The notes under the pieces are model-generated. The model searched no databases, was not told the DNA's origin, and saw only the letters and a list, made by a program, of their open reading frames with translations. This document shows positions 1-64,000 of a DNA stretch of 64,000 nucleotides, in pieces. Position 1 is the first letter of the stretch, and each line of letters opens with the position of its first letter. A program made the position numbers and the translations under genes. Origin of the DNA: Desulfobacter sp. (GTDB taxonomy: Bacteria > Desulfobacterota > Desulfobacteria > Desulfobacterales > Desulfobacteraceae); the NCBI GenBank assembly GCA_028768545.1, contig CP054838.1:1357501-1421500 (forward strand), read 5' to 3'.

Positions 1-1038
1 CCCAATTCAGGTATCGGAAGGATCAATCCCGACGGAACCAAGGGGGTGTGCAACGCCTGTCATTCCAAACATGATTTTTCAGCCTCCCGGGCGCGTCAGC
101 CCGAGAACTGCGGCAAATGCCATCTGGGCCCGGACCATCCCCAAAAAGAGATCTATGAGGAGTCCAAGCACGGGATTGCTTTTTTCACGGCAGAAAAGGG
201 CAATACCCCCAACGGGATGAATATTTACAAGGACGGGTCCTGGGTATTGGGCGATGATTATCATACCGCACCCACCTGCTCCACCTGCCACATGGGATCC
301 TTTATCAAACTGAACGGATCGGTTGCCAAAAACAGCCATAATGTGGGCGACAGATTGTCCTGGAATTTAAGGGCCCCTGTCTCATCTAAGCTGAACCGGG
401 TGACCTTTACCGACGGGTCTGTCACGGATATTACCGGCGATCAGCCCCCCCGGGCCGGACAAAAGGCCAAGAAAAAATCCTATGTCAGGGAAGGGGACAA
501 GCTTAAAAAAGTGATAGAGGAAAAGACCATTGCCTCTGTGGTGACCTGGAAACAGCGCCGCGAATCCATGCAGGAGGTCTGTAAATCCTGCCACGGGGTC
601 AACCATATCAAAGATTTTTACAAGCAATTGGACGATACGGTCAACCTGTACAATGACAAGTTTGGAAAACCCGGGCTTGAAATTGTGAAGATGCTCAAAA
701 AAGACAAGATCTGGAAAAATTCCGGATTCCAGCATAAGATCGGCTACACCTGGTTTGAGATCTGGCACCATGAGGGCCGCAGGGCCCGGATGGCTGCGGC
801 CATGTTTGCACCGGATTATACCCATTGGCACGGCCTCTATGAGATCTCCAGAAATTTTTACCATGAATTTCTGCCCGAGGTTCAGGAGCTGGCCGACCAT
901 GCAGGCCAGGGCGAAAAGTACAAAAAATACATAAAAGATCTGCTGGCAAGACCTGAACATCTTTGGATCCGGACCGGCGGTTCGGCTGAAACCATGAAGC
1001 TGATTGAAGAGGAAAACAAACTGCGCTATAACCAATAA
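1..1038 (+). CDS. Multihaem cytochrome c, HAO family (5' partial)
   Basis: The reading frame is open from the first base of the window, so the gene starts upstream; the GTG at 46 is internal. Four CxxCH haem-binding motifs are visible (CNACH, CGKCH, CSTCH, CKSCH), with many extra histidines for distal ligation and the stretch MFAPDYTHWHGLYE, which is typical of the octahaem hydroxylamine oxidoreductase family. Members are periplasmic and act in hydroxylamine/nitrite chemistry; whether this one is an oxidase or a reductase (the so-called epsilon-Hao group) cannot be decided here. The other haem motifs should lie upstream. It ends with TAA and is followed by a good terminator, so it is the last gene of its operon. 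Confidence 0.85.
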   Translation, partial: PNSGIGRINPDGTKGVCNACHSKHDFSASRARQPENCGKCHLGPDHPQKEIYEESKHGIAFFTAEKGNTPNGMNIYKDGSWVLGDDYHTAPTCSTCHMGSFIKLNGSVAKNSHNVGDRLSWNLRAPVSSKLNRVTFTDGSVTDITGDQPPRAGQKAKKKSYVREGDKLKKVIEEKTIASVVTWKQRRESMQEVCKSCHGVNHIKDFYKQLDDTVNLYNDKFGKPGLEIVKMLKKDKIWKNSGFQHKIGYTWFEIWHHEGRRARMAAAMFAPDYTHWHGLYEISRNFYHEFLPEVQELADHAGQGEKYKKYIKDLLARPEHLWIRTGGSAETMKLIEEENKLRYNQ

Positions 1039-1106
1039 AGCGTATGTTTGCAATTATCCCTGATCTTGGAGAGGCCATGAACTCCAAGGTCGGGATCTTA
1101 ATTCCG

Positions 1107-1144
1107 TCAGGCAGAAAGGGGCGGTGGCGCTCTTTTCTGCCTGA
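1107..1144 (+). terminator. Rho-independent terminator after the cytochrome gene
   Basis: Arms TCAGGCAGAAA and TTTCTGCCTGA (one extra mismatch inside) close a GC-rich loop and are followed directly by a T run (gttttttg). It sits about 70 bases after the cytochrome stop. Confidence 0.75.
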
Positions 1145-1164
1145 TGTTTTTTGGGGGGGTGACA

Positions 1165-1758
1165 ATGAAGAAACTGTTGGCGTTCTGGTTTGCCCTAACC
1201 TTTGGGGTGTTGCTTTTTTGGGTATGTATTCTTCCTGTCCAAGGGGGTGAACTTGAAGACCTTTTTGCCGAAGTCCAGGCTCTGAATATAGAACGCCAGG
1301 GATATGTGCTCTGCTGCGAACTCACCTCTGCCCAGCAGGCCTTTGCCAGGGATCATCTTGAAAAGGCAAATGCTTCAAAGGTATATAAATTAAGGGACAA
1401 GAGCCTTAATATTGTGGCAGACCGCACCACCCACCGGGTGCTGGTCATGTATGAGCAGTTTGAACAGGTTGACCAGGCCCGGGTTCAGACCCTTGTGGGA
1501 GACCTGTTTTTATCCTATGAAGACCCAACCCTTTCAGCCCATGACAAGGTGGTCTACTGGGCCTGGGGAAAAAAAGGCAAATTTACCGCAGACCAGTTCA
1601 ACCTGGCCCGGGAGAAAAAAAAATCCCTGGCCATTGTGGCCACGGTGAAACTTAACTCCGAGATCAAGATCATGGACAAAGCCTTTGCCCACGACAAGGG
1701 GGATGTCTATTATATCATCAGTTCGGATCCCTTACTGGCCTTTTTTACTGACCCTTGA
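1165..1758 (+). CDS. Hypothetical secreted protein, 197 aa
   Basis: I do not recognise the family. The ATG at 1165 is chosen over the upstream in-frame ATG at 1144 because a strong Shine-Dalgarno (GGGGGGTGA) precedes it and because the protein then starts with MKKLL, a hydrophobic stretch to about residue 25 and a likely signal-peptidase site near VQGGE. The mature part is mixed alpha/beta, with a pair CC near residue 52 (VLCCELT). It overlaps no neighbour and may be cotranscribed with the binding-protein pseudogene that begins 32 bases after its stop. Function unknown; a periplasmic role is inferred from the leader only. Confidence 0.6.
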   Translation: MKKLLAFWFALTFGVLLFWVCILPVQGGELEDLFAEVQALNIERQGYVLCCELTSAQQAFARDHLEKANASKVYKLRDKSLNIVADRTTHRVLVMYEQFEQVDQARVQTLVGDLFLSYEDPTLSAHDKVVYWAWGKKGKFTADQFNLAREKKKSLAIVATVKLNSEIKIMDKAFAHDKGDVYYIISSDPLLAFFTDP

Positions 1759-3113
1759 TTTTTTCTCCAGGTTTTTTTACATTCAACCCCATGACAATTT
1801 TAAGACCGTTAAATTTAAGAAAATTGATTTTTTCCCTTTGGTTGGTCATATTCTGCATTCTGGGGACATCTTTGAGTTGCGCCTTGGCCCGCCCCCTGGA
1901 ATGTGAATCTGCAAAGGGGGGTGTTCTGCGGTATGCCCTTCACAGTTCCAAGCTGGACAGCCTGGATCCTTTTTTTGTCAAAGGCGCCCAGAGCGCCACC
2001 TATGCCGACATGGTATTTAACGGGCTTTTGCGCTACACCCCCGGGGACGTCCGGAAGATTGAACCGGATCTTGCCCTTGAAATGCCCAAATTTGTGATCA
2101 AGGGTGGAAAACAGGTCTGGACCGTCCATCTTAAATCCAAGGTTTTTTTCCACGAGAGTCCCTATTTTCCCGCCCATGAACTTACGGCCCAGGATGTGGT
2201 CCTTTCATTGAAAAAAGTCGCCGACCCTGAACAAAGCGTTTTTTCAGGGTATTACCAGGGCATGACCTTTGAGGTTGTCAATTCATATGCCCTGAATATT
2301 ATTCTGGATCAGCCGGTTTCCTTCTTGTTTTTTTTCCCTCTGATCACCAATTGGCGGGGGGGTATATTCTAAGCCGGAAAGTGTTTGAACCCGGGGGGTA
2401 TGGAAAATTTCTCAAACACCCCGTGGGCACAGGCCCGTTTCAATTTGTCGACTATCAGCCCCAAAATAAACTTGTGCTCAAGGCCCATGAGCATTATTTC
2501 AGAGGGGCTCCCTGCCTCAAGGGGGTGTCGGTTTATTTTATGCCGGATTCAGCCCAAAGAGAGGCAAAATACAGATCCAATTGTTTGGATGTGATCTATG
2601 GCACCGGGGCTCCCGGCTGGCTGGAACGCATGGAAAAACTGCCCAAAACCCGGGTGGATGTCTTTGGCCCGGGATTTACCGGAATGTTTCATTTTAATCC
2701 GTCCATCAAGCCTTTAAATGATCTCCGGGTTAGAAAAGCCATGATGCATGCCATGGACAGGCAAGCGTTTCTTCATGCCTCTTCCGGCCGCCTGGTCTCT
2801 TTGGTGCTGGCCCCCATATCTGCCGACTTTCTGTCCGGAGGACTGACCAATGAAAAAGTAGAGGCCTTGAACCTTGCCCCGGCCTATGACTTGGGCCGGG
2901 CAAAAGAACTTTTGGCCCGGGCCGGGTATGAATCGGGATTTGATCTGGACATGGTGGTCTCTGAAAAACGATTGTACCGAAAAACCTTTGAGGTGCTCAA
3001 AGAGCAGCTGGCCCGGATCAATGTGAGGCTGAAACTCACCCGGGTCTCCCATTCCCTTTATAGCAGAGCAAACAATTACTTGAACAAGGATTTATACAAC
3101 TTATATTTTCCCC

Positions 3114-3425
3114 ATGAGATATTCATCAGATTTACGCAAACGCGTTATAGATTTTGTAGAAAATGGAGGAAGCAAGACGGAAGCTGCCAGTCAGTTTAAT
3201 GTATCCCGTGGAAGTGTTCACAACTGGACGTCTGCCGAAGATGGTTTGTCATACAAGAAACCCGGTCCAAAAGGACCACGAAGTTTGGATCTGGAAGCTT
3301 TGCGCCTCCATGTGGAGACAAATGATGACATGACACAATCGGAAAGGGCGCAGCATTTCGGAGTATCCCGTGCCTGTATCTGGTATAATATGAAACAACT
3401 CGGAATCACTCGAAAAAAAAGATGA
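3114..3425 (+). CDS. IS630 transposase, N-terminal ORF (helix-turn-helix)
   Basis: The protein (103 aa) starts MRYSSDLRKRVIDFV and carries two helix-turn-helix segments (about residues 5-50 and 60-100), the DNA-binding half of IS630 transposases. Its end lies on a run of eight A followed by G (3413-3421), and the next ORF starts in the -1 frame with an ATGA overlap. The run is a good slippery site, so a fused transposase by programmed -1 frameshifting is likely, as reported for several IS630 members. Translational coupling at ATGA is the alternative. Confidence 0.85.
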   Translation: MRYSSDLRKRVIDFVENGGSKTEAASQFNVSRGSVHNWTSAEDGLSYKKPGPKGPRSLDLEALRLHVETNDDMTQSERAQHFGVSRACIWYNMKQLGITRKKR

Positions 3426-3946
3426 CGGGATACAGGGAGCGAAGCGACAGCAAAAGAAAGGCATATCTTCGTCTTCGTGAACGTTATGTACGTCGTTGCA
3501 AAACGTTTGTTTATGTTGATGAAAGCGGCTTTTCGCCTTATACAACCCGTCGCTATGGATATGCTCTCAAAGGGCAGCGTGTTCATGGTTTGATTGCAGG
3601 AACAAAGCACCCTCGAACGTCTTTGATTGCTGCCCGCATCGAATATAGTTTTGAAGAACCATTTTTGTTTCAGGGAACATGCAATGCGGATATCTTTAAT
3701 GCTTGGATCGAACACCAGTTGAGTCCACATCTGAACGATAATCATGTCGTTGTGATGGATAACGCATCCTTCCACAAGGGCGAAGAAACCAAATATTTGA
3801 TAGAAAGAACTGGTGCAGCTCTTTTGTTTTTGCCCCCGTATTCACCGGATCTCAATCCGATTGAACACGATTTTGCGGCCCTAAAAACCATCCGTGAATA
3901 CAATGAAAACGAAACGATTGATGAAATTATCAGGATGTATAAATAA
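3422..3946 (+). CDS. IS630 transposase, catalytic DDE ORF
   Basis: The 174-residue ORF carries the catalytic triad of the IS630/Tc1-mariner superfamily: first Asp in FVYVDESGF, second Asp in VVMDNASFHKG, and Glu in YSPDLNPIEHDFAALK. It begins with an ATG that overlaps the stop of the upstream ORF by ATGA. All catalytic residues are present and no internal stop is seen, so the element looks competent if the two ORFs are joined by frameshifting or supplied together. Confidence 0.9.
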   Translation: MTGYRERSDSKRKAYLRLRERYVRRCKTFVYVDESGFSPYTTRRYGYALKGQRVHGLIAGTKHPRTSLIAARIEYSFEEPFLFQGTCNADIFNAWIEHQLSPHLNDNHVVVMDNASFHKGEETKYLIERTGAALLFLPPYSPDLNPIEHDFAALKTIREYNENETIDEIIRMYK

Positions 3947-4335
3947 TTATCGGCATTGCTATACCATGAGAAAATCCGTGAGAATTTAAACCCCATTGTC
4001 CTCTATTTTACCTTCCGCCCCAATGCAGACAACTATCTTAGGGGATTTTTTCATTCAGATTCCATTGTTAAAACAGGTAAAACCCCCCACACGAATTTTT
4101 CCCATTATTCAGGCATGGACAGTCTTTTAGACGATGCAAAAAGCGATATTGATCCACGGCGGCAGGTGCTGCTCTGGGAGCAGGCCCAGATCAAGCTGCT
4201 CAGCCAGGCCCTTGTATTTCCGCTCTTTAATATTAGGCAATGCACCGTCAGAAGGGATTATGTGAATTACGGCCATGTTCTCCACTTTTCTTTGTCAGAT
4301 TATCCCCAGTTCAATGAAACCACCTGTTTGATTCA

Positions 4336-6193
4336 TCATGGCGGTGTGATTCCGTAGAAAAAAACCATGAGCACCATGACCACGGCGATGTAGATCAGGG
4401 TCATGCCGGATCCGGCCCGGATAAAGTCCTTGATTTTATATCCTCCGGGCCGCATGACCAGGGCATTGACCTGGTGGGTGGGCAGGATAAAGATGTTGGA
4501 GGCGGCCACGGCCACGAGAAGGGCGGCCATCCTGGGGTCAGCCCCGGTGTGGAGGGCCATGTTCATGGACAAGGGGATCATCAGGACCGCTGCCCCTATA
4601 TTTGAGGTGACCAGGGTGAAAAAAGAGGTGAGGCAGCCAATGACCAGGAAGAGGAGGACCGGGGTGAGCATGCCCTGGGTGATGTTTATGATTGAGGCGG
4701 CCAGAAAATTTGCCGCCCCTGTGGTTTCAAAGGCAATTCCTAAAGGGATAAGCCCTGCCAGAAGAAAGACCGTCATCCAGTCGACCGATTGATAGGCTTC
4801 GTCCTGGTTCATGACCCGGGCGAGCACCATGGCCACCGCCCCTGCCAGCAGGGAAATGGACAGCTGGACCTTGAATCCCAGGGACAGGACCAGGGCCAGG
4901 CCAAGGCAGGCAATGGCGGTCCAGGCCTTTTCCGGGTGCAAAACCTCGCCTTTAAGATCCTGGGTAAAGGTCAGGGCTTTTCTGGGCCTGGCCAAATGAA
5001 ATTTTTCCCATTCTCCAAACAATAAAAAGGCATCTCCTGCCTGGATTTTGGTTTCAGAGATATCTTCAAGAATCAGTTTTCCCCGCCTGTAAAGGGCCAG
5101 GGGATTGAGGGCTAGTTTTTTTCTGAACCCGTATTGGTGAAGGGTTTTGCCTGTAAGCTCGGACCTGGGGGGGACAATGGCCTCAATAATCCCTGATTTT
5201 TCTTTGGACAGGATGGTGCTGAGCCGGTCCGGCTCGGGCAGCAATTCCCATCCCATTTCCCTGGCCAGCCGGGTCGCATGGGTTTTATTATCCCACAAGG
5301 CCCACCACATCCGAAGGCTCGATCACATCCATTCGTCCCGGCACCAGGACCCGGTAGCGTCCCCTGTGTTTTGAGATACAGACCACGGTGGCATGGTATC
5401 TGGGGCGAAGTTCAAGTTCCTCAAGCCGTCTGGTGTAAAAGTCTTTTGGCACCCTCATTTCAAATACAGAACCGACCTCATCACCATAGGTGCATTCCAG
5501 GTCATGATCCAGCAGGTAGGACACATCTGAGCCAGGCGCTGCCTTGGGCAGAATGAGTTTGCCGAAGACCACAAAGTAGAGGATGGCGCAGAGGGTCAGG
5601 GAAAGGCCGATGGGGGCCACGCTGAAAAGGGTGAAAGGGAGATAGGGCTGGTCTGCCATGCGGGTATGGCTCCACCATGAGGCTGCCAGATCATTGAGAA
5701 GGATGAGAGGGCTGGATCCCACCAGGGTGATGCATCCGCCGATCACGGCAGAGTAGCTCATGGGAATGAGAATCTGGGAGACGGGCAGGTTCAGCTGCCG
5801 GCACATCCGGCGGGTGGCCGGTAAAAACAGGGCGGCTGCCCCGATATTCTGCATAAAGCTGGACAGCACTGCCACCGTGCCGGAGATCAGTGCCATGACC
5901 CGGGTCTGGCTTTTTCCCCCAAACCGGATAATGGCCCGGGCAAAGAGATTCATCACCCCGGTTTTATCAAGCCCGTGCCCGATGATGATCACCGCAATGA
6001 TGGAGATCACGGCGTTGGAGCTTAATCCGGAAACGGCCTCGGCCGGTGTAATCACTCCGGACAGGGGTAAGAGCACCATGAGTAAAAGCCCTGCCATGTC
6101 CACCCGGAATAGATCCAGGATAAAGAAAAGACTGACAAGGATCAAAAAGATAAAAACAATGATCATTTCCGGGGTCAATCCTGTTAAAGCCAT
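4336..6193 (-). pseudogene. SLC13/DASS-type permease with TrkA-C (RCK_C) domains, frameshifted
   Basis: Two ORFs together give one roughly 620-residue permease of the divalent-anion family (sulfate, dicarboxylate and similar substrates): an N-terminal membrane half from 6193 (MALTGLTPEMIIVF, Shine-Dalgarno AAGGTGAT), a first RCK_C domain ending at DVVGLVG, then in another frame DNKTHATRLAREMGW, a second RCK_C domain and a C-terminal membrane half ending YGITPP. The break lies at the CCC of 5292-5294 (+ strand); one more base there would rejoin the frames between the two RCK_C domains. This is either a real single-base loss or a sequence error. Its 3' end overlaps the end of the convergent binding-protein pseudogene. 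Substrate unknown. Confidence 0.8.
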
Positions 6194-6305
6194 GGCATCA
6201 CCTTGAAACAAGTCGGGTTGTAAAAAAATATATCCGGGCTAGGCCCTCATAGACGGCGGGTTTGTCTGGTGCATGGCAGAACCGGTATCAGGCCCTGCAT
6301 TGGTA

Positions 6306-7178
6306 TCAGGCGACAATCCGTTCAGGATGGGTAAACACGGCAAAATTGCTCGGTCTGACAAAGCCCACAATGGTGATGTTCATCTCCTGGGCCAGAAGAA
6401 TACTCTGGTGGGTGGGCGCTCCCCTGGAGGCCAGGATGGGGATGGAGAACCGCCTTGCCTTGTGGAGAATTTCCGATGACACCCGCCCTGTGCCCAAAAG
6501 CACCAGGTTTTCAGGGTCTGTATCCTCAAGCACCAGGGTGCCGATCACCTTGTCCACGGCATTGTGCCTTCCAATATCGTCGTAATGAAATTGGGGCATT
6601 TCATTGTTGATGCTCACCCCGGCAGAATGGACACCCCCTGTTTTTTTGTGAAGATCAGAGCATTTGACCAGCCACCCCATGGCATCAATGATGGCCTGGC
6701 CCCTGACCCTGGCCCGGGTCTGAACCGGATGGCGAAGGGCAATTTCCATCATTGAGGTGTACATCACCCCTTTGCCGCATCCTGAGGTATAGACCCGCCG
6801 GCCTAAGTCCGAAGGGTCCTGGAAATTTTTGACCCTCACATCCAGCCGCCATTTTTTTGTATCCAGATCCAGGTCCAGTATCTCTTTGGCTGACTTGATC
6901 ATACCCGAGGTAAACAAAAACCCATATGCATAGGCCTTTAAATTCGAAGGGGTGCACATGAGGGTGGCCATTTCATGGCCGTTGACCACAAAGGTCAAGG
7001 GCACTTCAAGGGCAACAAAGCTTTGTTCTTTTACCAGCGATCCCCCCTTGTACCGGGTAATGGGCTGACCAACCAATTCTTGGATCTGAGTGTCCACGCG
7101 CTTTCCTTTAAACTGTGAAATATTGTTGCCCAACCTATCATTGTCCGGAGGGGTTTGCAAGATTTGCCCATTGCTCAA
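6306..7178 (-). CDS. fdhD: FdhD, sulfurtransferase for formate dehydrogenase maturation
   Basis: FdhD passes sulfur from a cysteine desulfurase to the Mo/W-bis-MGD cofactor of formate dehydrogenases in the cytoplasm. The 290-aa protein has the usual family body (EVPLTFVVNGHEMATLMCTP, TGGVHSAG, DIGRHNAVDKVIG, SSEILHKARR). The loop that carries the two catalytic cysteines in E. coli here reads TSGCGKGV with only one Cys, a known variant. The start is a TTG that overlaps the stop of the upstream histidine kinase (TTGA), so the two are translationally coupled. No formate dehydrogenase lies in the window. Confidence 0.9.
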   Translation of the reverse strand: MSNGQILQTPPDNDRLGNNISQFKGKRVDTQIQELVGQPITRYKGGSLVKEQSFVALEVPLTFVVNGHEMATLMCTPSNLKAYAYGFLFTSGMIKSAKEILDLDLDTKKWRLDVRVKNFQDPSDLGRRVYTSGCGKGVMYTSMMEIALRHPVQTRARVRGQAIIDAMGWLVKCSDLHKKTGGVHSAGVSINNEMPQFHYDDIGRHNAVDKVIGTLVLEDTDPENLVLLGTGRVSSEILHKARRFSIPILASRGAPTHQSILLAQEMNITIVGFVRPSNFAVFTHPERIVA

Positions 7179-9628
7179 AGGACGTTTTGGGGTGCCAGGG
7201 GGAGACGGATGGTAAAGCAGGTCCCTTTTCCGGGCTCAGATGAGAGATCAATTCGTCCGCCGTGGTCCTGGACAATGATAAAATAGGAGACGGACAACCC
7301 TAATCCCGTGCCCTGGTTTACCGGCTTTGTGGTGTAAAAGGGCTCAAAAATGTGTTTGGACACGGACGGGTCCATGCCCGGTCCATTGTCCTGGATGGTA
7401 ATGCAGATCTCTTGGTCTTTTTGAACGATACCGATGTCAAGGCCGGGCTGCTCTTTAGAGTATGAATGGCCTGCCATGGCCTGGGCCGCATTGTTGATAA
7501 TATTGAAAAACACCTGCTGGATATTGCTCTCGTCGCACAACACCTTGGGAACATCCCTGGCATATTGTTTTTGAATTTTAATTTTCCGGATATCGTAATT
7601 TTTCTTAAGGCTGTAGTCGTTTGTTGCAAATTCAATGCTCTGATCCATTATCCCGGCAATATCCTGAAGGGATTTCTCTCCGGATTTTTTCCGGATGAAA
7701 TTGAGCATATTCTGGACGATTTTTCCTGCCCTGTTACCGGTCTCCACAATGGTGTCTAAAAAATTGACCACCTGTCTTTGTTCAAGGTATTTTTCCAGGG
7801 CCGTTAAAGAGATCCCCGCGTTTTGGGCGGCAGGTCCATTGGCAGGAAGGCTGGAAGACAGCCTGTTTTTGACCACAAGGGCGCTTTGGATCATCCCGGC
7901 CAGGGGGTTGTTGATCTCATGGGCCATGCCTGCGGCAAGCCCGCCAACGGTGATCATTTTTTCCGTCTGGATCATCATGGCTTCGGTTTTTTTCCGGTCT
8001 GAGATATCCCGCCAGGTGGCATGGAGGATCTGTTGTTTGGGGTTTGCTGAGATGGCGGTGAGCAAAATTTCAGCCGGGAAGACTTCTCCGTTGGCCCGGA
8101 TATGGTTCCATTCAAACCTGTGACTGCCGTTTTTAACGGCATGGGCCATCATCTCTTTGGATTTTGAAGCCGTATCCTGCCCGTCGGCCTGGACCGGCGG
8201 TGAAAGGTCAAAGGGAAAACGATCAATGGGCTGGGCTGGGCTGTCATACCCCAGCATCTCCACCGAGGCCTGGTTGCAATCCATGATTTTCCCGTTTTCA
8301 AGGATCAGGAAGGCATCCTTGGACTGCTCAAATAATCGCCGGTATTTTTTTTCGCTGGCAGCCAGGTCTGTTTCATATGTATTTCGCTCCTTGAGCATGA
8401 GGCTGGCGGAGTCTGCCAGGGGAATGAATTCGGAAAAACAAATTTGATCATTTTCCAGGGGGCGATGTTTGAAGGCAGATTCTTTGAAATATCGGATAAA
8501 AAGTTCCAGGTTCTGGCTGATTTTTCTGGACAGCAGCCAGGCCAGGCCCACAGAGGCCAAAAGACAGAGGCCAAGGACTATAAAGGTTTTTAAAATCAGG
8601 ACCTGGGTGGCCTTTTTCAGCTGAGCCTCTTTCATGGCAATCTGATGTTCGATTGAGTCAATGTGAACCCCGGTGCCGATATACCAGCCCCAGTCATCAA
8701 TTGCCCGGACATAGCTGACCTTGGGTGCAGGGGGCTGCCCCTTGAATTTCGGGGCCACATAATTGACAAACCCTCCGCCGGAACGGGCCGCTTGGATCAG
8801 TTCCCCAACGATTTTCACCCCGTTGGCATCTTTGATATCAAGGGTGTTTTTTCCTTTAAAAGGCCCTGTCAGGCTCAGCCCTTCAAATGTGCCGGCAAAG
8901 ATATAGCCCTTTGGTCCGAATTTGAGGGTTTCAAGGTAGCCTAAGACTTCTGTTTTGATTTTTTCTTCTTCATCAATGATGTATTTTCCGTTCCCGATCA
9001 CCCAGTCCAACGGTTTGAAATATTTGACATAGGAAATTTTGGGCACAAAGATGCCGGGTTTGTCCGGCTTGTTCCAATGATAGGTGGAAAATCCTTCCCC
9101 CTGGGCAGAGCGGGCAATACGAATGAAATCTTTCATGATATATTTGCCCTTGGAGTCCTGGACCCCCATGAGGTTGGTTCCTTCCAGCTCTGGATTGTTC
9201 CGGTTTAAAAGTTCGGTGCCTGCCATGTCTTCGGCAAAATAATAGCCCTTGCCCTCATCCCAGGATGCAGCAAACAAGGCATCGTGGATTAATACCCTGA
9301 TCTGGCCGGGTCCAAGTGAGTCCTTATTTTTTTTCCAGATATAGGTGGCGGTTTCCCAGGCCTCTTGAGTCCGGGATTTTACCGACTGCCTGACCCGTTT
9401 TTCAGCCAGAGATTTTTTATGTTGAATATAGTGAACCGCCTGCTGCACCTGGGTTTGAATGGTTTGCTTCCGGGAGGCGATATAGGCGGTTCTGACCTGG
9501 CGAAATTCTTGTTTCCGGGTGTTCAGCTCCCATCCCAGCCAGAGATAGGCCAGGAGGCATACCAGGGCCAGATAAAGAAGGGTAACACTGACCCAGAAGG
9601 TTTTTACAAGACTTTTATGTTTGGCCAT
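7175..9628 (-). CDS. Membrane sensor histidine kinase (Cache, PAS, HisKA, HATPase)
   Basis: The 817-aa protein has a first transmembrane helix (about 9-30), a long extracytoplasmic region with two Cache-like repeats (each with a GYxxAxxxxG type motif, e.g. GYIFAGTFEGLSL), a second helix (about 343-366), a PAS domain (about 430-550, FEQSKDAFLILENGKIMDCN), then HisKA with phospho-acceptor in GMAHEINNPLAGM and a HATPase with NIINNAAQAM, DNGPGMD and GTGLGLSVS. It probably senses a small external ligand. There is no receiver domain or regulator gene next to it, so the partner is elsewhere. Coupling with fdhD suggests a link to formate metabolism, which is inference. Confidence 0.9.
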   Translation of the reverse strand: MAKHKSLVKTFWVSVTLLYLALVCLLAYLWLGWELNTRKQEFRQVRTAYIASRKQTIQTQVQQAVHYIQHKKSLAEKRVRQSVKSRTQEAWETATYIWKKNKDSLGPGQIRVLIHDALFAASWDEGKGYYFAEDMAGTELLNRNNPELEGTNLMGVQDSKGKYIMKDFIRIARSAQGEGFSTYHWNKPDKPGIFVPKISYVKYFKPLDWVIGNGKYIIDEEEKIKTEVLGYLETLKFGPKGYIFAGTFEGLSLTGPFKGKNTLDIKDANGVKIVGELIQAARSGGGFVNYVAPKFKGQPPAPKVSYVRAIDDWGWYIGTGVHIDSIEHQIAMKEAQLKKATQVLILKTFIVLGLCLLASVGLAWLLSRKISQNLELFIRYFKESAFKHRPLENDQICFSEFIPLADSASLMLKERNTYETDLAASEKKYRRLFEQSKDAFLILENGKIMDCNQASVEMLGYDSPAQPIDRFPFDLSPPVQADGQDTASKSKEMMAHAVKNGSHRFEWNHIRANGEVFPAEILLTAISANPKQQILHATWRDISDRKKTEAMMIQTEKMITVGGLAAGMAHEINNPLAGMIQSALVVKNRLSSSLPANGPAAQNAGISLTALEKYLEQRQVVNFLDTIVETGNRAGKIVQNMLNFIRKKSGEKSLQDIAGIMDQSIEFATNDYSLKKNYDIRKIKIQKQYARDVPKVLCDESNIQQVFFNIINNAAQAMAGHSYSKEQPGLDIGIVQKDQEICITIQDNGPGMDPSVSKHIFEPFYTTKPVNQGTGLGLSVSYFIIVQDHGGRIDLSSEPGKGTCFTIRLPLAPQNVL

Positions 9629-9953
9629 AAATGTTGTCGCTTTTGAAAGCTGAAATTCGTAAATGAAAATATTAAGAATGAATTTAACAATTCATGGGCA
9701 AAATTGTCAATGTATAATCCTTGGGACGGATTTCAGGGCTTTTGTCCATGCCGGGTTGTATTTGATTTCGTCAAAGAGTAAACCTTGGGATAAGGCCCCC
9801 AGAAAAACAGGTTTAATTGTGGCTTGCATTTTTATCGCGACCCTATACAATGGCCGTTCTAATTTAATGGCAAGGCTGAAAATGACCGGGTGAACTCTTT
9901 TACTTCAGTAAAAGGCCTGCAAGATCAAAAAAAACAGCAAGAGGATAGTTTGA
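9629..9953. other. Divergent intergenic region, 325 bp
   Basis: It lies between the divergent histidine kinase and binding-protein genes and must hold both promoters. It is AT-rich near the kinase. The one structure I see is CTTTTACT (9897-9904), a 2-base loop and AGTAAAAG (9907-9914), 40 bases before the binding-protein ATG, which could be an operator or a leader hairpin. No small ORF with a good ribosome site was found. Confidence 0.5.
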
Positions 9954-10955
9954 ATGAAAAAAATACTGATTTTAATTGTGGCGGTCCTGGTGGGTACCTT
10001 TTCTTTAGCCTAGGCTGAAAAAGATGTATTCATCGGTATTTCAAAATTGATGACCCACCCGGACCTGGATGCACTTGAGCAGGGGATCCAGGACGGGGTG
10101 AAGGAAGGCTTGCCCAATGCCGGGTTTGACCTGCAGAATGCCAAAGCCGACAGGTCTGCCGCCAATTCCATTGCCCGGAAATTTGTGGTTGAAAAGGTGG
10201 ATATTGCCGTGGGGATCACCGCCATGGCAGCCCAGTCCCTGGCCTGGAACATTGAGGACCGGCCCGTGCTCTTTTGTGCCGTCATGGACCCCAAGAAGGC
10301 AGGTCTTGCGAAATCCGCCACTCTTTTAAAATCCTTAAAACATGTTGAAAAATGGGTGACCGGCACCTCAAATATGCCCCCGGTCAAAGCGCAGATCATG
10401 CTTTTGCATCGGATCAAGCCTTTGAAAACCCTGGGTCATGTTTATTGTTCCCATGAGGCTGATGCCGCTGCCCAGGCCGAGGTTGCCAAGGAGGTCTGCA
10501 AGGCCCTGGGTATTAAATTTGTGGCAGCCACGCTGACCGGCCCCGACCCATCCAAGGTAAAGTCGGCGGTTCAGACCATTGCCCCCAAGGTAGACGGGAT
10601 ATACGTGAGCGCAGATTTTACCGTTTTCACGGCCCTGGCCGACGTGACCTCGGTTGCCATGGCCCATAAGATTCCGGTGATCTCCTCGGACCCAGGTTCT
10701 GCCGACACCACCGACGTACTGGCGGCCTGTGGATTAGACTATTACAAGATGGGCAGGGTAACCGGCAGGCTGGCCGTCGATGTGATCAAGGGTGCCAAAC
10801 CCGCAGACATTCCCACCCGGTACATCACCGATCCCAGAGATTTAAACCTGTTTTTCAATATGGATGTGGCCAAGAAACTTGACCTGACCCTTCCAGAAGA
10901 CCTTGTTTCCATGGCAAACAAGATCATCAAAGACGGCAAACTCAGCTCAAAATAA
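9954..10955 (+). pseudogene. ABC transporter substrate-binding protein with in-frame TAG at codon 20
   Basis: Read through one TAG (10011-10013), the frame encodes a complete periplasmic binding protein of the ABC_sub_bind (TrpX-like) family: leader MKKILILIVAVLVGTFSLA, the TAG, then AEKDVFIGISKLMTHPDLDALEQG and a full-length body to TAA. The ATG at 9954 has GAGGATAG upstream. The TAG falls at the middle of an A-x-A signal-peptidase site; CAG (Gln) to TAG is the simplest origin. Restart at TTG 10047 would give a protein with no leader. The usual permease and ATPase genes do not follow, because the cas locus begins at once. It is either a nonsense pseudogene or a gene whose TAG is decoded; the rest is unspoiled. 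Confidence 0.8.
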
Positions 10956-11251
10956 AAGTCATGGGGCACTGGTTTCCCCATGGGAATCTCTGCTCCTTTT
11001 TTTGCTCCAATATGTTCGATTCTCTTTTTCCAATTGGAACCCAAAAAATAAAACCTCAGGCTGTCTGTTTCAGGATTGATTTCATCTGATAATCTTTGCC
11101 TGAGAAGGGTCCATTGCGCAGGATCAACATTGCATTCAAAAATTGAGAATTGAACTCTTTGCCCGTAATCTTTGCAGGCTTTGGCAACCCTTCGAAGTCT
11201 TTTATGGCCGTTTTTATTTATTGAAACATCGTAGCTGACAAGAACCATCAT
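10742..11251 (-). CDS. cas2: Cas2, type I-C, with abnormal 3' end
   Basis: Residues 1-85 are a normal type I-C Cas2 (MMVLVSYDVS, VAKACKDYGQRVQFSIFEC, LRFYFLGSNWKKRIEHIGAKK), the small partner of Cas1 in spacer acquisition. It has a good Shine-Dalgarno (GGAGG). After about 10996 nothing resembles Cas2: the frame runs on through the hairpin and then antisense to the neighbouring binding-protein gene, for 169 residues instead of about 96. Leader and repeats, which normally follow cas2, are missing; only about 40 bases lie between the Cas2-like part and the other gene. A deletion of the cas2 tail plus array fits best. A one-base slip in the A7 run at about 10997 would instead end it near residue 100. 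Confidence 0.75.
   Translation of the reverse strand: MMVLVSYDVSINKNGHKRLRRVAKACKDYGQRVQFSIFECNVDPAQWTLLRQRLSDEINPETDSLRFYFLGSNWKKRIEHIGAKKGAEIPMGKPVPHDFYFELSLPSLMILFAMETRSSGRVRSSFLATSILKNRFKSLGSVMYRVGMSAGLAPLITSTASLPVTLPIL
10960..10982 (+). terminator. Hairpin after the binding-protein gene
   Basis: A perfect 7-bp stem CATGGGG / CCCCATG with a 9-base loop lies 4 bases after the stop codon. A T run follows only after about 15 bases, so it may be a weak terminator or a 3' stabiliser. The antisense strand is read as the abnormal tail of cas2. Confidence 0.5.
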
Positions 11252-11392
11252 TTTGATTTACCTCCAGAAAAACGGCGGATATCCGTCCATATCGTTGCGC
11301 ATATATCGGTTCATTAAAAGCGCCTGAATATGGAAAAGCTGTCCCACCAAAATTTTTTCTTCGATAAAGGGATGGAAAATTTCATCCTGTTT

Positions 11393-12703
11393 CAGTGATG
11401 TCCGGTTAGGTTTTTGCTTGCTCAATAATTTTTTGATCTTTGACAATATTGTCCCTGTTTGAACTATGAGAGCCCTGCTCCTCGCAGCCAAACAGGTCAT
11501 TTAGAATGGCGGTTCGCAGCTGCCGAACTCTTTTGATCGTGACCTTTTCATTAAACTGTTTTTGGCAATGGATTGCCAGTAACAGGTAAGTGATAAGGCC
11601 GCCAAGAATCTGAACCATAAGGCCGTATTCACTGCGGGCAATGAGATGATATACCTTCAGATGTTCTTTCCACCATTTGAAAAAATCCTCAATGGTCCAC
11701 CGGAGTTTATAAATTGTTGCTATTTGTTCCGCTGTTAAATCATGCCTGTCAGTTGCCACATAGTATTTGACGCCAGCAATTTTATAGCCAACAACCCGAA
11801 CAGGCCTTTTCGTCTGGTTTTGATTCGGAGTACCAAGTTTAACCAGTGCATCATAAAAAATGTAGCTGTCGGAAGGGGTCTCGTGGTTATCAATAATTGT
11901 TCTTGTTGTCCTGGTTTTTATACGGCAGACAAAATGTTTGCCTTGCTCCTGAAGCAGGTCAAATTCTTTATGGGATTGATATCCACGATCCATAACACCT
12001 GTTTGCCCCTTGGAAAGTATTTTGGGAACAAAAGTGCGTTCAGCGCCGTTGCCTTCAGTCAAAAAGATTTTGTTTGGGATTCCGTGATTAATGTCAAATC
12101 CGCAATGTACTTTGGCTTTTTTACTTCCTTTTCTGTAGTTCGCCCAGTGCATTGAAAGGACTGCATTTATGAGACTACCGTCAATGGAAACCAACTCTCC
12201 TAACTCGGCGTGTTCACCCGGATGACACTCAAGAGCCTGTTTATAAAGATCCTCAAAGATAAATTGCAGTTGTTCGAGTCCCCTGTGATTGATGGCTTCA
12301 CAGAAACTACTACGGCTGATACCACCGTCTGGCGCAATATTTTCTTTAGCAAAAACATTCTCCTTGAGATCCTGAATTAAATGTCGGGCAGACTTGTGCT
12401 CCTGAAGATGGAAATAAACCAAAGCATTTATCTGGTCTTCGAATGTCATTTTTAAAGGGCGGTCTCCTCGAGATTGTAATTCCGGTGCTTTTGAAAGTGA
12501 CTTTATCAGAGGGCACCTGAAATTGTCAAAGTTCAGGGACCGTAGTTGTTTTTTAGGGACTGAGATGTGCGTCATTTGAGTTCCTTGAGTTAAATTTTCA
12601 AGGCGCACAAAAATTTTTACGCACATTTGTCAACACAAAACCGACTGTTTTTTCAATGATTTTAGATGCTTTTTATATGCAACAACCTAACCGGACACTA
12701 CTG
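11393..12703 (-). mobile_element. IS4-family element, copy 1, 1311 bp, in cas1
   Basis: Terminal inverted repeats are CAGTAGTGTCCGGTTAGG and CAGTGATGTCCGGTTAGG (18 bp, two mismatches). The 9-bp target duplication ATCCTGTTT lies at 11384-11392 and 12704-12712. Same length and near-identical sequence to three other copies here at 22072, 48956 and 55070. Confidence 0.97.
11406..12575 (-). CDS. IS4-family transposase (copy 1)
   Basis: 389-aa DDE transposase. The start MTHISVPKK is set by AAGGA six to ten bases upstream; the longer frame from 12626 has no ribosome site. First Asp is in VSIDGSLINAV, second in GVMDRGYQSH, and the IS4 signature Y-x2-R-x3-E-x6-K reads YKLRWTIEDFFKWWK exactly. A promoter-like TTGACA lies about 60 bases upstream of the start. 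Intact and probably active. Confidence 0.95.
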   Translation of the reverse strand: MTHISVPKKQLRSLNFDNFRCPLIKSLSKAPELQSRGDRPLKMTFEDQINALVYFHLQEHKSARHLIQDLKENVFAKENIAPDGGISRSSFCEAINHRGLEQLQFIFEDLYKQALECHPGEHAELGELVSIDGSLINAVLSMHWANYRKGSKKAKVHCGFDINHGIPNKIFLTEGNGAERTFVPKILSKGQTGVMDRGYQSHKEFDLLQEQGKHFVCRIKTRTTRTIIDNHETPSDSYIFYDALVKLGTPNQNQTKRPVRVVGYKIAGVKYYVATDRHDLTAEQIATIYKLRWTIEDFFKWWKEHLKVYHLIARSEYGLMVQILGGLITYLLLAIHCQKQFNEKVTIKRVRQLRTAILNDLFGCEEQGSHSSNRDNIVKDQKIIEQAKT

Positions 12704-13608
12704 ATCCTGTTTCCTCTTTTGGTATGCAACCAGAACTTTTTTCCTGCCTTCATCCGTCATGTATACTGCGGTTGAATCTTTTTTAAAAAAGTCATTTTTG
12801 TTCACCTGACCAAGATTTATTAAGGTCAAGGTCAGGCGGTCGGCAATCAAGGGTCTGAACTCTTCCATCATATCAAGGGCCAGTCCGGCTCTCCCGGGTC
12901 TGTCCCTGTGCAGAAAACCAACCCCTGGATCAAGGCCTGCAGATTCAAGGGCGGATCTGACATCATGCATAAGAAGGGTATACAAAAATGAAAGCAGGCA
13001 ATTGACCTCATCCCGCGGTGGCCGTCTGTTTCTTCCGGTAAAGGAAAACTCTTTTTTTTGTGCCGTAATCAGAGAATCAAAGACATGAAAATAACCGGCA
13101 GCGGCATCTCCTTCAATGCCCCGAATCCGGTTAAGGGTGAGAAGAGGACCGGAGATATCTCTCATGGATCGTTCCAGATGGTTTACGGCCTTTTGGATCC
13201 GGCCATCTTCTGTTTTATCTTTGTGATCCCTGAGAAACCGCTGCAGCACCCTGCGGCAGTTGGATATTTTGGCCGACAGGATGGCAGCAGCGATCCGGGA
13301 GGAGATATCTTCTTTGTCTGCACGGAGATATTGCTCCCGGCGGACAAGAACATTCCCGGAAACCGGGCCTTTGATCCGGGCTAAAAATCTTCCATACTGG
13401 GTCATGAAGCATACGGCAACGTCCTTCTCCGCACAAAATCCCATGAGAAAAGGGCTCATGGATACATTGCCAAAGCAGACAATACCTGACAGGGTGTGTA
13501 TGGGGATCCTCAGTTTTATTTCTTTTTCCACTTTGACTGCAATGGCTTCCCCCTCTTTGGAAAGGTAGCTGCCCTGGGTGGTGACAAACAAGGTGTTTAA
13601 TAGTTTTT

Positions 13609-14247
13609 TCATTTGGGTTCCACCATTTTTTTCATATAGGCCTGGACTGATTTTTTCCCGCAGACACGGGGCATGCAAAAGTCAATAAATGAGCAGTTTC
13701 TGCATTTGCCTTGATGATAGTCAGGGGCTGGCGTGATTCTGTCCCGGATCATTGTATGGAGTCTGCGGGCCGTGTCCCTGGTCTCCTGTCGGAGTTCCTG
13801 GGTAAAGTCCACTTTTTGCCGCCTGCGGGTTTTCCCGTAAAACAGGGCTCCTTTTTCAACCCGGGTATCGTACATCTCTTCAAGGCAAAGGGCCTGGGCG
13901 AAGAGCTGGACCTTGTCGATATTGTCTTTTTTGGGCCGCCCTCTTTTGTATTCCACAGGATAGGGCATCCATATTTGTTTTTTTTTATCGGCAAGATGAA
14001 ACTCCACCACATCGGCTTTTCCCACCAAGCCAAGTTGCCGGCAGGTCAGGCCGAGGGCGTATTCAACCCTTACCTCCCCCCGGTCCCGGTCACCCCCCTT
14101 GTCCACCCGTTCATGCATGACCTTGCCCTCGGCAGTGAATTTGTTTTCAAACCATAGCCGCTCCACATGGATCAGGGCGCACTGCCTTGGGCAGAATAGG
14201 TAATGCTGCAGGGCGGACAGGGGTAGAAGATCAGAATTATCTATCAT
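13609..14247 (-). CDS. cas4: Cas4, type I-C RecB-like nuclease
   Basis: Cas4 trims pre-spacers and sets their PAM orientation together with Cas1-Cas2. The 212-aa protein has an N-terminal Cys (LFCPRQCALIH), the RecB-type nuclease residues GKADVVEF and PVEYKRG, QLFAQALCLEEM (motif QhxxY-like), and three clustered cysteines CRNCSFIDFC near the C terminus for a 4Fe-4S cluster. It looks intact. It lies between cas7 and cas1 and overlaps cas1 by 4 bases, the standard I-C order. Confidence 0.93.
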   Translation of the reverse strand: MIDNSDLLPLSALQHYLFCPRQCALIHVERLWFENKFTAEGKVMHERVDKGGDRDRGEVRVEYALGLTCRQLGLVGKADVVEFHLADKKKQIWMPYPVEYKRGRPKKDNIDKVQLFAQALCLEEMYDTRVEKGALFYGKTRRRQKVDFTQELRQETRDTARRLHTMIRDRITPAPDYHQGKCRNCSFIDFCMPRVCGKKSVQAYMKKMVEPK

Positions 14248-14261
14248 TAGAAACTACCCGG

Positions 14262-15140
14262 CTATTTTGTTTCAATGGTAACACCCTTGGGTAGGCCTGT
14301 TTCATTGATTTTTAATTCATAATCGCTGAAATCACGGGGGGGGGTGTTTTCATCCTTTTTTGTGATTGAGATTCTGTTAAACAATGAATGGGCTGGTGCA
14401 CTACCTAAGGCAGAGTCATGTTTAAAAATGATTAATTTTCGGGTCGACATAAGTCCTCTGGCTGCGGAACGGTCAAGCTCGAACAGATTAACCAGCGATT
14501 CCCAGAATAAGGCAAGATCAGTTTTACTAAACCCTGTCTGGTCGGCCAAATGGGGGGATATAAATCCGTGGGCCATATAAACCCCGTATGGGATGGTATT
14601 TTTTCTGCCCATGGTTCTGTTGTCTCCCTGCTGTTTTTCAGCCTCTGCTTCGGTTGCAACGGCCATCCGGGTAATGGCATGTTCCAGAGTGACAACCGGG
14701 TCCGCAGATCTTCCAAAGGTCATTTGGACAGGCCCTCTGACCTGGCCTGCATTTTTCCCCGTGCTCATCACAGCGCCGAAGGTCCTGATATCATAATAGT
14801 TTTGGCACATCCATTTTCTGGCAACTTCTGTTTTATCGCCTTTGTTTTTTATCTTCTCTACAGTTTCCTGTTCATGGGCCTGGTCAATGAGAGTGTTGAG
14901 GACAGCCTTTTCCTTAATAAATATATCAAATGGTTTTTTTGCTTTTTTTAAAATTTGAATATAATTTCTAACTTTTCTTTTCAGGCAGACATCCGTGACA
15001 AGGCCGTGTCCGGTTTCAGGATCGATTCTGGGCAGGTTCCCGGCATCAGGATCTCCATTGGGGTTCCCGTCTTTTACATCGAAAATCAAGGCAAAGTCAT
15101 AGCGGTTTGTGATGATCTCTTTCTTATTGGATTCGTTCAT
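14262..15140 (-). CDS. cas7c: Cas7 (Csd2), type I-C Cascade backbone
   Basis: Cas7 polymerises along the crRNA and forms the backbone of the I-C Cascade complex. The start at 15140 ([35 protein letters not shown] in two parts) is preceded by AAGGAGAACC; a longer in-frame extension upstream lies inside cas8c and has no ribosome site. The family motifs [41 protein letters not shown] and [11 protein letters not shown] are present. 292 aa, a normal length. Stop is TAG. Looks intact. Confidence 0.95.
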
Positions 15141-15159
15141 GTTTAGGTTCTCCTTGTTT

Positions 15160-16908
15160 TTATTTGTCTTTTTGATTTTTTGTGTTTTTTGTAAAGAATT
15201 TTTGCATCTGATGGTAATAGCCAATGGCAAATCGCCCCTGGTCTTCAATATTTAAATGGGCCGGGAACGCAAGGTCGGCAGGGATGTCGTTGATAATTTG
15301 GTTTAATAAATTTTCAAAATATATTTTGCGGCCATTGTTGTTTAACTTGGACAGATGATGATTTTTTAATCTTAAGAGGTTACCAAAGACTGTTCGTGGG
15401 GTCATGGATGCAGAACTATAGAAACGGTCTCGGATTGTTGCGTTGATACCGGGGCTGGCTTCCTGCTGAATTTTTTCAAGGGTGGCAAACAGCCTTCCTA
15501 ACCGGTAGCCGATGTTAGTATTGTTTTCATCCAGGCTCATGTGAAGTTCCTCCTTTATATGGGGATGTTTAAATCGAATTGATAGGTTTATGCAGGCTTT
15601 GATCAGGGACGCCCGGGCGTAGGTGACAGCCTGTTCCGTTCGGATACGTCGAAGGGCTGCCATTAACAGGGTTTGGGGATAGGGCAATCCTTGGAGAATC
15701 GACCGCATGGTTTCTCCTGCAAGGTTTGGGGGGATGTTTTCTGATTTTCCAAGGACCGCCGTTGATACCAGGAGCCGGAAAAGGGAAAGTGTCTCCCTCT
15801 CCTTTGGGCCGTGGATAATGCGGATATCCTCAAAATGCAGCTTTATTTTTTCTGCCATATTGGAGACCGAGTCCACTATCCAAAAACGGACGGCAATACG
15901 GGCGGCATTGGGGGAGAGGCCCAGTACATAAAATTTATTTTTTTTGTTATCTCCTTCTAAGTACGCTCCGTTTTCAACCGACCGGAAAAGACTCTCCACA
16001 GCTTTTACCCCCCGGTCTGGATCATCTTTGGGCGGCTCTCCAAAAAAATTTGGCAGTTGCTGTTCAAGGTCACAGGCTTTTTCAGCCCAGAACACTGTAG
16101 AGGCATCTCCTACCCGCATCCGTTGACCGGAATCCCTGGACAGCAGATAGTTTAGGGCCGTGGTATAGGCAAAAACAGTATTTTTACCCATAGGCGCGTT
16201 ATCCCCCTGGTTTTTGCCAAAGGATTTAAATGCCTCAAGGTTGAACGAGACAATGTTGGCACCGGCGGTTTGGGCGCCGTACACCCCTTTTATGGCGGGA
16301 TGAAGTCTTTCCGAAGAGACCTGTTTGCCGGTCACAAGGCAAATGGTACCATCCTTATGGCTGCCTGAATCGGCTGCCCGGGAAATGATGGATTTTACTT
16401 CAGGCCGTTCCGAAATAATGCAGGTATCTTTGGCAAGCTGGAATGTCACATTGGCTTTTTTATCCTCAATAAGTTCCTGCCAAGCCTGTCCAAATCCAGA
16501 AAGAATTTCAGTCTTATCTTCTTTAATCAGAAATTGGCTAACAGCAAAAAGGCCCTGTTCTTGGTTATTTTCTAAGGCTTGGATTTTCTCCTTGAATGCC
16601 TCATGCTGTTTTGCTACCCGTTCTGGTGCTTCCTTTAAGAGTACTCCCAGGGCATATTCCAGATTATCCCAAAGCAGATTCGCTGCGACACCGCTTGTCT
16701 TTTTGACTGCCTGGGGGATCAAAAATTTTTTCGCTCTTTTATTTTTACCCTGGCCTTCATAGGTTGAATTGATGTTGATGGGTGTCCCGTCAGGTTTTAA
16801 AGTGATGATATAAGGAATTTCTTTATACTCAAATCCCAATGGTGCCATTTTTGACTCCGGCTCAGATGATTTTCGGTCATAATATTCCTTAAGTGCCTGA
16901 AGTATCAT
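15160..16908 (-). CDS. cas8c: Cas8c (Csd1), type I-C Cascade large subunit
   Basis: Cas8c recognises the PAM and recruits Cas3; an internal start in this gene usually yields Cas11c as well. The 582-aa protein has the Csd1 hallmarks [64 protein letters not shown] and the C-terminal [18 protein letters not shown], and [20 protein letters not shown], which would form the Cas11-like helical part. It overlaps cas5 by ATGA. No disruption seen. Confidence 0.95.
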
Positions 16909-17606
16909 CCCAGCACCTCCTCTGAGTTTTTTCTATCCGGAACCGTAATGATCCCATTTTTCATTTGGGGTCTGAAAAACAGAGGTTTAATATTTTGGGG
17001 ATCTGAGAAATCCATGTCATAAAGCATCCAGCCAAGATCCCGGTTTTCTTCAACCGGAGTCGCCGGTTCTGCAACAGGATTTACCAGGCGGAACTGGGCG
17101 GAAAATTCACGGCACCCCAGATAGGGCTGGTTAAAGCATTGGCCCTTTTTTGCCCGCCGTTCAAACATGGCCGCATACTTGGAAGGGGTTTCATCTTTTC
17201 GGAGCATTGCCTTTTCTGCCGTATCATTCAGGTATTCCGGCAGGGGATTTAACACTTTTTTCCTTTTTTCCGGGGGGATGAATTCAAACTCGGCAAATAA
17301 TCGATATTTGACATCCCTGAGCAAAAGCCCCGCTCTTTGCTGCCTGTTGTCATCAATGAATATTTGTTTTTTCCGGGGTGAGGCCACAGCTCCCACTTCA
17401 TTGCGCCGGACAGATATCCATTTGATGGGGGAGAGTACCTCAATTCGTTTTACCTGCCAGAATATGGCAGGCTTCCATAGAACAGCGTCAAAAATTGCCC
17501 TGGCCGCAGACGGGGTGATCACATCATAGCTGACGCGTTCCACCTTCATTTCCGGCCGGGTAAAGCAGGCATAGGGCCCGCTGACCTCCAGGCAAAAACC
17601 TTTCAT
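16905..17606 (-). CDS. cas5c: Cas5c (Cas5d), type I-C crRNA-processing endoribonuclease
   Basis: In I-C systems Cas5 cuts the pre-crRNA and caps the 5' handle, since Cas6 is absent. The 233-aa protein starts MKGFCLEVSGPYACFTRPEMKVERVSY and shows TPSAARAIFDAVLWKP with the conserved aromatic/basic residues of the active site (Tyr in VSYDV, Lys in LWKPAIFW) and a C-terminal RRAKKGQCFNQPYLGCREF. Normal length and intact. It is the first undamaged gene of the operon after broken cas3 and ends in the 4-base overlap with cas8c. Confidence 0.93.
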   Translation of the reverse strand: MKGFCLEVSGPYACFTRPEMKVERVSYDVITPSAARAIFDAVLWKPAIFWQVKRIEVLSPIKWISVRRNEVGAVASPRKKQIFIDDNRQQRAGLLLRDVKYRLFAEFEFIPPEKRKKVLNPLPEYLNDTAEKAMLRKDETPSKYAAMFERRAKKGQCFNQPYLGCREFSAQFRLVNPVAEPATPVEENRDLGWMLYDMDFSDPQNIKPLFFRPQMKNGIITVPDRKNSEEVLG

Positions 17607-18662
17607 GGTCCACCTCTTTTATTATATTAGGAGATTAAATCCTCTGGTGCCCAGCCCTGGCCAAAAATATCCAGGCCATGGGAATTGCTGTAGGGACCGA
17701 GCCAGGCCCAGAATTCGGGCCACACCTCGTCTATAAGTCCCTGGTGTTTTATTTTTTCAAAATCTGTTTTGGAAACATTAACTGAATATCTTTGAAGTTT
17801 GCGCATATTTTCCCGTGTGGGCCCGATGTGGCGCAGTTCCTCAAGAAATTTCCCGCTGTTCCCATAGGTTACAAAAAGGGGGCGGGAAGTTTGTTCAATC
17901 AGGTTAAAGGCTTTTGCTGCCGTCCTGAATTGAACATGAAGATCAGGCGCGTCTTTGATCAGCCAGTCTTTAAATTTGTCGCCCGTATCGTTGACTTTAC
18001 CGTAAAAAAGGGAAAAGTACCGGTCAAAGATGTCAGGATGATCGAGATTGATTTTACCCGTATGTATTAATTCCCTGGTTGTATCTTCTCCCTTGCGAAG
18101 CAATCCGCCGGGTGAGTGTTTTGGGGGGATGAACACAACGATCCTGCCTAATTTGCCAACCGTGTTGAGCGTTCCTTCCCTATTGCAACGCCCCCCTGAC
18201 TGGGCCACGGAATCCAGCCCGGATAGGGCCCTGTAAACAACAGGAAAATCAATATCCACACCTGCCTCCACCAATTGAGTGGAGATGACCCGGATGGGAA
18301 GGCCTTTTTGGAGGGCTTTTTTGATTTTTTCGATGACCTTTGATCGATGTTCCCCGCACATCAGGGCTGAAAGATGGATGGTGCCTTGGGGCATGAGCTG
18401 AAAAAGATCAAAGCAATCTTTGCGGGTGTTGACCACACAGAGCACCTGTTTATGGCAGGTCAGGTCTCGGGCGATGTCTTTCCAGGTGGACGGGGTTTTC
18501 ATATCCTTTGGGAAAATGGTTTTTGTCCTTTTTAGCTGTTTATACAGCTTGGATGGGTTTGAAATGATGTTGAAGGGCGGGTCAATTCCTGGCAGGGCCG
18601 GTTGTGTTGCCGTTGACAAGGCCATGGAGACCTTATAGTCCCGGGTCAGATGGTTGACTTTT

Positions 18663-20028
18663 GGTTCATCCGATTAATGCGTACCTTTTATTGTGAAGGT
18701 CCAAAAGTTTCAACCTGAAAAACTCCGAATCCCTGTATCCATAAGCTTTCCGTTTCATGGTTTTTATCTTGTTATTTGTCCCTTCTAAAGGACCTGTAGA
18801 TATCCTGTAATCATAGTATGAAAGGATTCTTTGCCTGTGCACAGCCAAGGTCTTGGCAAATTTCATCAACATTGGAATTTTGGAAATATTGGCCAGATTG
18901 ATCCAATTGCTGACTATCTTTTCAGCTGTTTCTTTTTTCTTTTGATTCCATATTTGCCTGAGTTCCTCTTTCATGTAGTAGACTACCAATAGCGGCTGAT
19001 TTATTTTCAATGCTTCTTCTAACCGTTGGGCCTCCTTCTTGTCATCACTGAGGTTTTCGGGATTTTTTAACAAAAGCCACCGGACTCCCTTCAGAAGTTT
19101 TTGTTGCCCGGTATTGGCAAGAAGGTTGTAGAGCTTTCGCCTGAAATCCGACAGTTTCTCATTGAACAATTTAACAACATGAAATCTGTCAAAGACAATT
19201 GCTGAACCAGAAAGATTTTCAATAACAGCACTCAAGTATGCCGGGGACATATCGATGCTGACGGCTTTGATTTTTGCTTTCGATATTTTCACTTTTGTCC
19301 AAAAAGATTTCAAAGCTTCACCACCTTTTCCTTCTCCCACGTGCAGAATTCTACCGGATTCCAGATCCATCACGATGGTCAAGTATTTATGCCCTTTCCC
19401 TATGGAAATTTCATCTATGGCAATCTGCCGGACTTTCTCAAGGGGGATATTTCGATAACGCCTCAGCAGGTCTTCTTTCTGGATCTGCTTTATCGTATCC
19501 CAGCTGATCCTTAAATGGATGGCAATATCTTTGATTGTCATGAACTGAGACAACTCCAAGACATACCGTTCAAAAGCCCGGGTATAGCTTTTCCCCTCCT
19601 GGGCAAAGGATAGTTTGATTTGCCGGACAAATTGACAGAACGAACACCAAATTCTCTGGATAGCCGTCCTGAGAATCACGGGTTTTGAACCTACCGGTAT
19701 TGTTCTGAGATCTCTTGTCACAATCCCTTTCCTGGTGACGGACCTGGAATTACATTCCGGGCATTTTACCGCCTCCGGTTTTGGTATGAGTTCAAAAGTG
19801 ATTATTCCACCGATGAAACGTGTTGTTTTATAAAAGTAGTCACGAAGGCCAAAGGCATGGTATATGAAGCTTGTGGACATTAATTCATTCTCCGATTTTG
19901 TGCGAATAACACAAAAAAATTAGAACATGATCATGTTCACACCATCATTTCAAGCATAAAAATCCTTACTGTGTTATTGCCTTCCCAGTGATGTTTCTCA
20001 GTCCAGGTACGCGATTTTCTGATGAACC
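18663..20028 (-). mobile_element. ISL3-family element, copy A, 1366 bp, in cas3
   Basis: Ends GGTTCATCAGAAAATCGCG and GGTTCATCCGATTAATGCG form imperfect inverted repeats of about 23 bp (18 matches). The 8-bp target duplication TGACTTTT lies at 18655-18662 and 20029-20036. It is nearly identical to copy B (20563-21928) in inverse orientation. Confidence 0.97.
18666..19880 (-). CDS. ISL3-family transposase (copy A)
   Basis: 404 aa. An N-terminal zinc-finger pair (CPECNSRSV and IWCSFCQ), a helix-turn-helix (MTIKDIAIHLRISWDTIKQIQ), and the DDE core: first Asp in QIAIDEISIGKGHKY, second in AVSIDMSPAYLSAV, Glu in STGPLEGTNNKIKTMKRKAYGYRD. Only two residue differences from copy B (H/N at position 9, A/V near the C terminus). 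The stop overlaps the terminal repeat. Probably active. Confidence 0.95.
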   Translation of the reverse strand: MSTSFIYHAFGLRDYFYKTTRFIGGIITFELIPKPEAVKCPECNSRSVTRKGIVTRDLRTIPVGSKPVILRTAIQRIWCSFCQFVRQIKLSFAQEGKSYTRAFERYVLELSQFMTIKDIAIHLRISWDTIKQIQKEDLLRRYRNIPLEKVRQIAIDEISIGKGHKYLTIVMDLESGRILHVGEGKGGEALKSFWTKVKISKAKIKAVSIDMSPAYLSAVIENLSGSAIVFDRFHVVKLFNEKLSDFRRKLYNLLANTGQQKLLKGVRWLLLKNPENLSDDKKEAQRLEEALKINQPLLVVYYMKEELRQIWNQKKKETAEKIVSNWINLANISKIPMLMKFAKTLAVHRQRILSYYDYRISTGPLEGTNNKIKTMKRKAYGYRDSEFFRLKLLDLHNKRYALIG

Positions 20029-20562
20029 TGACTTTTTTTCAATTTTGTCTGCTTCCTGACGGATATTTGAAAGATTCTTTTCACCTTCGTCAAGCCTGAA
20101 TGGAAGGGCTGCCCGTCCGGTTTCTGAAGAATAAAAATCAGGCAGGCCTGCATGGTGGCCGGATACAAGATAGGCATACACCAATCCAACCTGGGGGCCG
20201 AACACCTCCATTGCAAAGGCTGCTCCGGCACTGGAATGATTTATTTTTCTGGTTCCGATTCCATCGTACCTTCTATCATCAAGCCCGTTTTCTCTAAGAA
20301 GATAGGCCTGGAATTCATCGGCGGCCTTGCCAAGATCGTGTAGGCGTCCTGCATTCCAGGCCCAATCGGAAGAGCAGAAATCCTTTGAAAAGCCGTATGC
20401 CTTTTGGGCGACATTTTTGAGATGAACCTCAAGTTTTTGCCAGTCTTCTCTGGGCTGACCGTCCTTGCTGTGGGCATATAGCTTTTTTGACATATGAAAG
20501 TCTCCATGATTTTTTTAACTATAGTTCCGATCTGGGACAAAAACGGTCCTATAAAAAACTAT

Positions 20563-21928
20563 GGTTCATCAGAAAATCGCGTACCTGGACTGAGAAACAT
20601 CACTGGGAAGGCAATAACACAGTAAGGATTTTTATGCTTGAAATGATGGTGTGAACATGATCATGTTCTAATTTTTTTGTGTTATTCGCACAAAATCGGA
20701 GAATGAATTAATGTCCACAAGCTTCATATACAATGCCTTTGGCCTTCGTGACTACTTTTATAAAACAACACGTTTCATCGGTGGAATAATCACTTTTGAA
20801 CTCATACCAAAACCGGAGGCGGTAAAATGCCCGGAATGTAATTCCAGGTCCGTCACCAGGAAAGGGATTGTGACAAGAGATCTCAGAACAATACCGGTAG
20901 GTTCAAAACCCGTGATTCTCAGGACGGCTATCCAGAGAATTTGGTGTTCGTTCTGTCAATTTGTCCGGCAAATCAAACTATCCTTTGCCCAGGAGGGGAA
21001 AAGCTATACCCGGGCTTTTGAACGGTATGTCTTGGAGTTGTCTCAGTTCATGACAATCAAAGATATTGCCATCCATTTAAGGATCAGCTGGGATACGATA
21101 AAGCAGATCCAGAAAGAAGACCTGCTGAGGCGTTATCGAAATATCCCCCTTGAGAAAGTCCGGCAGATTGCCATAGATGAAATTTCCATAGGGAAAGGGC
21201 ATAAATACTTGACCATCGTGATGGATCTGGAATCCGGTAGAATTCTGCACGTGGGAGAAGGAAAAGGTGGTGAAGCTTTGAAATCTTTTTGGACAAAAGT
21301 GAAAATATCGAAAGCAAAAATCAAAGCCGTCAGCATCGATATGTCCCCGGCATACTTGAGTGCTGTTATTGAAAATCTTTCTGGTTCAGCAATTGTCTTT
21401 GACAGATTTCATGTTGTTAAATTGTTCAATGAGAAACTGTCGGATTTCAGGCGAAAGCTCTACAACCTTCTTGCCAATACCGGGCAACAAAAACTTCTGA
21501 AGGGAGTCCGGTGGCTTTTGTTAAAAAATCCCGAAAACCTCAGTGATGACAAGAAGGAGGCCCAACGGTTAGAAGAAGCATTGAAAATAAATCAGCCGCT
21601 ATTGGTAGTCTACTACATGAAAGAGGAACTCAGGCAAATATGGAATCAAAAGAAAAAAGAAACAGCTGAAAAGATAGTCAGCAATTGGATCAATCTGGCC
21701 AATATTTCCAAAATTCCAATGTTGATGAAATTTGCCAAGACCTTGGCTGTGCACAGGCAAAGAATCCTTTCATACTATGATTACAGGATATCTACAGGTC
21801 CTTTAGAAGGGACAAATAACAAGATAAAAACCATGAAACGGAAAGTTTATGGATACAGGGATTCGGAGTTTTTCAGGTTGAAACTTTTGGACCTTCACAA
21901 TAAAAGGTACGCATTAATCGGATGAACC
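20563..21928 (+). mobile_element. ISL3-family element, copy B, 1366 bp, upstream of cas3
   Basis: Same termini and length as copy A, opposite orientation, with the target duplication AAAACTAT at 20555-20562 and 21929-21936. It sits 70 bases before the cas3 ATG, so it separates cas3 from its original promoter. Confidence 0.97.
20711..21925 (+). CDS. ISL3-family transposase (copy B)
   Basis: 404 aa with the same zinc finger, helix-turn-helix and DDE residues as copy A (IDEISIGKGHKY, SIDMSPAYLS, GPLEGTNNK). It differs at residue 9 (N) and in KRKVYGYRD. No internal stop. A 148-base leader between the IS end and the ATG carries a possible hairpin (AACATGATCATGTT at about 20653-20668). Confidence 0.95.
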   Translation: MSTSFIYNAFGLRDYFYKTTRFIGGIITFELIPKPEAVKCPECNSRSVTRKGIVTRDLRTIPVGSKPVILRTAIQRIWCSFCQFVRQIKLSFAQEGKSYTRAFERYVLELSQFMTIKDIAIHLRISWDTIKQIQKEDLLRRYRNIPLEKVRQIAIDEISIGKGHKYLTIVMDLESGRILHVGEGKGGEALKSFWTKVKISKAKIKAVSIDMSPAYLSAVIENLSGSAIVFDRFHVVKLFNEKLSDFRRKLYNLLANTGQQKLLKGVRWLLLKNPENLSDDKKEAQRLEEALKINQPLLVVYYMKEELRQIWNQKKKETAEKIVSNWINLANISKIPMLMKFAKTLAVHRQRILSYYDYRISTGPLEGTNNKIKTMKRKVYGYRDSEFFRLKLLDLHNKRYALIG

Positions 21929-22071
21929 AAAACTATTTTGAGTTTTGATCTTTTTTTCTTGGATACGTTATTGTTATTTCTGCCTTGTAAAGCAGATACG
22001 CAATAAAGCAAAATATAAGAAATTCAATTTTATTGCTTTTGAGTAGTATTAACGCATCTTCTATAAAGGGT

Positions 22072-23368
22072 CAGTAGTGTCCGGTTAGGTTGTTGCATAT
22101 AAAAAGCATCTAAAATCATTGAAAAAACAGTCTGTTTTGTGTTGACAAATGTGCGTAAAAATTTTTGTGCGCCTTGAAAATTTAACTCAAGGAGCTCAAA
22201 TGACGCACATCTCAGTCCCTAAAAAACAACTACGGTCCCTGAACTTTGACAATTTCAGGTGCCCTCTGATAAAGTCACTTTCAAAAGCACCGGAATTACA
22301 ATCTCGAGGAGACCGCCCTTTAAAAATGACATTCGAAGACCAGATAAATGCTTTGGTTTATTTCCATCTTCAGGAGCACAAGTCTGCCCGACATTTAATT
22401 CAGGATCTCAAGGAGAATGTTTTTGCTAAAGAAAATATTGCGCCAGACGGTGGTATCAGCCGTAGTAGTTTCTGTGAAGCCATCAATCACAGGGGACTCT
22501 ATCTTTGAGGATCTTTATAAACAGGCTCTTGAGTGTCATCCGGGTGAACACGCCGAGTTAGGAGAGTTGGTTTCCATTGACGGTAGTCTCATAAATGCAG
22601 TCCTTTCAATGCACTGGGCGAACTACAGAAAAGGAAGTAAAAAAGCCAAAGTACATTGCGGATTTGACATTAATCACGGAATCCCAAACAAAATCTTTTT
22701 GACTGAAGGCAACGGCGCTGAACGCACCTTTGTTCCCAAAATACTTTCCAAGGGGCAAACAGGTGTTATGGATCGTGGATATCAATCCCATAAAGAATTT
22801 GACCTGCTTCAGGAGCAAGGCAAACATTTTGTCTGCCGTATAAAAACCAGGACAACAAGAACAATTATTGATAACCACGAGACCCCTTCCGACAGCTACA
22901 TTTTTTATGATGCACTGGTTAAACTTGGTACTCCGAATCAAAACCAGACGAAAAGGCCTGTTCGGGTTGTTGGCTATAAAATTGCTGGCGTCAAATACTA
23001 TGTGGCAACTGACAGGCATGATTTAACAGCGGAACAAATAGCAACAATTTATAAACTCCAGTGGACCATTGAGGATTTTTTCAAATGGTGGAAAGAACAT
23101 CTGAAGGTATATCATCTCATTGCCCGCAGTGAATACGGCCTTATGGTTCAGATTCTTGGCGGCCTTATCACTTACCTGTTACTGGCAATCCATTGCCAAA
23201 AACAGTTTAATGAAAAGGTCACGATCAAAAGAGTTCGGCAGCTGCGAACCGCCATTCTAAATGACCTGTTTGGGTGCGAGGAGCAGGGCTCTCATAGTTC
23301 AAACAGGGACAATATTGTCAAAGATCAAAAAATTATTGAGCAAGCAAAAACCTAACCGGACATCACTG
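22072..23368 (+). mobile_element. IS4-family element, copy 2, 1297 bp, 14 bp shorter
   Basis: Same terminal repeats as copies 1, 3 and 4, with the target duplication ATAAAGGGT at 22063-22071 and 23369-23377. A 14-base deletion after 22499 makes it shorter than the 1311-bp norm. It lies between the WYL regulator and cas3. Confidence 0.97.
22200..23355 (+). pseudogene. IS4-family transposase (copy 2), frameshifted by a 14-bp deletion
   Basis: Relative to the other copies, 14 bases starting gaacaactgc are missing after NHRGL, so the frame ends a few codons later (near 22508) while the rest of the transposase continues in another frame to 23355. DDE residues lie beyond the shift. It also has LQWTIED in place of LRWTIED, which replaces the Arg of the YREK signature. 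Not self-mobile, but the ends are intact and could be moved by another copy. Confidence 0.93.
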
Positions 23369-23420
23369 ATAAAGGGTATCATTTTTTTCCCTGTGGCCTG
23401 AAAATTTCTAATTCTGAAAA

Positions 23421-23459
23421 AGCTGATAGACTCTTTCACTGTGAAAGAGCCTATTAGCT
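23421..23459. promoter_or_regulatory. 39-bp near-perfect palindrome between WYL regulator and cas3
   Basis: Arms 23421-23439 (AGCTGATAGACTCTTTCAC) and 23441-23459 pair around a single central T with two mismatches, one of which is G-U in RNA. In the ancestral order (without the IS copies) it lay downstream of the WYL gene and upstream of cas3. It may be an operator of the cas operon or the terminator of the WYL gene. Confidence 0.65.
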
Positions 23460-23474
23460 ATTTACTGATATGCT

Positions 23475-23486
23475 GTTTCAATCCAC
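23475..23486 (-). repeat. Possible type I-C CRISPR repeat remnant
   Basis: GTTTCAATCCAC is the reverse complement of GTGGATTGAAAC, the conserved 3' end of type I-C repeats. It is a single occurrence without the GC-rich rest of a repeat. It may be chance or a scrap of an old array. Close by, ATTTACTGATATGCTG (about 23460-23475) and ATTTACTAATATGCTG (about 23554-23569) form a direct repeat. Confidence 0.3.
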
Positions 23487-23578
23487 TCAATAAATCAAAT
23501 GATTATAGAGACCCTTTTAGGAAAACATAAAAGATAATTATGTGTCAAGCTTTATTTACTAATATGCTGAAATAGTTT

Positions 23579-24567
23579 TCATGTATTTATCATAAATTTT
23601 AACTCATCCTTAATCTCCATCCTTAAATCTTCTGGTTCCAATACCCTTGCCTCCTTACCAAAAGACATGACCCAGCGTTTGACATCCCTGCGGCCCGAGA
23701 TGGTCATGGACAAGGTAAGAGAGCCGTCTGAATGGTTTTGGATCTGCTGGTCGGCGGCCCAGGATTTTTCTTTGATGTACGGGGCCTCATTTGGGGAGAA
23801 ACGGATTTTTACCCTGACAGGATCGCCATGGGTCAGGTTGAAAGCGGAGTTCAGGACGGCTTGAGGGTCAAAGTGATTTGGGTAATTTACGTTGCGTTTG
23901 AGACGCTGGATGGTTTTGATCCGTTCAACCGCATAGGTTCTGATTTCACGGGTTTGCATTTTCAATGCAAAGAGATACAGCCCGCCGTTGTTTTCGTAAA
24001 AGTGAAGGGGGCCGATTTCCACATTTTCAATCGTGTCCTTGTAAAACGCGTGGTATTTGATCTGGCAGGAGGTTCGGTTGAGTATGGACTCTGTGAGTTT
24101 TCCAATGGTTTTTTCATGGCCGGCATATGTTTTGGATCCAATGGTTTTTGAAATGAAAATTTGTTTGAGCCCGGCAAGCTCATTTTGTGTTTTTTCAGGA
24201 ACAAAATGCATGAGTTTGGCAAGCCCGTTTTTAATGTGAGAATGGATTTTTGTTTCCCTGAATATGGCGGTTTCGCCGGAGGCATGCAAAGAGAAATGAT
24301 TTCCGGGATGGTCAGGGTGATTTTCGGCAGATCAATATTGGGCATGCGGACAAGATAGGCAGGTTCGATATGCCAGTATTTTTCCCGTTCAAAGAGGGGG
24401 CGTTCATCGTAAATGGGGATACCGATTTCTTCGAGGGCCTGGATGCTTTTGGATACCGAGCGGATGGAGATGTCCAGTTTGGATGCCATCTCCTTTTTTG
24501 TGGCCCCTTGGGATTTGGATAAAAGGGTGAGGGTCTGGATAAACTGAACGAGGTTTTTTCCTCTCAT
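23579..24567 (-). pseudogene. WYL-domain transcriptional regulator, frameshifted
   Basis: The N-terminal part from 24567 (MRGKNLVQFIQTLTLLSKSQ, Shine-Dalgarno GGAGG) is a winged-helix domain (KKEMASKLDISIRSVSKSIQALE); the C-terminal part holds the WYL domain (NRTSCQIKYHAFYKDTIENVEIGPLHFYENNGGLYLFAL) and a WCX tail (VKRWVMSFGKEARVLEPEDL). The frames break near 24287-24291, where one more T (coding strand) after LTIPEIISL would rejoin them to ASGETAIFRE. Such regulators often sit next to CRISPR-Cas loci and control them. Real decay or a sequence error cannot be told apart. Confidence 0.82.
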
Positions 24568-24594
24568 GATCGTCCTCCATAGATTATATTTGCT

Positions 24595-24623
24595 CTTATA
24601 GTAAATAAGCAAGGGGGTTGCAA
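24595..24623 (-). promoter_or_regulatory. Probable promoter of the WYL regulator gene
   Basis: On the minus strand TTGCAA (24623-24618), a 17-base spacer and TATAAG (24600-24595) form a good sigma-70 type promoter about 28 bases before the WYL start codon. Confidence 0.55.
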
Positions 24624-24778
24624 TCAGGGAAAGTATTTAGTTTTGAGGGAAAAATTAATTAAAGAAAAGGGGGATTATGGTGCGGTATCCTTAATAAGGG
24701 GGCTGCCCCGGAGGCCTCTGGCTCTTGTATGGGCAGTGCCCCCCTGTCATAGGGGGCAATACGCCCCCCGGTCCGGGA

Positions 24779-25447
24779 TTATTTTTCCCCGTATTCAGCC
24801 AGGTATGACTCAATTTTTGTTTTCATCTTGTCGTCCAGAACGATTTGGCCGTTGATTTCACGGTTGTGAAGAAACTCGATGATTTCAGAGATGGTGACAA
24901 TGGCGAAAATGGGAATGCCCAGGGTATCAGCCACTTCTTTTAGGGCATTTTTTTCGGTTTTGCCCCGTTCCTGGCGGTTGACGCTGATAACGATGCCTGT
25001 AACTTTTGGATTGTCACAGGTTTTCAGGATTTCCAGAGACTCTCTGATGGCCTTGCCCGAGGTGATCACATCATCCACCAGGATGAGCCGGGTTGACGCG
25101 TTCAGGGGCATGCCCACCACAGCGCTTTTGTCTGCATAGGTTTTGGCCTCTTTACGGTTAAACACATAGCCCTTGTCAATGCCCTGGTCGGCCAGGGCGG
25201 CGGCAGCGGTGATGCACAAAGGAATGCCCTTGTAGGCCGGCCCGTATATCCCGTCAAAATCGTCCTTAAAATGCGCCTGAATGGCCCGGGCATAATAGGT
25301 GCCCAGTTTCTGGATTTTGGCGCCGGTGTCAAACATGCCGGTGTTGATAAAATAGGGAGCGATTCTCCCGCTTTTCAATTCAAACTCCCCGAATCTCAAT
25401 GCCTTGCACTGGACCAGAAATTCGATAAACTCTTGTTTGTAACCCAT
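24779..25447 (-). CDS. pyrE: Orotate phosphoribosyltransferase
   Basis: PyrE converts orotate and PRPP to OMP in pyrimidine synthesis. The start MGYKQEFIEF at 25447 has AGGAAAG upstream; the longer frame to 25504 overlaps pyrK and lacks a site. The PRPP-binding motif is LILVDDVITSGKAIRESLE, and the flexible-loop part is NRKEAKTYADKS. 222 aa, normal. It follows pyrK at a 41-base gap, so pyrD-pyrK-pyrE are likely one operon. Confidence 0.95.
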   Translation of the reverse strand: MGYKQEFIEFLVQCKALRFGEFELKSGRIAPYFINTGMFDTGAKIQKLGTYYARAIQAHFKDDFDGIYGPAYKGIPLCITAAAALADQGIDKGYVFNRKEAKTYADKSAVVGMPLNASTRLILVDDVITSGKAIRESLEILKTCDNPKVTGIVISVNRQERGKTEKNALKEVADTLGIPIFAIVTISEIIEFLHNREINGQIVLDDKMKTKIESYLAEYGEK

Positions 25448-25488
25448 AAATATCTTTCCTGTTTTTTTGTCTCCGGCATTTGCCGGGA

Positions 25489-26304
25489 TTATTGGCATCT
25501 CCATGATGCGTATTGGTCAATGGCCACGGGCTGCCCTGATTTTAGCAAGGCCTTGGAGTTGAAATCTTCCATGGTCCTTAAGATTTTGGAGCCAAACACC
25601 GGGCCGTCCTTGCACACCACCTGGCTGCCGCAGACACAGGCCCCGCAGACCCCGAACCCGCACCGCATATACCGCTCCAAAGAGATCTGGCAGGGGATCG
25701 CATGGGCTTCACAGATTTTAAACACCCTTGCCATCATGATTTCAGGGCCGCAGGCATAGACCATGTCCAGACCTTGTTTTTTTAATCGGTCTTCCAGAAT
25801 TTCCGTGACAAATCCTTTGTGCCCCCGGGACCCGTCATCCGTGCATAGGTTTCGATGGGTTGCAAACCGGTCCGGGTAGAGGAGAAACTCTTTGGACCTT
25901 GCCCCGTGGATAAAAAAGATATCTTTGTCTTCCAAGGCTTCAAGCCGGTCCACAAGCGGGGCCAGAGGCGCCATGCCGCATCCCCCTGCCACAACCCCGA
26001 TATTGGATTTAGGGCTGATCTTGAACCCATTGCCAAAAGGCCCCCTGATGCCGATTTGGTCTCCTTTTTCCAGGGCAACGGCTCGTTTTGAAAACCGGCC
26101 CTTGGCCTCAACGGTAATGGCAAATTGGGTTGGCCTGTGAAGGGAGATGGTATAGGGCTTTTCATCCAGACCCGGAATCCAGACCATGAGGAACTGGCCT
26201 GGCTTAAATTTAATGGAAAGGTCAAAATAAAGGCTGGCAAAGGAGGGAGAATGGACCTGTTTTCGGGCCACCCTTACCATCACGGGTCGCTGGTCTGTAA
26301 TCAT
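25489..26304 (-). CDS. pyrK: Dihydroorotate dehydrogenase electron-transfer subunit
   Basis: PyrK passes electrons from class 1B dihydroorotate dehydrogenase to NAD+ through FAD and a 2Fe-2S cluster. The 271-aa protein has FAD-binding PYTISLHRP, the NAD-binding GVVAGGCGMAPLAPLVDRL and the C-terminal cluster CGFGVCGACVCG with a last Cys in VVCKDGPVF. It overlaps pyrD by ATGA, which fits the PyrD-PyrK heterotetramer. Confidence 0.95.
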   Translation of the reverse strand: MITDQRPVMVRVARKQVHSPSFASLYFDLSIKFKPGQFLMVWIPGLDEKPYTISLHRPTQFAITVEAKGRFSKRAVALEKGDQIGIRGPFGNGFKISPKSNIGVVAGGCGMAPLAPLVDRLEALEDKDIFFIHGARSKEFLLYPDRFATHRNLCTDDGSRGHKGFVTEILEDRLKKQGLDMVYACGPEIMMARVFKICEAHAIPCQISLERYMRCGFGVCGACVCGSQVVCKDGPVFGSKILRTMEDFNSKALLKSGQPVAIDQYASWRCQ

Positions 26305-27233
26305 TTTTCCCCCTTTGGGTTCACAGGTTTTTGTTTTCCATGGGCAATGCCGATGATCTGGTCAATGGAGGTGGCATGGGTTTTCAGCCAGTCGTCAATT
26401 TCCTGGTTGACCCTGTTGAATACATTGATTCCTCGGTACCGGACGGCCGTGCCCATGCCCACAAGGCTGGCCCCTGCCATGATGATTTCCACGGCATCGG
26501 CGCCGGTGGTGATCCCCCCAAGGCCGATGATGGGGATGGAGACCTGTTCATAGATATCATAGACACAGCGCACGGCAATGGGCCGGATCATGGGGCCGGA
26601 CAGTCCCCCTTTTTTAAAGGCCAGCACCGGCTGTTGGGATTCAATGTCAATGACCATGCCCGGTCCTGCCGTGTTAATGGCGCAGATGGCGTCGGCTCCG
26701 GCCTCTTCACAGGCCTTTGCAATGGTGCCGATGTCAGGCGCTGCCGGGGTGAGCTTGGCAATTACAGGGATATCGGTCACCTTTTTTACGGCAGAGACCA
26801 CGGCAAATGAAGATTCCGGGTTGACCCCGAAGATCATGCCGTGGCTCTCTGAATTGGGGCAGGAGATATTCAGTTCAATAAACTCAGGGCCCTTGGCCGC
26901 CACAAACTGCGCCACCCGGGCAAACTCTTCCACAGATCCGCCGTAAATGCTGGCATTAACGGGAAATTTTCGGTTTTCAAGATCCTGCCATTCCTCTTCC
27001 ATGTTGAGATAGCCGGGCGTGTGCAGGCCCACGGCATTGATCATGCCCTCTCCCAGGTCAATGACCGTGGGATTGTGATGGCCGTCCCTGGGCTCAGGGC
27101 CGATGGACTTCATGGTGGGCAGGCCGCACCCGTTCGCCCAGACCCGTTCCAGAATGGCCTTATTGTTGCCAAGAACCCCCGAGGCAAGTACCAGGGGGGT
27201 TCTTAGGGATGTTCCCAGAAATTCAATCTGCAT
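26301..27233 (-). CDS. pyrD: Dihydroorotate dehydrogenase, class 1B catalytic subunit
   Basis: This FMN enzyme oxidises dihydroorotate to orotate in the cytoplasm. Start at MQIEFLGTSLRTP (27233), with AAGAGGAT upstream; the 14 extra residues of the longer frame look non-coding. The class 1 active-site loop has the catalytic Cys in ELNISCPNSESHG, and the FMN site is at PIIGLGGITTGADAVEIIMAGA. 310 aa, a normal length. The 4-base overlap with pyrK marks class 1B. Confidence 0.95.
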   Translation of the reverse strand: MQIEFLGTSLRTPLVLASGVLGNNKAILERVWANGCGLPTMKSIGPEPRDGHHNPTVIDLGEGMINAVGLHTPGYLNMEEEWQDLENRKFPVNASIYGGSVEEFARVAQFVAAKGPEFIELNISCPNSESHGMIFGVNPESSFAVVSAVKKVTDIPVIAKLTPAAPDIGTIAKACEEAGADAICAINTAGPGMVIDIESQQPVLAFKKGGLSGPMIRPIAVRCVYDIYEQVSIPIIGLGGITTGADAVEIIMAGASLVGMGTAVRYRGINVFNRVNQEIDDWLKTHATSIDQIIGIAHGKQKPVNPKGEK

Positions 27234-27306
27234 ATTATTTTTATCCTCTTGTAAAATCGAGGGTTTGTCTATCATGAACCCGAGGGTTTGACAAGGCAGA
27301 GCAATC

Positions 27307-28512
27307 CTAAAATTTATCGTAAAAGATCATATCATCTTCTATGCCCATCTCGTAGAGGCCGCTGATAATGGCATCGATCATGGGCGGAGGCCCGCAAAGA
27401 TAGTATTCGATTTCTGCAGGATCCTCGTGGCTGCAAAGGTATTCATCGCAAAGATGGGTATGGATAAAGCCTTGAAGCCCGGTCCAATGATCCTCTTTTT
27501 CAGGGGAGGACAGGGCCACATGATAGGAAAAATTTTTGTATCTTGCTTCAAGATCCTTGAAATCCTCGTCATAAAACATCTCTCGTTTGGATCTGGCCCC
27601 GTACCAGAATGAAATTTTCCGGCCCGAGTCAATCCCGTCCAGCTGGTGAAGGATGTGGGACCGCAGGGGGGCCATGCCGGCACCGCCCCCGATAAAGCAC
27701 ATCTCCCTGTCCGTGTTTCTGGCCATGAAGTCCCCGTAGGGTCCTGAAATGGTGACAGGGTCACCCGGTTTAAGGCCGAAGACATAGGAAGAGCCGAATC
27801 CCGGGGGGATCCCTGCCGTGCCCGGGGGCGGGGTGGCAATGCGGACGTTGAGCATGAGGATCTCATTGTCATGGGGGGGATTGGCCAGAGAATAGGCCCT
27901 GAAGCCGGGCTTTATCCCCTTGGAGGTCAGTTCGAGCAGGTTGTATTTTTTCCACTCGCTTACATACTGGCTCTGGATATGAAAGTCCTGGAAGTTGAGA
28001 TCATACTCGGGCACATCTATCTGGATATAAGCGCCTGCCTCAAAATCAATGGGTTCCACAGGTTTGAGCACCAGTTCCTTGATAAAGGTGGCCACATTTT
28101 CATTGGAGACCACCTGGGCCTCAACTTTTTTGATGCCGAAAATGGATTCAGGCACGTCAATGTTCAGGTCTTCCTTGATTTTAAGCTGGCAGGAAAGCCG
28201 CTTGCCCGCAAGTTTGTCCTTCCGGCTCAAATGGGCAAGTTCCGTGGGTAGAATACTGCCTCCACCCTCGGTGACTGTGCATTTGCACATGCCGCAGGAC
28301 CCGGAGCCCCCGCAGGCCGAGGGCAGAAAAATTTCGTTGGCAGACAGGGCGGACAGCAGGCTGGGGGTGCCGGCCACGGTGATGTCTTTGTCTTTATTGA
28401 TGGTCACCTTATGCTCTCCCTGGGTGGTGACTTTGGCTTCCACAAAAAGCAAAACCATGACCAGAATGCCGATGACCGCGGTAAAGACCAGTATGCTGAT
28501 AAAATAAATCAA
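27307..28512 (-). CDS. nqrF: Na+-NQR subunit F (NADH dehydrogenase subunit)
   Basis: NqrF takes electrons from NADH and feeds them into the Na+-pumping NADH:quinone oxidoreductase. The 401-aa protein has one N-terminal membrane helix, a 2Fe-2S ferredoxin domain (CGGSGSCGMCKC plus a later Cys in RLSCQLK), an FAD domain (FRAYSLANPP) and an NADH domain (CFIGGGAGMAPLRSH, YLCGPPPMID). The start is TTG with AGGAGG upstream. It is the last gene of the nqrABCDEF operon, 9 bases after nqrE. Confidence 0.96.
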   Translation of the reverse strand: MIYFISILVFTAVIGILVMVLLFVEAKVTTQGEHKVTINKDKDITVAGTPSLLSALSANEIFLPSACGGSGSCGMCKCTVTEGGGSILPTELAHLSRKDKLAGKRLSCQLKIKEDLNIDVPESIFGIKKVEAQVVSNENVATFIKELVLKPVEPIDFEAGAYIQIDVPEYDLNFQDFHIQSQYVSEWKKYNLLELTSKGIKPGFRAYSLANPPHDNEILMLNVRIATPPPGTAGIPPGFGSSYVFGLKPGDPVTISGPYGDFMARNTDREMCFIGGGAGMAPLRSHILHQLDGIDSGRKISFWYGARSKREMFYDEDFKDLEARYKNFSYHVALSSPEKEDHWTGLQGFIHTHLCDEYLCSHEDPAEIEYYLCGPPPMIDAIISGLYEMGIEDDMIFYDKF

Positions 28513-28521
28513 GGTTGCCTC

Positions 28522-29130
28522 CTAGAGGGTAATGCCTGAAAACATCATGAATGTCATGGCCATGAGCCCTGCAATGATCATGGTGATCCCAAAGCCGTCA
28601 AGGCCTTTGGGCACATCCGAATACCGTGTTTTTTTCCGGATGCTGGCCATGGAGACAATGGCCAGCATCCAGCCGGTGCCCGACCCTGCCCCGAAGACAA
28701 TGGATTCAACAAAGGTGTAGTTTCGTTCCACCATGAAAAGCGAGGTTCCCAGAATGGCGCAGTTCACGGCAATCAAAGGTAAAAACACCCCCAGGGCTGC
28801 GTAGAGCATGGGCGAATACCGGTCAATGACCATTTCCACGGCCTGGACCATGGCGGCGATCACCGCAATAAAGGTGATAAATTTTAAAAAGCTGAGGTCC
28901 AGGTCTGGAAAACCTAACCAGGACAGGGCCCCGGGTGCCAGAAGCCCGTGGTAGATCAGCCAGTTGACAGGGCTGGTCACCGTGAGGACAAAGATAACGG
29001 CAAAGCCTAAGCCCGTAGCGGTTTCCACATTTTTGGACACCGCAATAAACGAGCACATCCCCAGGAAATAGGCCAAAAGGATATTGCCGATGAAAACCGA
29101 ATTGATAAAAAGGCTGAGAAGATCGCCCAT
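28522..29130 (-). CDS. nqrE: Na+-NQR subunit E
   Basis: Integral membrane subunit of six helices. It contributes a Cys to the intramembrane iron site with Nqr[16 protein letters not shown] near residue 25 and [10 protein letters not shown] near residue 113 are the conserved half-repeats. 202 aa, a normal length. ATG with AGGAG upstream, 2 bases after nqrD. Confidence 0.95.
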
Positions 29131-29132
29131 GG

Positions 29133-29768
29133 TTAACTCCTTTTTTCGCTTGAAATACCGGGAAGGGAATTTTTCAGCCAGACCAGCAGGCCGATGATGA
29201 AAAAGGCGCCCGGCGCAAGGACCATCAGCCCCATGTTTTGGAATCCTAAATCATAGATAAATTGGGGGATGATTGGCAGACCGAAAAATTTGCCCGATCC
29301 GAGCAGTTCCCGGACAAAGGCGACCAGCACCAGGACAAGACCGTAGCCAAGTCCGTTGGCAATGCCGTCCACAAAGGAATCAATGGGGTCATTGGCCAGG
29401 GCAAAGGCCTCTGCACGGCCCAGGACAATGCAGTTGGTAATGATCAGGCCCACAAATATGGACAGCTGTTTGGAGATGTCATAGAAAAAGGCCTTGAGCA
29501 CCTCGTCCGTGACGATGACCAGAGAGGCGATCACGGCCAGTTCCACAATGATCCGTATGTTGGAAGGGATATGCTTGCGCATTAAAGAGATGGACAAAGA
29601 AGAAAAGGCGGTGACCACGGTGAGGGCCACGGCCATGACAATGGCTGTGGACATTTTTACCGTGACGGCCAGGGCAGAGCAGATCCCCAGGACCTGGTAG
29701 GCCACGGGGTTTTCCTTCCATATCCCCTTGATCAGTATTTCCTGGTATTCTGTTTTGGATTTGAACAT
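29133..29768 (-). CDS. nqrD: Na+-NQR subunit D
   Basis: Membrane subunit homologous to NqrE. It has [14 protein letters not shown] near residue 27 and [13 protein letters not shown] near residue 113, whose cysteines bind the intramembrane iron centre together with those of NqrE. 211 aa, six predicted helices, no defect seen. It lies 9 bases after nqrC and 2 before nqrE. Confidence 0.95.
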
Positions 29769-29777
29769 GACACCCCT

Positions 29778-30518
29778 TTATTTTTTTTGAGTCTTTAATT
29801 CTTTTTGGCGGAAGGTCACAGAGACGCCCTCATATTTGATCAGGGTATCTTTGATTCCCTGGGAGAGGTATTTGCCTGTGAGGGTGGCACCGGAGATGCC
29901 GTCCACAAAGTGATCCTGCTCGGTTTGGGGCAGATCCTGGGTCTTGCCCTTGGCAATGGACACGGAGACGAACTTATTTTGGGAGTTGAGAATTTTTTTG
30001 CCTTTAAAGTTTTTCTTGAACCAGGCCGCTTCAATTTCTCCGCCTAACCCCGGGGTCTCCGAATGGCTGAACACGGAAAATCCCGACACGGTCTGACCGT
30101 CGTTTTCAAAGGCCAGGTAGCCTCTGATTTTTCCCCACAGCCCCCGGGTGTTCACCGGCAGGATATACCCTGTGATATTTTCTTTCATGGTCGTCTGGAC
30201 ATCCTCTTTTTGGGGTCCAAGGATAAAGTAAAGGTGCATGGCCCCGGGGATTTCGGTTTGAATCACCTTGCCCTGTGGGTCCACGATTTTTTCCTGGATA
30301 CGGGTTTCGTAGATGGCGTTGACCAGGTCTTTGTCAGGTTTGTCCCCCGGTGCCACGAGTCCTGCCGCAGAGAGCAGGTTGATTTTTTTATCCAGGGCAA
30401 TGTTTTCCTGTTGAAACCCTTTAAGGCCTGTGGCGGCTGCCGTGATCAGCAGGCTGCAGACCAGGGAGAGGCCTGCGGCAAAAAGGATCACATTTTTGCG
30501 GCTGTTTTTATCAGACAT
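29778..30518 (-). CDS. nqrC: Na+-NQR subunit C (covalent FMN)
   Basis: NqrC carries an FMN bound by a phosphodiester to Thr in the periplasmic domain. The site reads DGISGATLTGKYLSQG near residue 210, matching the S-x-A-T flavinylation motif. One membrane anchor (about 9-30) leads into the soluble domain. 246 aa. The gene overlaps nqrB by 8 bases. The flavin transferase ApbE is not in the window. Confidence 0.95.
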   Translation of the reverse strand: MSDKNSRKNVILFAAGLSLVCSLLITAAATGLKGFQQENIALDKKINLLSAAGLVAPGDKPDKDLVNAIYETRIQEKIVDPQGKVIQTEIPGAMHLYFILGPQKEDVQTTMKENITGYILPVNTRGLWGKIRGYLAFENDGQTVSGFSVFSHSETPGLGGEIEAAWFKKNFKGKKILNSQNKFVSVSIAKGKTQDLPQTEQDHFVDGISGATLTGKYLSQGIKDTLIKYEGVSVTFRQKELKTQKK

Positions 30519-31674
30519 TGGGTATCCTCCTGGCAGACCGGAATTTTACCACCAGATGGTCGAGTAAGGGTGAAAAGACATTCATGAACAAAATGGCCAG
30601 CATCACCCCTTCCATAAAGGCCGGGTTCACCACTCGGATGATCACGGTGAGAAATCCGATCAAGAGTCCGAAAATCCACCGGCCCGGATTTGTGCCCGGT
30701 GCAGAAACAGGGTCTGTGGCCATAAAAGAGATGCCGAATAAAAATCCGCCGGCGCAAAGATGATACAGAGGACCTGCATTGGCCCAGCTCTCTTGGCCCC
30801 CGGGGATGAGATATACGAGCAGGGCGGTGATCACAAGCCCTGCAATCCCGCCCAGGATGATCCTGAAATTGGCAATCCGTGTGACCATGAGAAAGGCAGC
30901 ACCGATCAGGCAGCACAGGGCTGAGGTCTCTCCCACACTGCCCGGGATCAGGCCGATAAAGAGCCGGGTCAAAGAAAATCCTGCCTCGGACAGGGCAGAC
31001 CCGATGGCCTGGCCTTCAAACCCGGTTACGGCGAGGGCGGTGGCTCCGGATATGCCGTCCACAAGATCTTTGCCTGCAATCCAGATGTCTCCGGACATGG
31101 ACACGGGATAGGAAAAAAAGATAAAGGCCCGGGCGGTCAGGGCCGGGTTTAAAATGTTTCTGCCCGTGCCGCCGAACACCTCCTTGCCCATGACCACACC
31201 GAATGAGATCCCCAGGGCCACCTGCCAGAGGGGGATGGTCGGGGGCAGGCTCAGGGGAAATAACAGTCCTGTGACCAGAAATCCTTCTGAAATTTTATGA
31301 CGGCGAACCACGGCAAAGAGAAACTCCCATAAAAATCCCACCCCGTAGGATACCAGGATCATGGGCACCACATAAAAGGCACCTGTTGTGAATTCCTGGA
31401 CCAGGGTATAGGATTCCCCCGTAGCCAGGCCTGCCTGAAATCCGGTGTTGAATATGCCGAAAAAAGTGACCGGTACGAGGGCCAGGATCACCATGCTCAT
31501 ATAGCGCTTTAAGTCCAGATGGTCCCGGACAAAGGGCATGAACATGTTTTTGGGGGAGGGCAGAAAGAAAAAGGTTTTGGTGGCATCCCAGATGGGTTCA
31601 TATTTTTTGTATTTTCCCTCTCCGGTAAACAAGGGCTTTGTCTGGTCAAAGATGTTTTTTAGTGGATTTTTCAT
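30511..31674 (-). CDS. nqrB: Na+-NQR subunit B (covalent FMN, membrane)
   Basis: NqrB is the large membrane subunit for quinone reduction and Na+ transport. Start MKNPLKNIFDQTKP at 31674, overlapping the nqrA stop by ATGA; the longer frame is antisense noise. The flavinylation site is DGISGATALAVTG, and the conserved GTGRNILNPALTARAFIFFSYP patch is present in two runs. 387 aa, about ten helices. No defect seen. Confidence 0.95.
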   Translation of the reverse strand: MKNPLKNIFDQTKPLFTGEGKYKKYEPIWDATKTFFFLPSPKNMFMPFVRDHLDLKRYMSMVILALVPVTFFGIFNTGFQAGLATGESYTLVQEFTTGAFYVVPMILVSYGVGFLWEFLFAVVRRHKISEGFLVTGLLFPLSLPPTIPLWQVALGISFGVVMGKEVFGGTGRNILNPALTARAFIFFSYPVSMSGDIWIAGKDLVDGISGATALAVTGFEGQAIGSALSEAGFSLTRLFIGLIPGSVGETSALCCLIGAAFLMVTRIANFRIILGGIAGLVITALLVYLIPGGQESWANAGPLYHLCAGGFLFGISFMATDPVSAPGTNPGRWIFGLLIGFLTVIIRVVNPAFMEGVMLAILFMNVFSPLLDHLVVKFRSARRIPNV

Positions 31675-33011
31675 GCTTTGTCCTTGTAGTGGGCATCCAT
31701 GCCGTTTGCCAGGATTTTGGCCAGTTCTATTTTCGAGGGGCAGGCAAAGGAGCAGAGCCCGCACTGGCAGCAGTCCAGCAGCCCCATGCCCAAGGCCTCT
31801 TCAATTTCGTCCGCTTCAAGGGCCTTCATGATAAAACTGGGCATGAGATTGTTGGGACAGATTCGTTCGCAATAGGAGCAGTTGATGCAGGCGCGAACCT
31901 CCCCGTGAAGGGTGGCGTCCATGGTAACAGGGGTTTTAAACACAGAAGACAAAAAAGAGCTGGAAAGCGTTGCCTTGTTTCTGCCCGGCCGTAGAAATCC
32001 AAACATCTCCTCCTGCTCGGCGGCCTCAATGATATTGACGGTGTTTTCAAAAAATCCCAAATGGGACTGGGGACTCAGCAGCCTGCCGTTAAAGCGCCCG
32101 GTGGTCATGATGTTGTCCGAAGTCACCTTTCCGGTAAGAGCGTCAAGGGGCACCCCCTGGCGGGTTTTTAAATGGGGCCGCCGGTCCTTGCCCCGGGTCA
32201 GGGTGACAATCTTTTCAATGGGATATTGTCCGGTGAGGATAAATTTTCCCATCATGATCAAATGGTCAAGGCTGATGCACCAGGAAAGGTTTTGGGCTTC
32301 ATTTTCCTTAAGGGCGAAAAGTACTGCCCCGGGGTTCCAGGCAGGATATGTGTCAGCCACTTGGTGGGTGATCTGGCTCTCAATGCTCGGATCCAGCCGG
32401 TCAGGACCTGCAAGACAGCTTTGCCTGGCCGTAATCACGATGTTGTGGGAAAAGCGTTTCAGGGCGGCAATGCCTGTTTCAAAGGCGCTCACATTGTTTT
32501 CAAGGACCCGGCCCGGATGGGGGGAAAAAAGGTCATTCCCGTTCAGGGAAACAATGATCATGGCCGGGGTGTGGTCCGGGTCTGCCGTGTCCATGGCCGG
32601 GAACTGGCGAAGGCCCTGCCAGAGACCGCCTTGCTTGAGGCGGTCGGCTATTTCTGATTTGGGCAGGTCTGCAAGTGTTTTAGTCCCGATCGGGTCAAAT
32701 TGGAAAAACTCATCCTTTTTTTCAGCCAGGATAATGACTTCTTCCAATCGCCTTCGTTCTCCATACAAGATTTTTTCCACCCTGCCTGTGGCAGGAGAAA
32801 GATAGTTGGTGGACAGGTCACGTTTGTCTGTGAACACCGGAGAGCCCGTCTGCACCCAATCCCCCTCTTTGACCAGGAGTTTGGGGCGGATAAAGGGAAT
32901 TCCTTTTGCAGAACACCCGATTGTACGGGGAAAAGGAATCTGGATCATGGTCAGATCCGGACTTCCGTCTAATTTGGGTGTGAATCCCCTGGGAATTTTG
33001 ATTTTTTCCAT
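31671..33011 (-). CDS. nqrA: Na+-NQR subunit A, with two RnfC-like 4Fe-4S motifs
   Basis: Start MEKIKIPRGFTPKLDG at 33011; the 446-aa protein matches NqrA/RnfC throughout (barrel-sandwich, SLBB and C-terminal helical domain). Unusually, the C terminus keeps two complete cluster motifs of the pattern C-x2-C-x2-C-x3-C-P: CINCSYCERICP from residue 375 and CCQCGLCSFACP from residue 414. Vibrio-type NqrA has lost these, while RnfC has both. The operon is plainly nqr (nqrB, nqrC, nqrF follow), not rnf, so this may be an NqrA that still binds Fe-S clusters. First gene of the operon. Confidence 0.93.
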   Translation of the reverse strand: MEKIKIPRGFTPKLDGSPDLTMIQIPFPRTIGCSAKGIPFIRPKLLVKEGDWVQTGSPVFTDKRDLSTNYLSPATGRVEKILYGERRRLEEVIILAEKKDEFFQFDPIGTKTLADLPKSEIADRLKQGGLWQGLRQFPAMDTADPDHTPAMIIVSLNGNDLFSPHPGRVLENNVSAFETGIAALKRFSHNIVITARQSCLAGPDRLDPSIESQITHQVADTYPAWNPGAVLFALKENEAQNLSWCISLDHLIMMGKFILTGQYPIEKIVTLTRGKDRRPHLKTRQGVPLDALTGKVTSDNIMTTGRFNGRLLSPQSHLGFFENTVNIIEAAEQEEMFGFLRPGRNKATLSSSFLSSVFKTPVTMDATLHGEVRACINCSYCERICPNNLMPSFIMKALEADEIEEALGMGLLDCCQCGLCSFACPSKIELAKILANGMDAHYKDKA

Positions 33012-33482
33012 CGGTTCAATTCCATTTTTATCAATGATATGATGTGCTGAACGATATTTTAACTGCATCTCCCGTTTAACCAGAGGTATCTTATCAAATC
33101 CTGCTGTAATTTCAAGTCTGCAAAACAGAAGAACAGGGCAGAATTGAATCCGGCCCGTTGATCCCAAATCCGCTTATGGTTATGCCTGACCTGTATTTTG
33201 TTTCGGCACGGTTTTGTCACAATTCAGCGGGTTTGATCTTTTAGTCCAAATTTTTGTCCGCCATTGGGGGGCATGTGCCGCAGTGGGAATGGAACAAGGC
33301 AACCAGGACGGGGGGACCTTGAACACCAAATCAGGATCATGCCAATTGGAGATGACAAAGGCGAAATAATTATTGTATACTTTGGCCTGATTTTTTTGAT
33401 TATTCAAACAAGGCCGAAAAAGGAGGGGATAAACCCTGGCTCGGTATTCAGGTCGCGCATTATGACGGGAAGAAATAAAAAT
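33012..33482. other. Divergent intergenic region, 471 bp
   Basis: It lies between nqrA and the glycosyltransferase gene and must hold the nqr operon promoter. Short frames exist on both strands but lack ribosome sites and coding character. No convincing hairpin, tRNA or riboswitch was seen. Confidence 0.5.
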
Positions 33483-34154
33483 ATGTCACTTCAAAAAAAT
33501 AAAGAGATTTTACTCATCTTTGTTCGCGCTCCTGAGCGTGGCCGGGTCAAGACCCGTCTGGCAAAGGCGGTGGGCGATGAAAAAGCCCTGGCCCTGTATA
33601 AACAATTTTCAAAGGCAAGCCTTGATGCAGCCCACGCCTGGGCTGAACAGGGGTCAACAGCTTCGGGTCAGGCCCTAAGGCAGGTCTGGATCTGCTTTTA
33701 CCCCCAAGAAAAGTTGGATCTTGTAACAGAGTGGCTGGGCCGGGATCATATTTTTTGGGCCCAGTCCGGAGCCGGCTTGGGAGAGCGCATGGCCGGGGCC
33801 ATGGCCGCTGCCTTTGACCAGAATGCCGTGCGGGTGGCGCTCCTGGGTACGGATATCCCTCAGATTCGCCAGGCCCATCTGGGCCGCGCCTTTGAATGCC
33901 TGGGGTCAAAGGATGTGGTCCTGGGCCCGAGTCTGGACGGGGGGTATTGGCTCATCGGCGCCCGCTGGGACAGGTTTTCTCCCCGGTTGTTTGAAGATAT
34001 TGAATGGGGCGGCGATTCTGTGTTTTCCGCCACCATTGACCGATGCCGGGAAAATCATCTGACCTGTGCCCGGCTTGACCTGCTTCGGGATGTGGATACC
34101 CTGGCGGACCTTGAGGCCATTGAAAACAAAAAGACTGGCAAGGCTCGTATTTAA
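33483..34154 (+). CDS. TIGR04282-type glycosyltransferase (rSAM/selenodomain-associated transferase 1)
   Basis: 223 aa, DUF2064/CofC-like nucleotidyl or glycosyl transferase fold: LLIFVRAPERGRVKTRLAKAVGDEKAL is the characteristic N terminus (K-T-R-L motif), then LLGTDIPQI and VLGPSLDGGYWLIG for the sugar-nucleotide site. The family is usually found with its partner TIGR04283 and a radical SAM/Cys-rich enzyme, in arsenosugar-like small-molecule pathways. Here the partner is the next, convergent gene; the radical SAM enzyme is not in the window. Start at 33483 follows GGGAAGAAAT. Confidence 0.8.
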   Translation: MSLQKNKEILLIFVRAPERGRVKTRLAKAVGDEKALALYKQFSKASLDAAHAWAEQGSTASGQALRQVWICFYPQEKLDLVTEWLGRDHIFWAQSGAGLGERMAGAMAAAFDQNAVRVALLGTDIPQIRQAHLGRAFECLGSKDVVLGPSLDGGYWLIGARWDRFSPRLFEDIEWGGDSVFSATIDRCRENHLTCARLDLLRDVDTLADLEAIENKKTGKARI

Positions 34155-34175
34155 ATTCGTTCTGGATCTGGGCGG

Positions 34176-34892
34176 TCATGAATAATACCATTTTTCAAGT
34201 TTCCACGGCGATACCCCCATTGCGTATAAAAAGATAAACCCCCAGTTTTTAAGGGTGGTGGAAATAATACCCCGGGTTTCCCAGCGCCGGGCTGAGGTGA
34301 GAATGGTTTGGCCCGGGAAAAAGGGGGGTATCCTTTTTTTTTTCACAGCAGCCATCAATCCCACATCTTCCATCAGGGGCAGGTCCGGGAATCCGCCCAC
34401 CCTGTTAAACAGGTCTTTTGAAATAAAGATACCCTGGTCTCCGTATGGTATCCGGGTGAGCCTGGATCTCAAGGAGGCGGTTCGTTCAATGATCCTGAAC
34501 ACAGGTTTGGGAGAGTCTATGGCCAGGTCAAAGGCTCCGCAGAACAGGGGGCCAGAGGTTTGCCGGCCAAAGATCATTTGGTCCATGCCGGCCTGGCTTG
34601 GCCGGGTGTCGGCGTGGAGAAATAAAAAAAGATCTCCTGTTGCGGCCCTGGCCCCTGCATTCATCTGAATTCCCCGCCCCCGGGCAGATGCAATCATGCG
34701 GATGCCCGGATCGGGCATCCAATGATGAGCCTCAGGAGCAGTCCTGAGAAAGGAAAGGGTGGATGCTTTTTTTTCCCCGTCGACCACAAGGATTTCAAAG
34801 GGAACCAAAAGGCGAATGTCTGCCAGAGCCTTGAGGGTCTGGACAAGGGAGATTGTTTCCTTGTACACTGGAATGATGATTGAAATTTTCAT
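34176..34892 (-). CDS. TIGR04283-type family 2 glycosyltransferase (rSAM/selenodomain-associated transferase 2)
   Basis: 238 aa. GT-A fold: MKISIIIPVYKETISL, ILVVDGEKKAST (DG for the nucleotide), GRGIQMNAGARAATGDLFLFLHADTRP with the metal-binding DxD-like HAD, and GDQGIFISKDLFNRVGGFPDLPLMEDV. It is the standard partner of the convergent gene 21 bases away. Substrate unknown; arsenosugar or lipid glycosylation has been suggested for the family. The longer start at 34907 is possible. Confidence 0.8.
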   Translation of the reverse strand: MKISIIIPVYKETISLVQTLKALADIRLLVPFEILVVDGEKKASTLSFLRTAPEAHHWMPDPGIRMIASARGRGIQMNAGARAATGDLFLFLHADTRPSQAGMDQMIFGRQTSGPLFCGAFDLAIDSPKPVFRIIERTASLRSRLTRIPYGDQGIFISKDLFNRVGGFPDLPLMEDVGLMAAVKKKRIPPFFPGQTILTSARRWETRGIISTTLKNWGFIFLYAMGVSPWKLEKWYYS

Positions 34893-35146
34893 GATCTTTT
34901 TTACCATGGTATTTTAGAAAAACACAAACTTTGGAAATTGTTTGCACCCATACCTTTCATTATGGGCTTTGAATTTTAAGCCTATTCAGGGCGGGGTGAA
35001 AACAAGGGTCCAACCAGGCAATTTCCCGCGTTATTATGGGGCTTCGCCCTGGGGAATCAGTGTTTTGGGCTTGATTTTCTTTTGAGGAAGGAATAAATGA
35101 AAGATTTATATTTGTAATTGACAAGGGAAAAGGAAAGATAAAAAGA

Positions 35147-35530
35147 ATGGATATAAACGCGTTGGACCGTATCATTACCCAGGAGTTTTTAGACCGTCTC
35201 TTACCACCGGAAAAAAGCGACCAGTTTTTTGAGGCCCTTTACGGTGACGCCTCTGAAGGGGCCTATGATATACGGCTGGAGCCTGTATCTGTTTCTCAAG
35301 ACCGAATTGTTCTATCCTTTAATCTGACCCAGCGTCCGGGCAAGTGTTTGGTCTGTAGCCTGACCTATGGTCTGCCCACGGTGTTTTCCCGCCATCCGCT
35401 GATCAATATCAAGGGCATGGTGGCTCAGATGGAAGAGGCAGGGATCAGGATTAAAAAATGGCAGTTAGGGGATACCGAAGAAAATTCTGCCGCCCTTCAT
35501 ATCATTCCTTTGTTTATGGATCTTGCCTGA
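35147..35530 (+). CDS. Hypothetical protein, 127 aa
   Basis: I do not recognise the family. It starts MDINALDRIITQEFLDRLLP with GGAAAGAT upstream and codes for a compact, soluble protein with one paired cysteine (KCLVCSLTYGLP near residue 70). Composition and codon use match the neighbours, and a clean bidirectional terminator follows, so it is likely a true single-gene unit. Confidence 0.65.
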   Translation: MDINALDRIITQEFLDRLLPPEKSDQFFEALYGDASEGAYDIRLEPVSVSQDRIVLSFNLTQRPGKCLVCSLTYGLPTVFSRHPLINIKGMVAQMEEAGIRIKKWQLGDTEENSAALHIIPLFMDLA

Positions 35531-35550
35531 TCGTTGCTGGGCTGGAATAA

Positions 35551-35581
35551 AAAGGCCGGGTGCTTGACGCATCCGGCCTTT
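35551..35581. terminator. Bidirectional terminator
   Basis: AAAGGCCGGGTGC and GCATCCGGCCTTT pair over 13 positions (one G-T) around TTGAC, with A and T runs on both sides. It serves the hypothetical gene (+) and the cyclophilin gene (-). Confidence 0.88.
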
Positions 35582-35608
35582 AATATTTTATCCCATGTTT
35601 TGTAGGTC

Positions 35609-36139
35609 TTATGCTTTGGGAAGCTTGGGAAAGGATTTGTTGAGTTTTTTATTCCAGTCATCCAGTTTGGCCTTTACCCGTTTAAAAAGCGCACCTGAAT
35701 TTCCCTGGATGGCGATGCTGTCAATGGTATCGCCCTGGGCAATGCTGTCCACAATTTTCTGGTCATCTGCGGACTCAACCTCTCCGAATACGGTGTGCAT
35801 CCCGTCCAGGTGAGGGGTGGGGCCATGGGTGATGAAAAACTGGCTGCCGTTTGTTCCCGGGCCTGCATTGGCCATGGAAAGGATTCCGGGTTTGTCATGC
35901 TTAAGGTCTTTTTTAAACTCATCCTCAAATTCATACCCCGGGCCGCCCATGCCGTTGCCGTAAGGGCAGCCGCCCTGGATCATGAAATCCGGGATAACCC
36001 GATGAAATTTTAGCCCGTTATAGTATTCGCGTTTGGCCAGGTTTGCAAAGTTGCCCACGGTAAAGGGGGTCTTGTCTGCAAAGAGTTTAATGCGGATGGT
36101 CCCTTTTGAGGTCTCCATGATTGCTGTCAAGTCTGCCAT
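35609..36139 (-). CDS. Cyclophilin-type peptidyl-prolyl isomerase
   Basis: The 176-aa cytoplasmic cyclophilin (no leader) starts [20 protein letters not shown], with AAGGAGAAAAC upstream. Core motifs: [13 protein letters not shown] with the catalytic Arg, [24 protein letters not shown] in two runs. The usual Trp/His of the cyclosporin site is His (PHLDG), as in many bacterial forms. A C-terminal basic tail follows ([18 protein letters not shown]). Intact. Confidence 0.93.
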
Positions 36140-36243
36140 ATGTTTTCTCCTTAAAATTAAAAAAAAGCTGTTCAAAAATAAGGTGTGATTTTATTTTGTC
36201 AAATTGGAAACAGGAGTCGCTGCCATTCCTGAACCATACCGGA

Positions 36244-37290
36244 TCAGGTCCGGATGGATTTTTCGTCTCTTTCGCTGAGGTTGAACTCTTCTAAGGTGAT
36301 TTTTGAGATGTCGCCGAGCGCCTGGCGGATGGATAAAAAATGATCAAAATGTTCAAGAAAAAGATCGGTCAGCATGGGGTCAAAATGGTTTGCTTTTTCC
36401 TGCCGGATAATATCAAACACCATCTCAGGCGGGTATGGCTTTTTATAGGGGCGTTTGGAGGTCAGGGCATCAAAGGTGTCGGCAATGGCAACGATCCTGC
36501 CGGAAAGGGGAATCTCTTGTTTGGACAATCCTTTGGGGTATCCTTTGCCGTTGAATTTTTCATGGTGGGTCAGGGCGATTTCTTCTGCCATCTGTAGGAT
36601 CTTTGATTTTGATTTGCTCAAAAGCCTGGCGCCGATCAGGGGGTGCTGCTTGATGATCTCAAATTCTTTTGGGGTGAGTTTGCCCGGCTTGAGCAGGATG
36701 CTGTCCGGGATGCCGATTTTTCCCACATCATGCATGGGTGCGGCATAGCCGATGGTTTCGATAAACCGGGTGTCAAGGCCAAGAAGGCGGGCCATACAAG
36801 AGGCATATTCTCCAATTCTGACAATGTGGTCTCCAGTATCTTCATCCTTGAATTCCGAGGCCATGACCAAACGGTGAATGGAATCCACATAGGCATGTTT
36901 AAGCTCTTCATGGGCGTTTTGGGCCGCTTTTTTGAGCTGCCGTTCCTTGAGGACCCGCCGGACCCTTAATATGATTTCCTGGATGGAAAAGGGTTTTTCA
37001 ACAAAGTCGCTGGCCCCGATATTGATGATCTCATCGTATTGGTATCCCTGGGCATGGCCGGTGATCAAAATATCCACCGGGGTCTGGCCCATGATTTCCA
37101 GGGCAATTTGACCTGAGGGGGCAACCGTGCACCTGTGTCCGGCCACCTCCATGGCCCTTTCAAAGAGATCCTGGATGGATGGATCGTCATCCACAATCAG
37201 AATATGGGCTTTGGCGGATGGCGCCAAGGCAGCGGACTTGACCGGAAACCTTTTTTTCCCGGCCCGGATATTTGGGGACGAATCAGCCAT
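36244..37290 (-). CDS. HD-GYP response regulator with a truncated receiver domain
   Basis: The C-terminal half is a full HD-GYP phosphodiesterase (c-di-GMP): TGDHIVRIGEYA, APMHDVGKIGIPD, LTHHEKFNGKGYPKGL and SGRIVAIADTFDAL. The N-terminal receiver starts well (AHILIVDDDPSIQDLF, acidic pocket) and ends well (GASDFVEKPFSIQEI, conserved Lys), but residues 73-79 read DILITGH where about 30 residues with the phosphoacceptor Asp should lie (DILITD...IIITGH in related proteins). An in-frame deletion between the two similar ILIT/IIIT stretches explains it. The enzyme half may be constitutive or ligand-controlled. Confidence 0.88.
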   Translation of the reverse strand: MADSSPNIRAGKKRFPVKSAALAPSAKAHILIVDDDPSIQDLFERAMEVAGHRCTVAPSGQIALEIMGQTPVDILITGHAQGYQYDEIINIGASDFVEKPFSIQEIILRVRRVLKERQLKKAAQNAHEELKHAYVDSIHRLVMASEFKDEDTGDHIVRIGEYASCMARLLGLDTRFIETIGYAAPMHDVGKIGIPDSILLKPGKLTPKEFEIIKQHPLIGARLLSKSKSKILQMAEEIALTHHEKFNGKGYPKGLSKQEIPLSGRIVAIADTFDALTSKRPYKKPYPPEMVFDIIRQEKANHFDPMLTDLFLEHFDHFLSIRQALGDISKITLEEFNLSERDEKSIRT

Positions 37291-37519
37291 GAACCCTCAT
37301 CATAGGTTAGGATGACATAATCGAAATTTAATGCTGGTGATAGTTTGAAAGTACAGCCGGACCCAGAGACCTGTCAAGGAAAATATAATGAATTCCAGGG
37401 CGTTGACTCATCTGGCGGTTTTAATTTTGTCTGGATGGATCTCTATCCTTGACAGAATAGTTTGAGATGTGGGAATGGTAGTTCAGCGGTTGGCCTGTAA
37501 CTGACCCGGAGAGTGTTAT

Positions 37520-38398
37520 ATGATCCGACTCCTTGTGTTTTTTATGTTTGCAATCAGCCTTGTTGGTTTTCCTGCCCGGGCAGATGATTTTGATGATATC
37601 ATGGCCCGGGGCGTTATTCGTCATCTCGGGGTGCCCTATGCCAATTTTGTGACCGGCAGCGGGGATGGACTGGATGCGGATCTGGTCCGATTGTTTGCCG
37701 CCTCTTTGGGCTTGGCATATGAGTATGTGCCCACCACCTGGGAAAAGGCCATTGGTGATCTGACAGGCTATGATATGGTATCCGGTGCCAGGGTGAAGGT
37801 CTGGGGAGATATCCTGGCCAACGGGGTGACCATCCTTGACTGGCGGAAAAAACGGCTCATCTTTTCATATCCGACCTTTCCCTCCCAGGTCTGGCTCATT
37901 GCCCGTGCGGACAGTCCTGTCAAGCCTATTGTGCCGGGGAAGACCATAGCCGAAGATATCCGCCGGGTCATGGCCCTTGTCAAAGGCCGGCAGGTCATGG
38001 GCATGGCCATGACCTGCCTGGAGCCTAAATTGTACGGATTGGAACGCAGCGGTGCACAGCTTCGGTATTTTAAAGGCAGCCTTAATGAGTTGGCCCCTGC
38101 TGTGATCAATAACGAGGTGGGCTTAAGCCTTTTGGATGTCCCTGATGCCCTGGTGGCCCTTGAAAAATGGCCGGGCCTGATCAAGATTATCGGCCCGGTT
38201 TCCCAAAATCAGAACATGGCTGTGGCCGCAAGAAAAACCGCCCCAAAATTGATAGAGGCCTTTAACCGTTTTTTCATGGACCTCTGGCACCAGGGAAAAT
38301 ACCGGTCCATGGTTGAGACCTATTATCCGGTTTTTCCTGCCTACTATCCTCGGTTTTTTGCAGGCCTTCCCGGTTCAGACCCAGGCCCTTTAAAATGA
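37520..38398 (+). CDS. Periplasmic family-3 solute-binding-like sensor protein
   Basis: 292 aa with a signal peptide (MIRLLVFFMFAISLVGFPARA) and an SBP_bac_3-like fold: GVIRHLGVPYANFVTGSGDGLDADLVRLFAASLG and WEKAIGDLTGYDMVSG. No ABC permease or ATPase lies near; instead it overlaps the next hybrid histidine kinase by ATGA, so it most likely presents a ligand to that kinase. Shine-Dalgarno GGAG lies 9 bases before the ATG. Confidence 0.8.
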   Translation: MIRLLVFFMFAISLVGFPARADDFDDIMARGVIRHLGVPYANFVTGSGDGLDADLVRLFAASLGLAYEYVPTTWEKAIGDLTGYDMVSGARVKVWGDILANGVTILDWRKKRLIFSYPTFPSQVWLIARADSPVKPIVPGKTIAEDIRRVMALVKGRQVMGMAMTCLEPKLYGLERSGAQLRYFKGSLNELAPAVINNEVGLSLLDVPDALVALEKWPGLIKIIGPVSQNQNMAVAARKTAPKLIEAFNRFFMDLWHQGKYRSMVETYYPVFPAYYPRFFAGLPGSDPGPLK

Positions 38399-40887
38399 AC
38401 TCCCGCGCCACTGTCAAACACCTGGAAGTCAAACACCTGGCAGCCCTGGTTTTTTGCTGCGGCCTTGCCCTGTTTATCGGGTTTACCCTTACCGGCCAGT
38501 CTCTTTTTTATAAAGAGATGGAAAAGCAACGGGTGGATGCTTTGAAACAGAGCCTGGAAAAAAGGGCCTTTGACCTTCAATATTATTTTTCAGAGCGGGT
38601 TTCCGATCTGGAAAACCTGGGAGATACCCGGGAGCTGAATGCCTATTTTGAAAATATGGCCCTGGGCATGTCCATGAAGTACGGGCTTAAATCAAGTCTT
38701 GTCCATGCTGAAAAACGGTTTCACCTGCTGATAAGATCAAAGACCATTGGCCAGGATCCCATTTATTCACGAATTGTGTTTGTTACGGACCAGGCTCAGG
38801 TGCTCATGGATACCAGGGGAAGGCCTGGTGCTTTTTCCAGCAGGTTTTCCCATTTGATCCGGGCCGGTGAAAAATCACGGCAGATTATGGGGAAAGGCTC
38901 TGACATTTTTGTGTCCCATCCCTTTTATTTTAAGCGGGCATATACCGGGCAATTAATTGCTGTTTTGAACCCTAAGACCATTCAACGCCACCTGGTGTGC
39001 CAGGCAGGTGAATTTGGCGGGGTTTACACCATGACAGCAGGGGCAGAACCTTTGCCGCTTCCCCGTGATATGGGTTTAGACCTGCCGGGCATTGACAATA
39101 TTGACTGGGAAGGGGTGGAAGAAGGCCAGATCCTTGAGTTCAAGGGAAGGTGGAACAATGACCCGGCTTCAAGGATCATTGCCATGAGAGCGCCGGTGTC
39201 AGGTACCCCCTTTTCCATTATCAGTCTGAACCCGTCCGGGGCCATCTCCGGGAAAAGACTTGTGGCGATCATGGCGGCGGTTGCGATTTTTTTGATGGTG
39301 GGTATTTTTTTTATCTGGCGGGCCGCCACCCAGAAATTGATCATGGGGGTTCGGCTGTCAGAGTCCCGGGAAAATGAAAAAAGGTTCAGACATTTGGTGG
39401 AATTTTTACCCATCCCTGTTGTCGAGTACGGGTTTGATCTTAGGGTCAGGTATGCCAACAAAGAGGGCTTGCTTTTTTTGGGGAGTGGTCAAAAAGACGT
39501 TGACAAGGGAATCAAGATCACTGATATCCTGGTGGATTCGGAGCTTTCAAAGGCCCGGGACCATTTTGAGACATTGAAAGATGAAAAAAATCCCGGGCCC
39601 ATTGAGATCAGCTTCAAGCCCGCAGACCGGGATAAAATCTGGGGTATGGTCATTCCAAGTCTGGTCTATGAAAACAATACCTGCATTGGTGTCCGCAGCT
39701 GTTTTATTGACATGACCCGGCGGCGGGAAACAGAACAGGAATCCATTCGAAAGGCTGAGCAGGAAAAATACGCCCTTGTGGGTCAGGTGGCCGGTAAACT
39801 GGCCCATGACTTTAACAATATCCTCGGGGCCATCATGGGCAATGCAGAGCTTTCCCTGATGGACTGCCGTGATGATGAGATCGGCCAGACCCTGAAGATT
39901 ATTTTGGACCAGGCCAATCAGGGGAAAATTTTAACCCAGAACCTGGTGGCCTTTGCCAAGGATCAAGAGATCAAAGAAGAGTATTTTAATATCAATGAAA
40001 AAATAGATCTGGTCCTTACCCTGCTTAAAAAAGAGCTTTTGGGCATTCGAGTCATCAAGGAGTATGAAAAAAATCCTTCTGATCTACTGGCGGATCCCGG
40101 GATGATCGAGCATGCCCTGGTCAATCTTGTTCAGAACGCGGTCCATGCCATGGGCAAAACCCCGGACCCGGAACTTATTGTTGAAACAGCCTTCCGGGAT
40201 TCAAAATTGACCATCTGCGTAAAGGACAACGGATGCGGTATCCCCAGGGATCAGACCGGAGAAATATTTTCTCCCGCATTTACCCTTAAAGGAAGCCGGG
40301 ATGTGACCCAAGCCTATCCCCGTGAGGTTAAAGGGACCGGATACGGCCTGTCCAACGTGAAAAAATATATTGACAAGCACAGGGGACAAATTGATTTTTT
40401 AACCCAGGAGAATCAGGGGAGCCAATTTATGATCATCCTGCCCCTGAATGCCAAAACCTTGCGTGTGGAGACCCCGCCGATTCCGGGTAAAAAAAATATC
40501 ATCCGGAATAAACATATTCTGCTGATAGAGGATGAGGCCGCCATTGCCAATGTATTGGAAAAGATTTTAACTTCTGCCCCATTTTTCCACACCGTTAAAA
40601 GGGCCGGGGACGGGGCTTTGGCCATGGAGTTGTTTGCCAACAACTCTTTTGATCTGGTCAGTCTGGATTATATTCTGCCGGGCCAAATCAACGGACTGGA
40701 GGTCTATACCCATATCCGTAAAACAAACAAAACCCTGCCCGTGGTGTTTATCTCCGGAAATATCCGGTTTCTGGAATCCATGGATGTTCTCAAGGCAAAA
40801 GATGAGTATATGGATCATTTGCCCAAACCCTTTGACAACCAGGCCTATGCCCGCAAGATTAACGGCTGGCTTGACCGTGATAAATAG
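38395..40887 (+). CDS. Hybrid sensor histidine kinase with C-terminal receiver
   Basis: 830 aa. Membrane helix 1 (about 14-36), a periplasmic sensor region (about 40-295, Cache-like), helix 2 (about 296-316), PAS (about 330-440, FRHLVEFLPIPVVEYGFDLRV), HisKA with GKLAHDFNNILGAIMGN, HATPase with NLVQNAVHAM, DNGCGIP and GTGYGLSNVKKY, then a receiver domain with phosphoacceptor in LVSLDYILPGQING and Lys in LPKPFDNQ. It overlaps the binding-protein gene and its TAG stop is followed, 18 bases later and in the same frame, by the M24 peptidase gene. Confidence 0.92.
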   Translation: MNSRATVKHLEVKHLAALVFCCGLALFIGFTLTGQSLFYKEMEKQRVDALKQSLEKRAFDLQYYFSERVSDLENLGDTRELNAYFENMALGMSMKYGLKSSLVHAEKRFHLLIRSKTIGQDPIYSRIVFVTDQAQVLMDTRGRPGAFSSRFSHLIRAGEKSRQIMGKGSDIFVSHPFYFKRAYTGQLIAVLNPKTIQRHLVCQAGEFGGVYTMTAGAEPLPLPRDMGLDLPGIDNIDWEGVEEGQILEFKGRWNNDPASRIIAMRAPVSGTPFSIISLNPSGAISGKRLVAIMAAVAIFLMVGIFFIWRAATQKLIMGVRLSESRENEKRFRHLVEFLPIPVVEYGFDLRVRYANKEGLLFLGSGQKDVDKGIKITDILVDSELSKARDHFETLKDEKNPGPIEISFKPADRDKIWGMVIPSLVYENNTCIGVRSCFIDMTRRRETEQESIRKAEQEKYALVGQVAGKLAHDFNNILGAIMGNAELSLMDCRDDEIGQTLKIILDQANQGKILTQNLVAFAKDQEIKEEYFNINEKIDLVLTLLKKELLGIRVIKEYEKNPSDLLADPGMIEHALVNLVQNAVHAMGKTPDPELIVETAFRDSKLTICVKDNGCGIPRDQTGEIFSPAFTLKGSRDVTQAYPREVKGTGYGLSNVKKYIDKHRGQIDFLTQENQGSQFMIILPLNAKTLRVETPPIPGKKNIIRNKHILLIEDEAAIANVLEKILTSAPFFHTVKRAGDGALAMELFANNSFDLVSLDYILPGQINGLEVYTHIRKTNKTLPVVFISGNIRFLESMDVLKAKDEYMDHLPKPFDNQAYARKINGWLDRDK

Positions 40888-40905
40888 AGGCTGACAAGAT
40901 TTTTT

Positions 40906-42114
40906 ATGAAAGACAATTTGTTCCCTTTGGATCTTATACCGGCGTCTGAAATATCCTCTAGGATTGCGAGTTTGAAATTTCAGATGGAAAAGGCAGGCAT
41001 GGACGGGGTCTTTTTAACCCATAGGCCTGATTATTACTATTTTTCAGGTACGGCCCAGGATGCCTGGCTTTATCTTTCCCTGGACCATGATCCGCTTATT
41101 TTTGTCCGGCGGTATCTGCCAAGGGCGGTTTCAGAAACCAGGGTTGGCCATATCGTCCCTGTCCATTCGGTCACAGACATCCCTGATTTCATAAAGGAGA
41201 GCCACGGCAGATTGCCTGAAAAAATGGGCCTTGCCTTTGATCTGGTTCCGGTCCGGGATTTTAAGTTTTTTCAGTCCTTATTTTTCGGCACCCAGTTTCT
41301 GGATGCAACCCCGCTGGTGGAAGCGTGCAGAAGTATCAAGTCCGATTATGAGATTCAACAAATGGAAAAGGTTGCCAACATTTCCCAAGAGATATTTAAC
41401 TTTATCCATCGTCATCTGACCCCGGGTGTCAGGGAGACTGATTTTTCAGGAACCATTGAGGCCTTTGCCCGGACCCTGGGGCATTCCGGCCGGATACAGA
41501 TGCGCCATTACAGGGCAGAAGGGTTTTCATTTCATCTGATGAGCGGGGCCTCCGGGGGATTGCCCGGCGCTCTGGATTCGCCGGTCTGCGGCACAGGTGT
41601 CTGCACGGCCTATCCTTTTGGGGCCGGCCCGAAAGTTATCCGGGAAAATGAACCCGTACTCGTTGATTTCGCCACCATGGCCCATGGGTATCACATGGAC
41701 GAATCCAGAATGTTTGTTGCAGGTGAGATGGCGGCAACTGCCCAGGGGGCCAGCCAGGCCGCCATTGATATTCTTTTTCATATCAAGGATATGATCAAGC
41801 CCGGTGCCTCGATCAAGCAGGTATTTTCAGGATCAGAGGCGTTGGCCCTCAAAAAGGGGTATGCAGACGCTTACCTGGGGATTCCCGGTCTAAAATCCAG
41901 ATTTGTGGGGCACGGCATTGGCCTGGAACTTGTGGAAAACCCCATCCTGGCCAAGGGCAGGACCCAGGAATTTGTGCCTGGAATGGTCTTTGCCGTTGAA
42001 CCCAAGTTTATTTTTAAAGATCAATTTGCCGCTGGCATTGAAAGCGTTATTCTGGTGACTGAAGAGGGCAGCCGGTTTTTAAGCCGGACGCCCAACAAGG
42101 TGTTCAGAATTTAG
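40906..42114 (+). CDS. M24-family metallopeptidase (Xaa-Pro aminopeptidase-like)
   Basis: 402 aa. The N-terminal creatinase-like domain (FLTHRPDYYYFSGTAQDAWL) precedes the pita-bread domain with the five metal ligands: Asp in VLVDFATMAHGYHMDESR (two Asp), His in FVGHGIGLELVENP, Glu in MVFAVEPKF and Glu in AGIESVILVTEEG. Cytoplasmic, probably cleaves X-Pro dipeptides. It follows the hybrid kinase closely and may be cotranscribed. Intact. Confidence 0.92.
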   Translation: MKDNLFPLDLIPASEISSRIASLKFQMEKAGMDGVFLTHRPDYYYFSGTAQDAWLYLSLDHDPLIFVRRYLPRAVSETRVGHIVPVHSVTDIPDFIKESHGRLPEKMGLAFDLVPVRDFKFFQSLFFGTQFLDATPLVEACRSIKSDYEIQQMEKVANISQEIFNFIHRHLTPGVRETDFSGTIEAFARTLGHSGRIQMRHYRAEGFSFHLMSGASGGLPGALDSPVCGTGVCTAYPFGAGPKVIRENEPVLVDFATMAHGYHMDESRMFVAGEMAATAQGASQAAIDILFHIKDMIKPGASIKQVFSGSEALALKKGYADAYLGIPGLKSRFVGHGIGLELVENPILAKGRTQEFVPGMVFAVEPKFIFKDQFAAGIESVILVTEEGSRFLSRTPNKVFRI

Positions 42115-42128
42115 GATGGGGGTGTGTA

Positions 42129-42494
42129 TCAGGGAAAAGCCGCCCAGGACTGAAAAAGCAGCGCCAGGCCTGTGACAAGATTCAAGTAGATGATTAAATT
42201 GGAGATCCCCCGGTTAAACCGGTCTTTCTTTTTGAAGACAAGCTTGTGGACAATAAAGGGAAGCAAGCCTGAAACGCCTGTAATTGCGGCCAGGATAATG
42301 CCGGAAACAGATTTTTTTTCCACCTCAATGACCCCGTAAAAAAGCAGGATGATGATGGGAAGATGCATGAGGAGAAAACCGGAAATTTTCCCGGGCAGTT
42401 TTAAGATCTCCCATTCTTTTTCATAGGCCGATTCAATTTCATGGAGCAATAACAAGGTTGCATTTAAAATATAGACCAGAGTGAAAACATCCAT
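42129..42494 (-). CDS. Small membrane protein (DUF6713-like)
   Basis: 121 aa, starting MDVFTLVYILNATLLLLHEIESAYEKEWEIL (in two runs), with four predicted helices. The HEIESAYxKEW motif in helix 1 marks a small family of uncharacterised membrane proteins that I associate with DUF6713. ATG at 42494 follows AAAGGACAGG. It lies after ackA on the same strand with a strong hairpin between. Function unknown. Confidence 0.65.
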   Translation of the reverse strand: MDVFTLVYILNATLLLLHEIESAYEKEWEILKLPGKISGFLLMHLPIIILLFYGVIEVEKKSVSGIILAAITGVSGLLPFIVHKLVFKKKDRFNRGISNLIIYLNLVTGLALLFQSWAAFP

Positions 42495-42529
42495 TGCCTG
42501 TCCTTTTTTATTGGATCCGTGACCATGGG

Positions 42530-42557
42530 CAGCGCCTGGTGCCGGCACCAGGCGCTG
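42530..42557. terminator. 28-bp perfect palindrome after ackA
   Basis: CAGCGCCTGGTGCC is followed by its exact reverse complement. On the + strand a gtattttt stretch follows; on the - strand, the direction of ackA, no T run follows, so it may act as a processing or stabilising hairpin between ackA and the small membrane protein gene. Confidence 0.6.
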
Positions 42558-42581
42558 GTATTTTTCTATGAACAGGGGGTT

Positions 42582-43757
42582 TTAGGCCTTTAAAACCTCC
42601 TGGGTCTCAATGGCGATCTGCTGCTCTTCGTCCGTGGGCACCACCCAGACCTGAACTTGGCTCTTGGGTCCGTGAATGGCATGGGCCTGGGGATTTCTTT
42701 GGACATTTTTTCTTTCATCAATGTCAATGCCTAAAAATGACAGGCCGTCCAGGGCTTTGGCCCGGACGATTTCATCATTTTCCCCCACCCCTGCCGTAAA
42801 GACCAGGCCGTCCACCCGTCCGAGCACCGCGGCATAGGCCCCAATGTATTTTTTAATCTGAAGGGCAAACATGTCAAGGGCCAGGGCTGCCTGAAGGTTG
42901 CCTTTGCCTGCCTGATCATGGATGTCCCTTAAATCATTGTAACCGCAGATCCCTTTGAGTCCGCTTTTTTTATTGAGAACATCATCCATCTCTTTCTGGC
43001 TTAAGCCGGTATGGGTCATGAGAAATCCGAAAATTGCAGGATCCAGGTCTCCGCATCTTGTGCCCATCATTACCCCGGCAAGGGGGGTCATGCCCATGGA
43101 GGTATCTTTGCACTCCCCCTTTTCAACGGCGCAGATCGAGCATCCATTGCCCAGGTGGAGGGTGATGAGGTTCACCTCATCCGCAGCTTTGCCCATGAGC
43201 CTTGCGGCCTCTTTGGCCACATATTTGTGTGAGGTGCCGTGGAATCCGTATTTTCTGACCCTGTGTTCGGTATAGTATTCATAGGGCAGCGCGTAGAGAT
43301 AGGCTTTTTCCGGGATGGTCTGGTGGAAGTTGGTGTCAAACACCGCCACCTGGGGTTTGCCCGGAAACAAGGCTTCAGCCACACAAATTCCGGTGAGGTT
43401 GGGGGGATTGTGAAGGGGGGCTAAAGGATTGTTGGCCTCAATGGCGTTTTTGACATCCTGGGTAATCAAGGTGGCGCATTTGAAGGTCTCCCCCCCCTGG
43501 ACCACCCGATGGCCGATGGCGTCGATTTTCTGGGTGATCAGCTCTGCCATTAGGTGCATGGCAGCCTTATGATCGGGAATGGCACGGGATATTTCCTGTT
43601 TTTGAACCTGGCCGTTTTCATATTGTTTGTGGGTTAATTTTCCCTTGGATTCGCCGATTCTTTCCACGACCCCGCCGGTGACGGCCCGGGTGTTGTTCAT
43701 GTCAAATAGTTGATACTTAAGGGAGGATGACCCTGTATTAATGATCAGAATATTCAT
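42582..43757 (-). CDS. ackA: Acetate kinase
   Basis: AckA interconverts acetate + ATP and acetyl phosphate + ADP. The 391-aa protein has NTGSSSLKYQLF, the catalytic region FDTNFHQTIPEKAYLYALP, GFHGTSHKYV, LHLGNGCSICAVEKG, PLAGVMMGTRCGDLDPAI and TAGVGENDEIVRA. The second motif has T-N-F-H-Q, as in all active enzymes. No phosphotransacetylase gene lies near; gntR is upstream on the same strand (52-base gap), so ackA may share its operon. Confidence 0.97.
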   Translation of the reverse strand: MNILIINTGSSSLKYQLFDMNNTRAVTGGVVERIGESKGKLTHKQYENGQVQKQEISRAIPDHKAAMHLMAELITQKIDAIGHRVVQGGETFKCATLITQDVKNAIEANNPLAPLHNPPNLTGICVAEALFPGKPQVAVFDTNFHQTIPEKAYLYALPYEYYTEHRVRKYGFHGTSHKYVAKEAARLMGKAADEVNLITLHLGNGCSICAVEKGECKDTSMGMTPLAGVMMGTRCGDLDPAIFGFLMTHTGLSQKEMDDVLNKKSGLKGICGYNDLRDIHDQAGKGNLQAALALDMFALQIKKYIGAYAAVLGRVDGLVFTAGVGENDEIVRAKALDGLSFLGIDIDERKNVQRNPQAHAIHGPKSQVQVWVVPTDEEQQIAIETQEVLKA

Positions 43758-43809
43758 GATCTTTCCTTGAATTTATGTGGTTAAGTGGTACAGACCTTGT
43801 GTCCGGCAA

Positions 43810-44511
43810 TTATGTTTCATTGCCGGAGGTGGCGTAAAATTGTTTGATATAGGATTCTTGAACCTTGTAGGACCAGTGAATGTCTTTGAGAACCCCGGCC
43901 GCTGCTTCTGGGTTCTTTTGTTTGAGAAATTCAATATACTGGTCATGCTCGTCGCAATTTCTCATTTCCCATTCCGGGATATAGCTTTGTCCCTGAAAAT
44001 CATAGAGCCTGTGTTTGATGGGAAGGATAAATTTTTCCAGCAAAGGGTTGTCAGACAGATGATTGATCACATCGTGGAAGGCCAGGTTGGTTTTGAACAG
44101 GTTTGAAAAATTGTCATTTTCAATATCTTTGCGCATCTGCTGGTTCAGCCGTTCCAGCCGGGTGATCTGGGCCGGCTTTATCCTGTGGTAGGTGTCCAGT
44201 ACAATGGCGGCTTCAATAATACCGATACTGTCATAGGCATTTTTTACATCTTCAAGGGTCAGGGCATTGACCATGACCCCCCGTCTGGGCAGGATGGTGA
44301 CAAAGCCTTCCAGCTCAAGGTGGATCAGGGCGTCCCTCAAGGGTGTCTTGCTGATGCCCAGCTGCTGGGCAATTTTATTGAGGTTGATGGCCGAGCCCGG
44401 AACCAGAATTCCTGTGACCATTTCCGTTCTCAGGTATTCATAGACCTGTTCCCTCAATGATAAGATATTTAACCGTGGTTTCATTCTTTGCTGCTGCCCT
44501 TTTTTTTCCAT
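43810..44511 (-). CDS. GntR-family regulator (FadR/FCD type)
   Basis: 233 aa (225 if the internal ATG at 44484 is used). Winged helix with LREQVYEYLRTEMVTGILVPGSAINLNKIAQQLGISKTPLRDALIHLE in typical order, then an all-helical FCD ligand domain (FHDVINHLSDNPLLEKF and HDQYIEFLKQKNPEAAAG, with the His/Asp residues of a metal site). Such regulators usually bind organic acids. A strong inverted repeat lies 75 bases upstream, and the divergent gene is an AEC transporter, the likely target. Confidence 0.9.
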   Translation of the reverse strand: MEKKGQQQRMKPRLNILSLREQVYEYLRTEMVTGILVPGSAINLNKIAQQLGISKTPLRDALIHLELEGFVTILPRRGVMVNALTLEDVKNAYDSIGIIEAAIVLDTYHRIKPAQITRLERLNQQMRKDIENDNFSNLFKTNLAFHDVINHLSDNPLLEKFILPIKHRLYDFQGQSYIPEWEMRNCDEHDQYIEFLKQKNPEAAAGVLKDIHWSYKVQESYIKQFYATSGNET

Positions 44512-44585
44512 GCCAAATGCTCTTTTTTATATATGAATTCAAGAATTCCGTCAAATGGGGGCAGGTTTTACCCCCAGTTTAAATT

Positions 44586-44615
44586 ATCTGATATCTAATA
44601 TATCAGATATCAGAT
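44586..44615. promoter_or_regulatory. Probable GntR operator
   Basis: ATCTGATATCT (44586-44596) and AGATATCAGAT (44605-44615) are perfect 11-bp arms with an 8-base spacer that itself continues the ATAT pattern. It lies in the region shared by the divergent gntR and AEC genes. Confidence 0.75.
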
Positions 44616-44734
44616 GCCGGTCAAGTGAATTGTTCCCCTTCCTGGCCTTAAAATTAATCGTATTGGTTGAATTTGGCAGGGCAACAGAGGTATAGTCTGG
44701 TGGATAAAAAATTAAAAATAAAAAAAGGCAGACC

Positions 44735-45649
44735 ATGATTATTCTCAACACCCTTTTTCCTTTGTTTGCGCTCCTGGTGCTGGGCTGTCTGCTCAAATCC
44801 AAGGGGCTGACCTCAGATCTTTTTTTAAAGACTTCGGATAAACTGGTCTACTATATCTTTTTTCCTGTGATGCTTTTCTGGAAGGTGGTGGGATCTTCCA
44901 CCACGGCCCAGTCCAGTACAGGGCTCTGCCTGGCCGGGATTCTGGCCGTGGGTTTGGTGTTTATATTCAGCCTGATTTTTATCCGAAAAAGAAAGGTGAT
45001 TGGGTTCGAGGCCGGCTCTTTTTCCCAGGCCTGTTTTCGGTTCAACACCTACATCGGCATGGCCATTGTCCTGGAAACTTTGGGGCAGGAAGGGGTGAGG
45101 CATTTTGGGATTCTTATCGGGTTTCTCATACCGGCCATCAATGTGATGGCGGTTTCGGTTCTGATCTGGTATTCCAACCAGACCCTGCCCCTGGGAGAAA
45201 AAGCCTATTTTTTTCTCAGGGCCCTGGCCTTAAACCCATTGATCCTCGGATGTGTAGGCGGTGTTATCGTATCCAGAATCCAGGTGGAAATCCCTATTTT
45301 CCTCAACAACACCTTTGCCCTGGTCTCCTCTGTAACCCTGCCTTTGGCACTGATTTCCATTGGCGGCACCTTGAGTTTTGCAGGGCTTGCCAGGTACAAA
45401 ACCCAAGCCCTTGCGGCATCCTGTTTCAAGCTGTTGGTTCTGCCTTTGACCGGATTTGCCATGCTCAAGGTGTTTGGGGTGGAAGGGGTTGCCTTTAAAA
45501 CCGGGATGATCTTTTTCTGCCTGCCTACCTCAACCGCCCTGTATGTGCTGTCAACCCAGCTGAACTCAGATCTTGAGCTGGCATCAACCGCCATCATGGT
45601 CTCTACCATGCTGTCTTTTGGTTCATTGTCCGTGGCCCTGGTATTATAG
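44735..45649 (+). CDS. AEC-family transporter (auxin efflux carrier type)
   Basis: 304 aa, ten predicted helices in two inverted halves. MIILNTLFPLFALLVLGCLLK opens helix 1; the crossing-helix motifs PVMLFWKVV and STMLSFGSLSVALVL are seen. Bacterial AEC members export or import malonate, malate and like acids. It lies divergent from the gntR-ackA pair with the operator between, so a role in organic-acid flux is a fair guess. Intact. Confidence 0.85.
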   Translation: MIILNTLFPLFALLVLGCLLKSKGLTSDLFLKTSDKLVYYIFFPVMLFWKVVGSSTTAQSSTGLCLAGILAVGLVFIFSLIFIRKRKVIGFEAGSFSQACFRFNTYIGMAIVLETLGQEGVRHFGILIGFLIPAINVMAVSVLIWYSNQTLPLGEKAYFFLRALALNPLILGCVGGVIVSRIQVEIPIFLNNTFALVSSVTLPLALISIGGTLSFAGLARYKTQALAASCFKLLVLPLTGFAMLKVFGVEGVAFKTGMIFFCLPTSTALYVLSTQLNSDLELASTAIMVSTMLSFGSLSVALVL

Positions 45650-45817
45650 CTCGACTATGCGGGATAGGCACGCTTTGGAATGGGGTGCTTAAATTCTGAC
45701 CTGTTCAGCCGGATTCAGCCACAAAAAAAACAAAATATCAAATGCCTTTAACATTTCGCAAGTTTTGATTTTTTGTAAGAATGAATCCGGCCGAATGACG
45801 ATTTTCAGTTCAGGCCT

Positions 45818-46426
45818 TTAGTCAATGGACGACCTGCAGTTCAGGGTATTGAGGGTGGTCTCTTTCATGAACCTGGCAACCTCTTGAATGGTTTCCGGAT
45901 CATCAATTGAATTTCTCAAGATGCCGAACCCTTCTGACAGGGCCAGGATTTTGGCGGCGGCTTTTGCCTTGTCTTCCACGCTGGCAAGTCCCGTGTTTTC
46001 CCATCCTTGGATTTCTTTCACACCAAAGTCAATGAATTTGATCATCATGGCCTTGATCTTTTCCCTGATCTGGTCATCTCGAAAGCCCATGGCGTAGCAG
46101 GACCAGAACACGGCATCCCTCTGGGGAAGTGTGCCGCTGGTGTCAAAGAGGATTTCCATAAGGCTTTCCATCCTCTCCTTGGGAGTGGTCAAAGTCTCCA
46201 GTTCTTTGAGATACTGGTTCATGGAGGATTGGTAGAGAAAATCCACCATTTCCATGATCAGCCCTTCTTTACTTTTGAAATAATGGATGATCAGTCCAGA
46301 GTTTACGCCCATCCGTTTGGCAATCTTGCCGATGGTCATTCCTTTAAAGCCTTCTTCTTCAACGACTTTATAGGTATGTCTCAGAATTTCAGGTTTTCTG
46401 ATATGTGATATGCTTTTTCGACCCAT
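45818..46426 (-). CDS. TetR-family transcriptional regulator
   Basis: 202 aa. N-terminal helix-turn-helix EEGFKGMTIGKIAKRMGVNSGLIIHYFKSKEGLIMEMVDFLY in standard order, then a helical ligand domain with a BetI-like C-terminal part (FWSCYAMGFRDDQIREKIKAMM, AKILALSEGFGILRNSIDDPE). It lies downstream of cooS on the same strand, behind a terminator, and carries its own upstream region. Target unknown. Confidence 0.9.
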   Translation of the reverse strand: MGRKSISHIRKPEILRHTYKVVEEEGFKGMTIGKIAKRMGVNSGLIIHYFKSKEGLIMEMVDFLYQSSMNQYLKELETLTTPKERMESLMEILFDTSGTLPQRDAVFWSCYAMGFRDDQIREKIKAMMIKFIDFGVKEIQGWENTGLASVEDKAKAAAKILALSEGFGILRNSIDDPETIQEVARFMKETTLNTLNCRSSID

Positions 46427-46633
46427 TTAGTATATTACCTTGTTTTTATTGTCTTAACGCTAATCAATATAATATATGAACCCCGGCCAGGGTTGTCAAA
46501 CCTTTTATTGGATTCCCCCAGGCCGGGGAAAGGACCTTATTCCATCACAATCTCTTGTTCGGGGCCCATGGGTTAAAAAAGCCTTTATATTTCTTGTGCT
46601 TAAAAAAACTGCTCTTAAAAATTTTATCCTGAA

Positions 46634-46666
46634 CCAGGGCCCTGTGATAAAAATTCAGGGCCCTGG
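46634..46666 (-). terminator. Hairpin downstream of cooS
   Basis: CCAGGGCCCTG and CAGGGCCCTGG form a perfect 11-bp stem with an 11-base loop, 34 bases after the cooS stop. On the minus strand an AT-rich tract with a T run follows at some distance. Confidence 0.7.
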
Positions 46667-46699
46667 CAGGTATCTGTTTTATTTGAGGCAGGGCCGGGA

Positions 46700-48661
46700 T
46701 CAGGCAATATCCCTTCGGTCTGACATATCCACCAATACCCGTTTTCTTGCCTTGTCAATGCCCAGCTCTTTTCTTTTCTTATCAATATGACCAATCATCA
46801 TCCGGGCGATTTCAATGGGGTCTTTGGCCACCCCCCATTTCCCATATCCTTGTTTTTCAAGGCCGTTAAAGAGCAGGTCATGGAATTTGGTCTCTTTGAT
46901 CGAGGGGAATCCAACTCCAAAGACCGTGTACACACCGGAGGCCACAAAGTACTGGCCGATGGCCAGGGCCTTTTCGCTCATCCATTCCGGAGCGCAGCCG
47001 GCCACGGGCAGGTCGGCAATGGAATTGCCAAGACCGCCGGCTTTGACCATGGCTGAGGCGGCAATGAGTATCCTTGTGTTGTCCACACATGAGCCTAACC
47101 CCAGTACCGGGGGCATGCCCACGGTTTCACAGACCTCTGCTAAGCCCGGTCCTGCAAGGGGGGCGGCTTCCGGCACAAGAAACCCTGCCTTGGCCAGGGC
47201 AATTTGGGAACATCCGGTCTGGAGGACCAAAACATCATTTTTAATGAGTTCTTCCACCAGGGCCACATGGACGGAATCCTGTTTTACCTTGGGGTTGGTG
47301 CAGCCCACAACCCCTGCCACCCCTCGGATTCGGCCGTTGATAATGTTTTCATTCAAGGGGGAGTAAGAGCCTCTGAAACTGCCGCCCAGCATATATTCGA
47401 TATACTCGTGGGTAAACCCGTGCACCCCGGACTGGCTGATCTGGGGAATTTCAACGGGCATGGACCGGGTGGCAAACCTGGCAATGGCCTTGGCCAGAAT
47501 CTGGTCGGTACTGGCTTTGGGGTCAAGTTCGTCAAATTCAATATGGGTGGCCCCTTCAATATGGGCACGGGAATTGGTGGTAATCAAATGGGTGTCATAG
47601 CATTTGCTCACCTCTGCCAGCCCCTGTTTGATGCATTGGATATCCACCACGATGGCATCCACGGCCCCGGTGACAATGACGGCCTCTGTTGAACTGAAAT
47701 TGCCGGCATGGGGCACCCCGTGGCGGGACATCATCTCTGCTCCTGAACAGCACATGCCCACAAGGTTGATGCCCACGGCCCCTTTGGCAATGGCCTGGTC
47801 AATATAAAACGGATCATTCACCGCGGCCAGCATTCCTTCAAACATGGCCGGTTCATGGCCGTTGACAATGATGTTGACATGGTTTTCCTTGAGCACGCCC
47901 ATGTTGACATCTGCCAGGGTGGGAGAGGGGGTGCCGAACATGATATCGGATAATTCCGTTGCCACCATGGAACCGCCCCATCCGTCGGCCAGTGCCGTCC
48001 GGTTGATCTGTTTGGTGATATTTTTATAGTCCTGGTCGCAGCCGATATGGGTCCGGCTCATCATCTCCATGATTTCAAGCATGGCCCCCCTGGGAACGAT
48101 GCCGTCTTTTCGCCATTGTTCCAAAGTGGCCTCGGGTGCCCGCCGGGTAAAGGGCATTTCTCCGCTTACATTGGAAAATGTTTTTTCCAGCTCATCGCAC
48201 AGATCCTTGGCCACCTCATAGACCTCCCGGCCCTCAACCTCAATGCACAATGATTTGGCGACCCGTTCCAGTTTGAGGGTGTCGTCAATGGTAAATTCCT
48301 TTGCTTTTCCCTCGATAATGCCTTTGAACAACTCCAGAATGTGCCGACCATGGTCATTGTGGGAGGAAGATCCTGTGGCAACGTTTCTGCCCAGGTTCCT
48401 GGCCATGATGGTGTCGATGGTGGCCCCGCAGACCCCGACTTTTTTATAGGGATCTCTGGGGTTCAGGCGGCAGGGGCCCATGTAGCAATGTTTGCAGCAG
48501 GCAGATTCCGCCCCGATGGGGCAGGGCTTCATATCGTATCCGCGGTCAAGGTCAATGACCACCCCGTCCCTTCTTGCCTTGTCCAGCATGAGCCGGGTTG
48601 CTTCGCAAGCGGTTCTTTCTGAAGCGGGAACCTGTTTTTTTGTGGATTTATCACTGGCCAT
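46700..48661 (-). CDS. cooS: Anaerobic CO dehydrogenase catalytic subunit (Ni-Fe-S)
   Basis: CooS oxidises CO to CO2 at a Ni-4Fe-5S C-cluster. The 653-aa protein has the B/D-cluster cysteines near the N terminus (CPIGAESACCKHCYMGPCRL, then VGVCGATIDTI) and the C-cluster ligands: His in VNGHEPAMFEG, Cys in MCCSGAEMMSRHG, VVGCTNPKVKQD, LQTGCSQIALAKAG and VAGCAPEWMSEKA. No cooF, cooC or ACS gene adjoins it, so it is an orphan form, of which sulfate reducers often have one or two. AAGGAG precedes the ATG. Confidence 0.97.
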   Translation of the reverse strand: MASDKSTKKQVPASERTACEATRLMLDKARRDGVVIDLDRGYDMKPCPIGAESACCKHCYMGPCRLNPRDPYKKVGVCGATIDTIMARNLGRNVATGSSSHNDHGRHILELFKGIIEGKAKEFTIDDTLKLERVAKSLCIEVEGREVYEVAKDLCDELEKTFSNVSGEMPFTRRAPEATLEQWRKDGIVPRGAMLEIMEMMSRTHIGCDQDYKNITKQINRTALADGWGGSMVATELSDIMFGTPSPTLADVNMGVLKENHVNIIVNGHEPAMFEGMLAAVNDPFYIDQAIAKGAVGINLVGMCCSGAEMMSRHGVPHAGNFSSTEAVIVTGAVDAIVVDIQCIKQGLAEVSKCYDTHLITTNSRAHIEGATHIEFDELDPKASTDQILAKAIARFATRSMPVEIPQISQSGVHGFTHEYIEYMLGGSFRGSYSPLNENIINGRIRGVAGVVGCTNPKVKQDSVHVALVEELIKNDVLVLQTGCSQIALAKAGFLVPEAAPLAGPGLAEVCETVGMPPVLGLGSCVDNTRILIAASAMVKAGGLGNSIADLPVAGCAPEWMSEKALAIGQYFVASGVYTVFGVGFPSIKETKFHDLLFNGLEKQGYGKWGVAKDPIEIARMMIGHIDKKRKELGIDKARKRVLVDMSDRRDIA

Positions 48662-48955
48662 ATTGTTCTCCTTTGAAATCGGTTTTCAGGGATTTTACAG
48701 GCAGATTAAACTGGATGAAGACAAACACCTGCGTTCCTGGCCCTGGTATCGAAAATTACCCTGGTTATAGGGAGATGAGACTAAATATATGATTTTTGTC
48801 TCTTGGGTTTTATTCCACAAAAATATTTTTTTTTTAAAGAGCGTTCTGATCATGGAGATTCTGGTGTTCAAAAACCTTTGAAAATACGGGGCCTTTGATG
48901 GCCGGTAAAATACCCATGGGATTCCTGGATAGAGTTATGTCTTTGTTCAATTTCC
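48662..48955. other. cooS upstream region, 294 bp
   Basis: It holds the cooS promoter and ends at the IS4 target duplication (TCAATTTCC, 48947-48955). I see no ORF with a ribosome site and no clear operator. IS4 copy 3 may have displaced more distant control sites. Confidence 0.45.
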
Positions 48956-50266
48956 CAGTAGTGTCCGGTTAGGTTGTTGCATATAAAAAGCATCTAAAAT
49001 CATTGAAAAAACAGTCTGTTTTGTGTTGACAAATGTGCGTAAAAATTTTTGTGCGCCTTGAAAATTTAACTCAAGGAGCTCAAATGACGCACATCTCAGT
49101 CCCTAAAAAACAACTACGGTCCCTGAACTTTGACAATTTCAGGTGCCCTCTGATAAAGTCACTTTCAAAAGCACCGGAATTACAATCTCGAGGAGACCGC
49201 CCTTTAAAAATGACATTCGAAGACCAGATAAATGCTTTGGTTTATTTCCATCTTCAGGAGCACAAGTCTGCCCGACATTTAATTCAGGATCTCAAGGAGA
49301 ATGTTTTTGCTAAAGAAAATATTGCGCCAGACGGTGGTATCAGCCGTAGTAGTTTCTGTGAAGCCATCAATCACAGGGGACTCGAACAACTGCAATTTAT
49401 CTTTGAGGATCTTTATAAACAGGCTCTTGAGTGTCATCCGGGTGAACACGCCGAGTTAGGAGAGTTGGTTTCCATTGACGGTAGTCTCATAAATGCAGTC
49501 CTTTCAATGCACTGGGCGAACTACAGAAAAGGAAGTAAAAAAGCCAAAGTACATTGCGGATTTGACATTAATCACGGAATCCCAAACAAAATCTTTTTGA
49601 CTGAAGGCAACGGCGCTGAACGCACTTTTGTTCCCAAAATACTTTCCAAGGGGCAAACAGGTGTTATGGATCGTGGATATCAATCCCATAAAGAATTTGA
49701 CCTGCTTCAGGAGCAAGGCAAACATTTTGTCTGCCGTATAAAAACCAGGACAACAAGAACAATTATTGATAACCACGAGACCCCTTCCGACAGCTACATT
49801 TTTTATGATGCACTGGTTAAACTTGGTACTCCGAATCAAAACCAGACGAAAAGGCCTGTTCGGGTTGTTGGCTATAAAATTGCTGGCGTCAAATACTATG
49901 TGGCAACTGACAGGCATGATTTAACAGCGGAACAAATAGCAACAATTTATAAACTCCGGTGGACCATTGAGGATTTTTTCAAATGGTGGAAAGAACATCT
50001 GAAGGTATATCATCTCATTGCCCGCAGTGAATACGGCCTTATGGTTCAGATTCTTGGCGGCCTTATCACTTACCTGTTACTGGCAATCCATTGCCAAAAA
50101 CAGTTTAATGAAAAGGTCACGATCAAAAGAGTTCGGCAGCTGCGAACCGCCATTCTAAATGACCTGTTTGGCTGCGAGGAGCAGGGCTCTCATAGTTCAA
50201 ACAGGGACAATATTGTCAAAGATCAAAAAATTATTGAGCAAGCAAAAACCTAACCGGACATCACTG
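48956..50266 (+). mobile_element. IS4-family element, copy 3, 1311 bp
   Basis: Same 18-bp terminal repeats as the other copies; target duplication TCAATTTCC at 48947-48955 and 50267-50275. Same orientation as copy 4. Confidence 0.97.
49084..50253 (+). CDS. IS4-family transposase (copy 3)
   Basis: 389 aa, intact, with Asp in VSIDGSLI and GVMDRGYQSH and the YREK motif YKLRWTIEDFFKWWK. AAGGAG precedes the ATG. Confidence 0.95.
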   Translation: MTHISVPKKQLRSLNFDNFRCPLIKSLSKAPELQSRGDRPLKMTFEDQINALVYFHLQEHKSARHLIQDLKENVFAKENIAPDGGISRSSFCEAINHRGLEQLQFIFEDLYKQALECHPGEHAELGELVSIDGSLINAVLSMHWANYRKGSKKAKVHCGFDINHGIPNKIFLTEGNGAERTFVPKILSKGQTGVMDRGYQSHKEFDLLQEQGKHFVCRIKTRTTRTIIDNHETPSDSYIFYDALVKLGTPNQNQTKRPVRVVGYKIAGVKYYVATDRHDLTAEQIATIYKLRWTIEDFFKWWKEHLKVYHLIARSEYGLMVQILGGLITYLLLAIHCQKQFNEKVTIKRVRQLRTAILNDLFGCEEQGSHSSNRDNIVKDQKIIEQAKT

Positions 50267-50339
50267 TCAATTTCCAGGCCATTGGGTTTGAATTTTCACG
50301 GCCTTTGTTTTTTCTTAAATTTTTGTGCCGGATTGGGCG

Positions 50340-51311
50340 TTATACATCCAATTCAACTGTGATGGGGAAATGATCTGAAAATCCCTCAAGGTCAGCCCCG
50401 CGTTTGGCCGACGGCCGGCTGAATTTTCTGGGTTTACCGCCCTTGGTCTTTAAAATGGCGGGCTTGAATATCTCTAGGCTCTCATGATTTGCCCTTACGG
50501 GACTGCCGGGTTTGGTCATTTCTTTGGAAACCAGGAATTGATCCAGCATATTCCAGTCACTGCCGTATGCATAGGTGCCGGGATCATGGCCCTGCATCAA
50601 GGGCCACATCAGGTTGAGCAGGTGTCCGGATTTGGAATGGCGAACCCGGCCGGGATCCCTTGTTCCCAGGGTGTATTCCTGAAGGGACCGGTTAAAGGGC
50701 TCATCGTTGAAATCTCCCATGGATACCAGGGGAAGGTTTGGATCCCCTCCCCGTTTTTTGTTCAGAAGGCAGGATACAATATAGGCATGGGTTTCTCCGG
50801 TCAGAATCCGGAAGGGTTCGGACAGATACTGCCCCGCACTCCGGGCCGGCCAGTGATTGGCAATGGCCACAAAGGTGGCACCCGTGGCATTTACCCTGAG
50901 GCGGGTCCAGAAAATATCCCGGGTTGCAGAGCGCTTGATCACTACCTGGTGGTGGGTGCTTAACACTGTGAGCTCGTTGAGATCCAGGATAAATGAGGTA
51001 TCAATTCCCCGGGCATCATGGGATTCATGGGAGACCACGGCATAATCCCTGGCCGGAAGGTTGACGGCATTGGCAAGTCGCTGGACCACAGATTCGTTTT
51101 CCGCTTCACACAGACCGAGCAGAGCCGGGCCTCTGCCATTGAACATCATCTGGATAATTTTTGCGAGCTGGGCGATTTTTTTGTCCCGGATTGCGGCGGT
51201 CCATCCCTTGAGTTCTGATTTGAGTTTGGATTTAAGTGCCGTGTCCCGGGATGCGGTTTCGTGCTCAAACAGGTTTTCCAGGTTCCACCAGCCAAGGTTG
51301 ATTTTGGGCAT
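50340..51311 (-). CDS. Endonuclease/exonuclease/phosphatase-family protein
   Basis: 323 aa from ATG 51311, which has GGAGG five bases upstream. The EEP fold residues are WWNLENLFE (Asn), GLCEAENE (Glu), IANHWPAR (His), MGDFNDEP (Asp/Asn) and FSDHFPI (Asp/His). No signal peptide, so cytoplasmic. Substrate could be DNA, an inositol phosphate or sphingomyelin-like ester; the sequence does not decide. It lies between the IS4 copies with the next gene on the same strand 56 bases away. Confidence 0.85.
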   Translation of the reverse strand: MPKINLGWWNLENLFEHETASRDTALKSKLKSELKGWTAAIRDKKIAQLAKIIQMMFNGRGPALLGLCEAENESVVQRLANAVNLPARDYAVVSHESHDARGIDTSFILDLNELTVLSTHHQVVIKRSATRDIFWTRLRVNATGATFVAIANHWPARSAGQYLSEPFRILTGETHAYIVSCLLNKKRGGDPNLPLVSMGDFNDEPFNRSLQEYTLGTRDPGRVRHSKSGHLLNLMWPLMQGHDPGTYAYGSDWNMLDQFLVSKEMTKPGSPVRANHESLEIFKPAILKTKGGKPRKFSRPSAKRGADLEGFSDHFPITVELDV

Positions 51312-51367
51312 ACTCACCTCCGGATTTAAGGGTTAACCGTCTCGTTGTTTGACCTCTCCTTTGAAGA

Positions 51368-52120
51368 TTATTCCCCGATCGTTTCTATGGAGGCAAACCT
51401 GGGTTCATGAAGGGGGATGAGGATAGCTGCGGCCTCCTTGACCCTGGCCATGATGTCATAGGCCTTGTATACATCCACATGGGTGCCCGGCGGGATCAGG
51501 TCCATTTCCATTCCACGGATTTCAGGCGGGGGATCATAGTTTTCATCAATGATGCAGAATCCGGTAATGGCCGCCCTTCCCTTGGGCGTGTCAATGAGCA
51601 CGGTAAGGCCGCCCCGGGTGTGGACCGGGGTGTGCATGACACGAATGCCGTCTATAATTTCCATATCCCGGGTCACCACCCTGATCTGCCCGTTTTCTTC
51701 CACATCATCAATAAAATCTTCAAGATACCTGTAGTCCAGGGGATGGGGATTGTGAACGGATTCCAACTCTGCCTCGTGGACAAAAAAATCGGCGTTTACG
51801 CATTTATAATCGTTTTCACAATGGTCCATGTGAAGGTGGGTGTGGATGACGATATCAATGTCTGAGGGACTCAGTCCGTGACGGGCAAGGCCCTGTTCAA
51901 AGGTTTGGATTTTTCCGTTGATGGCCTTTTCCCTTTCCTCTGACTGGATGGGATTCATTTCTCCTGTATCCACCAGGATATTTTTGTCCCCGCCTTTGAT
52001 CACCCAGGTGAAAATGGGGATGGTATAGGTTTGGCCCTGTCCGTGCTGATAGGTCATCATGCTCTTGTCAAAGACCTTAGTGCCCATGACGATGGGGTGA
52101 ATGGTATATTGGGTGGCCAT
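51368..52120 (-). CDS. Metallo-beta-lactamase-fold hydrolase (N-acyl homoserine lactonase-like)
   Basis: 250 aa. The dinuclear metal site is HTHLHMDHCEN (HxHxDH), with a further His in HTPVHTRGGLTVLI and Asp in ITGFCIIDENYDPP. Layout is close to the AttM/AiiA branch, which opens acyl-homoserine lactones, but many members act on other lactones or esters. Cytoplasmic. Intact; stop TAA at 51368. Confidence 0.8.
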   Translation of the reverse strand: MATQYTIHPIVMGTKVFDKSMMTYQHGQGQTYTIPIFTWVIKGGDKNILVDTGEMNPIQSEEREKAINGKIQTFEQGLARHGLSPSDIDIVIHTHLHMDHCENDYKCVNADFFVHEAELESVHNPHPLDYRYLEDFIDDVEENGQIRVVTRDMEIIDGIRVMHTPVHTRGGLTVLIDTPKGRAAITGFCIIDENYDPPPEIRGMEMDLIPPGTHVDVYKAYDIMARVKEAAAILIPLHEPRFASIETIGE

Positions 52121-52270
52121 GGCTGAAATTCCCTTTTTTTATTCAGGTTGCCCCTGTCTCATATATCGGTATAGGAAATGAAGGGAAAAGTGTCAATAAA
52201 AGAGATCTGTACTGAAAATATGGTGATGGGAAAAAGTAATAAAAATGGGTGAAACCGCCTGAATAAAAAA

Positions 52271-52300
52271 GCCCGGCCCTTCTAAGAAAAGGGCCGGGCC
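52271..52300 (-). terminator. Terminator of the polar amino-acid ABC operon
   Basis: GCCCGGCCCTT and AAGGGCCGGGC form an 11-bp stem, followed on the minus strand by TTTTTTATTC. It lies 30 bases after the ATPase gene. Confidence 0.9.
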
Positions 52301-52329
52301 GGACTGATTTGGAATACCTTGCTTTTAAA

Positions 52330-53061
52330 TTATAGAATTTGTTTAAGAAATAATTTGGTCCGGTCATGGCCGGGGTTTGTGTAGAATTGTTCCGGGGTGC
52401 CCTCTTCAACGATCTGGCCTTCGTCCATGAAAATGACCCGGTCGGCCACTTCCCGGGCAAAGCCCATCTCATGGGTGACGCAGACCATGGTCATGCCTTC
52501 TTTGGCCAGGGTTTTCATCACATCCAGAACCTCGCCGATCATTTCAGGGTCAAGGGCGGAGGTGGGTTCGTCAAAGAGCATGATTTTAGGATCCATGGCA
52601 AGCGCCCTTGCAATGGCAACCCGCTGCTGCTGTCCGCCGGAGAGATTGGATGGATAGGCCAGGGCTTTTTCGGCAATCCCGACTTTTTCAAGAAGCATCA
52701 TGGCTTTTTCATCCCTCTCCTTTTTAGTCCTTTTCCTGACCAGTTTCTGGGCCAGGGTCACATTGCCCTGAACCGACTGGTGGGGGAAAAGGTTAAAGGA
52801 CTGGAACACCATGCCCATTTCCATTCTGACTTTGTTGATATCTGTTTTGGGATCAAAGATGTCCACCCCGTCCACCAGAATCTGACCGTGGTCTGCGGTT
52901 TCCAGGCGGTTGAGACAGCGAAGAAATGTGGATTTGCCCGATCCTGAGGGACCAATGACCACCACCACCTCTCCGGCTTTAATGGTATTGGTCACATCCA
53001 CAAGGGCTTTGACCTCATGGGGGACGTGAAATGTCTTAAATATATTTTTTATTTCTATCAT
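52330..53061 (-). CDS. Polar amino-acid ABC transporter ATPase (GlnQ type)
   Basis: 243 aa. Walker [15 protein letters not shown] loop [10 protein letters not shown], signature [16 protein letters not shown], Walker [15 protein letters not shown] and switch His in [12 protein letters not shown]. Start [13 protein letters not shown] at 53061 overlaps the permease stop by ATGA; the longer frame has no ribosome site. Drives uptake of a polar amino acid with the two upstream genes. Intact. Confidence 0.95.
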
Positions 53062-54074
53062 TTTGTGGACGTCCTCCTTTCCAGATACTGAACAAACATG
53101 GAAAGTGTAAAGGTCATGCTCAAGTAGAGAAGAGCGCATAAAAACCAGAGCTCAAAGGTCTGGAGACTGGTGGTGATGCCCTCACGTGTGGCCTTGGTCA
53201 GTTCCACCACCGAGATCAGGCCCAAAAGGGAGGAGTCCTTGATCAAGTTGATAAACTGGCCTGCCAAAGGCGGCAATATGGTTTTCAGGGCCTGGGGCAG
53301 GATGATGTGGAACATGGATTGAAAATAGGTCATGCCCTGGGACCTTGCCGCTTCCACCTGTCCAGGATGAATGGCTTCAATGCCTGCCCTTACAATTTCA
53401 ACCACATAGGCGCCGGTGAATATGGACAATGCCATGATTCCGTACCATTCCGGATGAAGGGTGGGCAGTCCGTTCATGGCCAAAATTTTATTGATGGTGG
53501 TACCCAGCACAAAATAAAATATCATGATCTGGACCAGAAGGGGGGAGCCCCGGATAATTTCCACATAGGTGATGGCCGACCATTTGAGTATGGGAGTATC
53601 AGATACCCTGGCCACTCCGCCGATAATGCCTAAAAGAATGCCTAAAATAGTGGAGATAAAAGAAATTTTCAGGGTCAGCCAGAGTCCCTTGGCCAGGATA
53701 CCGGGTTTCTTATCTCCCTTGTACTCTGCAACCACGTCTCCGGGAGAGACCATGTCTCCTTCATCCCAGTCAAAGGAGCCTTTGGGAACGGTGTAGGTCT
53801 GGGTTCCTTCTTCATCTTTGACCGTGATGTCAAATTTTTCATTGTTGGCCGAAATTGCTTCAATTTCGCCGTCTGATTCGGCATAAATGGTGATATTTTC
53901 GGTGTATACAAAGTATTTGGGGATCTTGAACCAGCGCCACTGGTAATCAACTGCAATGGTTGCCGAGTAGACCGCCCCGACCACTAAGAATACCAGTGCA
54001 ATAAACCCGATAACAGACAGGGTGTATGCTGTGGGGTTGCTCAATCGCTTGATATTGGATATTTTTTGTGCCAT
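53058..54074 (-). CDS. Polar amino-acid ABC transporter permease (HisM/GlnP type) with long insert
   Basis: 338 aa, longer than the usual 220: after the first helix (about 15-37) comes a roughly 90-residue periplasmic insert ([29 protein letters not shown] in two runs) before the five-helix permease core. The EAA loop reads [24 protein letters not shown]. It couples to the ATPase by ATGA. The insert resembles a hairpin barrel and may contact the binding protein; it seems a real feature, since the frame is clean. Confidence 0.9.
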
Positions 54075-54095
54075 ATAAATCTGCCTTACAAAACA

Positions 54096-54121
54096 GGCCG
54101 GCAGTTGTAAAACTGCCGGCC
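54096..54121. promoter_or_regulatory. Intercistronic hairpin between binding protein and permease genes
   Basis: GGCCGGCAGTT and AACTGCCGGCC pair perfectly around GTAA. It is not followed by a T run, so it most likely stabilises the binding-protein part of the message, a common design for such operons. Confidence 0.75.
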
Positions 54122-54145
54122 CAAGTTAATTGTTACAAAATGATC

Positions 54146-54967
54146 TTATTCGGCAAGCTCTTTTTGCCAGTCGTTGGACTTGATCCATTTGTCATAGGCT
54201 TTCTGCCATCTGCCGTCGTTTTTATACTGGCGGATGAAATTATTGAGGTAGTTCAAGAAGTCGGGATCCCCTTTTTTGACTGCCATGGCAAGGGGCTCAA
54301 AGGTAAAGGGTTTGTTGAGCGCAATGGTTTTGCCTTCACCGTGGGCTGCCTGGAAGAACTCAATCAAGGGCAGGTCGTAAACCGTTGCATCGGCATTGCC
54401 CTGGATGACTTCCATGCAGGCTTCGGGCTCTGATTCAAAGGATTTGTAGGTGGCCTTGGGGATCATCCGCTTAACGGCTTTTTCTCCAGTGGTGCCCAGT
54501 TTTGAACATACAATGTATTTGGGATCATTCAGGTCTTTGTAGGAGAGAATTTTGCCTTCATGTTTTTTGTTGAGGAGGATGGCCTGGCCTACAACAATGT
54601 AGGGGTCAGAGAAGTTAATGGAGAGGTTTCTTTCCTGGGTAACGGTCATGCCGGCAATGATGACGTCGTATTTGTCCGTGATCAGACCGGGGATAATGCC
54701 GTCCCATGCGGTGTTTATGCCCACCTATTTTACGCCCATGGCTTTGGCAAGGGCTTTGGACAGGTTAATGTCAAATCCCATGTATTTCCCTTTGGTATTG
54801 GTCATTTCAAAGGGGAGATAGCCGGATTCAAACCCAACACGGAGCTGGCCTGATTTTACAATGGACTCAACCGTGGATGTCTTGGCCAGATTGATGTCCG
54901 CACTAAAGGCCGGTGCTGCAACAAAAAGAAAAGCAAGCGCAAATAAAGAAACAAAAATTTTTTTCAT
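54146..54967 (-). pseudogene. Polar amino-acid binding protein with in-frame TAG at codon 81
   Basis: Read through TAG at 54727-54725, the frame gives a full 273-residue SBP_bac_3 protein: leader MKKIFVSLFALAFLFVAAPAFSA in part, VGFESGYLPFEMTN, MGFDINLSKALAKAMGVK, the TAG, then VGINTAWDGIIPGLITDKYDVI and a normal C terminus. Homologues carry an unbroken stretch here between AMGVK and NTAWDG. No other defect is visible, the frame is kept, and the downstream permease and ATPase genes are intact. It is either a fresh nonsense mutation or a TAG that is decoded. Restart at GTG 54724 would lack the leader and lobe 1. Confidence 0.82.
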
Positions 54968-55069
54968 TTTTCCTCCTGGTTTTGGTGACCTCTCGCCTTG
55001 TCTAAGACCCTAATCTTAGGCAGTCAGTCAAGTTTGATTAACTAAAGAACACGTTTAATTAGTAAAATT

Positions 55070-56380
55070 CAGTAGTGTCCGGTTAGGTTGTTGCATATAA
55101 AAAGCATCTAAAATCATTGAAAAAACAGTCTGTTTTGTGTTGACAAATGTGCGTAAAAATTTTTGTGCGCCTTGAAAATTTAACTCAAGGAGCTCAAATG
55201 ACGCACATCTCAGTCCCTAAAAAACAACTACGGTCCCTGAACTTTGACAATTTCAGGTGCCCTCTGATAAAGTCACTTTCAAAATCACCGGAATTACAAT
55301 CTCGAGGAGACCGCCCTTTAAAAATGACATTCGAAGACCAGATAAATGCTTTGGTTTATTTCCATCTTCAGGAGCACAAGTCTGCCCGACATTTAATTCA
55401 GGATCTCAAGGAGAATGTTTTTGCTAAAGAAAATATTGCGCCAGACGGTGGTATCAGCCGTAGTAGTTTCTGTGAAGCCATCAATCACAGGGGACTCGAA
55501 CAACTGCAATTTATCTTTGAGGATCTTTATAAACAGGCTCTTGAGTGTCATCCGGGTGAACACGCCGAGTTAGGAGAGTTGGTTTCCATTGACGGTAGTC
55601 TCATAAATGCAGTCCTTTCAATGCACTGGGCGAACTACAGAAAAGGAAGTAAAAAAGCCAAAGTACATTGCGGATTTGACATTAATCACGGAATCCCAAA
55701 CAAAATCTTTTTGACTGAAGGCAACGGCGCTGAACGCACTTTTGTTCCCAAAATACTTTCCAAGGGGCAAACAGGTGTTATGGATCGTGGATATCAATCC
55801 CATAAAGAATTTGACCTGCTTCAGGAGCAAGGCAAACATTTTGTCTGCCGTATAAAAACCAGGACAACAAGAACAATTATTGATAACCACGAGACCCCTT
55901 CCGACAGCTACATTTTTTATGATGCACTGGTTAAACTTGGTACTCCGAATCAAAACCAGACGAAAAGGCCTGTTCGGGTTGTTGGCTATAAAATTGCTGG
56001 CGTCAAATACTATGTGGCAACTGACAGGCATGATTTAACAGCGGAACAAATAGCAACAATTTATAAACTCCGGTGGACCATTGAGGATTTTTTCAAATGG
56101 TGGAAAGAACATCTGAAGGTATATCATCTCATTGCCCGCAGTGAATACGGCCTTATGGTTCAGATTCTTGGCGGCCTTATCACTTACCTGTTACTGGCAA
56201 TCCATTGCCAAAAACAGTTTAATGAAAAGGTCACGATCAAAAGAGTTCGGCAGCTGCGAACCGCCATTCTAAATGACCTGTTTGGCTGCGAGGAGCAGGG
56301 CTCTCATAGTTCAAACAGGGACAATATTGTCAAAGATCAAAAAATTATTGAGCAAGCAAAAACCTAACCGGACATCACTG
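55070..56380 (+). mobile_element. IS4-family element, copy 4, 1311 bp
   Basis: Same 18-bp terminal repeats; target duplication AGTAAAATT at 55061-55069 and 56381-56389. It lies about 100 bases upstream of the amino-acid binding-protein gene and may have displaced its promoter. Confidence 0.97.
55198..56367 (+). CDS. IS4-family transposase (copy 4)
   Basis: 389 aa, intact DDE and YREK motifs as in copy 3, from which it differs by one residue near the start (SKSPEL in place of SKAPEL). Confidence 0.95.
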   Translation: MTHISVPKKQLRSLNFDNFRCPLIKSLSKSPELQSRGDRPLKMTFEDQINALVYFHLQEHKSARHLIQDLKENVFAKENIAPDGGISRSSFCEAINHRGLEQLQFIFEDLYKQALECHPGEHAELGELVSIDGSLINAVLSMHWANYRKGSKKAKVHCGFDINHGIPNKIFLTEGNGAERTFVPKILSKGQTGVMDRGYQSHKEFDLLQEQGKHFVCRIKTRTTRTIIDNHETPSDSYIFYDALVKLGTPNQNQTKRPVRVVGYKIAGVKYYVATDRHDLTAEQIATIYKLRWTIEDFFKWWKEHLKVYHLIARSEYGLMVQILGGLITYLLLAIHCQKQFNEKVTIKRVRQLRTAILNDLFGCEEQGSHSSNRDNIVKDQKIIEQAKT

Positions 56381-56389
56381 AGTAAAATT

Positions 56390-56778
56390 AATACTTAGCA
56401 TAAATTTTTCAAATGGCAAGCACTATTTATAACCTCTTGCATATTTAGCTCATATGATCGGTTTTAAGGGAACATTTTGTTAGCCCGCATATTTCACAAA
56501 GCGTTTTTTCCTTAGCTGCAAGGCACAGACCGAGAAGCTGTAGTCCTTTACTGCGAGCGGACTGTAACCCAGCAGATGAGGTAAAACGCTTTGCCCGGAG
56601 GGTGATGTTTCGTAGAATGTAAAACGACACAACCAATTGTAATAATATAACTTTTTGGCAAAACACTTAAAATTTCATGAAATATTCGGGTTAGGCTTTC
56701 GCCAGGGCTTCGCCTGTGCCAGGGGATCTTGCAAGGAAATTCTTTGAAAATCACCTTTCATGGGGTATACTATCCGCC
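56390..56778. other. Intergenic region, 389 bp, with a structured element
   Basis: It lies between IS4 copy 4 and the DUF2914 gene. It is AT-rich except for the 97-bp inverted-repeat element at 56497-56593. A GC-rich hairpin-like piece (TTTCGCCAGGGCTTCGCC region, about 56698-56712) precedes the promoter area of the next gene, with TATACT at 56766-56771. Confidence 0.5.
56497..56593. repeat. 97-bp structured inverted-repeat element (MITE- or ncRNA-like)
   Basis: Perfect 11-bp ends CAAAGCGTTTT and AAAACGCTTTG enclose GC-richer sequence with its own partial pairings (CCTTAGCTGC near the left with GCAGATGAGG near the right; AGTCC with GGACT at the tip). It is unlike the AT-rich flanks. No ORF. 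It may be a dispersed palindromic repeat or a structured RNA. Confidence 0.5.
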
Positions 56779-57189
56779 ATGAAAACATGGTTTGCAAAAT
56801 GGGTGGTTTCCCTGATGATCATTTCCGGGTGGGTTATTTTCCCGAATCCAGGGCAATGCCGTGACAAGGAAATTCTTTCCCAGGCCGTGATGTGCACAGC
56901 CATCGAGACATTCAAACCCGTGGACCCGGCCGTGGTTTTTTCCATCTCCCGGGGAGAGGTTTTTTGTTTTTCACGATTTGACCCGGTCCTGGAGAAAACA
57001 CATATCTTCCACCGGTGGTATAAGCGGGACAAGCTTATTTTTACCATGAAGCTGACCCTTTCTCCTCCCAAATGGTCTTCGTTCAGCAGGATACAGATCC
57101 GGGATGCGGACAAGGGACCCTGGCGGGTGGAAATTCTTGATGACCAGGACCAACTGATGCAAACCCTAAGATTCAGCATGACGGACTGA
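56779..57189 (+). CDS. DUF2914-domain secreted protein
   Basis: 136 aa with a leader (MKTWFAKWVVSLMIISGW, cleavage near GQCRD) and a DUF2914-like domain: AVMCTAIETFKPVDPAVVFS, VFCFSRFDPVL, HIFHRWYKRDKLIF and WRVEILDDQDQLMQ. The domain is an uncharacterised beta fold in secreted proteins. It starts a four-gene run with the cyclase gene 7 bases on. ATG 56779 is chosen over the in-frame ATG at 56716 because of the leader. Confidence 0.75.
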   Translation: MKTWFAKWVVSLMIISGWVIFPNPGQCRDKEILSQAVMCTAIETFKPVDPAVVFSISRGEVFCFSRFDPVLEKTHIFHRWYKRDKLIFTMKLTLSPPKWSSFSRIQIRDADKGPWRVEILDDQDQLMQTLRFSMTD

Positions 57190-57196
57190 TCTGCCC

Positions 57197-58630
57197 ATGG
57201 AACAATTCCTATACGATTTTCCGGGATTTCGCTGGCAGGATCTGGTGGATATCCTTTTGAATGCCTATATTCTGTTCAGGCTTTATGTGCTGTTCAGGGG
57301 AACCAATGTGTTCAGGGTGCTTCTGGCCGTATGCCTGCTCTGGATCGTCAGCCGGTTTGCCTCTTTTTTAGGGCTCATTATTACCAACTGGGCCATGCAG
57401 GGGGTGATTACGGCAGCCACCTTCGTAATTATCATTGTGTTTAGAAATGAGATTTCCAGTGTGGTCAGGACACGGAATTTAAAGTCTTTTTTCTGGGGGA
57501 TTCCAAGGCACCAGGTCAATACCCCCATAGAGATTGTTGTCGACAGTGTGAGGGATTTGGCCGAAAAAAAGATCGGTGCCCTGATTGTACTTCCGTTAAA
57601 ACAGGGGCTGGACTCTTTTGTCAGAAGCGGGATCACCCTTAACGGGAAATTGTCAAAAGAGGCGTTGGTCAGTATTTTCTGGCCGGATAATCCCCTCCAT
57701 GACGGGGCCGCTATTATCCAGGGGAACCGGATTACCCGGGCCGGTGTGATTCTTCCCCTGTCCCAGAAAAGAGATCTTGACACAAGTTACGGGACCCGTC
57801 ACAGGGCCGCCCTGGGGTTGACCGAACTTACAGATGCCATTGTGATCGTGGTCTCTGAAGAGCGCGGTAAGATCTCGGTGCTGGAAAAAAACAGATTCCA
57901 TTCCATTGGACAGGCCTCGGACATTCAGGCGGTTTTTAAAGACCATGCCGGAGAAGATCCTAAAAAAAGGGGGCTGAAACGTCAGACACGGGAACTGGCC
58001 CTTGCCGGGATGATCTGTCTTGTGTGCACCATTGGAATCTGGTATGTATTTTCAAGGGGAATGTCGACCCTGTCCACCCATGAAGTTCCCATTGAGTTTA
58101 TCAAGCCTGATCCCAAACTTCAAATCACCCAGGTCTCTGCATCAGAGGCCAAGCTGCTGATTTCCGGAGCACTGCCCCTGATCAAGGCCCTGGATCCGGG
58201 ACAGATCAATATTAAACTGATCCTGCCTGATTCAGGGGCGGGTAATAAAGTATTGCCCATTTCCCCAAAGGATGTCATGCTCCCTCCGGGTATCCAGCTT
58301 AAAAAGATTGAGCCGGCCCAGGTTAAAATTACCCTGGACGCCCTGGTGGAAAAAGAACTTCCCATCCAGCCCGACTGGAAGGGGAAACTGCCCAAAGGAT
58401 TTATTATGGTCCGGGCAAGAACTATTCCTCCTGTCGTACAGGTCAAGGGCGGAGCCCTGGCCTTAAACCATGTCTCGACCATTTTTACAGAAAAGATTTT
58501 TTTGGACACCCTAAGGGATTCGGGCACAATAAAAGTGGGACTGGTGCTGGATTCGCCAGCCATGAAGGTTGAAACCGGCACCCGGGTTCAGGTTCAGTAT
58601 TTTATATCCAAGAGCAACCCTGCAATTTAA
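57197..58630 (+). CDS. cdaA: Diadenylate cyclase CdaA fused to YbbR-like (CdaR) domain
   Basis: 477 aa. Residues 1-90 hold three membrane helices, then the DAC domain makes c-di-AMP from two ATP: conserved NPLHDGAAIIQGNRI (DGA motif) and YGTRHRAALGLTE (RHR motif). A fourth helix follows (about 266-286, LALAGMICLVCTIGIWYVFS), and then a YbbR-like repeat region to the end (about 290-470). In Firmicutes CdaA and its regulator CdaR/YbbR are separate neighbouring genes; here they are one protein. No frameshift or internal start is seen at the joint. Confidence 0.92.
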   Translation: MEQFLYDFPGFRWQDLVDILLNAYILFRLYVLFRGTNVFRVLLAVCLLWIVSRFASFLGLIITNWAMQGVITAATFVIIIVFRNEISSVVRTRNLKSFFWGIPRHQVNTPIEIVVDSVRDLAEKKIGALIVLPLKQGLDSFVRSGITLNGKLSKEALVSIFWPDNPLHDGAAIIQGNRITRAGVILPLSQKRDLDTSYGTRHRAALGLTELTDAIVIVVSEERGKISVLEKNRFHSIGQASDIQAVFKDHAGEDPKKRGLKRQTRELALAGMICLVCTIGIWYVFSRGMSTLSTHEVPIEFIKPDPKLQITQVSASEAKLLISGALPLIKALDPGQINIKLILPDSGAGNKVLPISPKDVMLPPGIQLKKIEPAQVKITLDALVEKELPIQPDWKGKLPKGFIMVRARTIPPVVQVKGGALALNHVSTIFTEKIFLDTLRDSGTIKVGLVLDSPAMKVETGTRVQVQYFISKSNPAI

Positions 58631-58680
58631 TCGACATTCATAAAGGACAAGAGATAACCTTAAGGTTAAGGACATCATTC

Positions 58681-59307
58681 ATGGGCAAGGCAAATATCCT
58701 GGGACATACCCACAATTTAAGGATTTTATCCATTTCTGATTTTATTGAGAAGGACTTGACCCGGGATATTGAGAACAAGGATCTTCCGCCCATTGATCTG
58801 GTCCTTTCCTGCGGTGACATGGATCCTGAATACCTGTCATTCTTGCGGGACCGGCTGGACGCCCCCTTGTACTACATCAAGGGGAATCATGATATCAGAT
58901 ATACCCTGTCCAACCCAGTGGGGTGTGAAAATATTCATGCCAGGGTGGTCAGGGCAGGATCTTTGAATATTTTGGGCCTTGAAGGGTCTATGTGGTATAA
59001 TGGGGGACCCAATCAATATACCGAAGCCATGATGAAAAAAATTATCTTTTGGCTGGGGTTTCAGATTTGGCGTAAAAAACCCATCCACATGGTGGTTGCC
59101 CATGCCTCTCCCCGTTATGTTCATGACAGAGAAGACTTATGTCACCGGGGTTTTGAATGTTTTAACCGGATGATGGCAAAGCTTCAACCTGATTATTTTA
59201 TCCATGGGCATGTCCATGAGGCGTTTGAAGGGTTTGAACAGAGAATCACCCAAGTCAACCGGACAAAGGTGATCAACACCTGCGGCCATATTATTATTGA
59301 GGTCTGA
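58681..59307 (+). CDS. Calcineurin-like metallophosphoesterase
   Basis: 208 aa. Motifs SCGDMDP (Asp), GNHD (Asn/His), VAHASPRYVH (His) and IHGHVHEAF (two His) give the binuclear metal site. The first motif reads ISDF where D-x-H is usual, so one ligand may be replaced or the enzyme may work with a variant site. It follows the cyclase gene by 50 bases and overlaps nothing; a role in nucleotide turnover next to a c-di-AMP cyclase is tempting but unproven. Confidence 0.85.
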   Translation: MGKANILGHTHNLRILSISDFIEKDLTRDIENKDLPPIDLVLSCGDMDPEYLSFLRDRLDAPLYYIKGNHDIRYTLSNPVGCENIHARVVRAGSLNILGLEGSMWYNGGPNQYTEAMMKKIIFWLGFQIWRKKPIHMVVAHASPRYVHDREDLCHRGFECFNRMMAKLQPDYFIHGHVHEAFEGFEQRITQVNRTKVINTCGHIIIEV

Positions 59308-59309
59308 GT

Positions 59310-60392
59310 ATGATGAAATTTTTAAAAAACCTGTTTGATTCCAAGTCCAGAAATTCGGACAATGACCATGTTTCTTCCTTTAATGAGCAGCAGGCTGAAG
59401 AAGAGGACGTGGAATTTGTTGAGCACGGTCTCAAGACCATTCCCATGGACCAGATTACGGGCAGCGTGGGAAAATATTATGATTTTGATTCCAGGTTCAG
59501 GCCTAAAAAATATGTGTCAGGCAAGCGGTTCAGTGATATTAAACGGATCATGCGGGAAGGCGGCAGTCTGCCGCCGGTGAATCTTTACCAGATCCGCAAT
59601 GACTATTATGTCCTGGACGGCAACCATCGGGTGGCCGCGGCCAAGGAGTTGGGATGGAGCGAGATCCAGGCCAAGGTGGTCGAGCTCTTGTCCGGTAAAA
59701 ACACGATGGAAAATCTGATTTACATTGAAAGAAAGAAATTTTTTGAAAAAACCGGACTCAAGCAGACCATAGATCTCACCGAGGTGGGAAAGTATAATTT
59801 TCTGGAAAAACAGATCAAAAAGCATCAGCTTTACCTGGCATCCCAGTCCGGCAGGGACTGTGACCTGAAAAAAGCGGCCAGGGACTGGTATAATACGATT
59901 TTTGTCCCCCTGACCGCCATTATATCTTCAGGCGGTCTGCTGGCCTATTTTCCCGGAAGAAGTATTGCTGACCTTTACACCTATATTTCCTATTATCATT
60001 GGAACCGCAGCACCAACCGAAAATACGGCATCGGAATTGACCAGCTCATCCCCAAAAGCATGGAGGGGTTTAGAAAATCCATGCTCGAGAAAAATACCCC
60101 TGACTATCCTGAAATGAAGCGGACCATTACCGCCTTTATTTTTATCAATATCGGGGCCACAGAAGAGATGCAGATTCTGGACTCTCTGTATGCCTTGGAT
60201 GAGGTTCAGGAGGTGCACTCGGTTCACGGCACCATTGATATCCTGGTTAAAGTGGTCCTGAAAAGGGATTTTCTGGCCTCCGATGCAGAAACCATTGCCG
60301 AGTTTGTGGATCAGAATATCAGGCGGCTTGAAGGCATTAACCGGACCCAGACCATTATTCCGGGCATATCCAAGGTGAAGATGGGATTTTAA
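59310..60392 (+). CDS. ParB/Srx-like protein with C-terminal Lrp-type RAM domain
   Basis: 360 aa, 2 bases after the phosphoesterase gene. Residues about 40-130 are a ParB/sulfiredoxin-like nuclease fold: FRPKKYVSGKRFSDIKRIM, LPPVNLYQIRNDYYVLDGNHRVAAAKELG, with the GNHR motif. A middle region of unknown fold (130-275) is rich in aromatics. Residues about 280-355 form an Lrp/AsnC-type RAM ligand domain: AFIFINIGATEEMQILDSLY, EVQEVHSVHGTIDILVKVV, INRTQTIIP. I know no name for this combination. Ends the four-gene run at a strong terminator. Confidence 0.75.
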   Translation: MMKFLKNLFDSKSRNSDNDHVSSFNEQQAEEEDVEFVEHGLKTIPMDQITGSVGKYYDFDSRFRPKKYVSGKRFSDIKRIMREGGSLPPVNLYQIRNDYYVLDGNHRVAAAKELGWSEIQAKVVELLSGKNTMENLIYIERKKFFEKTGLKQTIDLTEVGKYNFLEKQIKKHQLYLASQSGRDCDLKKAARDWYNTIFVPLTAIISSGGLLAYFPGRSIADLYTYISYYHWNRSTNRKYGIGIDQLIPKSMEGFRKSMLEKNTPDYPEMKRTITAFIFINIGATEEMQILDSLYALDEVQEVHSVHGTIDILVKVVLKRDFLASDAETIAEFVDQNIRRLEGINRTQTIIPGISKVKMGF

Positions 60393-60471
60393 AACCTGAT
60401 GGCGTCGTAAAAAGGGGATTGCCGAGAAAGGGCGAAGGTACGGCAACCGGATATTGTGGATACAAAACGCA

Positions 60472-60508
60472 AAAAGGGCCGACGACCCAATGGATCGTCG
60501 GCCCTTTT
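60472..60508. terminator. Bidirectional terminator
   Basis: AAAAGGGCCGACGA and TCGTCGGCCCTTTT pair perfectly over 14 bases around a 9-base loop, with A and T runs on both sides. It serves the ParB-RAM gene (+) and the glutamate-synthase-like gene (-). Confidence 0.92.
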
Positions 60509-60526
60509 ATGTATCCTGGTGGATAT

Positions 60527-62854
60527 TTACAAAGGGGTGTTGGGAACAAGATCCCAGATTCCGCAGGGGCAGGCCCCTTTGCAGAATCCGCACCCAATGC
60601 ATTTGTCCCCGTCCACCACATATTCAAATCCGGTTTTGGTCTCTTGCCGGCTGATGGCCGCTTCTGGGCAGACTGCCACACAGATGCCGCAGTCCCGGCA
60701 GTTTCCGCAGGAGGCACAGTCCTCACCGCAGCTGTCCAGGGCAGCGGTCTCTTTTCTGGGGTCGTAATAGGCCAGAGAGACCCGTTGTTTGTCGATCATG
60801 GGCAGCTGTGATGCCTGATCCGGTGCCTTGCCCCGGATGATCTGGTCAATGGAAAAGGCCGCTTTTTTCCCTGCGCCGATGGCTTCGGTGATAAGACCTA
60901 TGCCCACGACATCTCCAATGGCAAATACCCTTGAATCCGAGGTCTGGCAGTTTTGGTCCACTTTGACAAACCCGTTTTCCGTGACCAGTTCGTCTCCGAG
61001 AAAGGCAAGATCCGGCACATCCCCGATGGAGATCACCACCGTGTCAGCCGCTAAACGTTCCCCGTCTGCAAGCGTTACCCCTTTGGCTGTGATTTCTTTG
61101 GTAAACAAGGGCCAGCGAAATTTAGCTCCGCATTTTTCGGCATCTTCTTTTTCCTTGCCAAATGCCGCAGGTTTTTGGACATCAATCAGGGTGATGTCCC
61201 GGGCCCCTAACCGATGTGCCTCTGTTGCCACATCACAGCCGACATTGCCTGCCCCGATGATAAGAATCTTTTTTCCGGGGTGAACCTTGTCCTGTTTGGC
61301 CTGTTCCAGAAAATCATTGGCAGAGAGCGCTCTTTTGATCCCCTTCACCGGAAGTGTCCTGGGTTTTTTTGCCCCGGCCGCAACAATGGTGAAATCATAG
61401 TGATTTTTGATTTTGTAAAAAAGGGCGGCCGTGATTTTCTGTTCTGTGCGGATGTCCTGGATAAAGGATTTGACCCGGGCAAGTTCTGAATCCAGGGTCT
61501 TAGAGGGTACTCTGGATTCGGGAATTACCGAGGCGATTTTTCCGCCAATGGTCTTGCCTGTCTCAAACAGGGTCGGGGTGTGGCCCTTGAGGGTCAAATG
61601 CCAGGCCGCGGAAATACCGCCCGGGCCGGCCCCGATGACCGCCACCTTTTTTTTGCTTTTTCTGGCGGGTTTGGGCGGTTTGATATCCTGCCCTGCCCGA
61701 CCCAGCAGCCGTACGTCAATGGGACTCATATAGGCTGAGTTCCGGGTGCAGGAGGCCATGCAGGGGCTGGGGCAGAGATACCCGCAAACCGTGGCCGGAA
61801 AGGGGGTGTGCTCAAGGCCCATGGAAATGGCCTCGTCAATATTATCGGCCCTGACCATGGCCCAGCGGTCCTGGACCGGAATGCCTGTGGGGCAGGCGGC
61901 CTGGCAGGGGGACGTATACCGGCCCTGTTCCCACACCGGTACGTACCGGCGGTTGTTTCCTTTGGCAATGAGGGGGATGGTTCCTTTTTCCGTCTCCTGA
62001 AGATCTCCGATAAGACCGCCTCGTCCAAGTTCAGCATCCCAGATCTGGTCCCTGAACCATGACATGGCAGGATGGCTGGTCCCTTGGGTTTTCTCCTGGG
62101 GGGTCTTTGAGGTAAACAGCCGCCAGTCTCGTCTGTTGGACATGTGTTCAAACAGATCCTGTTTTTGAATCTTGTCCAGAAAATTTTTGATATGGGTCCG
62201 AAGCCATTTCCAGTCCTTGTCTGCCAGGGGAATTTCTTTGGCATCTTTTTTGGAATACCCTTTTGCATTTCCCCGGAGAAAAACCTGGCCCCCCACCATA
62301 CCCACCAGGGGGCGGTAGCCTAAGAGTTCTTCCCGATTTTCGCACCCATGGCCGCAGATCACGGCAATGCCGCCGGCCATGAATTCTCCGAAATAATCTC
62401 CTGCAGACCCCAGCACCCATAGTTCAGGGGGATCAAACCGGGGATTCCGCTTGGTCATGGTCATGCCCCGGGCGCCAATGGATCCGCCCACAAAGACTTT
62501 TCCCTGGGCCGCACCGTTCATGACCCCGTTGGAGGCGTTTCCATGGACAATGATCTGGGCGCCTGCATTGAGCCATCCAATATCGTCCGAGGCAGGTCCC
62601 ATGATTTCAATTTCAGTGTTGGCGTTGCCCAAAGAGCCTGTACGCTGGCCTGAGTGGCCGATGATCCGGATTTGGGTTTTTTCTGTGCCTGCATCCCAGA
62701 GCCGTCCGCCAATACCGTGCTGGCCAAATGCCTGGACCTCGAGTTTCCGGTTCCCCCGGCTGATATGCTGGTGGATGATCTCTTCAAGAACCCTGGAAGG
62801 GATTCGTTTTTCGTCTCTTTTTCCTGCTATAAATATATAATCGCTTTTTTTCAT
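60527..62854 (-). CDS. Glutamate-synthase-like GXGXG / GltD / ferredoxin fusion
   Basis: 775 aa in three parts. Residues 1-260 are a GltB C-terminal GXGXG beta-helix (FGQHGIGGRLWDAGTEK, GNANTEIEIMGPASDDIGWLN, GAAQGKVFVGGSIGARGM). Residues 300-690 are a GltD-like NAD(P)H flavoprotein: CQAACPTGIPVQ and CGYLCPSPCMASC for Fe-S binding, VAVIGAGPGGISAAWHLTLKG for FAD, ILIIGAGNVGCDVATEA for NAD(P). The C terminus is a 2x4Fe-4S ferredoxin (CGNCRDCGICVAVCP, CIGCGFCKGACP). It pairs with the next, FMN-binding gene 12 bases away. Likely an NAD(P)H- or ferredoxin-linked glutamate synthase variant; the glutaminase part is not here. Confidence 0.9.
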   Translation of the reverse strand: MKKSDYIFIAGKRDEKRIPSRVLEEIIHQHISRGNRKLEVQAFGQHGIGGRLWDAGTEKTQIRIIGHSGQRTGSLGNANTEIEIMGPASDDIGWLNAGAQIIVHGNASNGVMNGAAQGKVFVGGSIGARGMTMTKRNPRFDPPELWVLGSAGDYFGEFMAGGIAVICGHGCENREELLGYRPLVGMVGGQVFLRGNAKGYSKKDAKEIPLADKDWKWLRTHIKNFLDKIQKQDLFEHMSNRRDWRLFTSKTPQEKTQGTSHPAMSWFRDQIWDAELGRGGLIGDLQETEKGTIPLIAKGNNRRYVPVWEQGRYTSPCQAACPTGIPVQDRWAMVRADNIDEAISMGLEHTPFPATVCGYLCPSPCMASCTRNSAYMSPIDVRLLGRAGQDIKPPKPARKSKKKVAVIGAGPGGISAAWHLTLKGHTPTLFETGKTIGGKIASVIPESRVPSKTLDSELARVKSFIQDIRTEQKITAALFYKIKNHYDFTIVAAGAKKPRTLPVKGIKRALSANDFLEQAKQDKVHPGKKILIIGAGNVGCDVATEAHRLGARDITLIDVQKPAAFGKEKEDAEKCGAKFRWPLFTKEITAKGVTLADGERLAADTVVISIGDVPDLAFLGDELVTENGFVKVDQNCQTSDSRVFAIGDVVGIGLITEAIGAGKKAAFSIDQIIRGKAPDQASQLPMIDKQRVSLAYYDPRKETAALDSCGEDCASCGNCRDCGICVAVCPEAAISRQETKTGFEYVVDGDKCIGCGFCKGACPCGIWDLVPNTPL

Positions 62855-62866
62855 GGCAGCCTCCTT

Positions 62867-64000
62867 TTACACCACATACTTGATACTGAGGCGGTCAGCA
62901 ATGGCTTTATCGTCAATCCCCAGGGCATCGGACATACCGATGGGCAGGGAGGTGGAGCGGCCTAATGGGGCCACAATCTTTTTAAGCTCCGTGTCAAAGG
63001 AGACAAAGAGATCCACAATGCGCTGGGCCACATCTTCCGGGTCCAGCCGTCTGTAAAGTCTTGGATCCTGGGAGGTGATGCCCTTGGGGCATATCCCTAA
63101 ATTGCAGACATTGCACCGGTCTTCTTCTGTTCCCACGCAGCCGGCCGCTGCCTGCATCACATATTTTCCGATCTGGACGCCCGAGGCGCCGAGCATGATC
63201 AAGGCTGCGGCATTGGCGGCGATATTGCCGTTTTTGCCGATACCCCCCCCGGCAAATATGGGCACTTCATTCTGCATGCCGATTTTGGTCAGGTTCAGAT
63301 AGTTGTCCCGAATGCAAGAGGCGATGGGATGTCCCATGTGATCCATGGATACGGAATAGGCCGCCCCTGTTCCCCCGTCTTCACCGTCAATGGCAAGGCC
63401 CGAGGCATAGTCGTTTCTGGTTAGGTTGTTGAGCACGGCCAAAGAGGTGGATGAGGCGGATATTTTCGGGTATACCGGCACCCTGAATCCCCAGGCCATG
63501 GACATGGACAAAATCATTTTGGCCACGGATTCTTCAATGGAATACTGGGTCTGGTGGGTGGGGGGAGAGGGCAGGCTCACGCCTGGGGGCACGCCCCGGA
63601 TGGCGGCAATGAGCTTATTGACCTTATGCCACATCAAGAGTCCGCCGTCCCCGGGTTTGGCACCCTGGCCGTATTTGATCTCAATGGCGCAGGGGTCTTC
63701 TTTCATATGGGGGATGGCATGGATGATCTCGTCCCAGCCAAAATAGCCCGAGGCAATCTGGAGGATGACATATTTTAAAAACCGGGAACGCAAAAGGCGC
63801 GGGGGGCATCCCCCTTCACCCGTGCACACGCGTACGGGCATGCCCATTTCCTCATTCAGGTAGGCCACTCCCATCTGAAGTCCCTCCCACATGGTGGGGG
63901 ACAGGGCACCAAATGACATCCCCCCGATGATGAGGGGATAGATCTCCCTGACCGGCGGGATCCAGCCCTTTGTCTTGAGCCGTTTCATGTTCTCACTCGG
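62867..64000 (-). CDS. Glutamate synthase-like FMN-binding subunit (5' end outside the window)
   Basis: The visible part has the GltS FMN domain: IIGGMSFGALSP, GQGAKPGDGGLLMWHKV, PSPPTHQTQYSIEE, AIDGEDGGTGAAYSVS, FAGGGIGKNGNIAANAA, GASGVQIGKYVMQAAAG, then the cluster ligands CNVCNLGICPKGI. The frame is open to the edge (codons before the ATG at 63988 have no stop) and the FMN domain starts only 15 residues after that ATG, while family members usually have about 100 residues before it, so the true start is probably beyond 64000. It lies 12 bases before the fusion gene. Confidence 0.85.
   Translation of the reverse strand, partial: PSENMKRLKTKGWIPPVREIYPLIIGGMSFGALSPTMWEGLQMGVAYLNEEMGMPVRVCTGEGGCPPRLLRSRFLKYVILQIASGYFGWDEIIHAIPHMKEDPCAIEIKYGQGAKPGDGGLLMWHKVNKLIAAIRGVPPGVSLPSPPTHQTQYSIEESVAKMILSMSMAWGFRVPVYPKISASSTSLAVLNNLTRNDYASGLAIDGEDGGTGAAYSVSMDHMGHPIASCIRDNYLNLTKIGMQNEVPIFAGGGIGKNGNIAANAAALIMLGASGVQIGKYVMQAAAGCVGTEEDRCNVCNLGICPKGITSQDPRLYRRLDPEDVAQRIVDLFVSFDTELKKIVAPLGRSTSLPIGMSDALGIDDKAIADRLSIKYVV

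Follow-up and report, generated by a model that had tools for sequence, protein, structure and literature searches.

A complete nqr operon headed by an NqrA with two 4Fe-4S motifs

The window analysed here, a stretch of 64,000 nucleotides from Desulfobacter sp., carries on its minus strand a complete nqrABCDEF operon for the Na+-pumping NADH:quinone oxidoreductase (Nqr). Its first gene, nqrA (31671..33011, minus strand; ATG start at 33011, stop at 31671), was read as an open reading frame of 446 aa, identified with Pfam and NCBIfam profiles and assigned to its clade by trees. It shares an ATGA overlap with nqrB (30511..31674; 387 aa), whose product retains an N-terminal extension and most quinone-pocket residues. 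Downstream on the same strand lie nqrC (29778..30518), nqrD (29133..29768), nqrE (28522..29130) and nqrF (27307..28512), the last encoding the FAD, 2Fe-2S and NADH module. Genes nqrB to nqrF all score above the curated NCBIfam cut-offs, which bears out the original prediction of a clear nqr operon; no rnfB was found among the six genes, the sixth being nqrF.

Two motifs of the form C-x2-C-x2-C-x3-CP begin at residues 375 and 414 of NqrA. The first, CINCSYCERICP, occupies residues 375-386 (31854..31889, minus strand) and the second, CCQCGLCSFACP, residues 414-425 (31737..31772, minus strand); both were recognised by motif reading and by alignment to RnfC, and the step from one to the other is 39 residues, the same as in RnfC. 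Residues 375-425 correspond exactly to 31889-31737, the span in which complete motifs had been predicted, and direct reading confirms them together with Pfam, which reports a 4Fe-4S dicluster domain at the C-terminus (Fer4_7, E=1.3e-6, 29.2 bits against a cut-off of 27; in the same region Fer4_17, 27.8 bits against 22.2). The protein also matches NQRA_N (PF05896, 62.4 bits) and NQRA_2nd (PF24836, 70.1 bits; cut-off 25 for both). The NqrA models cover its whole length at scores under their curated cut-offs (404.6 of 450 bits for NF003761, 228.6 of 321.05 bits for TIGR01936), and for this reason we class it as an NqrA variant. A query stripped of the eight Cys scored 24.0 bits lower against NF003761, 9.6 lower against TIGR01936 and 44.6 lower against the rnfC model, a drop which suggests, indirectly, that certain NF003761 seed sequences carry the Cys. 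Structure prediction from a three-row alignment gave a pLDDT of 44.0 for the whole of NqrA and 52.5 for its last 85 residues; because these values are too low for use, both predictions were discarded, and the fold of NqrA and the distance from cluster to riboflavin are taken from Rnf.

In this A subunit the FMN/NAD motifs of RnfC are lost, and the ferredoxin domain with the ligands for two [4Fe-4S] clusters is kept. We refer to cluster-bearing NqrA, with its eight Cys, as 8C and to cluster-less NqrA as 0C. In the alignment the protein resembles canonical NqrA throughout, but RnfC in the ferredoxin domain. With the NqrA of V. cholerae (PDB 8a1u, 7xk3; 149 bits over residues 7-441) and of Bacteroidota it has in common the place in the operon, the domains, the NqrB-anchoring loop and the absence of the FMN motif; characterised NqrA is described as having no redox cofactor (PMC12174285, PMC11889175), whereas the window's NqrA keeps both four-Cys sets intact and does not reach the NCBIfam cut-offs. 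With RnfC (PDB 7zc6, 8ahx, 9eri) it has in common the eight-Cys ferredoxin domain with the same spacing, and the best match for residues 372-444 is RnfC 7zc6. RnfC, however, has an FMN and an NAD site, and 8C NqrA is without GxGGAxFPTHVK, NGAECEPYLTxDxR and ExNKP, single residues aside; the 8C operon, moreover, has nqrF where the rnf operon has rnfB.

These differences can be counted. The three FMN/NAD motifs contain 8, 9 and 3 residues that do not vary among seven RnfC; the mean number of these kept is 0.18, 1.64 and 0.09 in 33 8C rows (maximum 1, 3 and 1), 0.06, 1.12 and 0 in 16 0C rows, and 2, 3 and 0 in the two rows of f58, a form described below. Pfam does not find the Complex1_51K domain in the window's NqrA, whereas the RnfC that this genome encodes scores 171 bits for it. 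The NqrA-specific loop, at about residues 335-374 (EMFGFLRPG...FLS...HGEVRA; 31890..32009, minus strand, by alignment), is mostly missing from RnfC. It is the counterpart of loop 330-379 of V. cholerae NqrA, which is intertwined with the N-terminus of NqrB and anchors NqrA (PMC9325719). The loop residues P342, G343, S355 and G370 are present in 32-33 of the 33 8C proteins, in 10-15 of the 16 0C proteins and in both f58 proteins, and the same positions are gaps in 7/7, 7/7, 7/7 and 6/7 RnfC.

The double motif is the usual form in the order

Among close genomes, NF003761 at E<=0.001 finds a match in 20 of 21, many of the matched rows being RnfC; 15 of the 21 encode a complete NqrA that bears the double motif, and one (G014) a complete NqrA without it. 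Across a sample of the phylum, NqrA-like matches at E<=1e-30 were found in 17 of 395 genomes. Nine of these genomes have the double motif, both f58 genomes being among them as well as G097, which lies outside the order; six are without it, one (G394) has a fragment, and one (G379) has an NqrA-NqrB fusion without the double motif, read as a single frame of 771 aa (L135, 4320-6635). Order-wide, an NqrA match at E<=1e-25 is present in 207 of 389 genomes, and the NF003761 cut-off is passed in 12 of 389. The NCBIfam cut-offs (TIGR01936, NF003761) miss most of the 8C branch, and since most 8C genes lie under them, annotation may under-report these genes.

The original prediction had proposed scanning the NqrA of Desulfobacterota for the eight Cys. 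Among the matches listed for the order, 144 of 150 NqrA (148 genomes) carry both motifs with RnfC spacing; the six motif-less ones are those of G014, G483 and G580, one copy in G529 and two in G586. The cluster-bearing form is the usual NqrA of its order, not a one-off; among cultured strains, Desulfospira joergensenii DSM 10085 encodes it (L039). One 8C and one 0C nqrA occur together in G529 (L086, L087), a hint that the two kinds have different tasks; this genome is a draft, 85% complete and with 3% contamination.

The eight Cys are invariant in the alignment, in 33/33 8C NqrA, 7/7 RnfC, 5/5 short RnfC2 and 2/2 f58 proteins, two partial NqrA (L139, L032) having been left out of the row counts. 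Their invariance throughout the clade, with the count for the order, argues that the double motif is not a product of chance. In the 16 0C NqrA only the last two of the eight positions remain Cys (in 13 of 16), the first four being mostly replaced by Met/Ile, Ile/Ser, Tyr and Met and the next two by Leu and Leu. Both motifs are present in 86/86 distinct 8C-like NqrA and in 0/19 0C-like ones, a comparison that is partly circular because the ferredoxin domain contributes to the score used for sorting. Outside the 8C clade, f58 aside, the eight Cys are absent from 19/19 distinct NqrA and from two further ones, and they are absent from the NqrA of V. cholerae, for which a structure is solved. Well-studied NqrA is without the clusters, as had been claimed, and the motif did not turn out to be ordinary in characterised NqrA.

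Phyla beyond Desulfobacterota were covered through records of a plasmid collection and solved structures only. Twelve of 55 matching plasmid records were examined, comprising eight NqrA and four RnfC; the double motif is in none of the eight NqrA (three from Bacteroidota, five from Pseudomonadota) and in all four RnfC. Scans with the single protein matched two loci in a genome contig collection and none in a viral contig collection. Very divergent NqrA are encoded by L045 (a plasmid of Paracoccus aminophilus) and L046 (Shinella), with a short NqrB relative without the quinone-pocket residues.

Trees place the protein inside NqrA

The main tree (63 proteins, 380 columns, ferredoxin domain left out) recovers 8C (33 rows) at 100/99, 0C (16 rows) at 95/91 and the two together at 100/100, with RnfC, f58 and short RnfC all outside NqrA. 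Alignment with both families and placement in a tree, the checks that had been suggested, agree on the NqrA lineage: the gene belongs with NqrA and is no RnfC. That it might be an RnfC sitting in an nqr-like operon is a reading to which we attach next to no probability: its C-terminal 60-70 residues do match rnfC models (TIGR01945, 72.8 bits), but the NqrA models match the whole length (404.6 and 228.6 bits), the NqrA loop is present, the FMN motifs are absent, and the tree places the protein inside NqrA at 100/100. We consider it highly improbable, too, that NqrA first lost its clusters and then regained the ferredoxin domain by recombination with an RnfC of a sulfate reducer. RnfC with similar domains do occur in the same genomes (two rnf loci in G000), yet in a tree of the ferredoxin domain (80 columns, which is few) 8C joins 0C NqrA (97/93), with f58 next (97/82), and stays apart from the RnfC found in these genomes; the identical 8C/0C split is seen in the remainder of the protein and in NqrB+D+E. 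The ferredoxin-domain tree does not recover 8C as a single clade, 0C standing beside the window's group with weak support (92/61). Mean pairwise identity inside the 8C clade is 61% in the ferredoxin part versus 42% in the rest, which argues against a relic.

A tree of NqrB+D+E with Rnf as outgroup gives Rnf, then f58, then 0C (SH-aLRT 93) and 8C (97); it was built with a quick method, and its Rnf part brings long branches together. When f58 is the sole outgroup, the 8C/0C split is kept, at 97/90 for 8C and 96/90 for 0C in NqrB+D+E and at 95 and 88 in the A subunit (quick method). The NqrA stem is long (1.75 in the main tree), so placing the root carries risk. With the deepest NqrA split falling between 8C and 0C, one loss suffices for the pattern, and the trees are consistent with the clusters being the older state and having been lost a single time. 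The original prediction of an intermediate form stands as far as an NqrA with kept clusters is concerned; however, 8C is common in the order and stands in the trees as sister to canonical NqrA, and f58 is the better intermediate.

A second type of Rnf in Desulfobacterota has a short RnfC that, like 8C NqrA, keeps the eight Cys and is without the FMN motif (5/5). It differs from 8C NqrA in that the NqrA loop is absent and the motif spacing is 40, not 39, and it groups with Rnf in the NqrB+D+E tree, where long branches meet. From its description we take this short RnfC to be of the Desulfobacula toluolica type. That second Rnf type is described in PMC5109826. The window's own genome encodes a second Rnf with a short RnfC, without the FMN motif and with the eight Cys kept (L123, 7684-8955).

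An earlier form and the order of losses

The f58 form consists of two genomes, G063 and G099, whose A subunit of 488-494 residues has a core of RnfC length and combines the RnfC N-terminal domain with the NqrA loop, the eight Cys and degraded FMN motifs (GSTGIPS or GPSGIPS). Its NuoF-like FMN domain (Complex1_51K) is weak but recognisable, at 51.3 and 37.0 bits in the two proteins (cut-off 31.2; 171 in a true RnfC), and NqrA domains exceed their cut-offs (NQRA_2nd, 27.0 against 25 in G063; NQRA_SLBB, 29.5 against 27 in G099). Against the RnfC model the two proteins score 221.2 and 236.1, just under the cut-off of 245.95, and against the NqrA model 97.0 and 114.4, far under the cut-off of 321.05. 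G099 has a full A-B-C-D-E-nqrF operon (L122, 2140-7618; nqrF at 311 bits, cut-off 295), and in G063 the contig stops after D (L121, 935-2401). The operon of L122 is flanked by two cytochrome-like proteins with several CxxCH motifs, noted by eye.

In both the main and the NqrB+D+E trees f58 branches off ahead of every other Nqr examined, and it is an apparent link between RnfC and NqrA. Because the G099 operon ends in nqrF while its A subunit has RnfC length, nqrF and the NqrA loop would predate the shortening of the core; because the RnfC FMN motifs are gone in 8C with the cluster ligands intact, FMN would have been lost before the clusters. Judged by sequence, the losses that turned an Rnf into an Nqr probably began with the FMN motifs, degraded in f58, and continued with the shortening of the core and then, in one branch only, with the clusters. 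Reyes-Prieto et al. (2014) state that the cysteines were lost in NqrA, regard the alignment of NqrA with RnfC as too unreliable for a tree, and propose that the loss of the NAD, FMN and cluster sites was a consequence of the loss of RnfB (PMC4014512).

The rest of the complex and its surroundings

Genes nqrB to nqrF are present in 28 of the 30 8C loci fetched with flanks. In L090 (G556, 3260-11220), GMT-wHTH and DUF5131 proteins separate nqrC and nqrD, and E and F were not found in the stretch; in L093 (G463, 1974-4462), the 8C nqrA stands with nqrB alone. The Cys motifs of NqrD occur in 30/30 and 28/30 8C operons by pattern, both misses also reading TNC, those of NqrE in 28/28 and 28/28, and the 2Fe-2S, FAD and NAD motifs of NqrF in 27/27. 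The flavin-Thr motif is found in 80/81 NqrB and, by strict pattern, in 26/30 NqrC, three of the misses being SGASLT. By these motifs the rest of the 8C Nqr complex looks canonical. A search of the genome gave one ApbE match (296.6 bits) and no NqrM match, the control searches being equally silent.

The quinone pocket of 8C NqrB keeps G140, E144 and E157 in 85/85 proteins and K54 in 84/85, and the N-terminal arm is kept as well. RnfD has Ala or Cys at 140 (14/14) and Ile or Leu at 157 (14/14), and 0C NqrB, degenerate ones included, retain G140 in 16/21 and E157 in 18/21. Position 141, where V. cholerae has Gly, holds Phe in 72, Leu in 10, Tyr in 2 and Ser in 1 of the 85 8C proteins. According to Hau et al. 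(2023), any residue other than Gly at 141 would block quinone, and Phe141 would collide with ubiquinone in its V. cholerae pose (PMC10643135). The Nqr of Prevotella bryantii, however, has Leu at 141 and reduces menaquinone, which is modelled in another pose (PMC10739449). We read the 8C pocket as probably of a menaquinone type, not as a lost pocket. The idea that Phe141 blocks quinone and pushes electrons into NqrA was dropped in view of Leu141 in Prevotella and of bulky residues in some 0C NqrB.

No conserved partner gene was found beside more than 7 of the 30 8C operons, many of the flanks being just 1-3 kb long. In 7 of 30 loci nqrA has a divergently oriented citrate synthase gene, or a truncated part of that gene's cluster, as its neighbour (L089, L092, L099, L104, L113, L115, L131; PF00285, 425.8 bits in L113, the single member checked with Pfam), and a ferredoxin-thioredoxin reductase beta-type gene is convergent with nqrF in 5 of 30 (L097, L098, L100, L113, L115; PF02943, 72.7 bits in L100, likewise the single member checked). 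In the window, nqrF is followed on the minus strand by pyrD, pyrK (which has a DHODB Fe-S domain) and pyrE (24779-27275), in an order that recurs in L119 (G759), and a DDE-type transposase gene lies at 22417-23355 on the plus strand (PF01609, 80.2 bits). An Rfam scan of 24000-36000 of the window found no RNA elements. Promoter-like consensus matches on both strands numbered 11 against 7.3 expected, and terminator-like ones 26 against 12.5 expected; neither count is used as evidence.

A possible redox port in NqrA

Taken as a whole, the reading that the clusters are bound, receive electrons from the riboflavin of NqrB and act as a redox port to the cytoplasm, and that this arrangement is ancestral to Nqr, seems to us about evenly poised between right and wrong. 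NqrA would bind two [4Fe-4S] clusters. Electrons would pass from NADH through the FAD and 2Fe-2S of NqrF, the 2Fe-2S of NqrD/E, the FMN of NqrC and the FMN of NqrB to the riboflavin of NqrB. From there two routes would be open, one to menaquinone within NqrB and one, known from Rnf, to both clusters of NqrA. In Rnf the riboflavin donates to the RnfC-2 cluster over 11.7 A, followed by RnfC-1 and FMN (PMC9588780). Since the NqrA loop and the N-terminal arm of NqrB are kept, the clusters of 8C NqrA would sit beside the riboflavin. With FMN absent, the wire of clusters would end at the former FMN/NAD cleft on the cytoplasm side, where a soluble one-electron carrier, a ferredoxin-like or flavodoxin-like protein, could dock. 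The port would sit downstream of the pumping steps, so electrons leaving there would still have driven Na+ pumping; electrons taken in through the port and passed out to quinone would bypass the pump. Ancestral Nqr would have had the port, and one of its two main branches would have lost it. To our knowledge, the cluster-less branch holds every characterised Nqr enzyme.

Against a port speak the intact quinone pocket of NqrB, given which quinone may be the sole acceptor, and the lack of a neighbour gene beside more than 7 of the 30 loci, with their short flanks. Canonical NqrA, too, shows that a ferredoxin domain can be kept purely for architecture. These points lend themselves to other readings. 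Redox-active clusters might serve as a reservoir, holding an electron by the riboflavin for the two-electron reduction of menaquinone without a long-lived semiquinone and with no outside partner. We consider this unlikely. The pocket residues G140, E144 and E157 are kept (85/85), unlike in RnfD, the bulky residue at 141 resembles the Leu of the menaquinone-using Prevotella bryantii (PMC10739449), and the absence of a widely conserved partner gene among the 30 loci with short flanks fits as well; but P. bryantii reduces menaquinone and the Bacteroidota NqrA examined are cluster-less, so a buffer is not needed for menaquinone, and Phe141 would clash with the V. cholerae ubiquinone pose (PMC10643135). 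Slightly less likely still, in our estimate, is a structural role, in which bound clusters shape the C-terminal domain of NqrA and carry no electrons in turnover. The 0C domain, with its outline and DILP-type segment kept without ligands, points to a mainly architectural role there, and a widely conserved partner gene is again absent among the 30 loci; yet the ligand sets are complete in 33/33 diverse rows and in 144/150 NqrA listed for the order although the 0C fold does without them, and the clusters of the homologous Rnf carry electrons (PMC9588780).

The redox port leads to a more specific proposal, which we put forward tentatively and with more doubt than confidence: 8C Nqr might be a Na+ pump with two outlets, menaquinone and, through the clusters of NqrA, a soluble cytoplasmic carrier. 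Nqr would have started out in this state, and the enzyme of pathogens, which serves quinone only, would be a reduced descendant.

Implications for Nqr and for sulfate reducers

In the open PMC literature, searched by titles, abstracts and passages, we found no description of a cluster-bearing NqrA. Schemes for sulfate reducers present Nqr as a plain NADH:quinone pump (PMC2702500). The Nqr of Desulfotignum is called identical with that of Vibrio in a passage that credits a relative with genes under the trusted cut-off only (PMC4046663); the low scores of 8C proteins against the NCBI models could explain misses of this kind.

A branch of NqrA with intact ligands provides a concrete test of what the subunit is for, and the NqrA of 8C and f58 put the losses between Rnf and Nqr in sequence. 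If the pump does have two outlets, a single pump in sulfate reducers would link NADH with the quinone pool and with a pool of ferredoxin-like carriers, and models of their electron flow would change.
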